Assembly: GCA_017460915.1 (NCBI GenBank)
Contig: JAFUAA010000019.1
Coordinates: 1-46,154 of the forward strand
Source of the DNA: Bacteroidales bacterium
GTDB taxonomy: Bacteria; Bacteroidota; Bacteroidia; Bacteroidales; F082
Length of the DNA: 46,154 nt
Reading direction: 5' to 3'
Position numbers and translations under genes: made by a program. How positions within the stretch are numbered: position 1 is the stretch's first letter; each line of letters starts with the position of its first letter. Shown piece by piece: positions 1 to 46,154 of this stretch. The notes beneath the pieces are model-generated. The model was given only the letters and a program-made list of their open reading frames with translations. It did no database searches and was not told the DNA's origin.

Positions 1-1
1 C

Positions 2-88
2 ACTACCGTCCTGAAAACCTTGTTCGGCTTATCTAACTTCAACAATGTCAAAGAACAAATTGATAATAGTGAACTGTTATTATTTTAA
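2..88 (+). CDS. C-terminal end of a probable transposase (5' part outside window)
   Basis: An open frame enters from the window edge and stops at TAA 86-88, giving 28 residues that end in a hydrophobic tail (LLLF). The stretch FNNVKE followed by an L-rich end resembles, from memory, the C-termini of Bacteroidetes IS4-type (DUF4372-like) transposases. A small inverted repeat lies 23 nt downstream, where an insertion-sequence end would be expected. The family assignment is tentative because no catalytic motif is inside the window. Confidence 0.4.
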   Translation, partial: TTVLKTLFGLSNFNNVKEQIDNSELLLF

Positions 89-110
89 GTTAAACATTCA
101 AATTAAAACC

Positions 111-129
111 GTCCAATTTTTTAGTGGAC
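111..129. repeat. Short inverted repeat, possible insertion-sequence end
   Basis: GTCCA (111-115) and TGGAC (125-129) form the arms around an A/T-rich centre, just after the probable transposase tail. It could be the terminal inverted repeat or a weak terminator. The other IS end lies outside the window, so the boundary cannot be confirmed. Confidence 0.3.
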
Positions 130-159
130 ACTAATGATTTTGGTTATCAGAATGTTAGG

Positions 160-396
160 TTACACACTTGTTGAATCCAAGTATAAGGTATCAGGGCAAA
201 GGTCAGCACCATTAGGCCACTGGATGCTTCCCAAAAAGACTTTTACCCTGCGGAAAAACGATTCATCGGAAAGAGGTGCGAATACACCTTTCCCAATATA
301 TGGCGAAACATCAAAGCGCTTCTTTTCGCCGTTGGCAAATTCCAGCAGCAAGATATAATTGCTTTCCGCTTTCACTGATTTCACACGAGGGTTCAT
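160..396 (-). CDS. DUF2442 domain-containing protein
   Basis: A 78-residue cytoplasmic protein without signal peptide or membrane segment. The pattern of an N-terminal NYILLLEFANGEKKRFD strand pair, then a Y-IGKGVFAPL loop and a C-terminal W-NGADLCPDTLY segment is typical of DUF2442. It follows the DUF4160 gene by 6 nt and is surely co-transcribed from the promoter at 690-697. DUF4160 and DUF2442 genes are commonly adjacent in bacteria; their function is unknown, and a toxin-antitoxin-like role has been suggested but cannot be judged here. Confidence 0.8.
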   Translation of the reverse strand: MNPRVKSVKAESNYILLLEFANGEKKRFDVSPYIGKGVFAPLSDESFFRRVKVFLGSIQWPNGADLCPDTLYLDSTSV

Positions 397-402
397 TTTC
401 TC

Positions 403-651
403 TTACTTTAATGGTTCAATTTGGAAAACATTGGTTCCGTTTGAGGCCAAATCCCAGTCGGCCATCAGTTCCTCCTTATGGATTTCCAACCATGCCTGAA
501 CGAGTTTGTTCTTTCCTTGGGGAAGTTCGCCTTCAATGATTTCACCGTCAGGAATCCTAATCACAGCCTCTTTGTCTTGACACTTGACATGGATATGAGG
601 AAAATGATGTTGACGGTTGTCGTAATAATACATGGAAATGTATGATTCCAT
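403..651 (-). CDS. DUF4160 domain-containing protein
   Basis: An 82-residue protein matching the DUF4160 layout: an N-terminal ISMYYYD segment, the HHFPHIHVKC motif (residues 15-24) rich in histidine, and a C-terminal helix (QAWLEIHKEELMADW). It is the first gene of a two-gene operon with the DUF2442 gene. The start at 651 fits a TAnnTTTG promoter 39 nt upstream. The clustered histidines suggest metal or nucleic-acid binding, but no activity is established for the family. Confidence 0.82.
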   Translation of the reverse strand: MESYISMYYYDNRQHHFPHIHVKCQDKEAVIRIPDGEIIEGELPQGKNKLVQAWLEIHKEELMADWDLASNGTNVFQIEPLK

Positions 652-689
652 AGAACATTGTCAATACAGCCATAGTCGGATATTTTCTG

Positions 690-697
690 CAAAAATA
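690..697 (-). promoter_or_regulatory. TATTTTTG promoter box for the DUF4160/DUF2442 pair
   Basis: The reverse strand reads TATTTTTG, a match to the Bacteroidetes -7 box TAnnTTTG, 39 nt before the DUF4160 start. No clear TTG box is seen at the -33 distance. Confidence 0.5.
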
Positions 698-721
698 ATA
701 AAAAACAAAAACACCACACGG

Positions 722-2350
722 TTATTCCACCACAATCTTTTTCGTCTCGCCGCCCATTTTCACGAAATAGATTCCTTGCAGCAACTCCAATTTCGCCTTC
801 CCATGGACTTCCTTGGTCAAAATGGTTTGGCCGAGGACGTTGACGACGGTCAATAAACCATAGCCTTCAATTGTTACATGTCCGTTGGAGGGATTGGGAT
901 AGACTTTGAAAGTGCTTCTGTGGTTTTCGCATACTTGGTCAAAGGGGAGGGTGCAGAATGTGGCTTCGGGACTTGTCGGTGAGGCGTAATGCGACCGCGT
1001 TTCCATTTTGCGTTGCGTGAAAGTGTAGGAAGTGCTCGGTGTAAGTCCTTCAAAAATCGGGGATGGCTGCCAATCCGAGCCGTTGATGTTGTACTCGTAC
1101 CCTTCTGTGGCGACGAGGGTAATGCTCGTTTCGGTGTTGCTTTCCAGCAACGGGGCTTCGGGCATGGCTTGTTCGGCCTTCTTAATGGGTCCGACAAATG
1201 GCGAGGTTACGGCTCCCGTGCAGTTTTCGGCAGTGACTTGAACGCAAATTTGCTCGTCAATATCATCTTCAGTCAAAGTATAAGTCTGGAAGACAGCACC
1301 TTCAATATCCGTCGTGTTTCTTCGCCATTGGTAGGTCAATTCGCCTAAGTCGGAGATGGATGGTATGGAACTCAAATCGGCTTCGGCAGTCAGGGTTTGA
1401 CCGAAAACAGGCTCCCCGACAATCTTGATTTCGCCAGTTAAAGAAGGTGTGATGCTGTCATTCAAAGCCCGTTCAATGGCACCGTAGGCGTTGAGCCGTC
1501 TGCCTGCGGCTACCAGTCCATCGAGCGAAGGCAGATAGTCGGCGCCGTCAAGCAGCGCTTGTTTTACTGAAAGGCAGAAATTGGCAGGGTCGTTTTTGCA
1601 GACTAGCATCTTTTCTTCGGGCAAGGCCGCATACATCAACGCGATGGTTCCAGCGACTTGCGGTGTGGCCATTGAGGTTCCCGTCGAGTTGATATAACTA
1701 TTGTTGGGCTTTGTGGAATAGATGCTTGTGCCTGGCGCGCCAATGTCGATGTTGCTGATGCCATAACCGGCACTCCCGTATTTCTCGTCGGCTGAGGTGG
1801 TATTGGTGATGCCTATCAGATAATTGCCCGGACAGGCAGAGGGGACGTCGCCGACCACATCGACATTCACATTCATGTTGGGTCCGGCACCGCAACTCAA
1901 TATGCCAAACGCCCCCATTTCGTCATACATGGAGCACCAGATGGGATAATCGTCGGGATTGCCATAATCGACTCCGAAAGATGAATTGGTGGCCACGATG
2001 AATGCCCCTTCCTCACCGTTGGTTTCATTGTATCGTGCCCGCATTTCCAAGGCGTAGGAATAGGCCTCCACAACGATGGATTCGTTGCTCGAGCTTCCAC
2101 AAATGGACAAGACTTTCACATTCCAGTTGACGCCGCAAACCCCTTTCCCGCTGTTCCCGACAGCCCCAATGATGCCCGAAACATGGGTTCCGTGCTGGTT
2201 GCAGCCCATAGTCCCGTTGTGGTTGTAAGCATTCCATCCCCGATAGTCGTCAACATAGCCATTGTTGTCGTCGTCAATGCCGTTGTAGGGGATTTCGTGG
2301 TTGTTGGTCCAGCAGTTCAAGTCTTCGTGGGGTCCAGTCAGCGCCTCCAA
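722..2350 (-). CDS. S8 subtilisin-like peptidase, C-terminal part (frameshifted gene), with T9SS sorting domain
   Basis: This frame holds most of a secreted subtilase. It has the catalytic His in QHGTHVSG (His 53 of this fragment) and the catalytic Ser in GTSMATP (Ser 226). A beta-rich Ig/Fn3-like stretch follows, then a C-terminal VYPNPSNGHVTIEG type A sorting domain ending in KKIVVE, which directs export by the type IX secretion system. The fragment joins the upstream signal-peptide fragment (2807-2274) if one C is removed from the four-base run at 2329-2332, giving WTHEDLN. Its first nominal residues before HEDLN are therefore not a true start. The catalytic Asp motif is not found at the join, so activity is doubtful. 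Confidence 0.8.
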   Translation of the reverse strand: MEALTGPHEDLNCWTNNHEIPYNGIDDDNNGYVDDYRGWNAYNHNGTMGCNQHGTHVSGIIGAVGNSGKGVCGVNWNVKVLSICGSSSNESIVVEAYSYALEMRARYNETNGEEGAFIVATNSSFGVDYGNPDDYPIWCSMYDEMGAFGILSCGAGPNMNVNVDVVGDVPSACPGNYLIGITNTTSADEKYGSAGYGISNIDIGAPGTSIYSTKPNNSYINSTGTSMATPQVAGTIALMYAALPEEKMLVCKNDPANFCLSVKQALLDGADYLPSLDGLVAAGRRLNAYGAIERALNDSITPSLTGEIKIVGEPVFGQTLTAEADLSSIPSISDLGELTYQWRRNTTDIEGAVFQTYTLTEDDIDEQICVQVTAENCTGAVTSPFVGPIKKAEQAMPEAPLLESNTETSITLVATEGYEYNINGSDWQPSPIFEGLTPSTSYTFTQRKMETRSHYASPTSPEATFCTLPFDQVCENHRSTFKVYPNPSNGHVTIEGYGLLTVVNVLGQTILTKEVHGKAKLELLQGIYFVKMGGETKKIVVE

Positions 2351-2807
2351 CGATGGTGTCGCCAGTGGCAGTGACGCCGCCCGTGGTGAATTCCTCCCAA
2401 GCCTGCGGCAGGCTCATGACGGCAGGTGCCCATTGCAAGTCATAATAGGTGTCGTTGGGGATGGATTCACGCATTATTATGTTGGTATGGTTGTTTTGTA
2501 CGACCTTGACATCGGGATTGTAAGTCAGACGATGCATTTTCTCTTCCCGAGGCTCTTTGTCGTTCGCGATTTCGAAAAGCCAGATATTCAGCCTTTTGGA
2601 TAGCAATCTCTTAGGCGTGATGCCAACATTGCAATTGACGGCAAAGGTCGAAGCATCCACGCCTTGCTCTAACCAGATGATGAGTTCGTTTTTCACATAA
2701 GTGGCTGACTCTTGGCTTTTGTCCTTTGCTGGGATTTGTTGCGCGAAGGAACACACGGACAAAAGCATTAGGCCTAGAATGGCTGCGGATTTGAGGAGGG
2801 TTTTCAA
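2274..2807 (-). CDS. S8 subtilisin-like peptidase, N-terminal part (signal peptide and propeptide), frameshifted
   Basis: The first 22 residues are a Sec signal peptide ending SVCSFAQ. Residues of about 30-115 look like a subtilase inhibitor/propeptide, followed by NDTYYDLQWAP and the lead-in to the catalytic domain (ATGDTIV). The frame then departs into a nonsense tail (from about WTPRRL to QRH). The correct reading moves into the next frame at 2329-2332. Family members continue after GDTIV with a strand carrying the catalytic Asp; here GGADWTHEDL follows directly, about five residues short. A promoter box lies 45 nt upstream. Confidence 0.75.
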   Translation of the reverse strand: MKTLLKSAAILGLMLLSVCSFAQQIPAKDKSQESATYVKNELIIWLEQGVDASTFAVNCNVGITPKRLLSKRLNIWLFEIANDKEPREEKMHRLTYNPDVKVVQNNHTNIIMRESIPNDTYYDLQWAPAVMSLPQAWEEFTTGGVTATGDTIVGGADWTPRRLELLDQQPRNPLQRH

Positions 2808-2852
2808 GGAAATGTGTTTTTTTGGTTACTTCAATAAGAATGTTTCACACAG

Positions 2853-2860
2853 CAAAAATA
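2853..2860 (-). promoter_or_regulatory. TATTTTTG promoter box for the subtilase gene
   Basis: The reverse strand reads TATTTTTG 46 nt before the subtilase start at 2807. It faces away from the rbfA promoter at 2902-2909, forming a divergent pair. Confidence 0.5.
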
Positions 2861-2901
2861 ATCAAAAGAAATGAAACACGCAAGATTTCAAAAGAATTGC
2901 C

Positions 2902-2909
2902 TATTTTTG
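2902..2909 (+). promoter_or_regulatory. TATTTTTG promoter box for rbfA
   Basis: A match to the TAnnTTTG -7 box, 69 nt before the rbfA start. The leader between them is filled by the 15-bp tandem repeat. Confidence 0.55.
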
Positions 2910-2921
2910 CACAAATCTTTC

Positions 2922-2972
2922 AACTGACAACTGAACAACTGATAACTGAACAACTGATAACTGAACAACTGA
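2922..2972 (+). repeat. 15-bp tandem repeat in the rbfA leader
   Basis: Three copies of a 15-bp unit (AACTGATAACTGAAC; the first copy has one difference) plus a partial fourth lie between the promoter and the start codon. The unit is itself built of a near-7-bp AACTGAn rhythm. A similar 7-bp array lies upstream of hemW (32177-32215). Confidence 0.85.
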
Positions 2973-2978
2973 AACAAG

Positions 2979-3323
2979 ATGGACGGAAAACGATTAGAAA
3001 AAGTAAACAGACTGATACAAAAGGAATTGGGCGATATTTTCCAGAAGGAACTGAAACCGAAAGTGTCCATGCTGATGATTACCGTGACGCGCGTCAATGT
3101 CACTTCCGACTTGTCGTATGCGCGGGTGTATCTGAGCGTTTTTGGCGTTGACGACAAGAAAAAAGTCGTCGAGGAAGTGGCGCAAAACGGCAAGGCCATT
3201 CGTGGCTTGCTTGGCAACCGCATCCGTCACCAGATGCGCGTGGTGCCAGAGTTGCGCTTCATCGAGGACGACTCGCTGGATTACATCGAAAACATCGACA
3301 ACCTGCTGCATCCCGAAAAGTGA
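2979..3323 (+). CDS. rbfA: Ribosome-binding factor A
   Basis: A 114-residue protein of the RbfA family, a KH-type RNA-binding fold that helps mature the 5' end of 16S rRNA in the small subunit. The N-terminal helix (RLEKVNRLIQKELGDIFQ) is typical, as are MLMITVTRVNVTSDLSYARVYLS and the closing VPELRFIEDDSLDY. Length is normal. Its stop overlaps the GTG start of the next gene (GTGA), so the two are translationally coupled. Confidence 0.95.
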   Translation: MDGKRLEKVNRLIQKELGDIFQKELKPKVSMLMITVTRVNVTSDLSYARVYLSVFGVDDKKKVVEEVAQNGKAIRGLLGNRIRHQMRVVPELRFIEDDSLDYIENIDNLLHPEK

Positions 3324-4570
3324 AACTGCCGCTGTTCATAGCCAAGCGTTACCTGCTCGCCAAGAAGAGCCACAACCTCATTAATATCATCACTTGGATT
3401 TCCATTTTGGGTATTAGTGTGGGTTCGTTTGCGCTCATCGTGGTGCTCTCCGCCTTCAACGGGTTGGAGAAGGTGATTTCGTCGATGAACAACCGCCTCA
3501 CACCCGACTTGCAAATCGCTCCTGTGAAAGGCAAGACCATTGACCTGAAGGCTTTCCCATTGGGACAACTGCAAGAAATCCAAAGCGTTGGTTATGTGAT
3601 TCCTACCATCACGGAAGATGCGCTTTTCCGCGCCAACGACAAGCAACATATCGGCCAAGTGAAAGGCGTGGGGCTTGAATACCAGAACATCGAAAGACTG
3701 AATGAAATCATTTTTGGTGACGGCGCTCTTCAACTTTCCGATGATGACGAGCATAGTTTTGCCGTTCCAGGTGCGGGCGTGGCTTGTTATTTGGGCATCA
3801 ATGCCTACAACCCTTATGCGATGGTGCGCGTCTATGTGCCCAAGCGCGGCAACGCCTCCCTGATGAGCCTTGAAAACAGCTTCAACTCCGATGTGCTGAC
3901 GGTGCGCAGCGTGTTTTCCACCGAGCAGGAACAGGACGAAAAACTGGTGCTCGTACCTTTTGATTGGCTTTCGGAACTGCTTGAATATGAGAACAAAGCC
4001 AACAATGTGGAACTTTTTCTTGCGTCCAGTGCAGATATTAATAAGGTGAAAAAGGAAGTGAGGACCGTGATCGGGGAGGACTTCACTGTGAAAAACCAGC
4101 AGGAACAGCAGGAAACGCTTTACCGAATCATGCGTTCGGAGAAATGGGCGGTGTATGTCATCCTCACTTTCATCCTGATTTTGGCCACTTTCAATGTGGT
4201 GGGTTCGCTCTCGATGCTGATGATCGACAAGCGGAAGGACACGGAAATCCTCAAGGCGATGGGCGCCGACAACCGCTTGATACACAAAATCTTCATGAAC
4301 GAAGGCCTGTTGATTTCCGTGGCGGGCGGCATCATCGGGTTGCTGTTGGGTATCATTGTGGTGCTCTTGCAGCAGCAATTCGGTTTCGTGAAGTTCGGCT
4401 CGGGAGGCGGCAATTATGTCGTGGATGCTTATCCCGTCTTGCTGAAAGTCAAGGATGTATTGCTGATTTTTGCCACAATTTTGGCTGTAGGCTGCACTTC
4501 GGCTTTCCTCACTGTTCGACACGCGATGCGAAAATCAATGACTCAGAAGTCCAGATTGAACGACAGATAA
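3320..4570 (+). CDS. FtsX/LolE-type ABC transporter permease
   Basis: A 416-residue inner-membrane protein with an N-terminal transmembrane segment (about residues 20-45), a large periplasmic MacB-like domain (about 45-270) and three C-terminal transmembrane segments (about 275-400). This is the FtsX permease layout. It resembles the LolC/LolE lipoprotein-release permeases, which pair with a separate ATPase; no ATPase gene is adjacent. The start is a GTG overlapping the rbfA stop. The 3' end runs 28 nt into the convergent gene on the other strand. The rbfA-permease pairing is common in Bacteroidetes. The transported substrate is inferred only. Confidence 0.85.
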   Translation: MKLPLFIAKRYLLAKKSHNLINIITWISILGISVGSFALIVVLSAFNGLEKVISSMNNRLTPDLQIAPVKGKTIDLKAFPLGQLQEIQSVGYVIPTITEDALFRANDKQHIGQVKGVGLEYQNIERLNEIIFGDGALQLSDDDEHSFAVPGAGVACYLGINAYNPYAMVRVYVPKRGNASLMSLENSFNSDVLTVRSVFSTEQEQDEKLVLVPFDWLSELLEYENKANNVELFLASSADINKVKKEVRTVIGEDFTVKNQQEQQETLYRIMRSEKWAVYVILTFILILATFNVVGSLSMLMIDKRKDTEILKAMGADNRLIHKIFMNEGLLISVAGGIIGLLLGIIVVLLQQQFGFVKFGSGGGNYVVDAYPVLLKVKDVLLIFATILAVGCTSAFLTVRHAMRKSMTQKSRLNDR

Positions 4571-7500
4571 TACCTAGGCTTTTTTGCGATTTGTCCATCT
4601 TGTATTCCCCAAGCCACATCTCCTCTGACGAAATAGCCGAAAATGGTGGTGCGCAAGCCAAAGCCAACACCCCCGACCAAGGGTTCCTTCATCTCGGTGA
4701 CGGTGATGTTGAGGTTGCCGTCGCTGATGTGGGTGTTGTAGAGCGAGTTGCTCGGGTCGTAAGGATTCCAGCCGGTCCAGGCGGTGCCCAGGTCGCCGAA
4801 AGCCACAAGCTGGAAGTCGCGGATGAATTTCATGTTGATGGGCCGGTTCATGAAGTAGCTGAACACGGGGAAACGTAGCTCACTGTTGAGCACAATGAAA
4901 TTGTTGCCGTTGCGGATGTTTTGGCTGAAGCCGCGCATATTGGTGGCCAAAGTTTGATAAGCATAGTTTTGGGTATAGTCGATGGGCGTGCCCGTGTCGA
5001 ATGAGGCCAAAATCCAGTTGTCGACGCCGCCCATGTAATAGATGAGTTTCCGTTGCCCAAATGAGGTGCTGCCCGCGATGCGGTTGGCCCAGATGAAATT
5101 GCGGCTGATGCGGGTGTAATGCCTGTAATCGAAGCCAGCTACAATCACGTTGGCTGTGTTTTTGGCGATTTTCTGGTGGTACTCAGCAAAAATCTTCCCT
5201 CTTGCACCGACAAGCAGATTGGTTCCGATTTTCTTCGAGTTGTCGTAAACGAGTTCACCACGCACGCCACCCCAGTTTTCGAAAACGTCCTTGTCGGCTA
5301 AGCTGTAATTGTCGATGGCCAAATTCACCTTTTGGTCATTGCGGTAAATGGCAGTGCCTCGCAGACTTAGGATTTCGCTGAAAGGATAACTCAACGTATA
5401 AAAAGCCTCGTTTGTGAAAGTGCGGTAATAGTAATTGGTGTAGTTGTCGGTGACGAAACGGTGCAGTGTGATGCTCTTGTCCAAGCGTTTGCCGAAGTCG
5501 CTGAAGCGAAGCATGTATTCGTTATTGGTGAGGCTCGTGTTGAGTTTCACGCCGAGTTCGATTTTGTAGTCTTCCATCAGGTCGTTCATCGTGGTGCCAA
5601 GGAAAATGTTGAAGCCTGAATTGAGGTAAATAGGTGCAAATCCTCCAGTGAATGGTTGGTAGCTGTAGTTCATGCTGGTGAAGTCGATTTGGCTCATCAG
5701 CTGGTCGGCAAAGAGTTCCACATAGTAGTTGTTAGGGCGTTGGATGGTGTCTTTCGGACGCGGTTGTGGGGCTGCACCTTGACCTTGTTGCATCAATTGA
5801 ACCGAATCCGCCCCCAAGGGTCCGTTGATTTGCCTCTTGCGGCGGGCGTAACGGTAACTTGTTGAGAACCTGTGCCTTGATATAGGCTCAATGATGGAAT
5901 CCTTTTTCTCTTCTTTCAACTTTTCAATCAAACGCTTTTGGGCGTAAGGGTTCAATTGGTTGAGGCGTTCTTCTTGGCCTCGTAGGATGGGCGACATGAA
6001 GAACTTCTCGCCGCTTTGTTCGGCTATCAGCATCGCGGCTTTGTGGTCGCGGGGCTGATAACTATAGTCGATGATGTTGGCGGAATAGTTTGTAAGTTGC
6101 TCACGCTTACCGAAATAGCGATAATTGACAATGGTGTCGATATGGCTGATGGCGCTGTCGAAGCGGATTTGGTAGAGGTTGTAGTAGCCGCTCGTGTCGT
6201 TGAGATAGAGCATGCTGCCGTCTTTTAGCGGCTCGGGCCGGACGTTGTTCGAGAAGCGTTGCTGGGTCAGGTTCTGCAAGACCACACCTTTATTAATATA
6301 GTTGTAGGCGAACAAATCGAACTGTTTGTTCTGGAAGCCGATTTCGTCATCGGCCTTAAGGGTGTCGTTGTTGCGATTCGAGCTGAACACGATTTGGTGG
6401 TCGTTGTAAGTGAAGACGGGGTCGAGGTCGGTGTGCCAGTCGTTGGTGATTTGTTCCAAAGTGTTGGAGAACAGGTTGTAGACGTAAATGTCGGGTTTGC
6501 CCATGCGGGTGGCAGCGAGCACGATTTTGCGACTTTTGTGAGCATATGAGAAAGAACTGACTTTCTGGAAATCAAACAGATAAGTGCTGGCTTTCTTCCC
6601 CGAGTTGACATCCAGGTTATAGAGTTGGATTTTGCCTTTTTCCTCGATGATGAACGACAGGATTTCGCCGTTGGGGTGCCACGCCAAAAGCGGAAACGAG
6701 GTGTCAATGTTCTCGTCGGAATGATAGCCCGCGCTGAACAGTTGCTGTCGTTTGCCGCTTTGCAAATCCTCAAGCCAAAGGCGTATCTTGCCCTCGTCGT
6801 TGCTGACGTAGGCCATCATTTTCCCGTTCGGGCTGATGCTAGGCTGTGTGAAAGTGCGGTATTTCTTGTATTTCAGCTTCATCACGTCGTTGGGCAGGCT
6901 CGTCATCAGGCTCTCGTAGCGGCTCTTGTAGAACGCATACCATTCTTCAATCAAGGCCTTGTATTCCTTGCCCGTGACGTAGAGCAACGCTTTTTTCACG
7001 TTTTGGCTGTTTTCGGCCAAGGTCAAGATGTCGTTGAAAGCCTTGCTGCCGTATTGTTCGTCGATGAAATTCCAGAACGAATAGCCTGCAATCAAGGCGT
7101 CGTTGTCGCGCAAGTGGTTGATTTTTCTGTAGTTGCCCGATGTGATGCCACGTTGCAGCTGGGCTTCCTTGTGGCTGTCCCAGTTGCCTGCGATGTAGGC
7201 TACCAGTCCGTCTTGGAACCACTGCGGGATGTCGTAGCGGTACGAGTTGCGGATTTGTGACCCCACCGAGATGCCATTCATCACTTGGCTGAACAACAAC
7301 CTTGTGATGCCTTCGCGGATTTGTGCCTCGAAGTGGGTGTAGTCGCCATCGAAGTAAAGGATGACTTTCGACCCGATGATCTTGGTGATGCCGCCCGTAT
7401 TACCGTTTTCTTCTTCTTCAAGGTTGATGTTGCTCTGCTTGAAGTCGGCCATGCTGTTGAAGACGATGAACTGGATCTTTTTTCCGAAACGGCTGTTGAG

Positions 7501-7746
7501 GCGCAACTCAAGGCGAGGAATTTGGTCTTTGGCGTAGGCTTGGGCGTATTTGGCGAGGTCGTTGCCACCTTGGTAGAAATATACGTCGAAGTTGTCGTTC
7601 ATATAGTACGACCAATGGAAGTCGTTCCATTGCACACGGTTCTTCCCGAAAGGCATGTTCATCCCGTTGTAGAACTGGGCATGAGCCATCGGGGCTGCCA
7701 AAAACAGGGCCAACAAAAGAATCGCGTATGTTTTCTTCGAAAGCAT
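4543..7746 (-). CDS. Large secreted protein: degenerate peptidase-like domain, TolB-like propeller and outer-membrane barrel
   Basis: With the start at 7746 the protein has 1067 residues and opens with a clean signal peptide (ALFLAAPMAHAQ); a longer in-frame start at 7866 would read through the promoter. Residues of about 20-290 look like a gluzincin (peptidase MA-like) domain: IPQWFQDGLVAYIAG matches the usual W-x-EG-x-A helix. The place of HExxH holds REGITRLLF, so zinc catalysis is unlikely. Residues of about 290-580 carry PD40/TolB propeller repeats (QPSISPNGKMMAYVSN, LLAWHPNGEILSF). Residues of about 690-1067 resemble a surface-antigen beta-barrel ending YYLSFNLDF with a terminal aromatic. 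Function unknown; outer-membrane location inferred. Confidence 0.75.
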   Translation of the reverse strand: MLSKKTYAILLLALFLAAPMAHAQFYNGMNMPFGKNRVQWNDFHWSYYMNDNFDVYFYQGGNDLAKYAQAYAKDQIPRLELRLNSRFGKKIQFIVFNSMADFKQSNINLEEEENGNTGGITKIIGSKVILYFDGDYTHFEAQIREGITRLLFSQVMNGISVGSQIRNSYRYDIPQWFQDGLVAYIAGNWDSHKEAQLQRGITSGNYRKINHLRDNDALIAGYSFWNFIDEQYGSKAFNDILTLAENSQNVKKALLYVTGKEYKALIEEWYAFYKSRYESLMTSLPNDVMKLKYKKYRTFTQPSISPNGKMMAYVSNDEGKIRLWLEDLQSGKRQQLFSAGYHSDENIDTSFPLLAWHPNGEILSFIIEEKGKIQLYNLDVNSGKKASTYLFDFQKVSSFSYAHKSRKIVLAATRMGKPDIYVYNLFSNTLEQITNDWHTDLDPVFTYNDHQIVFSSNRNNDTLKADDEIGFQNKQFDLFAYNYINKGVVLQNLTQQRFSNNVRPEPLKDGSMLYLNDTSGYYNLYQIRFDSAISHIDTIVNYRYFGKREQLTNYSANIIDYSYQPRDHKAAMLIAEQSGEKFFMSPILRGQEERLNQLNPYAQKRLIEKLKEEKKDSIIEPISRHRFSTSYRYARRKRQINGPLGADSVQLMQQGQGAAPQPRPKDTIQRPNNYYVELFADQLMSQIDFTSMNYSYQPFTGGFAPIYLNSGFNIFLGTTMNDLMEDYKIELGVKLNTSLTNNEYMLRFSDFGKRLDKSITLHRFVTDNYTNYYYRTFTNEAFYTLSYPFSEILSLRGTAIYRNDQKVNLAIDNYSLADKDVFENWGGVRGELVYDNSKKIGTNLLVGARGKIFAEYHQKIAKNTANVIVAGFDYRHYTRISRNFIWANRIAGSTSFGQRKLIYYMGGVDNWILASFDTGTPIDYTQNYAYQTLATNMRGFSQNIRNGNNFIVLNSELRFPVFSYFMNRPINMKFIRDFQLVAFGDLGTAWTGWNPYDPSNSLYNTHISDGNLNITVTEMKEPLVGGVGFGLRTTIFGYFVRGDVAWGIQDGQIAKKPRYYLSFNLDF

Positions 7747-7764
7747 CAAAAACGTTTTAGCCGA

Positions 7765-7772
7765 CAAAGATA
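7765..7772 (-). promoter_or_regulatory. TATCTTTG promoter box for the propeller/barrel gene
   Basis: The reverse strand reads TATCTTTG 19 nt upstream of the 7746 start, which supports that start over the longer frame. Confidence 0.6.
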
Positions 7773-7805
7773 GGCAAATTCTTGTGATTATTGTAGAAAA
7801 TACCT

Positions 7806-7813
7806 TATCTTTG
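7806..7813 (+). promoter_or_regulatory. TATCTTTG promoter box for the MBL-fold/TPR operon
   Basis: A match to TAnnTTTG 62 nt before the ATG at 7876. It makes the upstream in-frame ATG at 7831 an unlikely start, since little leader would remain. Confidence 0.6.
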
Positions 7814-7843
7814 CCCCGAAAAAGGGGTTTGTGTCCCGCGTCT

Positions 7844-7866
7844 CGTGTCCCGCAGTCCCTTGTCAA
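7844..7866 (+). repeat. Dispersed 23-nt intergenic repeat, copy 1
   Basis: Identical to 18848-18870 at 21 of 23 positions, sharing the core TGTCCCGCAGTCCC followed by TGTCAA. It lies in the leader of the MBL-fold gene. Role unknown. Confidence 0.6.
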
Positions 7867-7875
7867 ATCACAATT

Positions 7876-8517
7876 ATGCTCAAATTCGAATCCTTCATCT
7901 TCAACCCGTTTGCGGAAAACACTTACGTCGTTTATGACGACGATACCAAAGACTGCGTCATCATCGACCCAGGCTGCTCAACGCCAGGCGAGGAGAACGA
8001 ACTTTTTGGCTTCATCGATAGCCAAAGATTGAAACCATTGATGGTCATCAGCACCCATGGTCACATCGACCATATCCTCGGCAATGCAGCCGTCAAACGT
8101 CGCTATGGCATCAAGGTGGCGGCGCATCCCGATGTGCGCAACGACTACGAAAGCGTTCGTCAACAAGCCATGTTGTTCGGACTCAATACGGGTGCTGCTT
8201 GCGAGCTTCCCGACGTGGATTTGCAGGATGGCGAAAACATTAAAGTGGGCAACAGCACGCTGGAGGTCATCTGCACGCCTGGACATGCCCGAGGCAGCAT
8301 CAGCCTCTATGCCGAAATGGAGGGTTGGGTCTTCACGGGCGATGCGCTCTTTTGCCGCAGCATCGGGCGCACCGACCTCGCCGGCGGCGACTATGCCCAA
8401 CTGCGCGAAAGCATCAAAGGGCGACTATTCCGTTTGCCCGACGACACTGAGGTCTTTTCCGGCCACGGCGAAAGCACCACGGTTTTCGATGAACAACGGT
8501 ATAATATGTACTTGTAA
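7876..8517 (+). CDS. MBL-fold metallo-hydrolase (glyoxalase II-like)
   Basis: A 213-residue cytoplasmic hydrolase of the metallo-beta-lactamase fold. The zinc motif STHGHIDH, the second-shell TPGHARGS histidine, FTGDALF with the bridging Asp, and FSGHGEST near the end are all present, so both metal sites look intact. The size and layout match the YcbL/glyoxalase II-like subgroup that hydrolyses thioesters such as S-lactoylglutathione; the true substrate is not known. The last base of its stop codon begins the next gene (TAATG), so it is coupled to the TPR protein. Confidence 0.9.
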   Translation: MLKFESFIFNPFAENTYVVYDDDTKDCVIIDPGCSTPGEENELFGFIDSQRLKPLMVISTHGHIDHILGNAAVKRRYGIKVAAHPDVRNDYESVRQQAMLFGLNTGAACELPDVDLQDGENIKVGNSTLEVICTPGHARGSISLYAEMEGWVFTGDALFCRSIGRTDLAGGDYAQLRESIKGRLFRLPDDTEVFSGHGESTTVFDEQRYNMYL

Positions 8518-9926
8518 TGAGGCGGTTGTTTATCATATTGGTTTTTATTGTACTGTCGTTTTCTGTTTATGGTCGGCAGGCAGAGACGCGCAAAATAGAC
8601 AGCCTTCAAGAAGTGATGGCGAAGCAGGAGGGGATAGAGAAGGTTGAGACGATGATGGAGTATTCGCGAGCGCTGGCAGAGGTGTCGTTTGACGACTGTA
8701 TTCATTGGGGAGAAAAAGCAATTGTAGAGGCAACCCAATTGCAGAATGACGAATTGGTTGCCAAGGCTTTTTGGAAGATAGGACTTCGTTACCTTAACCA
8801 TTACGAGTTCGATTTGGCTTACGATAATTTTTGTCAGGCTATGGAAATCCTTGAAGGCAGGGGCGATTCTGAATTATTGATGGATGTGCTCAACTATAAA
8901 GGACGCGTTGAGTTGCTGATGGGCGAGATGGATGCTGCTCAATCTACATTTGATATGGATATGAAAGTGTCAGAGAATCTAGGCGATGAGGCGAATTGTG
9001 CTGACGTCATCAACAATTTGGCCTATATCTTTTTCAATCAGGATGATTTGGACAAATCGTTGGACTATTTTAAGGATGCACGTCATCGTTATATTCAATT
9101 AGGTGACACTTTATCTACAGCACAGTGCGATAATAATATCAGCAATATTTATGTTCAACGTCAGCAGTATGACCAAGCTCGTGCTGTTTTGGTGAAGGCA
9201 ATTCCTATATTTGCGCATTATGGTGACGAGGCTTCATTGGCTCATGCGTATCAGAATTTGGGAACGGTTTATGCTTCAGGTCATGTCGATTTGGATTCTG
9301 CTATGTATTACTTGCATAAATCTATTGTTTGTGCCGAAAATGTGGGCGACCAGCTTACTTTGATAGAAGACGAACTCGAATTGGCGGGTGTTCTCAAACT
9401 TTTGAATAGGGATGGCGAGGCAATAAGTTTGTTTCAATCGGCTTTGCATTCCTCTGAAGTTGTGGGCTATACAAGTGGTATGTTAGATGCATATAAGAAC
9501 CTAGGGATTTATTATAATGAGAAAGGCGACTTTACTACCTCGGCTATTTATTTAAGGAGGTGTATGGACTTGGCTAATGCAAAAGGCAATATTCTTTATG
9601 CCAATGTTGTCCGCCCATATTTGATAGCGGACTATGCTAGTTTAGGTCAACTGATGGATATGAAGAAGGAGCTGGGTTTGATGATAGATAACTATAAAGG
9701 CATCATCAATGAGAACAACGCATTGGACGAAGAACTGACCAAATTGAGGGAACATACAGAAGGATTGTTAGAACAATACGACTCCCAAAACCGGCAAATC
9801 GAAACGCTGCAAACCCAACGCGACCAGTACCGCCTCGCCTTATGTGGGCTGTTGGCCATCACGGTTTTCGTTTTGGCAGTGCTGATTGCCTATAAAATTG
9901 TTCGGAAAAATCGGGCTAAAATGTGA
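8517..9926 (+). CDS. Secreted/anchored tetratricopeptide-repeat protein
   Basis: A 469-residue protein with an N-terminal signal sequence (residues 1-19, ending SVYG). About seven TPR-like helix pairs (about 35-385) include motifs such as NLAYIFFNQDDLDKSLDYF and NLGIYYNEKGDFTTSA. A coiled coil (about 395-435) and one C-terminal transmembrane segment (about 440-460) with a short basic tail follow. The architecture matches the sensor half of Bacteroidetes TPR histidine kinases or regulators, but no kinase or DNA-binding domain follows. It overlaps the upstream MBL gene by one base. It probably acts as an envelope scaffold; partner unknown. Confidence 0.8.
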   Translation: MRRLFIILVFIVLSFSVYGRQAETRKIDSLQEVMAKQEGIEKVETMMEYSRALAEVSFDDCIHWGEKAIVEATQLQNDELVAKAFWKIGLRYLNHYEFDLAYDNFCQAMEILEGRGDSELLMDVLNYKGRVELLMGEMDAAQSTFDMDMKVSENLGDEANCADVINNLAYIFFNQDDLDKSLDYFKDARHRYIQLGDTLSTAQCDNNISNIYVQRQQYDQARAVLVKAIPIFAHYGDEASLAHAYQNLGTVYASGHVDLDSAMYYLHKSIVCAENVGDQLTLIEDELELAGVLKLLNRDGEAISLFQSALHSSEVVGYTSGMLDAYKNLGIYYNEKGDFTTSAIYLRRCMDLANAKGNILYANVVRPYLIADYASLGQLMDMKKELGLMIDNYKGIINENNALDEELTKLREHTEGLLEQYDSQNRQIETLQTQRDQYRLALCGLLAITVFVLAVLIAYKIVRKNRAKM

Positions 9927-9944
9927 AATCTTGAAATAAAACCC

Positions 9945-9952
9945 TACCTTTG
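9945..9952 (+). promoter_or_regulatory. TACCTTTG promoter box for rocD
   Basis: A TAnnTTTG match 56 nt upstream of the rocD ATG. The leader is A/C-rich with short CAACAAT repeats and no Shine-Dalgarno site. Confidence 0.55.
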
Positions 9953-10007
9953 CAACCCGATTGAATCAACAATTAAACAGTTAAACAATCAACAATCAAC
10001 AACAACC

Positions 10008-11240
10008 ATGATCGAGAAAATCACATCATCACAACAAGCTATGGACCTGGAAGCCAAGTACGGTGCCCATAACTATCACCCGTTGCCGGTCGTCCTTGCC
10101 AAGGGTAAGGGCGCCAAGGTGTGGGATGTCGAAGGCAAGGAGTATTTCGACTTCCTTTCGGCTTATTCCGCTGTCAACCAAGGCCACTGCCACCCCAAAA
10201 TCATCAAGGCCATGACCGACCAGGCCGAACGCCTCACGCTGAGCAGCCGCGCTTTCTATAACGACGCGCTGGGCGTTTGGGAAAAATATGTCACCGAATA
10301 CTTTGGCTACGACAAGGTGCTGCCCATGAACTCGGGCGCCGAAGCCGACGAAACGGGCCTGAAGCTGGCCCGCCGTTGGGGTGTCGTCAAGAAAGGTATC
10401 CCGAACGACAAGGTGAAGATCGTTTGCTGCGAAGGCAACTTCCACGGCCGCACCATCACCATCATCACGATGAGCAACGACCCCGAGTCGTATGCCAACT
10501 ACGGCCCCATGACGCCCGGTTTCATCCGCATTCCTTACAACGATGCCGACGCTTTGGAGAAAGTGCTCGAAGAACAGGGCAACGAAATCGCCGGTTTCCT
10601 CTTAGAACCCATCCAAGGCGAGGCTGGCGTTTATGTGCCGGACGAAGGTTATCTGAAGAAATGCTACGACATCTGCAAGAAGCACAACGTGCTCTTCATG
10701 GCCGACGAGGTGCAGTGCGGTATCGCCCGCACGGGTAAGATGCTGGCTTGCGACCATGAAGGCGTGCGCCCCGACATCCTCATCTTGGGCAAAGCCCTCG
10801 GTGGCGGTGTGGTGCCGGTTTCGTGCGTCTTGGCCGACGACGACATCATGCTGAACATCAAGCCTGGTGAGCACGGCTCCACTTTCGGTGGCAACCCGAT
10901 TGCCGCCAAGGTGTCCATCGCTGCCCTTGAGGTCATCAAGGAAGAGCATCTGATGGAGAACGCCGAGCGTCTGGGTAAGATTTTCCGCGAGGAAATCAGC
11001 AAGATTAAGAGCCCGATGATTGAGAAAGTGCGTGGTAAAGGTTTGCTCAACGCCGTGATCATCAAGCCTAAGGATGGCAAGGAAGCTTGGGATGTATGCC
11101 TCAAGATGCGCGACCTTGGCCTGCTGGCCAAGCCCACCCATCAGCACATCATCCGCTTCGCTCCGCCTTTGGTCATCACCGAGGCTGAGCTCCGCGAAGC
11201 CATCGAAATCATCAAGAAGGCGATTGCCTCCTTCGAATGA
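10008..11240 (+). CDS. rocD: Ornithine--oxo-acid aminotransferase
   Basis: A 410-residue class III PLP-dependent aminotransferase that converts ornithine and 2-oxoglutarate to glutamate-5-semialdehyde and glutamate. Recognisable parts are [15 protein letters not shown] (phosphate-binding loop), [36 protein letters not shown] and the Schiff-base lysine in [11 protein letters not shown], with [11 protein letters not shown] after it. Length and motifs match ornithine aminotransferase (RocD) rather than acetylornithine or GABA aminotransferases. It is monocistronic, between its own promoter and a strong terminator. Confidence 0.93.
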
Positions 11241-11242
11241 AC

Positions 11243-11272
11243 AAAAAAGCCTTCCGTCAGGAAGGCTTTTTT
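11243..11272 (+). terminator. Rho-independent terminator after rocD
   Basis: Stem AAAGCCTTCC / GGAAGGCTTT with a four-base GTCA loop, followed by a T run, immediately after the rocD stop. Confidence 0.9.
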
Positions 11273-11276
11273 GTTG

Positions 11277-11451
11277 AAAAACATGCGTCTGCGTCAATGC
11301 TCTGGTAGTGAATGTGATTTGTTATCGTGCCTTTGTGAAGCGTATAGGCGTAACGATGCGTTGATGTGCCTGCCTCGGCACCTACCAGTTGTGTGGACTT
11401 GCACCTCAGCCACGGAGCCGAGCATTCGCCCGCAGAACGCATGTATTGACA
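11277..11451. other. Intergenic stretch without a confident gene
   Basis: About 175 nt between the rocD terminator and the DIP1984 gene. On the reverse strand a frame (11442-11257) runs through it, but its last codons fall in the terminator hairpin and its composition (many H, S, T, C) is not convincing for a protein. Several short hairpins can be drawn, for example GTGCC...GGCAC on the reverse strand. It may be a decayed gene, a repeat or a structured RNA; I recognise none of these with confidence. Confidence 0.4.
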
Positions 11452-11901
11452 TTAAAGTGTTGTTGACCAGTTGGTTTCTTGAATAGTGTTGTCCACTTTG
11501 CGGAGTTCTTTGCTCAGTCGGTCAACCTCTTTTTGCAAGGCAGGCACATCCACCGCGCTCAAAATCTTGATTTCGGTGCGGACGGCGCGTTGGGCCAAAC
11601 GGCTGGCGTCGTTGATGAGGCCGTGGTAGGCCTCGATGCGCAGGTTGAGGCTGTCGCGACGGGACAAGAGTTCGGTCAAGGTGCGGCCTTCAACCATGGT
11701 GCGGCTGTTGACGAGGTTGATTTGTGCAATCAGTTGCTCCTGCTGGTCGATGCAACGGTTCAGTTCATCGAGCAGGGCGACGGGGTCTTCGGCAGTTTTC
11801 TCGCCTTCCTGCACGGTGGCGTTGACGGTCAGGCGCGAGCGCAATTGCGCGATGCGCTGACTCAAATCGGAACGTTCTTGTAATGCTTCTGCTAACTTCA
11901 T
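11452..11901 (-). CDS. DIP1984 family protein
   Basis: A 149-residue, all-alpha, coiled-coil protein beginning MKLAEALQERSDLSQRIAQL, which is characteristic of the DIP1984 (septicolysin-like) family. The body has two long charged helices and the conserved VEGRTLTELLSRRDSL and RTEIKILSAVDVPALQKEVDRLSKELR. It starts 3 nt after the dus stop, so it is the last gene of lnt-dus-DIP1984. The biochemical role is unknown. Confidence 0.85.
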   Translation of the reverse strand: MKLAEALQERSDLSQRIAQLRSRLTVNATVQEGEKTAEDPVALLDELNRCIDQQEQLIAQINLVNSRTMVEGRTLTELLSRRDSLNLRIEAYHGLINDASRLAQRAVRTEIKILSAVDVPALQKEVDRLSKELRKVDNTIQETNWSTTL

Positions 11902-11904
11902 GAT

Positions 11905-12987
11905 TTATAGGATTATATTATTGTTCTTGAAAATCTCTTCAACGGCATCCTCGTATTCTTTCAGCGCGTTAATCTTCTTGATTTTGCGCCAAACGGCTTG
12001 CGGCTCCTCGAAATCGTTCATCAGGTATGACCACAATTCCTTCATCCTGCCCAACACCTTCGGGCTGCCTCCTGCATGGCGCAGACGGTCCTCGTAAAGG
12101 TCGAGGACATAATTGTGCAGGCGTTCGTTTTTCTCCTGTAGGGACGCACCGCGTGCGTCCGCAACACCGTTTTTTATTTGTTCCGCCAAAAACGGATTCG
12201 CCAAAATGCCGCGCCCTAGCATGAATTGGTTGATGAGCGCAGGGGATTGCGGGTCTGCGCCCGCAATGACGTCTCGGGGTGACATTGTGCCTATGGGTGT
12301 CATTGCGGGCTTGACTCGCCATCTCACGAGCGACGATGATTCTATCACCCCCAGAATCCTCTCAAACTCGTCCACCGAAAAAATATCCCCATTATACACC
12401 AACGGCGCATTAATATAAGGTATTAATGCTGCAAACCGCTCCACGTCGGCTTCGCCTTTGTAGAGCTGCTTCCCGATGCGTGGGTGGATAATCAATTCGC
12501 TGAGCGGGAAACGGTTGAAAATCGGGATGATGGCCTCGATTTCATCGGGACTGCAATAGCCCAACCGGCATTTCACGCTGAATTTCATGTCGCCGATTTG
12601 ATCGAAAATCCTTTCAAACATCACCGACACCATGTCGGGATAGGGCAGGAGGCCGCAGCCGCGTTTCTTGTTGGCCACCCTCGGGAACGGACAGCCCATA
12701 TTGAGGTTGATTTCCTTGTAGCCCAGTTGTTCGCATTGCTTGGCGAAACGCAAAATCTCCTCCGCGTCGGTGCTGAGGATTTGGGGCGTAAGCGTCTTAA
12801 CGTCGTTGCAGCGTGGGTCGATTTCCTCGCCTTGCAGGTTCTTTGCGTTGCTTTCTTTGTGGATTCCCGTGAAGAAGGGCGTATAGAACTTGTCGATGCC
12901 GCCGAAATGCCGCTTGAAGACGTTGCGGAACGGCGCATCGGTGATGCCTTGGAAAGGACCCAAAGAAAGCTGCACGGTCGGGTTCAT
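11905..12987 (-). CDS. dus: tRNA-dihydrouridine synthase with two in-frame palindromic inserts
   Basis: A 360-residue FMN-dependent enzyme that reduces uridine in tRNA D-loops. Signature segments are GPFQGITDAPFRN at the N-terminus, NLNMGCPFPRVANKKRGCG with the catalytic Cys, SVKCRLGY, ELIIHPRIGKQLYKG and VYNGDIFS. The start at 12987 overlaps the lnt stop (ATGA); a longer in-frame start would run antiphase through lnt. Between FERILGVIES and QFMLGRG about 30 extra residues are encoded by a palindromic repeat (12246-12330). A second hairpin (12136-12166) encodes about 10 residues near NGVADARGAS. Both keep the frame and fall at likely surface loops. Confidence 0.9.
   Translation of the reverse strand: MNPTVQLSLGPFQGITDAPFRNVFKRHFGGIDKFYTPFFTGIHKESNAKNLQGEEIDPRCNDVKTLTPQILSTDAEEILRFAKQCEQLGYKEINLNMGCPFPRVANKKRGCGLLPYPDMVSVMFERIFDQIGDMKFSVKCRLGYCSPDEIEAIIPIFNRFPLSELIIHPRIGKQLYKGEADVERFAALIPYINAPLVYNGDIFSVDEFERILGVIESSSLVRWRVKPAMTPIGTMSPRDVIAGADPQSPALINQFMLGRGILANPFLAEQIKNGVADARGASLQEKNERLHNYVLDLYEDRLRHAGGSPKVLGRMKELWSYLMNDFEEPQAVWRKIKKINALKEYEDAVEEIFKNNNIIL
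12136..12166. repeat. Palindromic repeat inserted in frame in dus (short type)
   Basis: GGACGCAC (12142-12149) and GTGCGTCC (12153-12160) form a hairpin with a three-base loop, flanked by CTGTAG. It resembles the intergenic hairpin at 18930-18951 (also preceded by CTGTAGA on the reverse strand), which suggests one mobile family of GTAGnGACGC-type palindromes. Confidence 0.65.
12246..12330. repeat. Palindromic repeat inserted in frame in dus (long type)
   Basis: The arms CCCGCAATGAC (ending 12270) and GTCATTGCGGG (12299-12309) are perfect reverse complements. The homology extends outward (GCGGGTCTGCG... against ...CTTGACTCGC). The translated insert falls where Dus proteins have a short loop before the QFMLGRG motif. 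The GTCATTGCGGGCTTGAC core is of a type seen dispersed in several bacterial genomes. Confidence 0.75.
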
Positions 12988-14672
12988 GGCTTCTTTTTCT
13001 TGGTTTTCGGAGTCTCGGTGGTTTTCTTGCCTTTGCCCAATCCCAACAACGCCACGACGGAAAGGGTAATCAATTGGACGAAAGTGAGATAGACGGCGAT
13101 GCGGCCGAGGTAGTCGCCGTGCTTGGCGTAGAAGGTCACTTTCTTGTTGACTTTCAAGCTTTCGCGGATGGCGTCGGGCACCCAGTAGTGGGTTTGTTGC
13201 AGTACGTCGCCGCGCTGGTTGATGAAGCCCGAGCGACCCGTGTTGGCCGAGCGCGCCACGCAACGGCGGTTCTCGATGGCGCGCAGCTTCGAGAACTCGA
13301 AATGCTGGCGATAGCCGGGCGTGTGTCCCCACCAGCCGTCGTTGGTGATGACGAAAAGCAGGTCGGCGCCTTTCTTGCAGAAGGTGCTGACGTATTCGCC
13401 GAAAGCCGATTCGTAGCAGATGGCTGCACCGATCTTGTGGTCGCCGAAACTCATCACTTTGGCTTCGGCATCAGTCTTCAAGGTGCCGCGTGCGATGCCC
13501 ATCGTGATGCTGTAGTTCTTCAGGAAGCCCATCCACTCGGGGATGGCCTCCACGCCGGGCGTAAGCTGTGACTTGTTGCGGTGCTGCAAACTAATCGTGT
13601 CGATGAGCAGGGCCGAGTTGTGGCAGTAATAATAATGCCCGTCGCCAATAGGCCGCGCTGGGAAGTCGTCCTCCATGCCTTGGGGCACAAATTCGTAGGT
13701 GGTGCCGCCGATGATGAAGGCCGTTTGCGGAACGCGTTGGATGCAATCGTGGAGTTGTTGCAAAGCCCTCACCTTGTCGGTCTCATGCAGCCAAATGCCT
13801 TCTTGGATGGCCGATTCCGAACTGACGATGAAGCGCGTCTTGGGCGTCACCAACGGCAGCGAAAGGTTGATGTTGTTCTGGATCACTTGGTCGTAGAACT
13901 GCTTGTCGAACTGCTCGTTCCAGGGGTCGCAGTTTTGCTGGACGACGACGACTTCCGTGTCCTCGCCTTGCTCTTCGTAATGGTTGTAAACCCTTTTGCT
14001 GACCAGGATGGGCACCAAGAGGATAATCAATTCCAAGCCGATGCTGAGCATCAAAGGCTTGGTTTCTTTCGTTTTGAAATATTGCAGAATGTTGGCAACC
14101 AGAATGTTGACAAGCAGAATCCATAACGTTCCCCCAGCCATGCCTGTCAGTTCGTACCACTGCACCCAACTTACCGTAGAGGAGAACACGTTGCCCAAGT
14201 TGAGCCACGGCCACTTGGCGGCCCAATGGTAGGTGAGCAGCTCGAAGGCCATCCAGTAGGGGATGAGGAAGAGGTTGCCCCACGGTTTGTTGTAGACACG
14301 CTTCTTGGTGATGTGGAAAAACCAAAACACGGTAGCCATGAAGAGCGCGTTCAGTATCCATGCTGCAGTGGCGGCTGGCGTGGCGTTCCAAATCCACCAT
14401 GTGGTGGCCACGTTCCAGACGAGGAAGGCGAGGAACGAAAGCCAGAACAGCTTGCCGCTTCCGTCTTTCGCGATGCGGTCTTCCATCATCAGCAGGGGGA
14501 CTAACCCGACGAAAACCAGCGGCGCGATGCCCCATGTGGGCCATGCCGCCGTGAGCAAAGCTCCGGTGAGGACGGACAATAAGAGGTTGCGAATCTTGGG
14601 GCTATTGGCGGCTCTTGTGCTTCCCGACGCGTTGCGCTGTGCTTTTCCTTCTCCTTTTTTTGATTTATTCAT
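12984..14672 (-). CDS. lnt: Apolipoprotein N-acyltransferase
   Basis: A 562-residue inner-membrane enzyme that adds the third acyl chain to lipoproteins. Residues of about 25-215 hold six or seven hydrophobic segments, followed by a nitrilase-type domain (about 220-500). The catalytic Cys is in GAAICYESAFGE, with the conserved NDGWWGHTPG, HFEFSKLRAIENRR and ARSANTGRSGFI, and a last transmembrane segment near the end. The N-terminus is unusually basic. First gene of lnt-dus-DIP1984, with its stop overlapping the dus start. Confidence 0.93.
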   Translation of the reverse strand: MNKSKKGEGKAQRNASGSTRAANSPKIRNLLLSVLTGALLTAAWPTWGIAPLVFVGLVPLLMMEDRIAKDGSGKLFWLSFLAFLVWNVATTWWIWNATPAATAAWILNALFMATVFWFFHITKKRVYNKPWGNLFLIPYWMAFELLTYHWAAKWPWLNLGNVFSSTVSWVQWYELTGMAGGTLWILLVNILVANILQYFKTKETKPLMLSIGLELIILLVPILVSKRVYNHYEEQGEDTEVVVVQQNCDPWNEQFDKQFYDQVIQNNINLSLPLVTPKTRFIVSSESAIQEGIWLHETDKVRALQQLHDCIQRVPQTAFIIGGTTYEFVPQGMEDDFPARPIGDGHYYYCHNSALLIDTISLQHRNKSQLTPGVEAIPEWMGFLKNYSITMGIARGTLKTDAEAKVMSFGDHKIGAAICYESAFGEYVSTFCKKGADLLFVITNDGWWGHTPGYRQHFEFSKLRAIENRRCVARSANTGRSGFINQRGDVLQQTHYWVPDAIRESLKVNKKVTFYAKHGDYLGRIAVYLTFVQLITLSVVALLGLGKGKKTTETPKTKKKKP

Positions 14673-14694
14673 TGCAATTTTCTGAAATTTCGTG

Positions 14695-14702
14695 CAAAGG
14701 TA
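14695..14702 (-). promoter_or_regulatory. TACCTTTG promoter box for lnt
   Basis: The reverse strand reads TACCTTTG 22 nt before the lnt start. It is divergent from the box at 14716-14723, only 13 nt away. Confidence 0.6.
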
Positions 14703-14715
14703 CAGTTTTTTACCC

Positions 14716-14723
14716 TATCTTTG
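14716..14723 (+). promoter_or_regulatory. TATCTTTG promoter box for the HprK-S24-PqqD-nucleotidyltransferase operon
   Basis: A TAnnTTTG match 18 nt before the ATG at 14742. It is the only clear promoter ahead of the four-gene operon. Confidence 0.6.
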
Positions 14724-14741
14724 CCACAAATTTTTTGACCA

Positions 14742-15611
14742 ATGAAGAAGATATATCAAGTGGCAGGTCACAGGTTTTCGGTTGTCATGCCCGACAGCCA
14801 TTTGGCGTGGGGCGAAATGACCCCTTATGAGCCTTTTTTGGTGGAGAACGACAACGACTTGGCTTTTTCGATCGAGATGGTCGATGCGTTGCCCGATACA
14901 TCCGGGAAGCACAAGATCACTGTGAGCTGCGAAGCTCCCGATGCCCCTCGTATCGTGCTGTATGACTGGAATGGGATTTGGTTGATGGAAATCGCTCCAA
15001 CCTCCGAGGCGCCAATGCGGGTTTGTCTTCTTGTCGATAAGGCATTCAAGAAGGCTCAATTCCGCGTGCTCGGTAGTCTCAGGTTTTCCATTGGCACGGT
15101 GATGATGTTGATGTTCGCTTTCAGTACGGCCCAAAAGAGCACCTTGCTGATGCATTCTTCAGTCACGGTCAAAGATGGGAAAGGCTATCTTTTCCTTGGC
15201 AAAAGCGGTACGGGCAAGAGCACGCATAGCCGGCTGTGGATCGGGAATATACCAGGATGCGAATTGCTTAACGACGACAACCCGGTGTTGCGCGTGATGG
15301 ATGACGGCGAGGTGCGCGTCTATGGCTCTCCGTGGAGCGGCAAGACGCCGTGTTACCGCAATCTGGACTATCCCGTGGGTGCCATCGTTAATCTGAAACA
15401 GGCCAAGGCGAACACAATCCGCCAACTCTCCCTCGTTGAGGCTTACGCGGCGATGTATGTGTCCTTCTCTGGCTATCGGTTTATCAAGGAAATGGCTGAC
15501 GGGCTACATGCCACTAATGAGAGAATTGTCACCAGCGTGCCTTGCTTTGGCCTCGACTGCTTGCCCAATGCCGAAGCCGCTTGGCTGTGCTATAACAACG
15601 TTTCGAAATGA
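14742..15611 (+). CDS. HPr kinase/phosphorylase-like protein of a candidate peptide-modification operon
   Basis: A 289-residue protein whose C-terminal half (about 135-285) resembles the HprK P-loop kinase domain. The Walker A is FLGKSGTGKSTHSRLW (about residues 150-165), followed by LLNDDNPVL and VYGSPWSGKTPCY, and a helical tail. The N-terminal half is a beta-rich domain with no match I recognise. HprK-like kinases of this kind occur in lasso-peptide and PqqD-containing clusters; in the paeninodin system one phosphorylates the precursor peptide. True HPr-Ser kinases would sit near sugar-transport genes, which are absent. Its stop overlaps the next start (ATGA). The substrate is inferred. 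Confidence 0.8.
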   Translation: MKKIYQVAGHRFSVVMPDSHLAWGEMTPYEPFLVENDNDLAFSIEMVDALPDTSGKHKITVSCEAPDAPRIVLYDWNGIWLMEIAPTSEAPMRVCLLVDKAFKKAQFRVLGSLRFSIGTVMMLMFAFSTAQKSTLLMHSSVTVKDGKGYLFLGKSGTGKSTHSRLWIGNIPGCELLNDDNPVLRVMDDGEVRVYGSPWSGKTPCYRNLDYPVGAIVNLKQAKANTIRQLSLVEAYAAMYVSFSGYRFIKEMADGLHATNERIVTSVPCFGLDCLPNAEAAWLCYNNVSK

Positions 15612-16051
15612 TGGAAGAATTGATGAACTCCGAAATTGTGCAACACCTGCTCGAGGGTAGAACCATCCAGCTTTCTCCTCAAGGCAACAGTATGTTTCCC
15701 TTTATCCATGGTGGAAAGGACAAGGTGTTGGTCCAACGCAAAGACAAGATAAGACTGGGCAACATCGTGTTGGCATTCCACCAAGGCAAATGGATCTTGC
15801 ACCGCGTCTATGACAAGGATGCCCGACGTATCACCTTGATGGGTGATGGCAACACGAATGGCGTCGAACTGGTGAAAGAAGGCGATATCTATGGAACCGT
15901 GATCGCCATCATTTCTCCTTCCGGACGCTCTCGCAAGCCCCGCAAGGCCTTGTTTTGGAGAAACACGCTTGCCGATAGGAAAATCTTGCTGAAAATCGTC
16001 AGAAAATGGAACAAATTGTTTCGCAAACAACACAATGATAATACCTTATGA
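15608..16051 (+). CDS. S24/S26-type serine peptidase (signal-peptidase-like)
   Basis: A 147-residue protein with the S26 active-site box GNSMFPFIHGGKDKV, giving nucleophile Ser about residue 28. After it come IVLAFHQGKWILHRVY, with a His-Arg pair typical of the Ser-His dyad (SipW/Sec11-like) branch, and LMGDGNTNGVE, matching the GDN box. No N-terminal membrane anchor is visible, so it is probably cytoplasmic; a basic tail could touch membrane or RNA. It overlaps both neighbours by ATGA. In this operon it may remove a leader peptide; that is inference. Confidence 0.8.
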   Translation: MMEELMNSEIVQHLLEGRTIQLSPQGNSMFPFIHGGKDKVLVQRKDKIRLGNIVLAFHQGKWILHRVYDKDARRITLMGDGNTNGVELVKEGDIYGTVIAIISPSGRSRKPRKALFWRNTLADRKILLKIVRKWNKLFRKQHNDNTL

Positions 16052-16320
16052 GAACGAAAAAAGGATTCAACCTGCGCACCTTGGGCAACGAGTTTGTCCT
16101 GACCGCCGAAGGTCTCGAGGTCTCTGATGTCAATAAAATGGTCTCCATGAACGCATCGGCCGCTTTCTTGTGGAAAGAAGTGGAAGGCAAGGATTTCGAT
16201 GCCGAAACATTAACCGGCCTTTTGTTGGGCGAATACGATATCGACCGCGAAGTTGCCGAAAAAGATGCTGCCCGCCTTGTCCGAACCTGGAAGGAGGCCA
16301 ACATCGTTGAGGATTATTAA
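16048..16320 (+). CDS. PqqD family peptide-binding protein (RRE)
   Basis: A 90-residue protein of the PqqD fold: a beta-hairpin (FNLRTLGNEFVLTAEG), the conserved MVSMNASAAFLWKEVEGK (N, AAxLW) and three helices ending VRTWKEANIVEDY. PqqD-like domains are RiPP recognition elements that hold a leader peptide and present it to a modifying enzyme. It sits between the S24 peptidase (ATGA overlap) and the nucleotidyltransferase (15-nt gap). Its presence is the strongest sign that the operon works on a ribosomal peptide. Confidence 0.88.
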   Translation: MRTKKGFNLRTLGNEFVLTAEGLEVSDVNKMVSMNASAAFLWKEVEGKDFDAETLTGLLLGEYDIDREVAEKDAARLVRTWKEANIVEDY

Positions 16321-16335
16321 TTAATAAGGTGTTCG

Positions 16336-17445
16336 ATGACTTCTTCCGAAACCCACTATTTCGTACTGCTCCGCGCGGCCTTGTGGACCCAGCCCGTCCA
16401 TTTCGCCGAACCCGTCGATTGGAAGGCTGTCATGCGCATAGCTTCCCATCAAGGTAATGCGGCTCTGTTGAGCGATGTGGCTACCAGAATGACGGGCAGC
16501 AACAGCCCCGATGCCACGACGCTGGCGAAAATGCGCGACAGCATGCGCGCCAATCTGGTCCATCAAATGAATCTGAAATCGATCTTGGTTTCGGTGGTCC
16601 AAAAACTCCGTCAACACAACATCGAACCCGTGCTGCTCAAAGGTTTCGGATTGGCAATGCTTTACCCCAACCCGAACTTGCGACAGTTTGGCGACACCGA
16701 TCTTTTTGTCGGCCTTGCCAACTTCCATGAAGCCTGTGCCCTGGTTCGTGGCATGCCTGGATGCTACAATTGGGGAGAGGAAGTGGATGTGGGACGGCAC
16801 TACAATGTCGAGTTTGGCCCCTATCCGATGGAAATACACCGCGTTAGTGCCGAGGTGATGGATAGGCAGGAGAAGTTGGCCTATGCCGACATTGAACGAG
16901 ATGGCTTGTTCGAGAACACCCGGAAGGTCGATTTGGAGGGCTTCGAATTGTCGGTCCCGTCAATGGAATTCGTGGTATTCTTCACCTTTTCCCACGCTTG
17001 GCACCATTTCCTGACCACAGGCGTGGGGCTGCGCCAACTCTCCGATGTGGCCATGGCACTCCATGCCTACCATGGGCAGCTCGACCTCGACAAACTGCAA
17101 CGCTGGCTCGCCTCCATGCATCTGATGCTCCCTTGGCAAACCTTTGGTTGCCTGATGGTGGAGCATCTCGGCCTGCCCGATGACCAAATGCCGTTTTATG
17201 AAGCTTCGTGCCATCGCAGGGCACAAAAGCTCTTTGCCCGCATCATGGAGGAAGGCAACTTCAAGCGTGACAACAACTTCCGCCGCAACAAACCGAAAGG
17301 ACGCTTTTGGCACAAAGCCCATACCTTTCTCTGCATCTTCGTCGATTTCTTCCGCTTGGTCAAGATCTTCCCTCGGCATGCCTTCCGTGAATTGCAAACC
17401 TCGTTCCGCTATGGGCTGGGCAAGTATTTCCACCGACACGATTGA
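16336..17445 (+). CDS. NTP_transf_5 family nucleotidyltransferase-like protein
   Basis: A 369-residue protein with the family's helical N-terminus and the motif PVLLKGFGLAMLYPNP, then RQFGDTDLFV, where the D-x-D pair of a nucleotidyltransferase active site lies about residue 118. HRVSAEVM and a helical C-terminal half (FFTFSHAWHHFLTTGVGLRQLSDVAM) follow. Such proteins (PF14907) are frequent companions of PqqD/HprK genes in lasso-type and related clusters; their activity is little studied. Last gene of the four-gene operon. The reaction on the peptide (nucleotidyl transfer) is only inferred. Confidence 0.82.
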   Translation: MTSSETHYFVLLRAALWTQPVHFAEPVDWKAVMRIASHQGNAALLSDVATRMTGSNSPDATTLAKMRDSMRANLVHQMNLKSILVSVVQKLRQHNIEPVLLKGFGLAMLYPNPNLRQFGDTDLFVGLANFHEACALVRGMPGCYNWGEEVDVGRHYNVEFGPYPMEIHRVSAEVMDRQEKLAYADIERDGLFENTRKVDLEGFELSVPSMEFVVFFTFSHAWHHFLTTGVGLRQLSDVAMALHAYHGQLDLDKLQRWLASMHLMLPWQTFGCLMVEHLGLPDDQMPFYEASCHRRAQKLFARIMEEGNFKRDNNFRRNKPKGRFWHKAHTFLCIFVDFFRLVKIFPRHAFRELQTSFRYGLGKYFHRHD

Positions 17446-17511
17446 GCTTGCCTTTCCCGTTTTGGATTATTAATCTGCAGAAAAAAAAGGAAAAATGAAG
17501 TTTTTTTTTTC

Positions 17512-17539
17512 TTGCGTATGAAATAATTGCTTATTTTTG
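17512..17539 (+). promoter_or_regulatory. Complete promoter for the 42-residue peptide gene
   Basis: TTG at 17512-17514, 17 nt, then TATTTTTG at 17532-17539: a good Bacteroidetes -33/-7 pair. The A-rich leader of about 60 nt precedes the ATG at 17606. It gives the small peptide its own, probably stronger, expression than the enzyme operon. Confidence 0.7.
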
Positions 17540-17605
17540 CAGCCGATTTTTAAACGATCGAAAAACAAGTAATCAACAAATTGTCTAACTAAAAAAAGTA
17601 AAAAA

Positions 17606-17734
17606 ATGAAAAAGATGAACAAAATGTACGAAGCCCCTGTGGCTGAAGTGATTGAAATCAACAACGTTGCTGTCCTGATGGAATCGACGACGGGTACTCC
17701 CGCTGGTGGCGGAGATGGATTCGGTGAAGATTAA
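17606..17734 (+). CDS. 42-residue peptide, candidate RiPP precursor
   Basis: A short gene between the modification operon and the lipoprotein gene. The protein has a basic start (MKKMNKMYEAP), an amphipathic leader-like middle (VAEVIEINNVAVLME), then a small, Gly/Thr/Asp-rich acidic tail (STTGTPAGGGDGFGED). Tails of this kind after a hydrophobic E-V-I-E segment recur in unannotated Bacteroidales small proteins. No signal peptide is seen. An A-rich leader and a separate promoter (17512-17539) support expression. The S/T residues at 27-31 are possible kinase targets and the tail a possible core. Precursor status is inferred from size, composition and position beside HprK/S24/PqqD/NTP_transf_5. 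Confidence 0.72.
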   Translation: MKKMNKMYEAPVAEVIEINNVAVLMESTTGTPAGGGDGFGED

Positions 17735-17768
17735 TTTGCAGTAGATTATTCAGAAGAAGTACTAAAAG

Positions 17769-18755
17769 ATGAAGAAGAAAAGATTGTTTGTCACGATGTG
17801 TATGATGGGCGGCTTCGCCTTGCTCATGTCGTCGTGCAAAAAAGCAAATGAATCCGTTGAGGTGTCTATCAATCTGCCTCAGTGTGAGGAAAAAGCTGAT
17901 GGAAGGGCTTATATTGACTTCGCCAATGGCGGCGCATTTAAATGGAATGCCGAGGACCAAGTGGCGATTTACAATCTTGATGCCCAAAACGGCGCCAATT
18001 CCGAAAGAGCCATCTATCAAACCACGGCTAGCGCTGCTGGTCAGGCAACAGCTCGGTTCTCTTTTGCGAGCGGCGACCAACTTTCGGCCAAGAAGAGCGG
18101 ATATTTTGTTTTCTACCCGGTTTCCAAGCTTGATGGCGAATTGGGAGAGGACAACTACCAGAATTTCTCGGTGAGCGCCACGCAGCAGTACTCCAAGGAT
18201 CTTAATGCCAATCCTACCATCGATCTCGAGTCAATGGCTATGGCTTGCACACTCGGTTCCTTGAATGGCACTTTTACCTTGAAGCATATCTTCGGTATTT
18301 TGAGATTGAAGCTTAAAGGTGAAGGTAATGTGACCCGCATCGTTGTTGAAGATTCGAGATTCAACTTGAACGGCACCGTTGGAATGAAACTCCATGCCGT
18401 TGACATGGATAGATTCACTTCCTTGCAGAACATGTACATTAACGATGATGATCCTTATGCAAACGACAACTTCGTGGCTGCTTGGAATGACTACAAGGAA
18501 GAGTTGAGCTACTCGGTCGCTGGCGGTAATGAGGGTAAGACCATTACGCTCGAATGCCCCAGCATTGGCTTGAATGGCGACACTGAAACTCCTTTCTACG
18601 TTGGTCTTCGTCCGGGTGCCCTGAAGTATGGTTTCAAAGTGTATGTGTATATTGAAGGCGAAAACGAACCGCACGTTCTTGACTACACTGGCCAAAACAA
18701 CCTGCACTATGGCATCAAGGCTGGCGTGATCAAAAACATTTCGGCTACACTCTAA
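17769..18755 (+). CDS. Fimbrillin-like lipoprotein
   Basis: A 328-residue lipoprotein with signal peptide and lipobox LMSSC (Cys 23). After it comes a beta-rich chain with features of the fimbrillin/FimA-Mfa family: an early FKWNAEDQVAIYN segment, SGYFVFYPVS, and the conserved FTLKHIFGILRLKLKG strand, ending with YGIKAGVIKNISATL. It follows the 42-residue peptide by 34 nt on the same strand and shares its promoter, with a terminator right after it. It may be an anchored pilus-like or adhesin protein; whether it serves the peptide system is unknown. Confidence 0.75.
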   Translation: MKKKRLFVTMCMMGGFALLMSSCKKANESVEVSINLPQCEEKADGRAYIDFANGGAFKWNAEDQVAIYNLDAQNGANSERAIYQTTASAAGQATARFSFASGDQLSAKKSGYFVFYPVSKLDGELGEDNYQNFSVSATQQYSKDLNANPTIDLESMAMACTLGSLNGTFTLKHIFGILRLKLKGEGNVTRIVVEDSRFNLNGTVGMKLHAVDMDRFTSLQNMYINDDDPYANDNFVAAWNDYKEELSYSVAGGNEGKTITLECPSIGLNGDTETPFYVGLRPGALKYGFKVYVYIEGENEPHVLDYTGQNNLHYGIKAGVIKNISATL

Positions 18756-18783
18756 AGCACATTAGCATCCAATGAATGAAAGC

Positions 18784-18816
18784 AAAAGGCACTTCCTTGC
18801 GGGAAGTGCCTTTTTT
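18784..18816 (+). terminator. Terminator after the fimbrillin-like gene
   Basis: Stem GGCACTTCC / GGAAGTGCC with TTGCG in the loop, followed by six T. Ends the peptide-lipoprotein transcript. Confidence 0.9.
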
Positions 18817-18847
18817 GTTGTCCCTTGTAGATTCATTGCCCCCGCCT

Positions 18848-18870
18848 TGTGTCCCGCAGTCCCGTGTCAA
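18848..18870 (+). repeat. Dispersed 23-nt intergenic repeat, copy 2
   Basis: Matches 7844-7866 at 21 of 23 positions. Confidence 0.6.
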
Positions 18871-18920
18871 TTGATTATGCAAACCGTTACTTACCATCTC
18901 GAATTTGCGCTGTATGGTGA

Positions 18921-18951
18921 ATAAAAAAAGAGACGCGATGCGTCGCGTCTC
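18921..18951 (-). terminator. Hairpin/T-run terminator after the tRNA-like gene (repeat-derived)
   Basis: On the reverse strand GAGACGCGA and TCGCGTCTC pair around a four-base loop and are followed by seven T. It lies about 10 nt past the tRNA-like gene. The CTGTAGAGACGC start is like the palindrome inside dus at 12136-12166, so a dispersed repeat may have been recruited as terminator. Confidence 0.65.
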
Positions 18952-18961
18952 TACAGGGGTG

Positions 18962-19034
18962 TGGTACCGACGGGAATCGAACCAGTGACACGAGGATTTT
19001 AAGTACGTTGCTGTACCCACTTAGCGACGGTACC
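18962..19034 (-). tRNA. tRNA-Phe-like gene with UAA anticodon, probably a pseudo-tRNA
   Basis: 73 nt in tRNA numbering. The acceptor GGTACCG/CGGTACC is perfect, followed by a D arm with three pairs (A13 faces C22) and A14, G18, G19, A21 in place. The anticodon loop is CTTAAAA and the T arm ACTGG-TTCGATT-CCCGT has one mismatch (T51-C63). The acceptor, variable loop (GTGTC) and T loop look like Bacteroidetes tRNA-Phe, but the expected GAA anticodon reads UAA (Leu UUA). The anticodon stem ACGTA/TCCTC has only two of five pairs. It is too short for a normal tRNA-Leu, which has a long variable arm. A full promoter and a hairpin terminator flank it. Confidence 0.6.
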
Positions 19035-19049
19035 TCCGTTTTTGCGCTG

Positions 19050-19079
19050 CAAAGGTACGACTTTTTTCTTTCACGGCAA
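19050..19079 (-). promoter_or_regulatory. Complete promoter ahead of the tRNA-like gene
   Basis: On the reverse strand TTG (19079-19077), 19 nt, then TACCTTTG (19057-19050), ending 15 nt before the 5' end of the tRNA-like gene. Spacing is ideal for the Bacteroidetes primary sigma factor. Confidence 0.65.
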
Positions 19080-19179
19080 GAAAAAAACTTCAAAAACACC
19101 GTTTTTTTCGCTTGAAAAAATATTTCTCGTTGATAATCAGCATGATAAAAACCGTGCAATATAATTAGGGCAATAAAAA

Positions 19180-19211
19180 TTTGCCCAATGAGTTAAAAAA
19201 TCGGATATTTG
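19180..19211 (+). promoter_or_regulatory. Probable promoter for the outer-membrane protein gene
   Basis: TTTG (19180-19183), 20 nt, then GATATTTG (19204-19211), one base off TAnnTTTG. The following TTTGCACGCTCAAATT is nearly repeated at the promoter of the isomerase gene (24049-24064). Confidence 0.45.
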
Positions 19212-19267
19212 CACGCTCAAATTCCTGGTTTCCCTTGTGGGAGGGTGGGGTTTGTGTCTAAGATGAT

Positions 19268-20575
19268 ATGGTTATGAGAACTTCTTTCCTGAAATATGTG
19301 ATGATGGCCTGCCTATTGGCGGGCTGTGGCCTGGGCGCATTGGCGCAGGCCGATGTGGATTCGCCTTATTCGCTCTTCGGAGTGGGGCAATTGCGTGGCA
19401 AGTCGATGAACGTCAGGCTGAAAGGCATGGGAGGCGTTGGCAACGCGATGTATGCCGGCGGCATGATCAACACCGCCAATCCGGCTTCCTATGCCAAGAT
19501 AGATTCGTTGGCATTCCTTTTCGACGCCGGGTTCTACTTCAAGTCATCGACGTTCAGCACGTCCAACCTCACCGAGCCTTCGCGCAACGCTTCGTTCGAC
19601 AACGTCTCGATGGCCTTTGGTCTCTTCCCTTGGTGGAAGATGGCGCTTGGTGTGCAGCCTTACAGCTCGTCGGGCTATACGATGCGGGTCAGCAAGTTGG
19701 TTCCCGAGATGGGTTCAACCATCACGCGCTTCAAGGGGTCGGGCGGCCTCAACCAGGTGTTTTGGGGCAATGGTTTCAAGATCGGGAAGCATTTTGCCGT
19801 TGGCGCCAATGCCTACTATGTGTTCGGCAACACACAGAGCGAGACATCGCTCTATTTCCCCGATTCGTCCTATTACATCGGCACGCGCCGCAACCTCGAC
19901 GTGATGGTCAATTCCTTCATGTTCGACTATGGCGTGCTCTACAACACGAATCTCAGCAACGACATGAGCCTGAACGTCGGTCTCACCTATAGCCAAAAGG
20001 TGAACCTCAAAGGCGAGCAAACCCTTTTCGTGCGCTCCATCGAAGAAGACGTGGAAGCCAATGTGGAGTACCTGATTGATACCGTCGCATACGGAATCAC
20101 CCACTCGAAGACCACGATGCCTCAAGGCTTGGGCGTCGGGGTGACTTTGCAGAAGAACGAGCGTTGGACCGTCAGCGCCGACTTCAACTGGACGCAATGG
20201 TCGCAGTTTGCCCGCCAGGGCGTTACCGAGAGCCTGAGGGACGCTTGGAGCGTGGCAGCTGGTGCCGAGTTCACGCCGCGCCACACCTCGGTGACGGGCT
20301 ATTTCTCACGCGTCACTTACCGCTTTGGCGGATTCTATGAAAAGGGCTTCATCAACTTGCCGGGCAACGATGGCGTAGACCATAATATTAATAAGGTAGG
20401 CATCACGGCTGGCATGTCGCTACCCTTGCCTCGCACGCTGTCCAAGGTCAATATGGCCTTTGAGATTGGCCAATACGGCACCCGTTCCGGTGGTTTGATC
20501 CAAGAGCGTTATGCCAAGATGGACGTAGGCGTTTCGGTGCACGAGCTATGGTTCATGAAGCGGAAGTACAAATAA
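19268..20575 (+). CDS. Outer-membrane beta-barrel protein
   Basis: A 435-residue protein with a signal peptide (ending GALAQA) and a series of amphipathic beta strands with alternating aromatic residues (LAFLFDAGFYFKSS, FAVGANAYYVFGN, FMFDYGVLYNTNL), consistent with a FadL-like or general outer-membrane barrel. DVDSPYSLFGVGQL after the signal is typical of a conserved Bacteroidales family found just upstream of the TPR-LptC-CorC-isomerase block. A second ATG at 19274 is also possible. Substrate unknown. Confidence 0.75.
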   Translation: MVMRTSFLKYVMMACLLAGCGLGALAQADVDSPYSLFGVGQLRGKSMNVRLKGMGGVGNAMYAGGMINTANPASYAKIDSLAFLFDAGFYFKSSTFSTSNLTEPSRNASFDNVSMAFGLFPWWKMALGVQPYSSSGYTMRVSKLVPEMGSTITRFKGSGGLNQVFWGNGFKIGKHFAVGANAYYVFGNTQSETSLYFPDSSYYIGTRRNLDVMVNSFMFDYGVLYNTNLSNDMSLNVGLTYSQKVNLKGEQTLFVRSIEEDVEANVEYLIDTVAYGITHSKTTMPQGLGVGVTLQKNERWTVSADFNWTQWSQFARQGVTESLRDAWSVAAGAEFTPRHTSVTGYFSRVTYRFGGFYEKGFINLPGNDGVDHNINKVGITAGMSLPLPRTLSKVNMAFEIGQYGTRSGGLIQERYAKMDVGVSVHELWFMKRKYK

Positions 20576-20648
20576 GCCAGGCACGCCTCGATTTTGGAAT
20601 GATATTTGAAAGAAGAAGAAACAAGTTAAACACTAAAAATAAACAGAG

Positions 20649-22100
20649 ATGAAAACGAAAAGATTAATGATGATTGCCGTCGCAATGGGAATGGCAATGA
20701 ACGTAACCGCCCAAGAGGCCTCCGAGTCGAAGTATGGAGCCGACAGTGTGGCCTGCGTAACCAACCTCTCCATCTATGGCGAAGCCTACAAGCAATGGGA
20801 AGCCAACAAGTTCTCGCCCGAGTCCATCAGCATGGAAATGGTCAGTGCGTGGAGAGAGGTGTTTCTCAACTGCCCCCGTTCCAGCCAGTTGATCTATACG
20901 AGAGGCGAGAAAATCATGGACTACTTCATCCGCACCAATCCGAGCGAGAAGGACGCCTACATCGACACCATCTGCATGATGATGGACAACCGCGCCAAGT
21001 ATTTCCCGACCGATGCGAAGACGGGTGGCTCGCAAGTGGCCAACATCATGGGCAGAAAAGGCCTGTTGATCTACACCTACAACAAGAACCGCTACGAAGA
21101 AGCCTACAACGTGCTGAAAGAGGCCGTTGCCCTCGATGCCACGCAGTTGCAAGGTGCCTACATTGACGCCTACTTCAAGGCCACCATCGACATGGTGAAC
21201 AACAACAAGGCCGAGAAGATGGAAATCATCAACGTCTATCAGGAGCTTTCCGAAGTGCTCGACAACAACATTTCGGCTTTGGCCACCACCGAGACAGAAC
21301 TCGTTACCGCCAAGGAAGAGGCTGAGACCTCTGGCGATGCCGATGCCGTGGCTAGTTTCGACAAGCAAATCGAGAAGAACGAAAAGAACATCAACATCAA
21401 CAAGGGCGTGAAGAACAACCTCGACAACCTGTTCTCACCCTTCGCCTCTTGCGAAGACCTGATCAAGGTGTTCAGCGCCAAGATGGCTGAGACACCCAAC
21501 GATGTAGTACTGCTCAAGCGTATCACCACCATTCTCGATAAGAAGGACTGCACCGACTCGAAGCTCTTCCTGGACGCTGCCGTCAAACTCAACGAACTGG
21601 AACCCAGCCCCGAGGCTTCCTACAGTTTGGGCGTCAAGTTCTTCAAGGATAAGAAGTACAGCGATGCAGCCACCTTCTTCGACCAAGCCACCAAGACGGA
21701 GAACAACGACCGTAAATACCGTGCCTACCGCAACTTGGGTATGTGCTACGAGAACATGGGCAGCCTGTCGCGTGCCCGCGACATTTACAGAAGAGCCGCC
21801 CAAGTCGACCCGACCAACGGCGAGCCTTACCTTCTCATCGCCATGCTCTACGCGCAAAGCTCCAAGCAGTTCAGTGGAGAAATCGAAAGCCGCGCCGTGT
21901 ATTGGGCTGCCGTCGACAAGTGCAACAAGGCCAAGGCCATCGACCCGTCAATCGCCGACCGCGCCAATAGCCTGATTCGCTCCTACACAGCCGCCTTCCC
22001 GGCGATGGAGACCATCTTCTTCAACGACTACAGCGAAGGCCAGAGCTTCAACGTCGGTGGCTGGATTGGTGAAACCACCACCATCAGAGCCAAGAAGTAA
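20649..22100 (+). CDS. Periplasmic tetratricopeptide-repeat protein
   Basis: A 483-residue exported protein: signal peptide ending AMNVTAQ, then helical repeats. The clearest TPRs are near residues 325-420 (YSLGVKFFKDKKYSDAATFF, NLGMCYENMGSLSRARDIY, YLLIAMLYAQ). The middle (about 200-260) is a charged coiled-coil-like stretch. It sits between the barrel protein and lptC, its stop almost touching the lptC start. A role in envelope assembly is inferred from the neighbourhood only. Confidence 0.78.
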   Translation: MKTKRLMMIAVAMGMAMNVTAQEASESKYGADSVACVTNLSIYGEAYKQWEANKFSPESISMEMVSAWREVFLNCPRSSQLIYTRGEKIMDYFIRTNPSEKDAYIDTICMMMDNRAKYFPTDAKTGGSQVANIMGRKGLLIYTYNKNRYEEAYNVLKEAVALDATQLQGAYIDAYFKATIDMVNNNKAEKMEIINVYQELSEVLDNNISALATTETELVTAKEEAETSGDADAVASFDKQIEKNEKNININKGVKNNLDNLFSPFASCEDLIKVFSAKMAETPNDVVLLKRITTILDKKDCTDSKLFLDAAVKLNELEPSPEASYSLGVKFFKDKKYSDAATFFDQATKTENNDRKYRAYRNLGMCYENMGSLSRARDIYRRAAQVDPTNGEPYLLIAMLYAQSSKQFSGEIESRAVYWAAVDKCNKAKAIDPSIADRANSLIRSYTAAFPAMETIFFNDYSEGQSFNVGGWIGETTTIRAKK

Positions 22101-22101
22101 T

Positions 22102-22662
22102 TTGAAACGCATCCTGAAAATAGGGATCATAGCCAACATCACAGCCTTCGTGGCTGTGATGTTGTTTTCGTGTGCCAACCCCGACGCCGTCATCCAGGCC
22201 ATAGGGTCAGACGACACATTGTCGGGCATCATCGCCGACAGCGTCGTGTTCTATCGCAGCGATTCGGGCGTGATTAATCTCGAACTCCACACGCCGCGCA
22301 TGGTGCGTATGGATACTGAGGACGACATCATGGAGTTCCCGTTGGGCTTCGATGTTTATATGTTCGACAAAGGCCAAAAGACCACCGAGCTTCATGCCGA
22401 CTATGGCAAAAGCTATGGCAAGAGCCTGCTGATCGAAGCCGTCGGCAACGTGATGGTGAAGAACTTCGGCAGCGAAGAGACCATGTTTTCCGACAAGCTC
22501 TTTTGGTACCAGGAACAGAAAATGATTTACACGAGGTCGCGCGTGAAAATCGTCACCCCCGACAAGCAAATCGAGGCCGACAGTTTGGTGGCTCGTGAGG
22601 ATTTTTCTGAATACACCATGTATTCGGGCAGTGCGTTGCTCGATGTCGACGAGGAGGATTAG
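22102..22662 (+). CDS. lptC: LPS export protein LptC
   Basis: A 186-residue lipoprotein-like LptC: hydrophobic N-terminus with a possible lipobox LFSC, then the beta-jellyroll repeats of the family (VVFYRSDSGVINLELHTPRM, TTELHADYGKSY, EAVGNVMVKNF, WYQEQKMIYT). LptC joins the LptBFG ABC transporter to LptA in lipopolysaccharide transport. The likely start is TTG 22102, just after the TPR stop; an ATG further up (22057) would overlap that gene by 44 nt and break the signal sequence. Confidence 0.85.
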   Translation: MKRILKIGIIANITAFVAVMLFSCANPDAVIQAIGSDDTLSGIIADSVVFYRSDSGVINLELHTPRMVRMDTEDDIMEFPLGFDVYMFDKGQKTTELHADYGKSYGKSLLIEAVGNVMVKNFGSEETMFSDKLFWYQEQKMIYTRSRVKIVTPDKQIEADSLVAREDFSEYTMYSGSALLDVDEED

Positions 22663-22665
22663 GCT

Positions 22666-23949
22666 ATGGGAAGTTGGACTATCGTTGCGATTTCGTTGTT
22701 CTTCTCCGCCCTATGCTCGGGCTTGGAGATTGCCTTCAACAGCATCAACCGCCTTCAATTGGAGGTGGAACTGACGAAAAGCTCGTTTTCTGCCAAAGTC
22801 ATCAGCATTTTCTCGAAGAACCAGTCGCGGTTCATCACTTCGCTGCTTTTGGGCAACAACATTGCTTTGATTGTCTACGGCATGAGCATGTCAGAGTTGC
22901 TCCTGCCTGTGGCACAACGGGTTTTGCCTGCTTCCATCGAAAACGAATTCACGATTCTGTTGGTACAGACCATCCTTTCCACTTTGCTCATCCTGCTGGT
23001 GGGTGAGTTCCTGCCCAAGATGCTCTTCCGTATCAACCCCAATGCCATCCTGTCGTTTTTCGCCTTGCCGACTTTCATCTGTTACTGCCTGCTGTATCCG
23101 CTGATCCTCATCTACACAGGCATTTCGGAGTTCATCATCCGCTATGTGCTGGGACTGAAAGTCGACAGGGAAGAATACAAGTTCAGCACGGTCGACCTCA
23201 ACGACTACATCGCCGAATATGCCGACCAAGAGGAAGCCGACGAGGACATGCAGCAGGAAATCCAGCTGTTCCAAAACGTGATGGAGTTTCGCTCGGTGAA
23301 GCTGCGCGAGTGCATGGGTCCGCGCAATGAGATTGAGTCGGTGAGACTGACCGATTCCATCGACGAAGTGAAAGCCCGTTTCGAAGAGACCAAGCATTCC
23401 AAGCTGATTGTGATAGGCGAGGGCATCGACGACATCGTGGGCTACATCCACCTGAACGATGTGGTACGCGCCAAGGCCGAACATCGCGAAGTGGCTTTGG
23501 CCGACCTTATCCGCAAAATCGACTTCTTCCCCGAGACCTACACTGCCGACCGATTGCTGAAGCATTTCATCCAGAAGCACCAAGGTGTGGCCGCCGTGGT
23601 CGACGAATTTGGCGGCACGGCGGGCATCGTCACGATGGAAGACGTGGTGGAGGAGATTTTCGGCGAAATCGACGATGAATACGACGTGGAGGACGAGGTG
23701 GAGAAGGTGGTCAACGACAATACTTTCGTCTTTTCGGCCCGCCTCGAAATCGACTATCTCAACGACACTTACAAACTCGACCTGCCCTCTTCCGACGACT
23801 ATGAGACCTTGGCCGGACTGATTCTCCATTATTGCGAGAGCATTCCCGAACAAGGGCAGGTGATAAAAATAGGCCATTACCGGGTCAAAATCCTCAAGGC
23901 TTCGCACATGAAACTTGACGAAGTGGAATTGCAACTCCATGATAAATAA
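22666..23949 (+). CDS. CorC/HlyC (CNNM-CBS) family membrane protein
   Basis: A 427-residue protein with an N-terminal DUF21/CNNM membrane domain (about 1-175, four hydrophobic segments), two CBS domains (about 195-325, including VIGEGIDDIVGYIHLNDV and GVAAVVDEFGGTAGIVTMEDVVEEIFGEI) and a C-terminal CorC_HlyC domain (about 340-427). Such proteins act in Mg2+/Co2+ efflux or cation homeostasis; older annotation as hemolysin is misleading. It begins 3 nt after lptC, in the same operon. Confidence 0.9.
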   Translation: MGSWTIVAISLFFSALCSGLEIAFNSINRLQLEVELTKSSFSAKVISIFSKNQSRFITSLLLGNNIALIVYGMSMSELLLPVAQRVLPASIENEFTILLVQTILSTLLILLVGEFLPKMLFRINPNAILSFFALPTFICYCLLYPLILIYTGISEFIIRYVLGLKVDREEYKFSTVDLNDYIAEYADQEEADEDMQQEIQLFQNVMEFRSVKLRECMGPRNEIESVRLTDSIDEVKARFEETKHSKLIVIGEGIDDIVGYIHLNDVVRAKAEHREVALADLIRKIDFFPETYTADRLLKHFIQKHQGVAAVVDEFGGTAGIVTMEDVVEEIFGEIDDEYDVEDEVEKVVNDNTFVFSARLEIDYLNDTYKLDLPSSDDYETLAGLILHYCESIPEQGQVIKIGHYRVKILKASHMKLDEVELQLHDK

Positions 23950-24044
23950 TTGATATACAAATTATTAAATTAACAACAAAGGGAAAAATCGCGGGGCAGA
24001 AAAATAAAAATCGCACATTTGTCCCGTTGAGTTGAAATCTTTAC

Positions 24045-24052
24045 TAAATTTG
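24045..24052 (+). promoter_or_regulatory. TAAATTTG promoter box for the isomerase gene
   Basis: A TAnnTTTG match 44 nt upstream of the ATG; a TTTG at 24018-24021 may serve as the -33 element. Confidence 0.55.
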
Positions 24053-24095
24053 CACGCTCAAAATTGAAGTTTAATAGTAAATAGAAAATAGCATT

Positions 24096-26216
24096 ATGGC
24101 AGCAATTGAAAAAATCAGAAGACGCTCAGGATTGCTCATCGCAATCATCGGTATCGCATTGTTGGCGTTTGTCTTACAAGACCTTTTCCAGAGTCAAGGA
24201 AGAAACACTGGCCCGACCTTGGCCGTTGTTGATGGCGACAAGATTTCGGTGAGAGACTATGAGCAACTCAAGGAAAAGAACCTCGAGTCGAGAAAAATGC
24301 AAACCAACAACAACAACCTCTCTTCGGCTGAGACCTACAGCATCTACAACAACACTTTGGAAGAGATGATCAAGGAAAACCTCATGACCAAGGAATATGA
24401 GGCTGCTGGCATTGGTGTCACCACTGAGGAATTGGTCGACCAACTGACGGGCGACAACCCGCACGCTTGGGTTGTGCAGAGCTTCAGCGATGCTAACGGC
24501 GTGTTCGACAAGAATCGCGTGATAGAATATCTCCAAAACCTTGACCAGCTTCCGGCCGATTACTACAATCGTTGGCTTGACTTTGAGAAATCAGTGAAAC
24601 AAGACCGCCTGGAAAACAAGTTCAACAACTTGGTGAAGGCTTCCTTCTTCCTGCCTCAAGCTTTGGCCCAGAAGTATTACGAGAACAAGAACCTGAAGGT
24701 TTCGGCCGATGTTATCGCCTTGCGTTATGCCACCATCCCGGATTCGACCATTGTGGTGACGGATGCCGACAACAAGGCTTTCTACGAGGAGAACAAGTAT
24801 CGTTATGAGACCGACGAAAGACGCGACATCGACTATGTTGTCTTCGACATCAAGCCTTCGCTGGAAGACCGTCAGGATGCCTTGAAGGCCGTGCAGGATT
24901 TGAGAGCCGACTTCGTCGCCACCGAGAACCCCATCTCGTTTGTCAATGCGAACTCCGACCAGCGTTACGACAGCACTTGGATGGGCAGAAAAGACGTGCC
25001 TGAGCAAATTGAGAAGCCTATTTTCGACAATGGCAACGGCATGGGTTATGTGTTTGGCCCCTACGAAAACGATGACGCCTTCAACTTGGTACGTATCGTC
25101 GACATGCAAAGCCGTCCCGACTCATTGAAAGCCAGCCATATCCTCATTGGCTATAAGGAAGCTTATGGCAGCCAGGACACCATCAGCAAGGAACAAGCCG
25201 AAGCCAAGGCCAACGAACTTCTGGCCCAGCTGAAAGCTGCCAAGAACAATGACGAACTCTTCGCCGAGCTGGCCGCTGAATACAACACTGACGCTACCAA
25301 GGACAAGGGTGGCGACCTCGATTGGTTCACCGATGGCACCATGGTGGCTCCCTTCAACGAGTTTGTGGTCAACAACCCCGTGAGTTCGTTGGGTGTGGTG
25401 GAGACAGTGTTTGGCTATCACGTCGTGAAGGTGACCGGCAAGACCGAGGCTCAGCCTAAGGTTCGTTTGGCTTTCCTGACCCACGAAATCTCGGCCAGCA
25501 CGAAAACCTACCAGAGCATTTATGCCCAGGCCAACAAGTTCGTGACCGAAAACAGGACCTTGGACCAATTCAACCAATCCATCGAAGAGCAAGGGCTCAC
25601 CAAGCGCACCATGCCGAGAATGAACAAGTCGACCTACCAAATCGCTGGTTTGGACAACCCGCGTGAGATTGTTCGTTGGGCTTTCGACAACAATACCAAG
25701 AAAGGCGATGTTTCTGAGAAGATTTTCGAACTCGACAACATGTTGGTTGTGGCCGCTCTGACGGGTGTCGTCCATGAGGGTTATGCTCCTTTGGACGTCG
25801 TCGTCGATCAGGCCAAATATCAAATCCTGAACAAGAAGAAGGGCGAAGTGGCCGTTGAGAAGATGAAAGCTTGCGGCAACGACGTCAACAGAATGGTGAG
25901 CGAATTGGGTGCTGAATCGACCACCGTTTCCGACATCACGATTGATTCGCGTGTGTTGGGTAACTTTGGCGTTGAGGCCGACATCGTGGGTACGTTGCTG
26001 GGCATGAAGGAAGGCAAAGAAGTGGGCCCCATCGCAGGCAACAGCAGCGCTTTCATCCTCAAGAACGTGAGGTTCGCTCAGCCTGCTGCCACCACAGACT
26101 ATACCGATGTCATTCGCGAAAAGTCGAGCCAGTTCACCAATAAGGTGACCAATGGTGTCTACAACGCTCTGAGAAATCAGGCCAAGATCAAGGACAACAG
26201 AACCGAGATCTTCTAA
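24096..26216 (+). CDS. PpiD/SurA-like peptidylprolyl isomerase
   Basis: A 706-residue membrane-anchored periplasmic chaperone. Residues 13-32 form the transmembrane anchor (LLIAIIGIALLAFVLQDLF), followed by a SurA-N-type helical chaperone domain (about 40-270). A parvulin rotamase domain (about 345-450) carries KASHILIGYK, KGGDLDWFTDG and NPVSSLGVVETVFGYHVVKV. The C-terminal part looks like a second, degenerate rotamase/chaperone module. It assists folding of outer-membrane proteins, in keeping with the upstream barrel and LptC genes. Confidence 0.92.
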   Translation: MAAIEKIRRRSGLLIAIIGIALLAFVLQDLFQSQGRNTGPTLAVVDGDKISVRDYEQLKEKNLESRKMQTNNNNLSSAETYSIYNNTLEEMIKENLMTKEYEAAGIGVTTEELVDQLTGDNPHAWVVQSFSDANGVFDKNRVIEYLQNLDQLPADYYNRWLDFEKSVKQDRLENKFNNLVKASFFLPQALAQKYYENKNLKVSADVIALRYATIPDSTIVVTDADNKAFYEENKYRYETDERRDIDYVVFDIKPSLEDRQDALKAVQDLRADFVATENPISFVNANSDQRYDSTWMGRKDVPEQIEKPIFDNGNGMGYVFGPYENDDAFNLVRIVDMQSRPDSLKASHILIGYKEAYGSQDTISKEQAEAKANELLAQLKAAKNNDELFAELAAEYNTDATKDKGGDLDWFTDGTMVAPFNEFVVNNPVSSLGVVETVFGYHVVKVTGKTEAQPKVRLAFLTHEISASTKTYQSIYAQANKFVTENRTLDQFNQSIEEQGLTKRTMPRMNKSTYQIAGLDNPREIVRWAFDNNTKKGDVSEKIFELDNMLVVAALTGVVHEGYAPLDVVVDQAKYQILNKKKGEVAVEKMKACGNDVNRMVSELGAESTTVSDITIDSRVLGNFGVEADIVGTLLGMKEGKEVGPIAGNSSAFILKNVRFAQPAATTDYTDVIREKSSQFTNKVTNGVYNALRNQAKIKDNRTEIF

Positions 26217-26262
26217 AAGGAAGTTTTAGTTTCGACAATAGATAATTGTTTTAAATGTTTGC

Positions 26263-26296
26263 AGGTGCGTCGGATGAGTCACGGCGCACCTTTTTT
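26263..26296 (+). terminator. Terminator after the isomerase gene
   Basis: Stem GGTGCGTCG with CGGCGCACC (one internal mismatch) and a run of T after it. Confidence 0.75.
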
Positions 26297-26377
26297 CGCC
26301 TTTTAATACTAATATGCCCCGGCGAGCGTTATATCATTAATTGAAGATGATTAATCACATTATAAAAGAACAAACCA

Positions 26378-28042
26378 ATGAGAAAACTGAAATGCTTTAT
26401 GTTCGTTGCAGCCTTGGCTTTGGCCTTGATTGGCTGCCGCAAGCCTGTTGAGGTTTCTTTCGCTTTCAACGAAAAAGAGGTGGCCTCGGAAGGGCAAACT
26501 TTTGACTTGGGTCTTGAGTCGAATGGCGACTGGACCATCACTACGTCGGCGGAATGGGTCAGCGCGACGCCAAATTCGGGTTCGGGCAATGCTACGCTGA
26601 GCGTGACGGCATCGCCTAACACCACCTCGGATAGTCGCACCGCCAAAGTTACTGCCACAACCAAAGACAACACCGCCGAATTGACCCTGACTCAAAACGG
26701 AGGCGAGTACATCATGATTAATCCTACCTCGATTCAAAGCAGCGAGGAAGGTGGAGACTACACCGTTGACGTAACCTCCAACTTTCAGTGGACGATTACA
26801 GATGTGCCTTCGTGGTTGTCGTTATCGGCCACAAGTGGAACAGGCAGCGAAACTGTCGTGGTGACGGTTTTGCCCATTGGCAGTGAGTATTCTGCTCATC
26901 GTACTGCTGAGTTGGTGTTTGGCAATGAACAGGTCCAAGCAGAGGCGGTTTTGACGGTCACTCAAGGCCCCGCACCTCAAACCCTCATCTTTGTCACTCC
27001 CAGCCAGCTTCAGATGGCTTGTGAGGGCGAAACCAAGACCGTAAACGTCGTTTGTGAGGGCGAGTGGACGGCTGAAGTTAGCGAAGATTGGGTGACGCTT
27101 GACTTGACCCAAGGCTCGGGCGACAAGACGGTTTCTATCTCGGTGAGTGAGAATCCTGTTTATGTGTCGCGACGCACAATGGCTTCCTTTAGGTCGTCGA
27201 CGGGCGCTGTGGCTATCGTCAGTATCATCCAGGAAGCTTCGCCTGACCCGCATTTCTTGGATGTTACACCCACGAGTATCAGTTTCGGTAATGAAGGTGG
27301 CAATCGAGAAATCACTATCGGTTGCGACACCGATTGGAAGGCTGATGCCTCAGCTGATTGGCTGTCGTTGTCGGAAACCCTTGGCTCAGGAAACGCCACA
27401 GTCGTTCTCACGGCCGAACCCAACCTCTTGAATGAGGTGAGGTCGACGTCCGTTGTCGTTGCCTCCGACAATATCGAAAGGGAAATCACGGTGACTCAAG
27501 CTGCTGGAATGGAGCAACTGTATGTAACGCTCTCGCCTGATACCCTTTATGTGGCTTCCACGGGTGGATCTAGCAGCCTATCTCTGGCTTCCAATACCAC
27601 TTGGATGCTTGAGGGGTCGAATATCGTTGCCTATCTGTCGCCCATGTCAGGCAACGGCGATGCCAACATTTCGACAATTATTGATGTCAATTCCGGCGAA
27701 GAACCTCGAATGGGTTATATTAGGGCCTCGCACAATGGCGAAGTCTTTGGCGAGGTGGTCATTGTCCAGGAAGGCAAACCCGACTTGCTGGAAACTGACA
27801 TTACCGAAATGGAAGTCAGGGCAGAAGGAGGAGAGTTCACTTTCCATGTGACGTCAAATCAAAACTGGACGGTGTCTACCGATGTAGAGTGGATCAGATG
27901 CACTCCTGATAGTGGCTTCGGCAATAGCGATGTCACAGTTACAGTCGATGAGATGATGACCCTGCATCCGCGAACGGGAACCATTAGGGTGAAAGCCGCG
28001 TCGGGTAAGATTGTTACCGTCACGGTGAGCCAACAGCATTGA
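26378..28042 (+). CDS. BACON-domain lipoprotein with six tandem repeats
   Basis: A 554-residue lipoprotein: signal peptide with lipobox ALIGC (Cys 20), then six BACON domains of about 85-90 residues. Each shows the W-T/K-A-x-x-D/S-W-S core with SGxG (EWVSATPNSGSGNATLSV; SWLSLSATSGTG; DWVTLDLTQGSG; DWLSLSETLGSG; and two further copies). BACON domains in Bacteroidetes bind carbohydrate or mucin or act as spacers; no enzyme domain is attached. It stands alone between two terminators. Ligand unknown. Confidence 0.92.
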   Translation: MRKLKCFMFVAALALALIGCRKPVEVSFAFNEKEVASEGQTFDLGLESNGDWTITTSAEWVSATPNSGSGNATLSVTASPNTTSDSRTAKVTATTKDNTAELTLTQNGGEYIMINPTSIQSSEEGGDYTVDVTSNFQWTITDVPSWLSLSATSGTGSETVVVTVLPIGSEYSAHRTAELVFGNEQVQAEAVLTVTQGPAPQTLIFVTPSQLQMACEGETKTVNVVCEGEWTAEVSEDWVTLDLTQGSGDKTVSISVSENPVYVSRRTMASFRSSTGAVAIVSIIQEASPDPHFLDVTPTSISFGNEGGNREITIGCDTDWKADASADWLSLSETLGSGNATVVLTAEPNLLNEVRSTSVVVASDNIEREITVTQAAGMEQLYVTLSPDTLYVASTGGSSSLSLASNTTWMLEGSNIVAYLSPMSGNGDANISTIIDVNSGEEPRMGYIRASHNGEVFGEVVIVQEGKPDLLETDITEMEVRAEGGEFTFHVTSNQNWTVSTDVEWIRCTPDSGFGNSDVTVTVDEMMTLHPRTGTIRVKAASGKIVTVTVSQQH

Positions 28043-28056
28043 TGGGAGATAATGCC

Positions 28057-28094
28057 AAAAAAGGAAGGAGGGCTTTGGCTCTCCTTCCTTTTTT
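28057..28094. terminator. Bidirectional terminator between the BACON and C69 genes
   Basis: AAGGAAGGAG and CTCCTTCCTT pair around a ten-base loop, with A and T runs on the two sides, so it can serve both convergent genes. Confidence 0.85.
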
Positions 28095-28111
28095 GTGCTT
28101 GAGGGGGTTGA

Positions 28112-29713
28112 TTAGAATCCGAAGCTGAACCAATACCAGAACTTGTTTTCCATCTCCTTCCAGGCTTGGCGCGTGGAGGCGGAGAAGTCGGAGGTGTACT
28201 GGTTGAGGAGTTCGGTGGCTTCTTTCGTCTTGCCGTCGGCAATCAAGGCTTTGGCCCTGTTTTCGAGGGCAGGAATCTCGTCGAAAGCCTTTTGCTCGAA
28301 ACGGTTGGCAGTGCCAAGTAGCGTTTGCTTGGTGCGGCCCCATTGCACGGTGGCCAGCTTGTTGGCTTTGCGATAGTGCCAAATCCAGGCCTCGTCGCGG
28401 TAGCGGAGTTGCCCGCATTTGTCGAAGCCCTCGGGCAGGGTGGTGGATCCGGAGAAAATCGGGATGCGCGGGCTTTGGCCAGGGTTGTCGCAAGCCATCC
28501 AGCAGATGGCGCCGATTTCGTCGGGCATCCAGCTGCGGCATTGGATGATGTGGTGGTAGCTGCTCCAAGCCACGGCCACGGTGCGTTGGAAGTTGATGGT
28601 GCCAGGCGCTAGGTAATTGAGCGTGTTCATCATGGCGCTACCTACCCAAGGATTGGCTACGGGGCTGACGATGGTGTCGTTCACCACACCCTCGTCGGTG
28701 CGCTTCTTGCTGACCATCTTCACGTTGCGCGTCATGTCCATGTCGGTGCCTTCGTAGGTGCTGCGGAAGAGTTCCATCACCTTGCGCACATCGACGTTTT
28801 CGTCGGGTTTCACCGAGAAAGGCAGCTCGGGCATGTCGCGATTGAGGTTCAACGATGGCGCCAGCTGGCTGAGGATGAAAAACTCGCGGTCGCTATAGTT
28901 TTTGCCACCGCCATATTCGGCACGGAAGGCTTTCCAGAAGAAGAAGTCGCCCTTGCCGTCCCAGAGGCCGTATTTCTTCGCTACGGCTTCGCAGTTGTCG
29001 GAGCAGTAGAAGTCCTTGCTCTTGCGCTCCAGTTTGCCGATGCGGGCGATGTTGGCCGAAACGCCCACTTCGTCGTCGGGGATGCGCTTGGCTGCCCACA
29101 CGCCGCCGATTTTGTCGGGACCCTCGCCGAGGATTTCCATCTGCCACACTTCGTTCTTGTCGGCGATGGTGATGCACTCGCCGCCATCGCCATAGCCGTA
29201 TTCCTTGACGAGTTTTCCGATGAGTTGGATGGCGTCGCGGGCGTTGTCGCAACGCATCAGTGCCACGCGCTCCAGCTCTTCAATCATGAACATACCCTTC
29301 TTGTTGACCAGCGTGTCGGGACCCGAGAAGGTCGTTTCGCCGATGGCCAGTTGCTTCTCGTTGAGGCACGGATAGGCCGTGTTGAGATAGGCGTAGGTGT
29401 GGGCCACCTGTGGGATTTCGCCAGCGAGTTCCACGTTGCGGTTGTCGAAGGGATCTTCGGTGTGCATGGTGCCTTTGTAGACCTTGTGCATTTCGTCTTT
29501 TTCGTGGTCGGCGGCGGATTCCCAGCGCATCCAGGTGCGGTAGCGGCCGTCGCAGGTGTGTGAGGTGATGACGGAGCCGTCGGTAGAGGCTTTCTTGCCC
29601 ACCATGATGCTCGTGCAGTTGGCGCCGACGAGGCGTTCGTTTTCGTCTTGAGCTGCCACATTCAAGCCTAAAAGCAGTAGGCTTGCCAAAAATAATGATT
29701 TGATTTTAAGCAT
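28112..29713 (-). CDS. C69 family dipeptidase
   Basis: With the start at 29713 the protein has 533 residues, opening with a signal peptide (LLLLGLNVAAQ). The N-terminal nucleophile Cys lies in LVGANCTSIMVGKKAS, with the following TDGSVITSHTCDGR. Other family motifs include GECITIADKNEVWQMEILG and GVSANIARIG, as usual for the Ntn-hydrolase C69 (PepD) family of secreted dipeptidases. A longer frame to 29827 has no signal peptide at its start and is not favoured. Periplasmic or outer-membrane location inferred. Confidence 0.92.
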   Translation of the reverse strand: MLKIKSLFLASLLLLGLNVAAQDENERLVGANCTSIMVGKKASTDGSVITSHTCDGRYRTWMRWESAADHEKDEMHKVYKGTMHTEDPFDNRNVELAGEIPQVAHTYAYLNTAYPCLNEKQLAIGETTFSGPDTLVNKKGMFMIEELERVALMRCDNARDAIQLIGKLVKEYGYGDGGECITIADKNEVWQMEILGEGPDKIGGVWAAKRIPDDEVGVSANIARIGKLERKSKDFYCSDNCEAVAKKYGLWDGKGDFFFWKAFRAEYGGGKNYSDREFFILSQLAPSLNLNRDMPELPFSVKPDENVDVRKVMELFRSTYEGTDMDMTRNVKMVSKKRTDEGVVNDTIVSPVANPWVGSAMMNTLNYLAPGTINFQRTVAVAWSSYHHIIQCRSWMPDEIGAICWMACDNPGQSPRIPIFSGSTTLPEGFDKCGQLRYRDEAWIWHYRKANKLATVQWGRTKQTLLGTANRFEQKAFDEIPALENRAKALIADGKTKEATELLNQYTSDFSASTRQAWKEMENKFWYWFSFGF

Positions 29714-29815
29714 GATAATAGTTTTTTTATGATTGTTTTCTGTGTTTGAAAGTCCAAAAATACGGAAAAAAGAATTGCCTTTGAAGAATTGTTTGTGGTT
29801 TTTGAAGGTTTTGGC

Positions 29816-29844
29816 TTGGTGTTTCAAAAAAAGAATTATTTTTG
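29816..29844 (+). promoter_or_regulatory. Complete promoter for the unknown membrane protein
   Basis: TTG (29816-29818), 18 nt, TATTTTTG (29837-29844), 26 nt before the ATG at 29871. It supports that start over an upstream ATG at 29733. Confidence 0.65.
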
Positions 29845-29870
29845 CTCTTCATAACAGACGAAACGACAGA

Positions 29871-30854
29871 ATGAAGAAACTCCTTTTTCTCATAATAACG
29901 GGTTTTGCCTTTGGAACATCGGCTTTCGCCCAGAATTATGTCATTGATGTTTTGTATGGTGCCGACAGTGTCGCTTGCTCGCCAGTGATTCCCAAAGGGA
30001 AGAAATTCAAGAATAGGGAAGAAGAGATGACCGCGAAGCGGAAAAAGTATCTCCACGACGGCGAAACCGTAAAAGTGACTGCGGCTCCCACCGACTCGCT
30101 GCGGCTGCGCGACTTCATGACATACAAAGACGTGGAAATTACCATTGACGGCAAGAAATACACCACTGCCGCCAGAAACATCATTCTTGCCGACACCACG
30201 GGAACCGTTGCCGATGCCGTGAATGGAATGCTGAAAAACAAGCCATACCTGTTTGAACTCGACATGCACGGAAAGCACCGTTACCTTTTCAATTATCGAA
30301 TCATTGTCGCAATGCTTGCAATAGGTCTCTTCGGCGCATTCCTCACAATAAAGACGAGCCGCATAGGATTCTTTTTCCTCATCGTCCCTTTGCTGTATTT
30401 CACATGGCTCACGCTGCATTGTGGGTGGGACGCTTATTGGTTCATCAACCCGAAGGCGTACACTTCAAAGTTCAAGATCTACCTTATCTTCATTTTGGCT
30501 GCCGCTTTCGCTGCGTTTGCGGTGAAAGCCGTTTGGGTTTTGTTTGACGACAGCGGGGGCACTGAACACCTTTTGGGACTGATAGCCGCACCTTTCCTGC
30601 TGCCAATCCTCTACATCACCGTATGGGGTGGCTTGTTGACTCAATGGGCTTTGTTGCTTGTGGCCTTTTTTGGATACGGCTACATTGTGAGTGTTCTTGA
30701 CGGATCACTCTTTGCCCCAAGTGTAAAAACGCTCTCTTGGGAAGAAGAAAGAAGAATAAACCGTGAGGAAAAGGCGTATCGTGATTCTATAAGACGACAG
30801 CAAAAGGAGAAAGATGACTTTGCGAGGTGGATGAAATTTGGCGGGCCGAAATGA
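29871..30854 (+). CDS. Membrane protein of unknown function with exported N-terminal domain
   Basis: A 327-residue protein: signal peptide (ending TSAFAQ), a lysine-rich exported domain of about 120 residues, then about five hydrophobic segments (about 140-290). A charged cytoplasmic tail rich in E, R and K (EEERRINREEKAYRDSIRRQ) ends the chain. YGADSVAC near the start is also found in the signal-proximal part of the TPR protein at 20649, a short coincidence or shared motif. I do not recognise the family. It stands alone, with its own promoter. Confidence 0.65.
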   Translation: MKKLLFLIITGFAFGTSAFAQNYVIDVLYGADSVACSPVIPKGKKFKNREEEMTAKRKKYLHDGETVKVTAAPTDSLRLRDFMTYKDVEITIDGKKYTTAARNIILADTTGTVADAVNGMLKNKPYLFELDMHGKHRYLFNYRIIVAMLAIGLFGAFLTIKTSRIGFFFLIVPLLYFTWLTLHCGWDAYWFINPKAYTSKFKIYLIFILAAAFAAFAVKAVWVLFDDSGGTEHLLGLIAAPFLLPILYITVWGGLLTQWALLLVAFFGYGYIVSVLDGSLFAPSVKTLSWEEERRINREEKAYRDSIRRQQKEKDDFARWMKFGGPK

Positions 30855-30860
30855 TAATAG

Positions 30861-32120
30861 TTACAGGTTAATTGCCGATAGCTGAAAGCTGACGTTGGAC
30901 CAGAATAATTCTTCGGCGATACCGTCGGCAAAGAGCATTTGCTCGTCGGTGAGGTAGAGGAATTCTCGTGTTTGCGAGAGGCGGCCTTGGGCGATGAGCG
31001 GCTGGGCTTGCCTTTCGCAATAGGCGGAAAATCGTTCGCCCATTTTGCGTTTCATCCATTTCAAGTCGATGCCCCAGTGTGTGCGCAGACGCAGCATGAC
31101 GTATTCGTCGTATTGCTGCTCGGGAGTCAATCGTTCAATCTCTGAAACTGGATCTTGGACACGCTTTGCGTCATTGCGAGCGCAGCGAAGCAATCCAGAA
31201 AGCTCGTTGTTATTCTGGATTGCTTCGGTCGTGCCTCCCTCGCGATGACGTGAAACGGCAGTGAAAGCCTCACAATAATGTTCAACACTGGAAACATTCC
31301 ATTGCCGCGAAGCGCCATCGAACGAATGTGCCGAAGGTCCGAAGCCGATGTAAGGTGTACCGAACCAATAGCTGGCGTTGTGTTTGGAGTGCATTCCGCG
31401 TTGACAGAAGTTGGAGATTTCGTAATGCATGAAGCCGTTTTCAGCTGCACGTCGGCAGAGGATGTCATAGTCGCGGAGGGCGTCTTCCTCATTGACTGGA
31501 GGCACCTTTCCTTGCTCGATTTGCTTGGTCAGGATGGAATTGGGTTCCATGGTGAGGGCGTAGGCCGAGAGGTGGGGGAGACCATAGGCAAAAAAGATGT
31601 CTAGGTTTTGGTTCCATTGTTCGGCATTGGAAGTGGTCAGACCATAAATCAAGTCGATGCTGATGTTGCTGAATCCAGCTTGTCGGGCCCAATCGAGGCA
31701 TTGTCGGGCGTGGATGGCGTCGTGCTTGCGGCCCAAATATTTCAAGTCGTTGTCGAAAAAGCTCTGAATGCCGATGCTGAGGCGGTTGATGCCGATGTTG
31801 CGCAGGTTTTTAAGGTAGTCCAACGAAAGCGTGTCGGGATTGGCCTCAAGGGTGATTTCGGGATTTTCCGCGACAAGATAATGTATATTAATGAGGTGCA
31901 GCACATCCTGAATCTCGTTGGCACTGAGTAGGGAAGGTGTGCCTCCACCGAAATAAATCGTGCTGATGGTTTCACCGCGCAGATACTTTTTCCGAGCCAC
32001 GATTTCCGTTTTCAGCGCCTCCAAAAACCTGTCTTTCAGTTTCAAGGAAGGTAGCGAATAGAAACCGCAGTAGCCGCATTTCGACTTGCAGAAGGGGATA
32101 TGGATGTAGATGCCAGCCAA
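30861..32120 (-). CDS. hemW: Radical SAM heme chaperone HemW with in-frame palindromic insert
   Basis: A 419-residue HemW-type protein, related to coproporphyrinogen III oxidase (HemN) but acting in heme delivery. The radical-SAM motif CKSKCGYCGF is at residues 11-20, followed by TIYFGGGTPSLL, EITLEANPDTL and RLSIGIQSFFDNDLKYLGR. A C-terminal HemN domain follows (PEQQYDEYVMLRLRTHWGIDL). About 35 residues between FTAVSR and SEIERLTPE come from an inserted palindromic repeat (31169-31250) that keeps the frame. The iron-sulfur site is intact, so the protein may still work. Confidence 0.9.
   Translation of the reverse strand: MAGIYIHIPFCKSKCGYCGFYSLPSLKLKDRFLEALKTEIVARKKYLRGETISTIYFGGGTPSLLSANEIQDVLHLINIHYLVAENPEITLEANPDTLSLDYLKNLRNIGINRLSIGIQSFFDNDLKYLGRKHDAIHARQCLDWARQAGFSNISIDLIYGLTTSNAEQWNQNLDIFFAYGLPHLSAYALTMEPNSILTKQIEQGKVPPVNEEDALRDYDILCRRAAENGFMHYEISNFCQRGMHSKHNASYWFGTPYIGFGPSAHSFDGASRQWNVSSVEHYCEAFTAVSRHREGGTTEAIQNNNELSGLLRCARNDAKRVQDPVSEIERLTPEQQYDEYVMLRLRTHWGIDLKWMKRKMGERFSAYCERQAQPLIAQGRLSQTREFLYLTDEQMLFADGIAEELFWSNVSFQLSAINL
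31169..31250. repeat. Palindromic repeat inserted in frame in hemW
   Basis: The arm CGTCATTGCGAGCGCAGCG, continuing to AAGCAATCCAGAA (ends 31200), is mirrored by TTCTGGATTGCTTCGGTCG to CGCGATGACG (31213-31250). The two arms are imperfect reverse complements around a 12-nt centre. The GTCATTGCGAG core parallels the GTCATTGCGGG core in dus. The gene stays open through the whole element. Confidence 0.8.
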
Positions 32121-32140
32121 ATCAGTTGTTAGTTATAAAA

Positions 32141-32215
32141 AGTTGGGAGCTGAATGGCTACAAGCTTTCAACTCCCAACTGCTAACTGTTAACTGTTAAC
32201 TGTTAACTGCTAACT
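32141..32215. repeat. Inverted repeat and 7-bp tandem array upstream of hemW
   Basis: AGTTGGGAG (32141-32149) and CTCCCAACT (32172-32180) are inverted. Next come about five copies of a TAACTGT/TAACTGC unit (32183-32215). It lies between aquaporin and hemW, in the hemW leader, and recalls the array ahead of rbfA. Confidence 0.75.
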
Positions 32216-32219
32216 GAAA

Positions 32220-32945
32220 TTAGTCTTTCTTGCTTTTTTCGCAGCCGCCAAGGCACTTGTAGGCGAGGCCAGCGAGACCGGCGCCGACGAGCGGGGCGAC
32301 GATGAAGAGCCACAACTGACCCATGGCACTCCAGTTGCTGCAGTTGGAGAACAAGGCAACGCCGAGCGAACGGGCCGGGTTGACCGAAGTGTTGGTCAGC
32401 GGGATGCTGATGAGGTGGATGAGCACCAGGGTGAGACCGATGGCCAGACCACCGAACTTGCCATTGGCATGGCGGCTGTCGGTGACGCCGAGGATGACCA
32501 TCAAGAACACGAAGGTGAGCAGGCATTCGGTGAGGAAAGCGCCACCCATGGAGACCTTCAGATAGTCAGCATTGCCGGTAGCGGCAGCGAAGTCGGAACC
32601 AAAACCGTTGGCAGCGAAAACACCAGTTTCGCCCAGGCCAGCAGCCTTCCAGATGCAGAGCAGCAAAGCACCAGCGATGATACCGCCAATGATTTGGGCA
32701 GCCCAGTAGCAAAGCATTTCTTTCAGCGTCATGCGGCCATTAGCCCAAACGCCAAAGCTGACGGCGGGGTTCAAATGAGCACCTGAGATGTGACCGATGC
32801 CATAGGCCATAGCCACTACGGTGAGACCGAAGGCAATGGCAACGCCAAGGAAACCAACGTGTCCGAAGAGAGCGGTACCGCAACCTCCGAAAACCAGAAC
32901 GAACGTGCCGAACAATTCGGCAAAAAACTTGTTGCTTGTTTTCAT
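32220..32945 (-). CDS. aqpZ: Aquaporin Z-type water channel
   Basis: A 241-residue inner-membrane protein of the MIP family with six hydrophobic segments. The two NPA boxes are HLNPAVSFG (NPA at 59-61) and SVNPARSLG; flanking residues (NTSVNPARS) are typical of AqpZ rather than glycerol facilitators. Its own promoter lies about 90 nt upstream, divergent from the efflux operon. Confidence 0.93.
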   Translation of the reverse strand: MKTSNKFFAELFGTFVLVFGGCGTALFGHVGFLGVAIAFGLTVVAMAYGIGHISGAHLNPAVSFGVWANGRMTLKEMLCYWAAQIIGGIIAGALLLCIWKAAGLGETGVFAANGFGSDFAAATGNADYLKVSMGGAFLTECLLTFVFLMVILGVTDSRHANGKFGGLAIGLTLVLIHLISIPLTNTSVNPARSLGVALFSNCSNWSAMGQLWLFIVAPLVGAGLAGLAYKCLGGCEKSKKD

Positions 32946-33031
32946 AACTTTTTAAATTTTAGTTAGTTAGTAGATTAATTTGGTGGATTCAAAACATTGT
33001 GTCATGCTCAGATTGCTCTGATGTGACACTG

Positions 33032-33039
33032 CAAATGTA
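33032..33039 (-). promoter_or_regulatory. TACATTTG promoter box for aquaporin
   Basis: The reverse strand reads TACATTTG, 86 nt before the aquaporin start; the long leader (32946-33031) holds no other gene. Confidence 0.45.
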
Positions 33040-33069
33040 CGAAATAATTGAAAAAAGACAATTTTTTTG

Positions 33070-33097
33070 TTGGAAAAATAGAAAAAGTCTATCTTTG
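33070..33097 (+). promoter_or_regulatory. Complete promoter for the efflux/two-component operon
   Basis: TTG (33070-33072), 17 nt, TATCTTTG (33090-33097), 22 nt before the TolC-like start. Confidence 0.7.
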
Positions 33098-33119
33098 CTG
33101 CCTAAAACTTTGAAGGACT

Positions 33120-34418
33120 ATGACTAAACGTCTTAATATTTTGGTTCTGTTGCTTGTGCTGGCCTTGGGCAGCATCGCGCAGGAGCGCCATTCTTACCAA
33201 TTTTCGTTGGGGGATTGCCTGAAGTTTGCCTTCGCCAATAGTTATGATCGTCAGTCGATGGAACTCACTTCGGAAAGCCTGGAGACCACCTACGAGCAGT
33301 CGAAACAACAACGTCTGCCCAATTTGAGTGCTTCGTTTGGCGAGAGCTTCTCGAACAAGGCCAATGGTTGGGGCGTTTCGGGTAACGTGGGAGTGGGATC
33401 ATCGATAACGATTTACCAAGGCGGCAACATCAGCAACACCATCGAGCAAAACCGCCTCAACGTGGAAAAAAACAAGGTGCGGCTTGAACAGTACGACAAC
33501 CAGTTGACCACCCAAATCCTGCAAAGTTTTCTCACCATCCTCGGTAATCAGGAGCTGCTGAAATACCAACTTGAAGTGCTCAATACCAGCCGCGAGCAAC
33601 TGAAACAGGGGCAGGTGAAGCATATGGTAGGCACTATCCTCGAAAGCGATTTGCTGCTGCTTGAGGCTCAATACTATAGTGATTCCAACAACGTGGTTGA
33701 CACGCGCATCAGCATTGAGAATGACCTACTCGACCTTAAGGTGCTGCTCTCCATGGAGCCGACAGACGATTTGGCTCTCGTCTCTCCCAATACCGACAAC
33801 CTTGATGGCCTGCGGGAAACGTTGCCCTCTGAAGAGGAGGCCATCAGCCTGGCGATGGAATACCTGCCCGACTTGCGCTTGGGCGATTATGACATCCGCC
33901 TCGCCGAAAAGAGCGTCGATTTGGCCCGTGGCAACTATTTTCCGTCCATATCGGCCAATGCCAACGTAGGCATGGGCGTACTTTCTTTTGATAGCGAAGG
34001 CAACCAGCAATGGTACGGCAAGCCCTCCGAGTCGGTGGGCGTTTCGATGAGCGTTCCCATCTATAGCCGAGGCTCCACAAAGGCTAACGTCAAGAAGAGC
34101 CGTATTGCGTTGCAGCAAGCCCAACTCGACTACGAACAGTCTCAACTGACGGTTCGTCAGATGGTGGTGCAGGCCTATCGCAATGTCATTTCTGCCTTCA
34201 ATGCCTACAAGGTCTCTCAGGTGCGGGAAAATGCCTATGGCAAGAGTTTTAATGCGTATAATATTCAGTATCAGCATGGTAGTATTACAACGGTGGAGCT
34301 GCTTCAGCAACAGAATAACTATTTGAATGCCCTCAACACCTACCTACAAAACAAATATTCCTTGGTGATGAAGCGCAAAATCTTAGACATTTATATGGGC
34401 AAACAAATTGAGTTATAG
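33120..34418 (+). CDS. TolC-like outer-membrane efflux protein
   Basis: A 432-residue protein with signal peptide (ending LGSIAQ) and two repeated TolC halves of long helices and strands. Conserved-type segments include FSLGDCLKFAFANS at the start and AQLDYEQSQLTVRQMVVQAYRNVISAFNAY and YQHGSITTVELLQQQNNYLNA near the end. It forms the outer-membrane tunnel for the adjacent MacA-MacB pump. First gene of a six-gene operon. Confidence 0.88.
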   Translation: MTKRLNILVLLLVLALGSIAQERHSYQFSLGDCLKFAFANSYDRQSMELTSESLETTYEQSKQQRLPNLSASFGESFSNKANGWGVSGNVGVGSSITIYQGGNISNTIEQNRLNVEKNKVRLEQYDNQLTTQILQSFLTILGNQELLKYQLEVLNTSREQLKQGQVKHMVGTILESDLLLLEAQYYSDSNNVVDTRISIENDLLDLKVLLSMEPTDDLALVSPNTDNLDGLRETLPSEEEAISLAMEYLPDLRLGDYDIRLAEKSVDLARGNYFPSISANANVGMGVLSFDSEGNQQWYGKPSESVGVSMSVPIYSRGSTKANVKKSRIALQQAQLDYEQSQLTVRQMVVQAYRNVISAFNAYKVSQVRENAYGKSFNAYNIQYQHGSITTVELLQQQNNYLNALNTYLQNKYSLVMKRKILDIYMGKQIEL

Positions 34419-34479
34419 CCGTAGGACTGTCACACCGTGGCAGCCGAATCTTAAATATTGAGTTTTGAATCCAACAGAT

Positions 34480-35730
34480 ATGAAAAAGAAAAGAAGAATA
34501 TGGCTGATGGTCCTGGGTGTCGTCGTGGTGGCATTCGCCATCCTGATGATTGTTAGAGTGACAAAATCAGCGAACAAGGAATTGGTCATCCGCACCCATG
34601 TGGTGGGAGAGTATACCGTGGAAAACACCGTCACAGCTACGGGTACCATCGAGCCTGTGGAAACCGTCGAAGTGGGTACACAGGTGTCGGGCAAGGTGGA
34701 AAAGATTTATGTGGATTTCAACGACGTCGTCAAGAAAGGCCAGCTGATGGCCGAACTCGACAAGCAAACCCTCAACCAAAGCCTGAGTCGAGCCAAGGCC
34801 AGTTTGACCTCGGCAGAGAGCCAGTTGAACTATGCCAAGTTGACCTACGAGCGTACCCAGCAACTTTATGAAGCCAATGCAGCCACGTTGGCAGCCTACC
34901 AAGACGCCCAAAACACCTACACGCAGGCGCAGATGAACAAGAAAAACGCCCAGGCCTCTTACGACCAAGCTCGTGTGGACTTGGGCTATGCCGAAATCTA
35001 TTCGCCCATCGACGGCATCGTGCTCGACCGCGCTGTGGAGGTGGGTCAAACCGTGGCCGCCTCGTTCAGCACACCTACCTTGTTCACCTTGGCCAACGAC
35101 TTGACCAAGATGCAGGTGGAAGCCGACGTCGACGAGGCCGACATCGGGCAGGTGAAAGAGGGGCAGAAGGTGACCTTCACCGTTGATGCCTACATGGACG
35201 ACGTTTTCGACGGCACCGTGAACCAAATCCGAATGAAACCTACCACGACGAGCAACGTGGTGACCTACACCGTCATCATCGATGCGCCCAACCCCGACCA
35301 GAAGCTTTTCCCTGGCATGACCGCCAGCGTGACTATCGTCACGGAGGAGCAGACGGGTTTGGCCGTGCCTGCCGAAGCTTTCAACTTCACGCCCGACGAA
35401 CAAGTGCTGAAGGCTTTGCGCAAGCCTGAACCTCCCCAAGGCGGGAAGCCTGAAGGCGAGCATCCCTCAAGAGAAGAAGGCGAAGCCGTGGCTTCGAGCC
35501 GCTCGATGGTGTGGCTGAAGAATGGCGACCAAATGATGCCGCGTCCCGTCAAGACGGGTATGAGCGACGGTGCATACAAGATTATCGAACAAGGAGTGCA
35601 GGCTGGCGACTCGGTGGTGCTTTCGGCCCAGTTTGTCGTGAAGGAAAAAGCCAAGAAGACGGGCGAGAATCCCTTCATGCCAGGTCCTCCCGGAAGAAAC
35701 CGTAACAACAGTAGCCAGCAGAAGAAATAA
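34480..35730 (+). CDS. MacA-like periplasmic adaptor (RND/ABC membrane-fusion protein)
   Basis: 416 residues from the ATG at 34480 (an in-frame TTG at 34465 is less likely). An N-terminal transmembrane anchor (about 7-28) is followed by VTATGTIEPVETVEVGTQVSG (lipoyl half), a coiled-coil hairpin (about 90-160), the second lipoyl half (LGYAEIYSPIDGIVLDRAVE), then barrel and membrane-proximal domains. The tail is rich in P, G, N and S. It links the MacB-like permease to the TolC-like channel. Confidence 0.88.
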   Translation: MKKKRRIWLMVLGVVVVAFAILMIVRVTKSANKELVIRTHVVGEYTVENTVTATGTIEPVETVEVGTQVSGKVEKIYVDFNDVVKKGQLMAELDKQTLNQSLSRAKASLTSAESQLNYAKLTYERTQQLYEANAATLAAYQDAQNTYTQAQMNKKNAQASYDQARVDLGYAEIYSPIDGIVLDRAVEVGQTVAASFSTPTLFTLANDLTKMQVEADVDEADIGQVKEGQKVTFTVDAYMDDVFDGTVNQIRMKPTTTSNVVTYTVIIDAPNPDQKLFPGMTASVTIVTEEQTGLAVPAEAFNFTPDEQVLKALRKPEPPQGGKPEGEHPSREEGEAVASSRSMVWLKNGDQMMPRPVKTGMSDGAYKIIEQGVQAGDSVVLSAQFVVKEKAKKTGENPFMPGPPGRNRNNSSQQKK

Positions 35731-35742
35731 AGCGTTTCCGTC

Positions 35743-36492
35743 ATGGGTGAGAAGAATTCTATCATTAAGGTCGAGAACCTCAAACGGACGTTTGTCGTCG
35801 GCAGTGAAGAGGTGCACGCACTGAAAGGCGTCTCGTTCGACATCTTCCAGGGCGAGTTCGTGAGCATCATGGGCTCGTCGGGCAGCGGCAAGTCGACTTT
35901 GCTGAACATCCTCGGTTGCCTCGACCAACCCACCTCGGGTGAGTATCTCATTGATGGCATCTCCGTGCGCGAACGCACGAAGAACGAGCTGTCGGACATC
36001 CGTAACCGCAAGATTGGTTTCGTGTTCCAGTCCTACAACCTTTTGCCGCGCACTTCGGCCTTGGAGAATGTGGAATTGCCTTTGGTTTACAACCCTGACG
36101 TGTCGCATCGTGAACGTCACGAAAAGGCGCAACACGCCTTGGAACTCGTCGGATTGAAAGACCGCATGGGGCACATGCCCAACCAACTCTCAGGCGGCCA
36201 GCAGCAGCGTGTGGCCATTGCCCGCGCCTTGGTCAACGACCCTGTGATTGTTTTGGCCGACGAAGCCACGGGTAACCTCGACACACGCACTTCTTACGAA
36301 ATCATGAGCCTTTTCCAAAGCCTGCACGAGCAGGGGAAGACCATCGCTTTCGTTACGCACGAATCTGATATTGCAGTATTTACGAGCCGGACTGTTTTCC
36401 TCCGCGATGGTCACATCCTTCGTGACGAACCCGTGGAAACCAAATCGGCGGCCGAAGCCTTAGCCGCCCTGCCCGTTGATAACGACTACTAA
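35743..36492 (+). CDS. MacB-type ABC transporter ATPase
   Basis: A 249-residue ATPase: Walker [11 protein letters not shown]-loop [22 protein letters not shown], signature [15 protein letters not shown], Walker [14 protein letters not shown] and the H-loop FVTHESD. The LolD/MacB subgroup is shown by the [16 protein letters not shown] spacing. It is a separate gene from the permease, unlike the fused enterobacterial MacB. The permease frame overlaps or follows it closely. Confidence 0.92.
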
Positions 36493-36517
36493 CCCAAACT
36501 TCAACCTCCTAAATATT

Positions 36518-37738
36518 GTGGACATACTGAACCTCATAAGAATATCAGCGAAGGCCCTGTTGCGCAACAAGACGCGCTCGGCCCTTTCCATGCTCGGCAT
36601 CGTGATTGGCATTGCCGCCGTCATCGCAGTGGTCAATTTGGGTGAAGGCCTGAAGCAAAGCACGGCCAACCAACTCTCCGACATGGGCACCAACCTCATC
36701 ATGGTGATGCGTGCCAATCAAAGGCGAGGCGGCGTGAGCATGGGCTCCAGCAGTGTGCAGTCGCTCAAGGTGCGCGACTGCGAACTGATTGAAAAAGGGG
36801 CAAAAAATGTCACGATGGTCAGCCCCGTGGTCAACAGCGCGGGACAGCTGGTGAACGGCTCCAAGAACTGGTCGGGCACGGTGTATGGCGGTTCGTCCGA
36901 CTATCTGGAAATCAGGAAATACGAAATCGCGACGGGTGTCAATTTTACCGATGAGGACGTGAAGAAATACGCCAAAGTCGGCTTGATTGGCCAAACCATC
37001 GTCAAAGAGCTGTTTGACGACGACGAGGATCCCATCGGCAAGACCATCCGCATCGGCAACATGCCTTTCAAGGTCATCGGGACGCTGAAGGAGAAAGGCC
37101 AGAACAGCATGGGCATGGACCAGGATGACCTCGTGGTGATGCCTTATTCGACGGTGCAGAAACGCATGTTGGGCGTCGACTATATCCAGCAGATTGTATG
37201 TTCGGCAGCTTCCGAGAATGTGGCCGAGGCTGCCGTGGCCGAGATAGAGAACATCCTTCGGGCTTCGCACAAGATTCCAGAGGGAGGCGAAGACGACTTC
37301 GACGTGCGCACCCAGCAGGAGATGCTCGAAATGATGACCTCAATGACGGGCATGATTACAACGGTTCTGGTGGCCATCGCCTTGATTTCGCTGCTCGTTG
37401 GTGTCATCGGCATCATGAACATCATGTACGTGACGGTGACCGAGCGCACCAAGGAAATCGGTTTGCGCATGTCGATCGGCGCGAAGAATGCCGCCATCTT
37501 GATGCAGTTCCTCACCGAGAGCATGATTTTGAGCCTCATTGGTGGCGTTTTGGGCTTGCTGTTGGGTTTGTTGCTGTCTTATATGGTTTCCATGGCCATG
37601 TCGTTGCCCTATGTTGTCAACGTGTTGTGGATGGTCATTTCGTTTGTCTCGTGCGCCATCTTGGGTCTCATCGCCGGATTCTTCCCCGCTTTGAAGGCTT
37701 CTCGCACCGATCCGATTAATGCTTTGAGATACGAATAA
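36518..37738 (+). CDS. MacB-type ABC transporter permease
   Basis: A 406-residue FtsX-like permease from the GTG at 36518 (an upstream TTG at 36476 overlaps the ATPase gene). TM1 lies in SALSMLGIVIGIAAVIAVV, a periplasmic MacB core domain (about 60-270) follows, then three C-terminal TM segments with the conserved ERTKEIGLRMSIGAK and the ending FPALKASRTDPINALRYE. It transmits ATPase motion to the adaptor and channel for export. The cargo is unknown (MacB classically handles macrolides, heme and peptides). Confidence 0.88.
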   Translation: MDILNLIRISAKALLRNKTRSALSMLGIVIGIAAVIAVVNLGEGLKQSTANQLSDMGTNLIMVMRANQRRGGVSMGSSSVQSLKVRDCELIEKGAKNVTMVSPVVNSAGQLVNGSKNWSGTVYGGSSDYLEIRKYEIATGVNFTDEDVKKYAKVGLIGQTIVKELFDDDEDPIGKTIRIGNMPFKVIGTLKEKGQNSMGMDQDDLVVMPYSTVQKRMLGVDYIQQIVCSAASENVAEAAVAEIENILRASHKIPEGGEDDFDVRTQQEMLEMMTSMTGMITTVLVAIALISLLVGVIGIMNIMYVTVTERTKEIGLRMSIGAKNAAILMQFLTESMILSLIGGVLGLLLGLLLSYMVSMAMSLPYVVNVLWMVISFVSCAILGLIAGFFPALKASRTDPINALRYE

Positions 37739-37750
37739 ATAAATGGAGAG

Positions 37751-38842
37751 ATGATGAACGCGAATAAGAGCACCGATGTCGACCAATACCTGTCAGTGAA
37801 GCGCATTGTGCTTCTCTCGTTCGCCATTACCGCTTCTTTCTATGTCCTTTGGACTTTTATCCATTATTTCGGTCGACCGAATTTTACCAATCCCGATCTG
37901 CCCAGTCCGCCAGGCTTGGGTGTTACCTTGTTGCTGAACATCCCGCTCACGTTCATCCTTGTTTTCGTCGTGTTTCTTTACAACCGCAAAATCATGTCCG
38001 TCCGGTTCAAATGGCAGCGTGACGAAGTGGTTGCGATTGTCTTGGGCTCGTTTCTTATTGCTTTGGTCATGAGTAGTTTGATTACCATTTTGCAGTTGAA
38101 GATATGGCCCAATCCTCCAGGCCCGCCCAAAACCACTTTCAATCGGGTGATGCATGGCTGGCTAGGCGATTTGCCGTTGATGGCCATGGCCCTGCTGACG
38201 AGCTATCTGTTGCGCTCGCTCTATCAGGAAAAGACCGTCGCCGTTGAGAACGCGTCGTTGCGGGCCGAGAACATCAGGACGCGCTACGAGGCCTTGAAGA
38301 ACCAGATCGACCCTCATTTCCTTTTCAATTCGTTGAATACCCTGAAGACCCTTATTGGCGATGACGCCCAAAAAGCCGAGGATTTTGTGCAGCAGCTTTC
38401 GTCGGTGTTGCGTTACACCTTGCAGAACAAGGAAGTCGCCACCCTTGCCGAGGAGATTGACTGCGTGAGGGCTTATTGCATCATGATGAAGATACGCTAT
38501 GGCGACAATCTGGTATTTGACCATCATATCGACCACGGGCGTTACGACCATTATCTGGTTTTGCCGCTTTCCGTACAGGGATTGATGGAGAACGCCATCA
38601 AGCACAATGTCATCTCGTCGAAGCTGCCATTGACGGTCAGCGTTTCCACAGATGACGACAACCGCTTGATTATCATTAATAAAATACAGCCGAAAATCGA
38701 GAAGGAAGAAGGAAGCGGCATCGGATTGGCCAATCTTTTGGAACGTTATCGCCTGAAATGGAACGAAAATGTGGAAATTTTTGACGACGGAATGATTTTT
38801 AAAGTAACTTTGCCACTCAAAGAAAACGAAAATAAACAATGA
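37751..38842 (+). CDS. LytS/YehU-type sensor histidine kinase
   Basis: A 363-residue membrane kinase: four hydrophobic segments (about 18-40, 52-75, 92-118, 138-160) with little periplasmic sequence, then a coiled coil. The His_kinase domain has the phospho-acceptor in NQIDPHFLFNSLNTL (His about 180), and a HATPase_c domain follows with QGLMENAIKHNV and GSGIGLANLLERY. Its stop overlaps the regulator gene (ATGA). It probably senses a change in the membrane and controls the same operon. Confidence 0.9.
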   Translation: MMNANKSTDVDQYLSVKRIVLLSFAITASFYVLWTFIHYFGRPNFTNPDLPSPPGLGVTLLLNIPLTFILVFVVFLYNRKIMSVRFKWQRDEVVAIVLGSFLIALVMSSLITILQLKIWPNPPGPPKTTFNRVMHGWLGDLPLMAMALLTSYLLRSLYQEKTVAVENASLRAENIRTRYEALKNQIDPHFLFNSLNTLKTLIGDDAQKAEDFVQQLSSVLRYTLQNKEVATLAEEIDCVRAYCIMMKIRYGDNLVFDHHIDHGRYDHYLVLPLSVQGLMENAIKHNVISSKLPLTVSVSTDDDNRLIIINKIQPKIEKEEGSGIGLANLLERYRLKWNENVEIFDDGMIFKVTLPLKENENKQ

Positions 38843-39594
38843 AAGTACTGATTATTGAAGACGAGGTTTTGGCCGCGAAGGCCTTGAAGAAACTGCTGAA
38901 GGAAGTTGAACCCGAGGTCGAGGTCATGGCCGTCCTTGAGACCATCGAGGAAACCGTGGAATGGTTGGGAAAACACTCCACGCCCGACCTTGTGTTTATG
39001 GACATCCATTTGGCTGACGGCTCTTCGTTCACCATTTTCGATCAGGTCAACATTACGTGTCCTGTCATATTCACCACGGCTTACGACGAGTATGCCCTCA
39101 AGGCGTTTGAGGTGAACAGCATCGACTATCTGCTGAAGCCTATCACCAAGGAAGCCTTGCAACACGCCATGAAGAAGTATCACAACCTGGTGGACAAGCA
39201 ATTCGATTCCCGGAAGTTGGATGCTTTGCTAACCCAATTGGGGGCAAGGAAGAAATTCAAGAACTGCTTCCTGCTGCCCGAACGCGACAAGTTGGTGCCG
39301 CTGCCCGTGAGCAACATAGCCTATGTCTATATCGACACCAAGACGGTAAAAATCGTGTCGCTCGAGCTGAAGACCTATTATATCAGCCAGACCTTGGACG
39401 ACCTGATGGCCCAGCTCGACCCGTCGGTGTTTTTCCGCGCCAACCGTCAGTTCATCATCTCGCGGCAGGCCGTCAAAGACGTTTCGGTGTGGTTTGGCAA
39501 TAAGTTGGCCATCAATCTCATCGTCGAGACACTGGAGAAGATCATCGTCAGCAAGGCCCGTGTGGCCGAGTTCAAGCACTGGTTTTCGAACTGA
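38839..39594 (+). CDS. LytTR-family response regulator
   Basis: A 251-residue regulator: receiver domain (1-120) with IIEDE, phospho-acceptor Asp in LVFMDIHLADG (about residue 54), the TAYDEYALKAF switch and the DYLLKPI lysine. A LytTR DNA-binding domain follows (about 150-250) with VYIDTKTVKIVSLELKTYYISQTLDDL and FFRANRQFIISRQAV. Partner of the upstream kinase; probable regulator of the TolC-MacAB genes in the same operon. Confidence 0.93.
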   Translation: MKVLIIEDEVLAAKALKKLLKEVEPEVEVMAVLETIEETVEWLGKHSTPDLVFMDIHLADGSSFTIFDQVNITCPVIFTTAYDEYALKAFEVNSIDYLLKPITKEALQHAMKKYHNLVDKQFDSRKLDALLTQLGARKKFKNCFLLPERDKLVPLPVSNIAYVYIDTKTVKIVSLELKTYYISQTLDDLMAQLDPSVFFRANRQFIISRQAVKDVSVWFGNKLAINLIVETLEKIIVSKARVAEFKHWFSN

Positions 39595-39689
39595 GGCAGA
39601 CTGTGACGGGCCGAAACGGTTGCTTTGTGTATCTTGTAAGCACTTGATACAATGCTTTTTAAGTAATGTGACGAAAAAAGTTGATAAAA

Positions 39690-39723
39690 TTTGTCCATCG
39701 TATTGAAAAAGTGTGTACTTTTG
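39690..39723 (+). promoter_or_regulatory. Promoter for tRNA-Lys
   Basis: TTTG (39690-39693), 22 nt, TACTTTTG (39716-39723), 15 nt before the tRNA 5' end. Confidence 0.6.
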
Positions 39724-39738
39724 CACCCACAAAACGAT

Positions 39739-39811
39739 GCTTCCGTAGCTCAGTTGGTAGAGCACCTGACTCTTAATCAGGGTGTCCAGGGTTCGACCCC
39801 CTGCGGGAGTA
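39739..39811 (+). tRNA. tRNA-Lys(CUU)
   Basis: A 73-nt cloverleaf: acceptor GCTTCCG / CGGGAGT (with G-U pairs at two positions), D arm GTAGCTCAGTTGGTAGAGC, anticodon arm CCTGA-CTCTTAA-TCAGG with anticodon CTT, T arm CCAGG-GTTCGAC-CCCTG, discriminator A. CCA is not encoded. It has its own promoter and terminator. Confidence 0.95.
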
Positions 39812-39821
39812 CGACAATTCC

Positions 39822-39862
39822 AAATCCCTAACTCTGAAAAATCAACGAGTTAGGGATTTTTC
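39822..39862 (+). terminator. Terminator after tRNA-Lys
   Basis: TCCCTAACTC (39825-39834) pairs with GAGTTAGGGA (39847-39856), then TTTTTCTTT. Confidence 0.9.
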
Positions 39863-40018
39863 TTTCCCCAAAGTCCTCCTCCCGTGTCAACCACGTGTCA
39901 ACCGAATTTTCAGAATTCGACTTCCTTGAAGTTCTTGTCTCGTTTATTGAACAACAAGAAAATCGGCAAGCTTGCTCTGCGAGTCAAAAGTGAGTATTAA
40001 CATCAAACGCCATCCATC
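39863..40018. other. Non-coding stretch with small-gene remnants beside tRNA-Lys
   Basis: No complete gene. On the reverse strand two short overlapping open frames end here: one from an ATG at 40003 (19 codons to 39944) and another that ends ...LFNKRDKNFKEVEF before a stop near 39914. Neither has a recognisable family. The position beside a tRNA makes an integration-site remnant possible, but no flanking duplicate of the tRNA end is seen. Confidence 0.3.
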
Positions 40019-40117
40019 TCACTTATCCAAACCCCTGTCTGGAAACATCGAGTCAAACAGTCGCATCCGCCTGTAAAACTCCTCGTCCATGGCCGTCGTA
40101 TCGATTGGAGCCAGCAT
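40019..40117 (-). CDS. 32-residue open frame, in frame after the adaptor's TAG stop
   Basis: From ATG 40117 it encodes an acidic/basic peptide with DEEFYRRMRLFDSMFPDRGL. It lies in the same frame as the upstream adaptor gene, whose TAG at 40157-40159 separates them. The frame between the TAG and this ATG is also open and protein-like (FFQTFSQTEIHM), so it could be the tail of an adaptor gene broken by a nonsense change, or a remnant of another gene. Family not recognised. Confidence 0.3.
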   Translation of the reverse strand: MLAPIDTTAMDEEFYRRMRLFDSMFPDRGLDK

Positions 40118-40156
40118 GTGTATTTCCGTCTGTGAGAAGGTTTGGAAGAATTCGCT

Positions 40157-40648
40157 CTACGAAGAGCCCTTTTTCTTTCCGATTATTGTCCTTCGCCTCC
40201 CCGTCAACACCTCAAACCAACTCTTCTCCGTAACCACCGCCCTCGCTTCCAACTCATCCCCTATGGTTATCTCGTCATTATCGCTTGTCCTGATTCTCAC
40301 CTCGTATTTTCCGTTGACTCGTTTTTCCGAAACAACAACGACTTCCCCTTCGACCGACTCGCCCATCACCACAATGGAAACAGGCATTCCCTCTTTTAGC
40401 AATCCTGCTTGTTTCGCTTCCATGGTCGCCACACCCTCCATCTTGGATTGTGCTGGGTCGAACCTCACGCCAAAGCTCACCGTTTCCTTATAAGGGATCA
40501 GCATCGAGACCACCAAAATGGCCGTCAGCACCAACCCGATGACGGCAATGCCGTAACGATCCACAGCTGGCGGTATCTTGCCCACAATGCTCCTAACCTT
40601 TTCGCTTCGCAACTCTATGTTTCTTTCTTCTGCCACAATATCATTCAA
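40157..40648 (-). CDS. Short HlyD-like adaptor protein of the C39 exporter operon
   Basis: A 163-residue protein that starts (TTG, overlapping the ATPase stop as TTGA) with NIELRSEKVRSIVGKIPP, a cytoplasmic lead typical of Bacteroidetes bacteriocin-type HlyD adaptors. A single transmembrane segment follows (about 32-52). The remaining 110 residues are one small beta domain (VRFDPAQSKMEGVATMEAKQAGLLKEG; VEGEVVVVSEKRVNGKYEVRIR) without the coiled-coil hairpin or lipoyl halves of full HlyD proteins of about 400 residues. It may be a genuine mini-adaptor or a gene with an internal deletion. Confidence 0.6.
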   Translation of the reverse strand: MNDIVAEERNIELRSEKVRSIVGKIPPAVDRYGIAVIGLVLTAILVVSMLIPYKETVSFGVRFDPAQSKMEGVATMEAKQAGLLKEGMPVSIVVMGESVEGEVVVVSEKRVNGKYEVRIRTSDNDEITIGDELEARAVVTEKSWFEVLTGRRRTIIGKKKGSS

Positions 40649-41607
40649 TTACCAAGTTCCAACTGGTTTCTCACCAATTCAAAATACCTTCCTTTCAGTG
40701 CCGTCAACTCGGCATGGATGCCTTGCTCGACAATTTTTCCATGCTCCAGCACAACAATGTTGTCGGCATTCTTAACCGTACTCAGCCGATGCGCCACAAT
40801 CACCACCGTCTTTCCTTTGTAGAACTCATTCAAGTTCTCCACAATGGCCCGTTCGTTGTTCGCATCAAGGGCGTTGGTGGCCTCGTCAAAGAACAGGAAT
40901 TGCGGATTCTTATACACCGCTCGGGCAATCAATATCCGCTGCCGTTGCCCTTGGCTAAGGCTTTGCCCGTCCTGTCCTATCATGGTATTGTAACCCAATG
41001 GCAACGATTCCACATAGTCGGCGATGTTGGCGATACGGGCGGCATGGCGCAAACGCTCCATGTCAATCTCATCATCCGTAACGGCGATGTTACGGGCGAT
41101 GCTGTCCGAAAACACATAGCCGTCCTGCATCACGGCACCACAGACGCTTCGCCACCATACGAGATTGAACCGTTCCATGTGCTCGCCGCCAACTGTGATT
41201 TGTCCCTCATTAGGGGAATAATAACCCAAAAGCAACTTGACCAAGGTCGTCTTCCCGCTGCCGCTTGCCCCTACGATGGCTGTCACCTTGCCTTGGGGAA
41301 TCTTCAGGCTGATGCCGCCCAATACATAATTGGGCAAAGCCCCGTCGTATTTGAAGCATAGGTTCTCTATAGTGATATCGTTATTCGCAATAGTGCTGAC
41401 CGTCCTGTTTTCATTCTCTTCGTTCTTCCTCGTGTGGATTTCGTTCATGCGCTCCAAAGCGATACCGACGTCTTGCCATTGATATACGAATCCCACCAAC
41501 TGCTCCACGGGACTGTTGAGCTGCCCGATGATGTACTGCACAGCCAGCATCATGCCCAAGGTCATCTCACCATGGATGACGGCGGCGGCGGCCAACACCG
41601 TGGTCAC
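40645..41607 (-). CDS. C39-type peptide exporter, C-terminal part (last TM segments and ATPase)
   Basis: This frame holds the last membrane segments (EMTLGMMLAVQYIIGQL) and a full nucleotide-binding domain: Walker A GASGSGKTTLV, signature LSQGQRQRILIARAV, Walker B FLFFDEATNALD, H-loop VAHRLSTV. A complete exporter of this kind is about 720-730 residues in one chain. Here the first 409 residues are in another frame, which stops at TGA 41606-41604, overlapping a possible GTG restart (GTGA). Continuity across the join (NELKNI/L-TTVLAAAAVIHGEMTLG) shows that one base is missing or the gene is truly split. Confidence 0.8.
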   Translation of the reverse strand: MTTVLAAAAVIHGEMTLGMMLAVQYIIGQLNSPVEQLVGFVYQWQDVGIALERMNEIHTRKNEENENRTVSTIANNDITIENLCFKYDGALPNYVLGGISLKIPQGKVTAIVGASGSGKTTLVKLLLGYYSPNEGQITVGGEHMERFNLVWWRSVCGAVMQDGYVFSDSIARNIAVTDDEIDMERLRHAARIANIADYVESLPLGYNTMIGQDGQSLSQGQRQRILIARAVYKNPQFLFFDEATNALDANNERAIVENLNEFYKGKTVVIVAHRLSTVKNADNIVVLEHGKIVEQGIHAELTALKGRYFELVRNQLELGN

Positions 41608-42833
41608 AGGATGTTTTTCAGTTCGTTGATGCAGATGCCACCCGCCTCCTGGTTCTGCTGTAGGCTCAGAGCTTTCATGTTCACGTCAAACAAATCAGCC
41701 TGAGCATCCTCCCATTGCCAACGCTTGCGTTGCTCGCAGCCCTGAAGCTTGATTTCCTGCATCCCGTTGATGAGTTGGAGCACTATGTTGCGACTGACAG
41801 CCTGCTTCTCGAAATATTGGTAGTCGAGCAACCGCCGACGTTTCAGGAACAGCAGTACCCAAAGGCCGTAAACGATGCTTCCGGCAAGAAACACAAGGAA
41901 AATGTTCAGGTTATATACCAGCAGCACCACGCCAAATACGATGAAGCTAAACACCGAAAACACCACATTCAGCGTCTGCACCGTCAGGAAACGCTCGATG
42001 CGCCCATGGTCTTCAATGCGTTGGAGCAGGTCGCCCACCAGCTTGGTGTCGAAGAACTTCATGGGCAGCTTCATCAGTTTGATGAAGAAATCAGAAACCA
42101 AAGAGATGTTGATGCGTGTGCCGATGTGAAGCAGAATCCTTCGTCGGATGAAGTCGATGGCCGTGCGGCTCAGCAACAGCATGAGTTGGGCAATAAGCAC
42201 CGTCCACACAAAACCAATGTCCTTGTTGCCTATGCCCGTATCGACCATGGCCTGCGTAAGGAAGGGAAAGACCAGCTGAAGCAAACTGCCAAGCAGCAAT
42301 CCAAGGATGAGTTGTGTGAAATAACGCTTGTATTTCACAAAGTAACCCGAAAGAAAATTCAGTTTGTTGCTCTCTATCGATATCTCTCCCTCGTTTTCAT
42401 AAAAGAGTCGGGTCGGCTCCATCAGCAGAGCCACGCCTTTGTCCTCTCCCTTTGTGCTGGTGCTAATCCAGTGATTGCAGAACGCTTCACGAGTATAGGT
42501 AATCAACCCTTTCCCAGGGTCGGCCACAAACACCTTCTTTCTCCGTATCTTGTAAACCACCACGAAATGGTTCTGGTTCCAATGGACGATGCAGGGTAAA
42601 GGTGCTTTTTCTTTCAAGTCTTCATAGGTAAGTTTGCCACCTACTGTCCGTATCCCTATCTTCTCCGCCGCCCGGCTGATGCCTAACAGCGACACTCCCT
42701 CACGTCCGATAAAAGTTTCCTCACGTAGTGTGTCAAGCGAATAATGCCGTCCGTAATACTCAGCCACCATCTTCAGGCAAGCCGGGCCACAGTTCATAGC
42801 ATCGGGTTGTTGGACAAAAGTGAAGCGTTTCAC
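41604..42833 (-). CDS. C39-type peptide exporter, N-terminal part (peptidase and TM domain)
   Basis: 409 residues. The N-terminal C39 peptidase domain (about 1-130) has the catalytic Cys in DAMNCGPACL, the His in HWNQNHFVVVY and the Asp in VADPGKG, so it can cut double-glycine-type leaders during export. Hydrophobic segments of the ABC transmembrane domain follow (about 165-400). The frame ends at GGICINELKNIL just before the last membrane helices; the rest is in the 41607 frame. It begins 4 nt after the barrel gene. Confidence 0.82.
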   Translation of the reverse strand: MKRFTFVQQPDAMNCGPACLKMVAEYYGRHYSLDTLREETFIGREGVSLLGISRAAEKIGIRTVGGKLTYEDLKEKAPLPCIVHWNQNHFVVVYKIRRKKVFVADPGKGLITYTREAFCNHWISTSTKGEDKGVALLMEPTRLFYENEGEISIESNKLNFLSGYFVKYKRYFTQLILGLLLGSLLQLVFPFLTQAMVDTGIGNKDIGFVWTVLIAQLMLLLSRTAIDFIRRRILLHIGTRINISLVSDFFIKLMKLPMKFFDTKLVGDLLQRIEDHGRIERFLTVQTLNVVFSVFSFIVFGVVLLVYNLNIFLVFLAGSIVYGLWVLLFLKRRRLLDYQYFEKQAVSRNIVLQLINGMQEIKLQGCEQRKRWQWEDAQADLFDVNMKALSLQQNQEAGGICINELKNIL

Positions 42834-42837
42834 CTTG

Positions 42838-44844
42838 TTAATTTTGCCTTTCCAATCTTCCCCTTTCTTCGTCGCCTACCGTGCGCGAGCGGAAGAACTT
42901 CTTCGATTTTCCGAACTTGTAGCTTGCTGAGAGCGTAACGCCTCTAATGTCAGAGTAAAAATAGGTGTAGCGCTCGCCCCTCAGAAGGCTTTGTTGCTTT
43001 GCAGCGTTGGTGCCGAGGATGTCGTTGAAGCTTAAGGTGATGTCAAGCGCGTTGTTGAGTAGCTTCTTGTTGACCTGAGCATAGATCATGTAGGAGTCTT
43101 TGTTGACCACAGTGCCGCTTGAGTGGGTGGACGAAACTTGGAAGTTGAGGCTGATTCTCCATTGCTTGGGCAGCGAGAACGTGTTGACGACCATCCCTGT
43201 GAGTTGGGGTTTGTCGTTGATAATGGTGATGCCTTCGGACTCGAAGGTGTAGCATCGTTGCGAATAGGCTGCTTCAACATATAGGAACCACCAGGAAGTA
43301 GGATTGAGGTTGGCGTATGTGGATGCGAAAAAACTATTGGTAGGGTTGCCGTTGTACCACCGACCTTCAAGAATGTTGGGATTTTCGCTTCCCGATTGGA
43401 TCTCTTGCATGATGGGTTTGATGATGCGGTTGTAATAGAAACTGAAGCCGATGCTGTGTGGTAGATTCACTGACAGGGAGATATTGTGCGTGAACGAGTT
43501 GGTTAGGTTGGGATTTCCATGGTTGTTGGAAAGCGAGTCGATAGAGAGTGTGGGGTCGAGGGCGGAGAAAGAGGGCCGTGCTACAGTCTTAGAATAGGAT
43601 ACCCTGATGCTGTAAGAAGGCGCAGGCTTGAATAACAGGTTCACTCGCGGATAGAGGCCTATCTCGGTGAAGTCGAACTTCGGCTTTCCGTTCTCGCTGT
43701 TCGATCGGTGCATACGCTCTGCACGCAGTCCGGCCATGAGCGACCATTTTTCCGACAATGTCAGAAAAGCCTCGGCATAGCCTGCGAGGTTGCGTTCGTC
43801 GGTGCTGTAGGTGTTCGCGTAGTCCATCGAACCGCTGATTTTTGTCTCCTGATTGCCCAAAATTGCAGAGTATCTTGAGCCTGCATTGAGCGTCAGATTG
43901 TTGCCGATGGGAAGGGTGTAGTCGATTTTTCCAATATAGACATCGTTGATGCCGTTGTTTCGGTTGGAGTTCAGCACATAGTCAAGGTAGCTTGCACCGA
44001 CAGGAGCGTTCCTGAACGTGTCGCAACCGTCGAAGTCGGCGTGGGTGTAGTCGAAAGTGGCACTTAGTTTCTGGCCTTTTGTGTCGATATTCCAGTTGTA
44101 GTACAGGGTGCTTACGTAATCGTTGCCTTTCCCTTGCGAACCGCTCAAGACGTTGAAGTCGTATGTGTTGGGAGTTTCATTGCTCACCAGCTTGTCAATA
44201 GAGCCGTTAGAGGCCGAGAAATAGGCATTGCCTTGCCATCCCACGACGTGGTTCTTGGCTATGGCGTACTCGAGTCCGGAACGTACGTTGTGGGTGTTGC
44301 TGTGTGTGTAGTCTTCAAGATAATCGAAATTGATAAGGTATCCATCGGCACCGTAATAGTGGTTGTGCTGTTTGGGATGACTTCTTGAATCGATGAACTG
44401 GTAGTATAGGTTCGCGGAGAGTTTGTTTTTTTGGAGGTTGATGTCGGCGAAGGCTTGCCCACTCCAATCTCTCCTCCTTGACAGTCTTCCACCGACCCTG
44501 ACGTTGTAGAAGTCATTGCGCCTGATGGTGGTAATCCTGATGACCGAGTTGGCATCGGCTTCATATTTTGCGGATGGCATGTCGATGACATCGACCGACT
44601 TGATGAATTGAGGGTCGAGGCTTTCCACTTCCGCAAAGGAATGCACCCTATGATTGTTGATATAAATGATAGGGGTGCCTCTGCCCAACACGGAAATGTC
44701 GCCGAGCGGGCTCACCAGCACACCAGGTGTCAGCCTCAACATTTCAAGGCCGTCTGACGTGTTGGCTAATAGCGAGTTCTCAACACTGACTACAATGCGG
44801 TCGGGGAGGCTGGTGATGGTGGGTTTTTGCGCTATGATGCTCAC
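42838..44844 (-). CDS. Outer-membrane barrel (TonB-receptor-like) protein, C-terminal part
   Basis: About 665 residues in this frame: a plug-like domain (DGLEMLRLTPGVLVSPLGDISVLGRGTPIIYINNHRV) and a long barrel with many amphipathic strands ending near SYKFGKSKKFFRSR. It belongs to the outer-membrane barrel family with a carboxypeptidase-regulatory N-terminus. That N-terminus is in another frame (44780-45172); removing one base from the four-base run at 44848-44851 joins them as LKEVSIIAQKP. The first nominal codon (GTG) is therefore not a real start. Ligand unknown; the operon suggests peptide uptake or export. Confidence 0.78.
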   Translation of the reverse strand: MSIIAQKPTITSLPDRIVVSVENSLLANTSDGLEMLRLTPGVLVSPLGDISVLGRGTPIIYINNHRVHSFAEVESLDPQFIKSVDVIDMPSAKYEADANSVIRITTIRRNDFYNVRVGGRLSRRRDWSGQAFADINLQKNKLSANLYYQFIDSRSHPKQHNHYYGADGYLINFDYLEDYTHSNTHNVRSGLEYAIAKNHVVGWQGNAYFSASNGSIDKLVSNETPNTYDFNVLSGSQGKGNDYVSTLYYNWNIDTKGQKLSATFDYTHADFDGCDTFRNAPVGASYLDYVLNSNRNNGINDVYIGKIDYTLPIGNNLTLNAGSRYSAILGNQETKISGSMDYANTYSTDERNLAGYAEAFLTLSEKWSLMAGLRAERMHRSNSENGKPKFDFTEIGLYPRVNLLFKPAPSYSIRVSYSKTVARPSFSALDPTLSIDSLSNNHGNPNLTNSFTHNISLSVNLPHSIGFSFYYNRIIKPIMQEIQSGSENPNILEGRWYNGNPTNSFFASTYANLNPTSWWFLYVEAAYSQRCYTFESEGITIINDKPQLTGMVVNTFSLPKQWRISLNFQVSSTHSSGTVVNKDSYMIYAQVNKKLLNNALDITLSFNDILGTNAAKQQSLLRGERYTYFYSDIRGVTLSASYKFGKSKKFFRSRTVGDEERGRLERQN

Positions 44845-45172
44845 CTCTTTTCAGCATGGCCTCCCCTTTTTCCATGACAAGGTCGCCCAAGTAGCCTTTG
44901 GGATAGTTTATCCATCGTGTTTCATATCCCACAAAACTCACTTTCAGCAGTTCGCCCGGGCTCTTGATTTGGAAACAGCCCGTCGTGTCGCTCATCATGC
45001 CTTCCACCATTGCGGTGTCGGGCAGACTGTAGGCTACCACCGTCGCAAACGGCAGTGACTTGCCTGTCTCATCGATGATACGGCCACTGATGCTTTGTCC
45101 GTGTACGGCCAGCGACAGAATAGACCCTGTCGCTAGCAATATCATTTTTAGGAATAAATTATTGCCTTTCAT
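44780..45172 (-). CDS. Outer-membrane barrel protein, N-terminal part (signal and CarboxypepD_reg-like domain)
   Basis: Signal peptide (ending LAVHGQS), then a beta-sandwich of the CarboxypepD_reg-like type (ISGRIIDETGKSLPFATVVAYS ... LLKVSFVGYETR) to about residue 108. After EAMLK the frame runs into junk (RGEHHSAKTHHH), owing to the extra base at 44848-44851. The start overlaps the radical-SAM stop by 14 nt, so the genes are coupled. Confidence 0.78.
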   Translation of the reverse strand: MKGNNLFLKMILLATGSILSLAVHGQSISGRIIDETGKSLPFATVVAYSLPDTAMVEGMMSDTTGCFQIKSPGELLKVSFVGYETRWINYPKGYLGDLVMEKGEAMLKRGEHHSAKTHHHQPPRPHCSQC

Positions 45173-45932
45173 GTCTTTTTTCGTTTTTCTTGGTTTCGTA
45201 GTGTATTTCGAGATTGCGTTCGAGATCGTTTTTCAAGGGAGGGCACAGGTCAGTGGCGAGGCCGTCCTTGTCGCGGCGCAGGCGACGTATGGTGCAGCCG
45301 CCATCGCAGACGGGCATCAACATGCATTGGCGGCATTCTGGGTCGTCGTACATGCTGCTTCCCACCATATAGTCGGCCAAAAGCGGCTCATTGAGGGTCG
45401 TTATTCCCATGACGGTTCCGATGGCGCGTTGTTTGTCGCCTACATCCACCCAGCATTTGTAAAGCTCGCCTTCGGCACCGACCACATAGGAATTAATGGC
45501 CGTGGCACAGCAACCACCTTTCTTTAGTTTTGGGTAAAACCCTGACATATAGACACCTTTGTTGTACATATCATAGAAGAAGTCGCTTACCTTTTGGCGG
45601 TCGAGCAGCACGCAATTTTGCCGGTAGTCAGTGATGAAACCTGGATAAGGGTTGATGTTAGGGTAGCGTTGGCGAAGGATGGCGATGTCGGCACAAACCT
45701 TCTCGAACTCGCCGATGTTGCCAGGGCTGACGTGGATGCGCAGGTTGACTTGGGTTTCAGGAAAGGCGGCAGCAAAAGCCTCCATGTTGCGCACTATGGT
45801 GTCATAGGTGCCGATATCGGGCTTGTGGTAAAGCCTCAAGCGATTGTGTACATCGCGTGTGCCGTCGAGGGTGAACTGCACGTCGCGCACGGGGTGTTGC
45901 CTGCCTGTACTTTCCTTTAATTCTATTGGCAC
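45159..45932 (-). CDS. Radical SAM/SPASM protein, C-terminal half only
   Basis: The nominal start is GTG 45932. The 257 residues hold the second half of a radical-SAM barrel (VRDVQFTLDGTRDVHNRLR, TQVNLRIHVSPGNI) and a SPASM domain with its cysteines (KGGCCATAINSY, ELYKCW, DPECRQCMLMPVCDGGC, DLCPPL), as in peptide-maturing SPASM enzymes. The N-terminal part with the CxxxCxxC motif that holds the radical-generating cluster is absent; a promoter and a 31-residue frame stand there instead. The fragment cannot be a complete enzyme. It is tied by overlap to the downstream barrel gene. Confidence 0.8.
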   Translation of the reverse strand: MPIELKESTGRQHPVRDVQFTLDGTRDVHNRLRLYHKPDIGTYDTIVRNMEAFAAAFPETQVNLRIHVSPGNIGEFEKVCADIAILRQRYPNINPYPGFITDYRQNCVLLDRQKVSDFFYDMYNKGVYMSGFYPKLKKGGCCATAINSYVVGAEGELYKCWVDVGDKQRAIGTVMGITTLNEPLLADYMVGSSMYDDPECRQCMLMPVCDGGCTIRRLRRDKDGLATDLCPPLKNDLERNLEIHYETKKNEKRHERQ

Positions 45933-45948
45933 AGGACGTCCATCTTTC

Positions 45949-46044
45949 TCATTTCCTTTTCCTACCTACTGTACTATTTGCATAGCAGACCGCTCCCGAA
46001 AGGATCAAGCAGAGCATCAGAATCATTTGTTTTAATTCAATCAT
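45949..46044 (-). CDS. 31-residue hydrophobic peptide at the head of the operon
   Basis: From ATG 46044 it encodes an N-terminal hydrophobic stretch (MILMLCLILSGAVCYA) that looks like a signal or membrane peptide, then STVGRKRK. It is the first frame after the operon promoter and is followed 16 nt later by the radical-SAM fragment. Its start lies in a 17-bp tandem repeat. It may be a real small protein, a regulator, or the left-over start of a deleted gene; family not recognised. Confidence 0.4.
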   Translation of the reverse strand: MIELKQMILMLCLILSGAVCYANSTVGRKRK

Positions 46045-46075
46045 AGTTTTGTGATTTTCATAGTTTTGTGATTTT
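46042..46075. repeat. 17-bp tandem duplication at the operon head
   Basis: CATAGTTTTGTGATTTT occurs twice without a gap (46042-46058, 46059-46075). Each copy supplies an ATG on the reverse strand; the upstream one opens a six-codon frame (MKITKL, then TGA overlapping the start of the 31-residue frame). Confidence 0.85.
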
Positions 46076-46109
46076 AGGGTTTGTATTTTTCGCTTAAGCT
46101 TTTCGACGG

Positions 46110-46117
46110 CAAAAGTA
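46110..46117 (-). promoter_or_regulatory. TACTTTTG promoter box for the exporter operon
   Basis: The reverse strand reads TACTTTTG, with a TTTTG about 23 nt further upstream (near 46141) as a possible -33 element. It lies 65 nt before the 31-residue frame. Confidence 0.5.
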
Positions 46118-46154
46118 GACTATTAAAAAATCACAGCGCACAAAACCATGCTGG

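Follow-up and report, generated by a model that had tools for sequence, protein, structure and literature searches.

A likely LPP-type RiPP pathway to a linear phosphopeptide in a Bacteroidales genome

A four-gene operon in the 46,154-nucleotide stretch of Bacteroidales DNA analysed here (the window) codes for a kinase, a protease, a leader-binding protein and a nucleotidyltransferase, which very probably act on a 42-residue peptide encoded downstream, trimming and phosphorylating it. The observed gene set, its key residues and the co-occurrence of peptide and kinase indicate that this is likely an LPP-type RiPP pathway to a linear phosphopeptide, with chemical steps that we infer. LPPs (linear polyphosphorylated peptides) were reported in May 2026 with the lppA, K, B, S, D and N genes of Paenibacillus alginolyticus (PMC13381572). 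There, a RiPP recognition element (RRE) binds the YxxP motif, the kinase polyphosphorylates a core serine and a SipW-like peptidase cuts off the leader; the Discussion of that article restricts LPPs to Bacillota, "Bacteroid" does not occur in its main text, and it assigns LPPs no known role (PMC13381572). Since the gene set and the key residues match those of LPPs, the window holds an LPP-like system in a phylum without reported LPPs; no description of it in Bacteroidota was recognised among the titles and abstract starts of the openly licensed PMC literature. The first-pass annotation had placed the genes outside the standard RiPP classes, but they resemble this class, described in 2026. The features are the following:

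14716..14723 (+): TATCTTTG, promoter-like -7 box of the kinase operon, from its match to TAnnTTTG
14742..15611 (+): HprK/ScmC-like kinase, LppK-like, with His138, Lys159 (Walker A), Asp178 and Asp179
15608..16051 (+): serine protease of signal-peptidase/LexA fold, LppS-like, probably soluble, with Ser28, His65 and probably Asp93
16048..16320 (+): PqqD-family RRE, LppB-like, with Asn35 and Asp73
16336..17445 (+): NTP_transf_5 nucleotidyltransferase-like protein, LppN-like, with KG...GDxD
17532..17539 (+): TATTTTTG, promoter-like box upstream of the peptide gene, from its match to TAnnTTTG
17606..17734 (+): precursor peptide of 42 residues, leader with YEAPVAE (residues 8-14), acidic variable tail
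17684..17686 (+): codon of Ser27 (Tyr8+19), the phosphorylation site predicted from serine spacing
17769..18755 (+): lipoprotein, lipobox Cys23, signal peptide judged by eye; partner gene, 34 nt past the peptide gene

TAnnTTTG is the consensus of the Bacteroidetes promoter motif. The kinase/protease and protease/PqqD junctions are ATGA overlaps, the gap between the PqqD and NTP_transf_5 genes is 15 nt, and the peptide gene has a separate box downstream of the four-enzyme operon. The arrangement described earlier, four tightly coupled genes followed by a very short one with its own promoter, is thus confirmed in its reading frames, overlaps, gap and box. Boxes of this kind also precede both the kinase gene and the peptide gene in L002, L003 and L005, the three further loci inspected.

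The kinase belongs to the PEPCK/HprK-type P-loop proteins (PF01293, 7e-5; TIGR04249 ScmC, 2.8e-7; both below the family cut-offs). ScmC, the kinase of the SynChlorMet cassette, is its top NCBIfam match, but the score is 30 bits against a family cut-off of 125, and the NCBIfam scan reported no other part of that cassette among the operon genes. Searched against solved structures, the kinase profile finds mostly the P-loops of ABC transporters, and HprK only at 0.25. His138, Lys159, Asp178 and Asp179 are identical in 14/14 aligned sequences, so that the HprK-like kinase with active-site residues that marks LPP systems is present. Lasso kinases carry a His-Lys-Asp-Asp motif (PMC9266682), with which the four residues are equated by motif order rather than by alignment with a lasso kinase.

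The protease matches PF00717 above its cut-off (8.9e-6) and has the signal peptidase/LexA fold, as does LppS. Ser28 and His65 occur in 16/16 sequences and Asp93, paired with D93 of LppS by spacing and not by alignment, in 12/16, as in the leader peptidase of LPP systems, which is of the SpI type with Ser, His and Asp. The PqqD protein (PF05402, 3.3e-14) is a discrete RRE: its Asn35 and Asp73 are present in 17/17 sequences and align with N33 and D70 of LppB, the residues that clasp the Tyr and Pro of YxxP (the LppB chain numbering being shifted by 18 for this comparison). The aspartate is the less specific of the two, because other PqqD proteins have it at the aligned position too. The two conserved residues suggest that the protein binds the leader, as had been proposed. 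The nucleotidyltransferase gene of LPP clusters also has its counterpart (PF14907, 4.6e-36), in which K102, G103, G119, D120 and D122 are invariant in 10 sequences; its profile matches no solved structure at E<=1. In the host used in the published work, LppN made no difference (PMC13381572).

The same parts would also suit a lasso-peptide pathway with its cyclase encoded elsewhere in the genome. YxxP leaders, PqqD/B1 proteins, HprK-like kinases and NTP transferases are lasso components too, and the best solved relative of the RRE profile is TfuB1 of a lasso system (1.7e-5, LppB 9x8z scoring 0.039). Phosphorylated lasso peptides of the paeninodin type (PadeK/ThcoK, PsmK/PsmN) are among the closest known systems and have the His-Lys-Asp-Asp kinase, a nucleotidyltransferase-type tailoring protein and a YxxP or WxxP leader bound by B1. 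However, neither a macrolactam cyclase nor a B2 protease is found in the operon or in the five other neighbours scanned, and the protease has a signal-peptidase fold, like LppS; a lasso pathway is accordingly very improbable.

The LPP-type reading is also supported by the peptide itself. It has no family match in the Pfam and NCBIfam scans, but among the loci of the genus its leader (YxxPxxE) is conserved and its tail hypervariable, as in LPP precursors. Mean pairwise identity is 0.68 over residues 1-25 and 0.26 over the remainder (0.25 when shuffled), in 15 of the 19 operon peptides, the four with a shifted leader being left out. The leader consensus, YxxPxxEVIE...[LM][MC]xS, differs from that of LPPs, YxxPxVLxHQxIxFETxxS, which is not matched beyond YxxP and an approximate serine spacing (Y+19 here vs Y+18). 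Serine occurs at Y+18..20 in 36/47 peptides, a count that includes ten peptides of other families chosen by eye from regex lists, and its frequency is 0.30 at these positions vs 0.08 further on. Against the predicted site, eight of the 19 operon-linked peptides lack a serine there, though all eight have one further on. The published LPP phosphorylation site S3 lies at Y+18 (PMC13381572). The first-pass annotation had described the tail as Gly/Asp-rich: the small gene does recur, but the tails are acidic and variable, and their Gly/Asp content is inconstant.

The arrangement is not due to chance: the order kinase-S24-PqqD-NTP-peptide is kept in all eight of the nearest loci with room for it (nine loci, L002-L010; the sequence of L004 ends inside the peptide gene), and the peptide lies at the same place in 12 of 14 further kinase loci of the same genus, the exceptions being G014 and G025. 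L010 is the same locus as L054 and L007 the same as L057, so these make 18 distinct loci besides the window. A gene of 35-60 residues thus does recur beside the four-gene neighbourhood. Farther afield, the flanks of 19 loci (L011-L029) gave no peptide match with profile A1. A regex search for YxxP reading frames near distant kinases gave many spurious ones, and the co-occurrence counts below use profiles instead.

Within the genus (the window's own genome and 35 others), the peptide is found at E<=1e-4 in 14 of 15 genomes with the kinase and in 0/21 without it. Among 392 genomes of the order, the kinase (E<=1e-13) is present in 35/36 peptide-bearing genomes vs 20/356 others; 20 of the 55 kinase genomes have no peptide match. 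The profiles were built from kinase-bearing genomes, and the Fisher tests ignore shared ancestry. When the genomes known to have contributed a row to a profile are excluded, 21/22 peptide genomes have the kinase (L019, which gave a row, is still counted as unseeded), and 16/17 when their genera, counted by hand, are excluded too. At a cut-off of E<=1e-20 just 27/36 peptide genomes were kinase-positive; a recheck of the other nine gave a kinase at E<=4e-14 in eight, and none at E<=0.001 in G289. The order-wide kinase search was therefore repeated at 1e-13, so that one cut-off applies to both columns, in either of which some kinases were perhaps missed because at most six first-look candidates were scored per genome. 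With profile A6, built from the genus only, the kinase (1e-13) is found in 17/18 peptide genomes; in the odd one, G148, the match lies within a frame of 9266 residues. G289 has a peptide match with no kinase at that E value of 0.001, and G025 a kinase with no peptide match.

In 16 of the 36 peptide genomes, G142 among them, a distance of 0.3-4.8 kb separates a peptide from the kinase, in several gene orders; the number of peptide matches per genome reaches 16 (G088). Some of the weakest matches sit within long frames (205 residues in G226; 370 for one match in G253) and may be due to chance. In Bacillota, the Butyrivibrio plasmid pNP243 carries a kinase, a 57-residue YVKPEL peptide, a PqqD and an S24/S26 gene in this order, with ABC and NTP genes nearby. 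Recurrence and order-wide co-occurrence support the main idea of the first-pass annotation, that the enzymes would modify the 42-residue peptide.

The peptide gene has another frequent neighbour. A lipoprotein gene follows it, under a strict start criterion, in 19/20 operon loci (the twentieth is L055) and in 18/20 orphan-peptide loci of the genus; L095 and L103, which nearly duplicate L094 and L101, are not among the 18. Elsewhere the adjacency is less constant (11/20). The window's lipoprotein matches no Pfam or NCBIfam family at E<=1. This frequent neighbour points to the cell surface.

The short gene might instead be a regulatory upstream frame, or an attenuator, that serves the lipoprotein gene and has nothing to do with the enzymes: a promoter box precedes it, the lipoprotein gene starts 34 nt after it, and those 18/20 orphan copies are placed likewise. 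However, two genomes of the genus that lack the kinase (G022, G030) keep the lipoprotein gene, directly adjoined by lnt, while operon and peptide are both missing from that site. L180 and L181, relatives that lack the operon, also have a longer TATTTTTGCAGC upstream of the lipoprotein gene, with spacers of 197 and 317 nt, respectively. Peptide presence follows kinase presence, some copies beside the kinase have no intervening lipoprotein (e.g., L061, L172, L175, L178, L179), and all 28 rows of alignment A6 keep Y, P and E, although these rows were themselves found by profile. An attenuator thus has little chance of being the explanation.

The adjacency might also mean that the substrate of the enzymes is the lipoprotein or a surface polymer, with the peptide as a carrier, given that LPP and paeninodin clusters often lie within capsule loci in Bacilli (PMC13381572). 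This is a poor candidate, since G022 and G030 retain the lipoprotein while lacking the enzymes, and the YxxP motif recognised by such RREs sits on the peptide. Slightly less implausible, but still unlikely, is a signalling function in which a TPR regulator reads the modified peptide: a TPR-HTH_18 gene follows the peptide gene in L184, and in L019 a peptide gene adjoins a TPR gene whose LuxR-type HTH scores below threshold, but these are two loci only, and no such regulator is next to the peptide among the scanned genes of the window.

In the preferred LPP-type reading, the chemistry of each step, the place of cleavage, export and function are all inferred, as follows. The PqqD protein would bind the YxxP leader, the HprK-like kinase would put one or more phosphates on the serine just past it (Ser27 being predicted), the Ser-His(-Asp) signal-peptidase-like enzyme would then cut the leader off on the RRE, and the NTP_transf_5 protein may decorate the phosphate. 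The roles first proposed for PqqD protein, kinase and protease agree with the experiments on LPP enzymes (PMC13381572). The product would probably act outside the cell, jointly with the lipoprotein encoded downstream.

The two systems thus share their enzymes (HprK-like kinase, discrete RRE, SipW-like Ser/His protease and NTP transferase), a YxxP leader with a variable tail, a near-equal Tyr-Ser distance and a cyclase-free operon. They differ in host phylum, Bacteroidota here and Bacillota for LPPs, and in the clustered exporter: an MsbA-like transporter is a feature of LPP clusters, whereas none is found in the flanks of 20/20 loci of the genus with this gene order, an exporter being present in G014, of the same genus, and in 22/36 other loci of the order. 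A further difference is the scattered extra precursors, often directly upstream of a lipoprotein gene.

We tentatively propose, at somewhat less than even confidence, a branch of phosphopeptide RiPPs in Bacteroidota in which many scattered precursors share a single maturation set. Most of these precursors would each be transcribed together with a surface adhesin-like lipoprotein of its own, and the modified peptide would be a working partner of that lipoprotein as ligand, anchor or assembly factor. A similar system in a second phylum, with its kinase in 55/392 genomes of the order, would turn the purpose of phosphorylated linear RiPPs into a question that can be tested in tractable strains of Bacteroides or Prevotella.

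The genes concerned lie in the window as follows:

14742-17445: operon of four co-directional genes; two of the junctions are ATGA overlaps, the third is a 15-nt gap
17606-17734: peptide gene of 42 codons, with its own upstream box TATTTTTG

The operon encodes an HprK/PEPCK-type kinase, a peptidase S24/S26 protein, a PqqD protein and an NTP_transf_5 protein, which the first-pass annotation had proposed to modify and trim the 42-residue peptide. A lipoprotein gene starts 34 nt past the peptide gene, BamG lies downstream, and lnt (apolipoprotein N-acyltransferase) is on the other flank of the operon.

Relatives were taken from one genome-contig scan (28 loci) and from 60 related genomes. The order kinase-S24-PqqD-NTP-peptide-lipoprotein is found in 8/8 of the nearest contigs with enough sequence; the sequence of L004, the ninth of this group (L002-L010), stops within the peptide gene. 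The order is identical in 12 of the 14 kinase loci fetched from the same genus. The exceptions are the divergent locus of genome G025 and that of G014, which reads NTP-kinase-S24-PqqD-ABC on a 6.2-kb contig without the peptide. The 20 loci that share the order represent 18 distinct ones, two contigs having been met twice (L010 is L054, and L007 is L057). No peptide was found when the flanks of 19 more distant loci (L011-L029) were searched with the first peptide profile.

The operon-linked peptides share the start MKKMNKxYEAPxAEVxE and diverge afterwards. In 15 of the 19 (the four with a shifted leader were excluded), the mean identity is 0.68 over residues 1-25 and 0.26 over the remainder, compared to 0.25 for shuffled tails. 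This conserved front with a shuffled-like rear is the leader/core pattern of a RiPP precursor.

In the genus set (the window's own genome and 35 others, 58-100% complete), 14 of the 15 genomes that have the kinase also have the peptide at E<=1e-4, compared to 0 of the 21 kinase-less genomes. G025 is the kinase genome without a match; G014 is peptide-positive, with six scattered matches. A wider profile, built from 19 diverse leaders, detects the peptide at E<=0.01 in 36 of 392 genomes of the order, and 35 of these are among the 55 with a kinase at E<=1e-13, at most six kinase candidates being scored per genome. The lone exception, G289, has no kinase even at E<=0.001. Fourteen of the 36 are known sources of the profile: when they are excluded, the kinase is present in 21 of 22 peptide-positive genomes, and in 16 of 17 (hand count) when the source genera are excluded as well. 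Similarly, 17 of the 18 genomes found with A6, a profile built from genus peptides only, carry the kinase. The Fisher tests of this association ignore shared ancestry. Sixteen of the 36 genomes, G142 included, have a peptide at a distance of 0.3-4.8 kb from the kinase; because this proximity occurs in several gene orders, synteny between close relatives fails to explain the association.

Two genomes of the genus, G022 and G030, lack both the kinase (at E<=0.01) and the peptide (at E<=0.1). In both, lnt adjoins the lipoprotein gene, with spacers of 197 and 317 nt, and the box TATTTTTGCAGC still precedes the latter. Operon and peptide are thus jointly missing while the lipoprotein is retained; therefore the peptide goes together with the enzymes, and the lipoprotein can occur without either.

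In the linear polyphosphorylated peptides (LPPs), the YxxP motif is reported to be bound by the RRE, a PqqD-type leader-binding protein; core Ser3, located at Tyr+18, receives between one and four phosphates from the kinase, and a SipW-like protease cleaves on the RRE (PMC13381572). A serine is present at Tyr+18-20 in 36 of 47 peptides of the system described here, and the window peptide has one at the LPP-like spacing (Ser27). The proportion is 7/10 in peptides from other families (picked by eye) and 18/18 in scattered peptides, but only 11/19 in operon-linked ones. The eight others all have a serine further along; modification in this subgroup may therefore occur at another site. The role of the NTP protein is the least certain, because its LPP counterpart LppN is reported to have no effect in the published host (PMC13381572). 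PsmN, an annotated nucleotidyltransferase, is credited with hexose addition to the phosphate in pseudomycoidin.

The phylum differs from that of the LPPs, which are described as restricted to Bacillota in an article whose main text does not contain "Bacteroid" (PMC13381572). Unlike in LPPs, additional precursors occur, mostly away from the kinase: there are nine matches at E<=0.1 in G019, from the window's genus, and 16 at E<=0.01 in G088, from another family. Within the genus, 14 genomes have the peptide, and six of them, including the window's, have a single one. In G012, whose kinase sits on another contig, an extra NTP_transf_5-like gene lies near an orphan precursor (L104, in reversed orientation: 1452-2552 and 4423-4575, respectively). 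Another difference is that none of the 20 loci with this gene arrangement in the genus has a clustered MsbA-like exporter; G014 does have one, as do 22 of the 36 other kinase loci from the order, and the host genome has 10 ABC transporter matches elsewhere. Since neither a clustered exporter nor the full leader consensus was found, we do not assign strict LPP membership. It is a genuine and conserved RiPP pathway, an LPP-like variant that very probably operates as LPP systems do.

On the Butyrivibrio plasmid pNP243 (Bacillota), a YxxP peptide gene lies between kinase and PqqD (L201, 7606-7779); its product has a Cys-Pro-rich tail, CWNPCYNPCQP, whereas Bacteroidales tails are acidic. A Phocaeicola massiliensis record filed as a plasmid (L202, OY725995.1) carries PqqD-NTP-ABC-kinase-S24; the cassette may therefore be mobile between strains. 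Kinase-S24-PqqD-ABC is also found in an UNVERIFIED record from human faeces labelled "Bacteriophage sp." (L203, MT835698.1, 10203-20655); its neighbours look cellular by eye, and the record may thus be misfiled bacterial sequence.

YxxP peptide genes have an HTH-bearing TPR protein as neighbour in L184 (401-2164) and L019 (4755-6614, HTH sub-threshold), an arrangement reminiscent of peptide-sensing regulators. In L190 (4016-8015, G415) the neighbour is of another type: the peptide gene is followed by that of a 1220-residue protein matching GH43 and GH5. In L178 (G109), peptide, kinase and S24 genes are followed by one (7528-13041) whose 1837-residue product has multiple fn3 domains and weakly matches the Por secretion tail, so a surface link may extend beyond lipoproteins.

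The partner gene is a further difference from LPPs. Of the 20 orphan-peptide loci examined in the genus, 18 encode, within 400 nt downstream of the peptide, a protein that matches the profile of the window lipoprotein; four of these loci form two near-copy pairs. Several of these proteins are long, with above-cut-off beta-helix (L096), InlB-type repeat (L110), Lcl (L111) and fn3 (L112) domains, and we read them as adhesin-like from these matches. For 11 of 20 further peptides, mostly from other families, a lipobox protein begins at most 400 nt away, and more such cases are found in L151, L155 and L159. The pairing is thus strong within the genus; elsewhere it is frequent without being universal. 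The most interesting lead is the tie between the presumed phosphopeptide precursors and lipoproteins.
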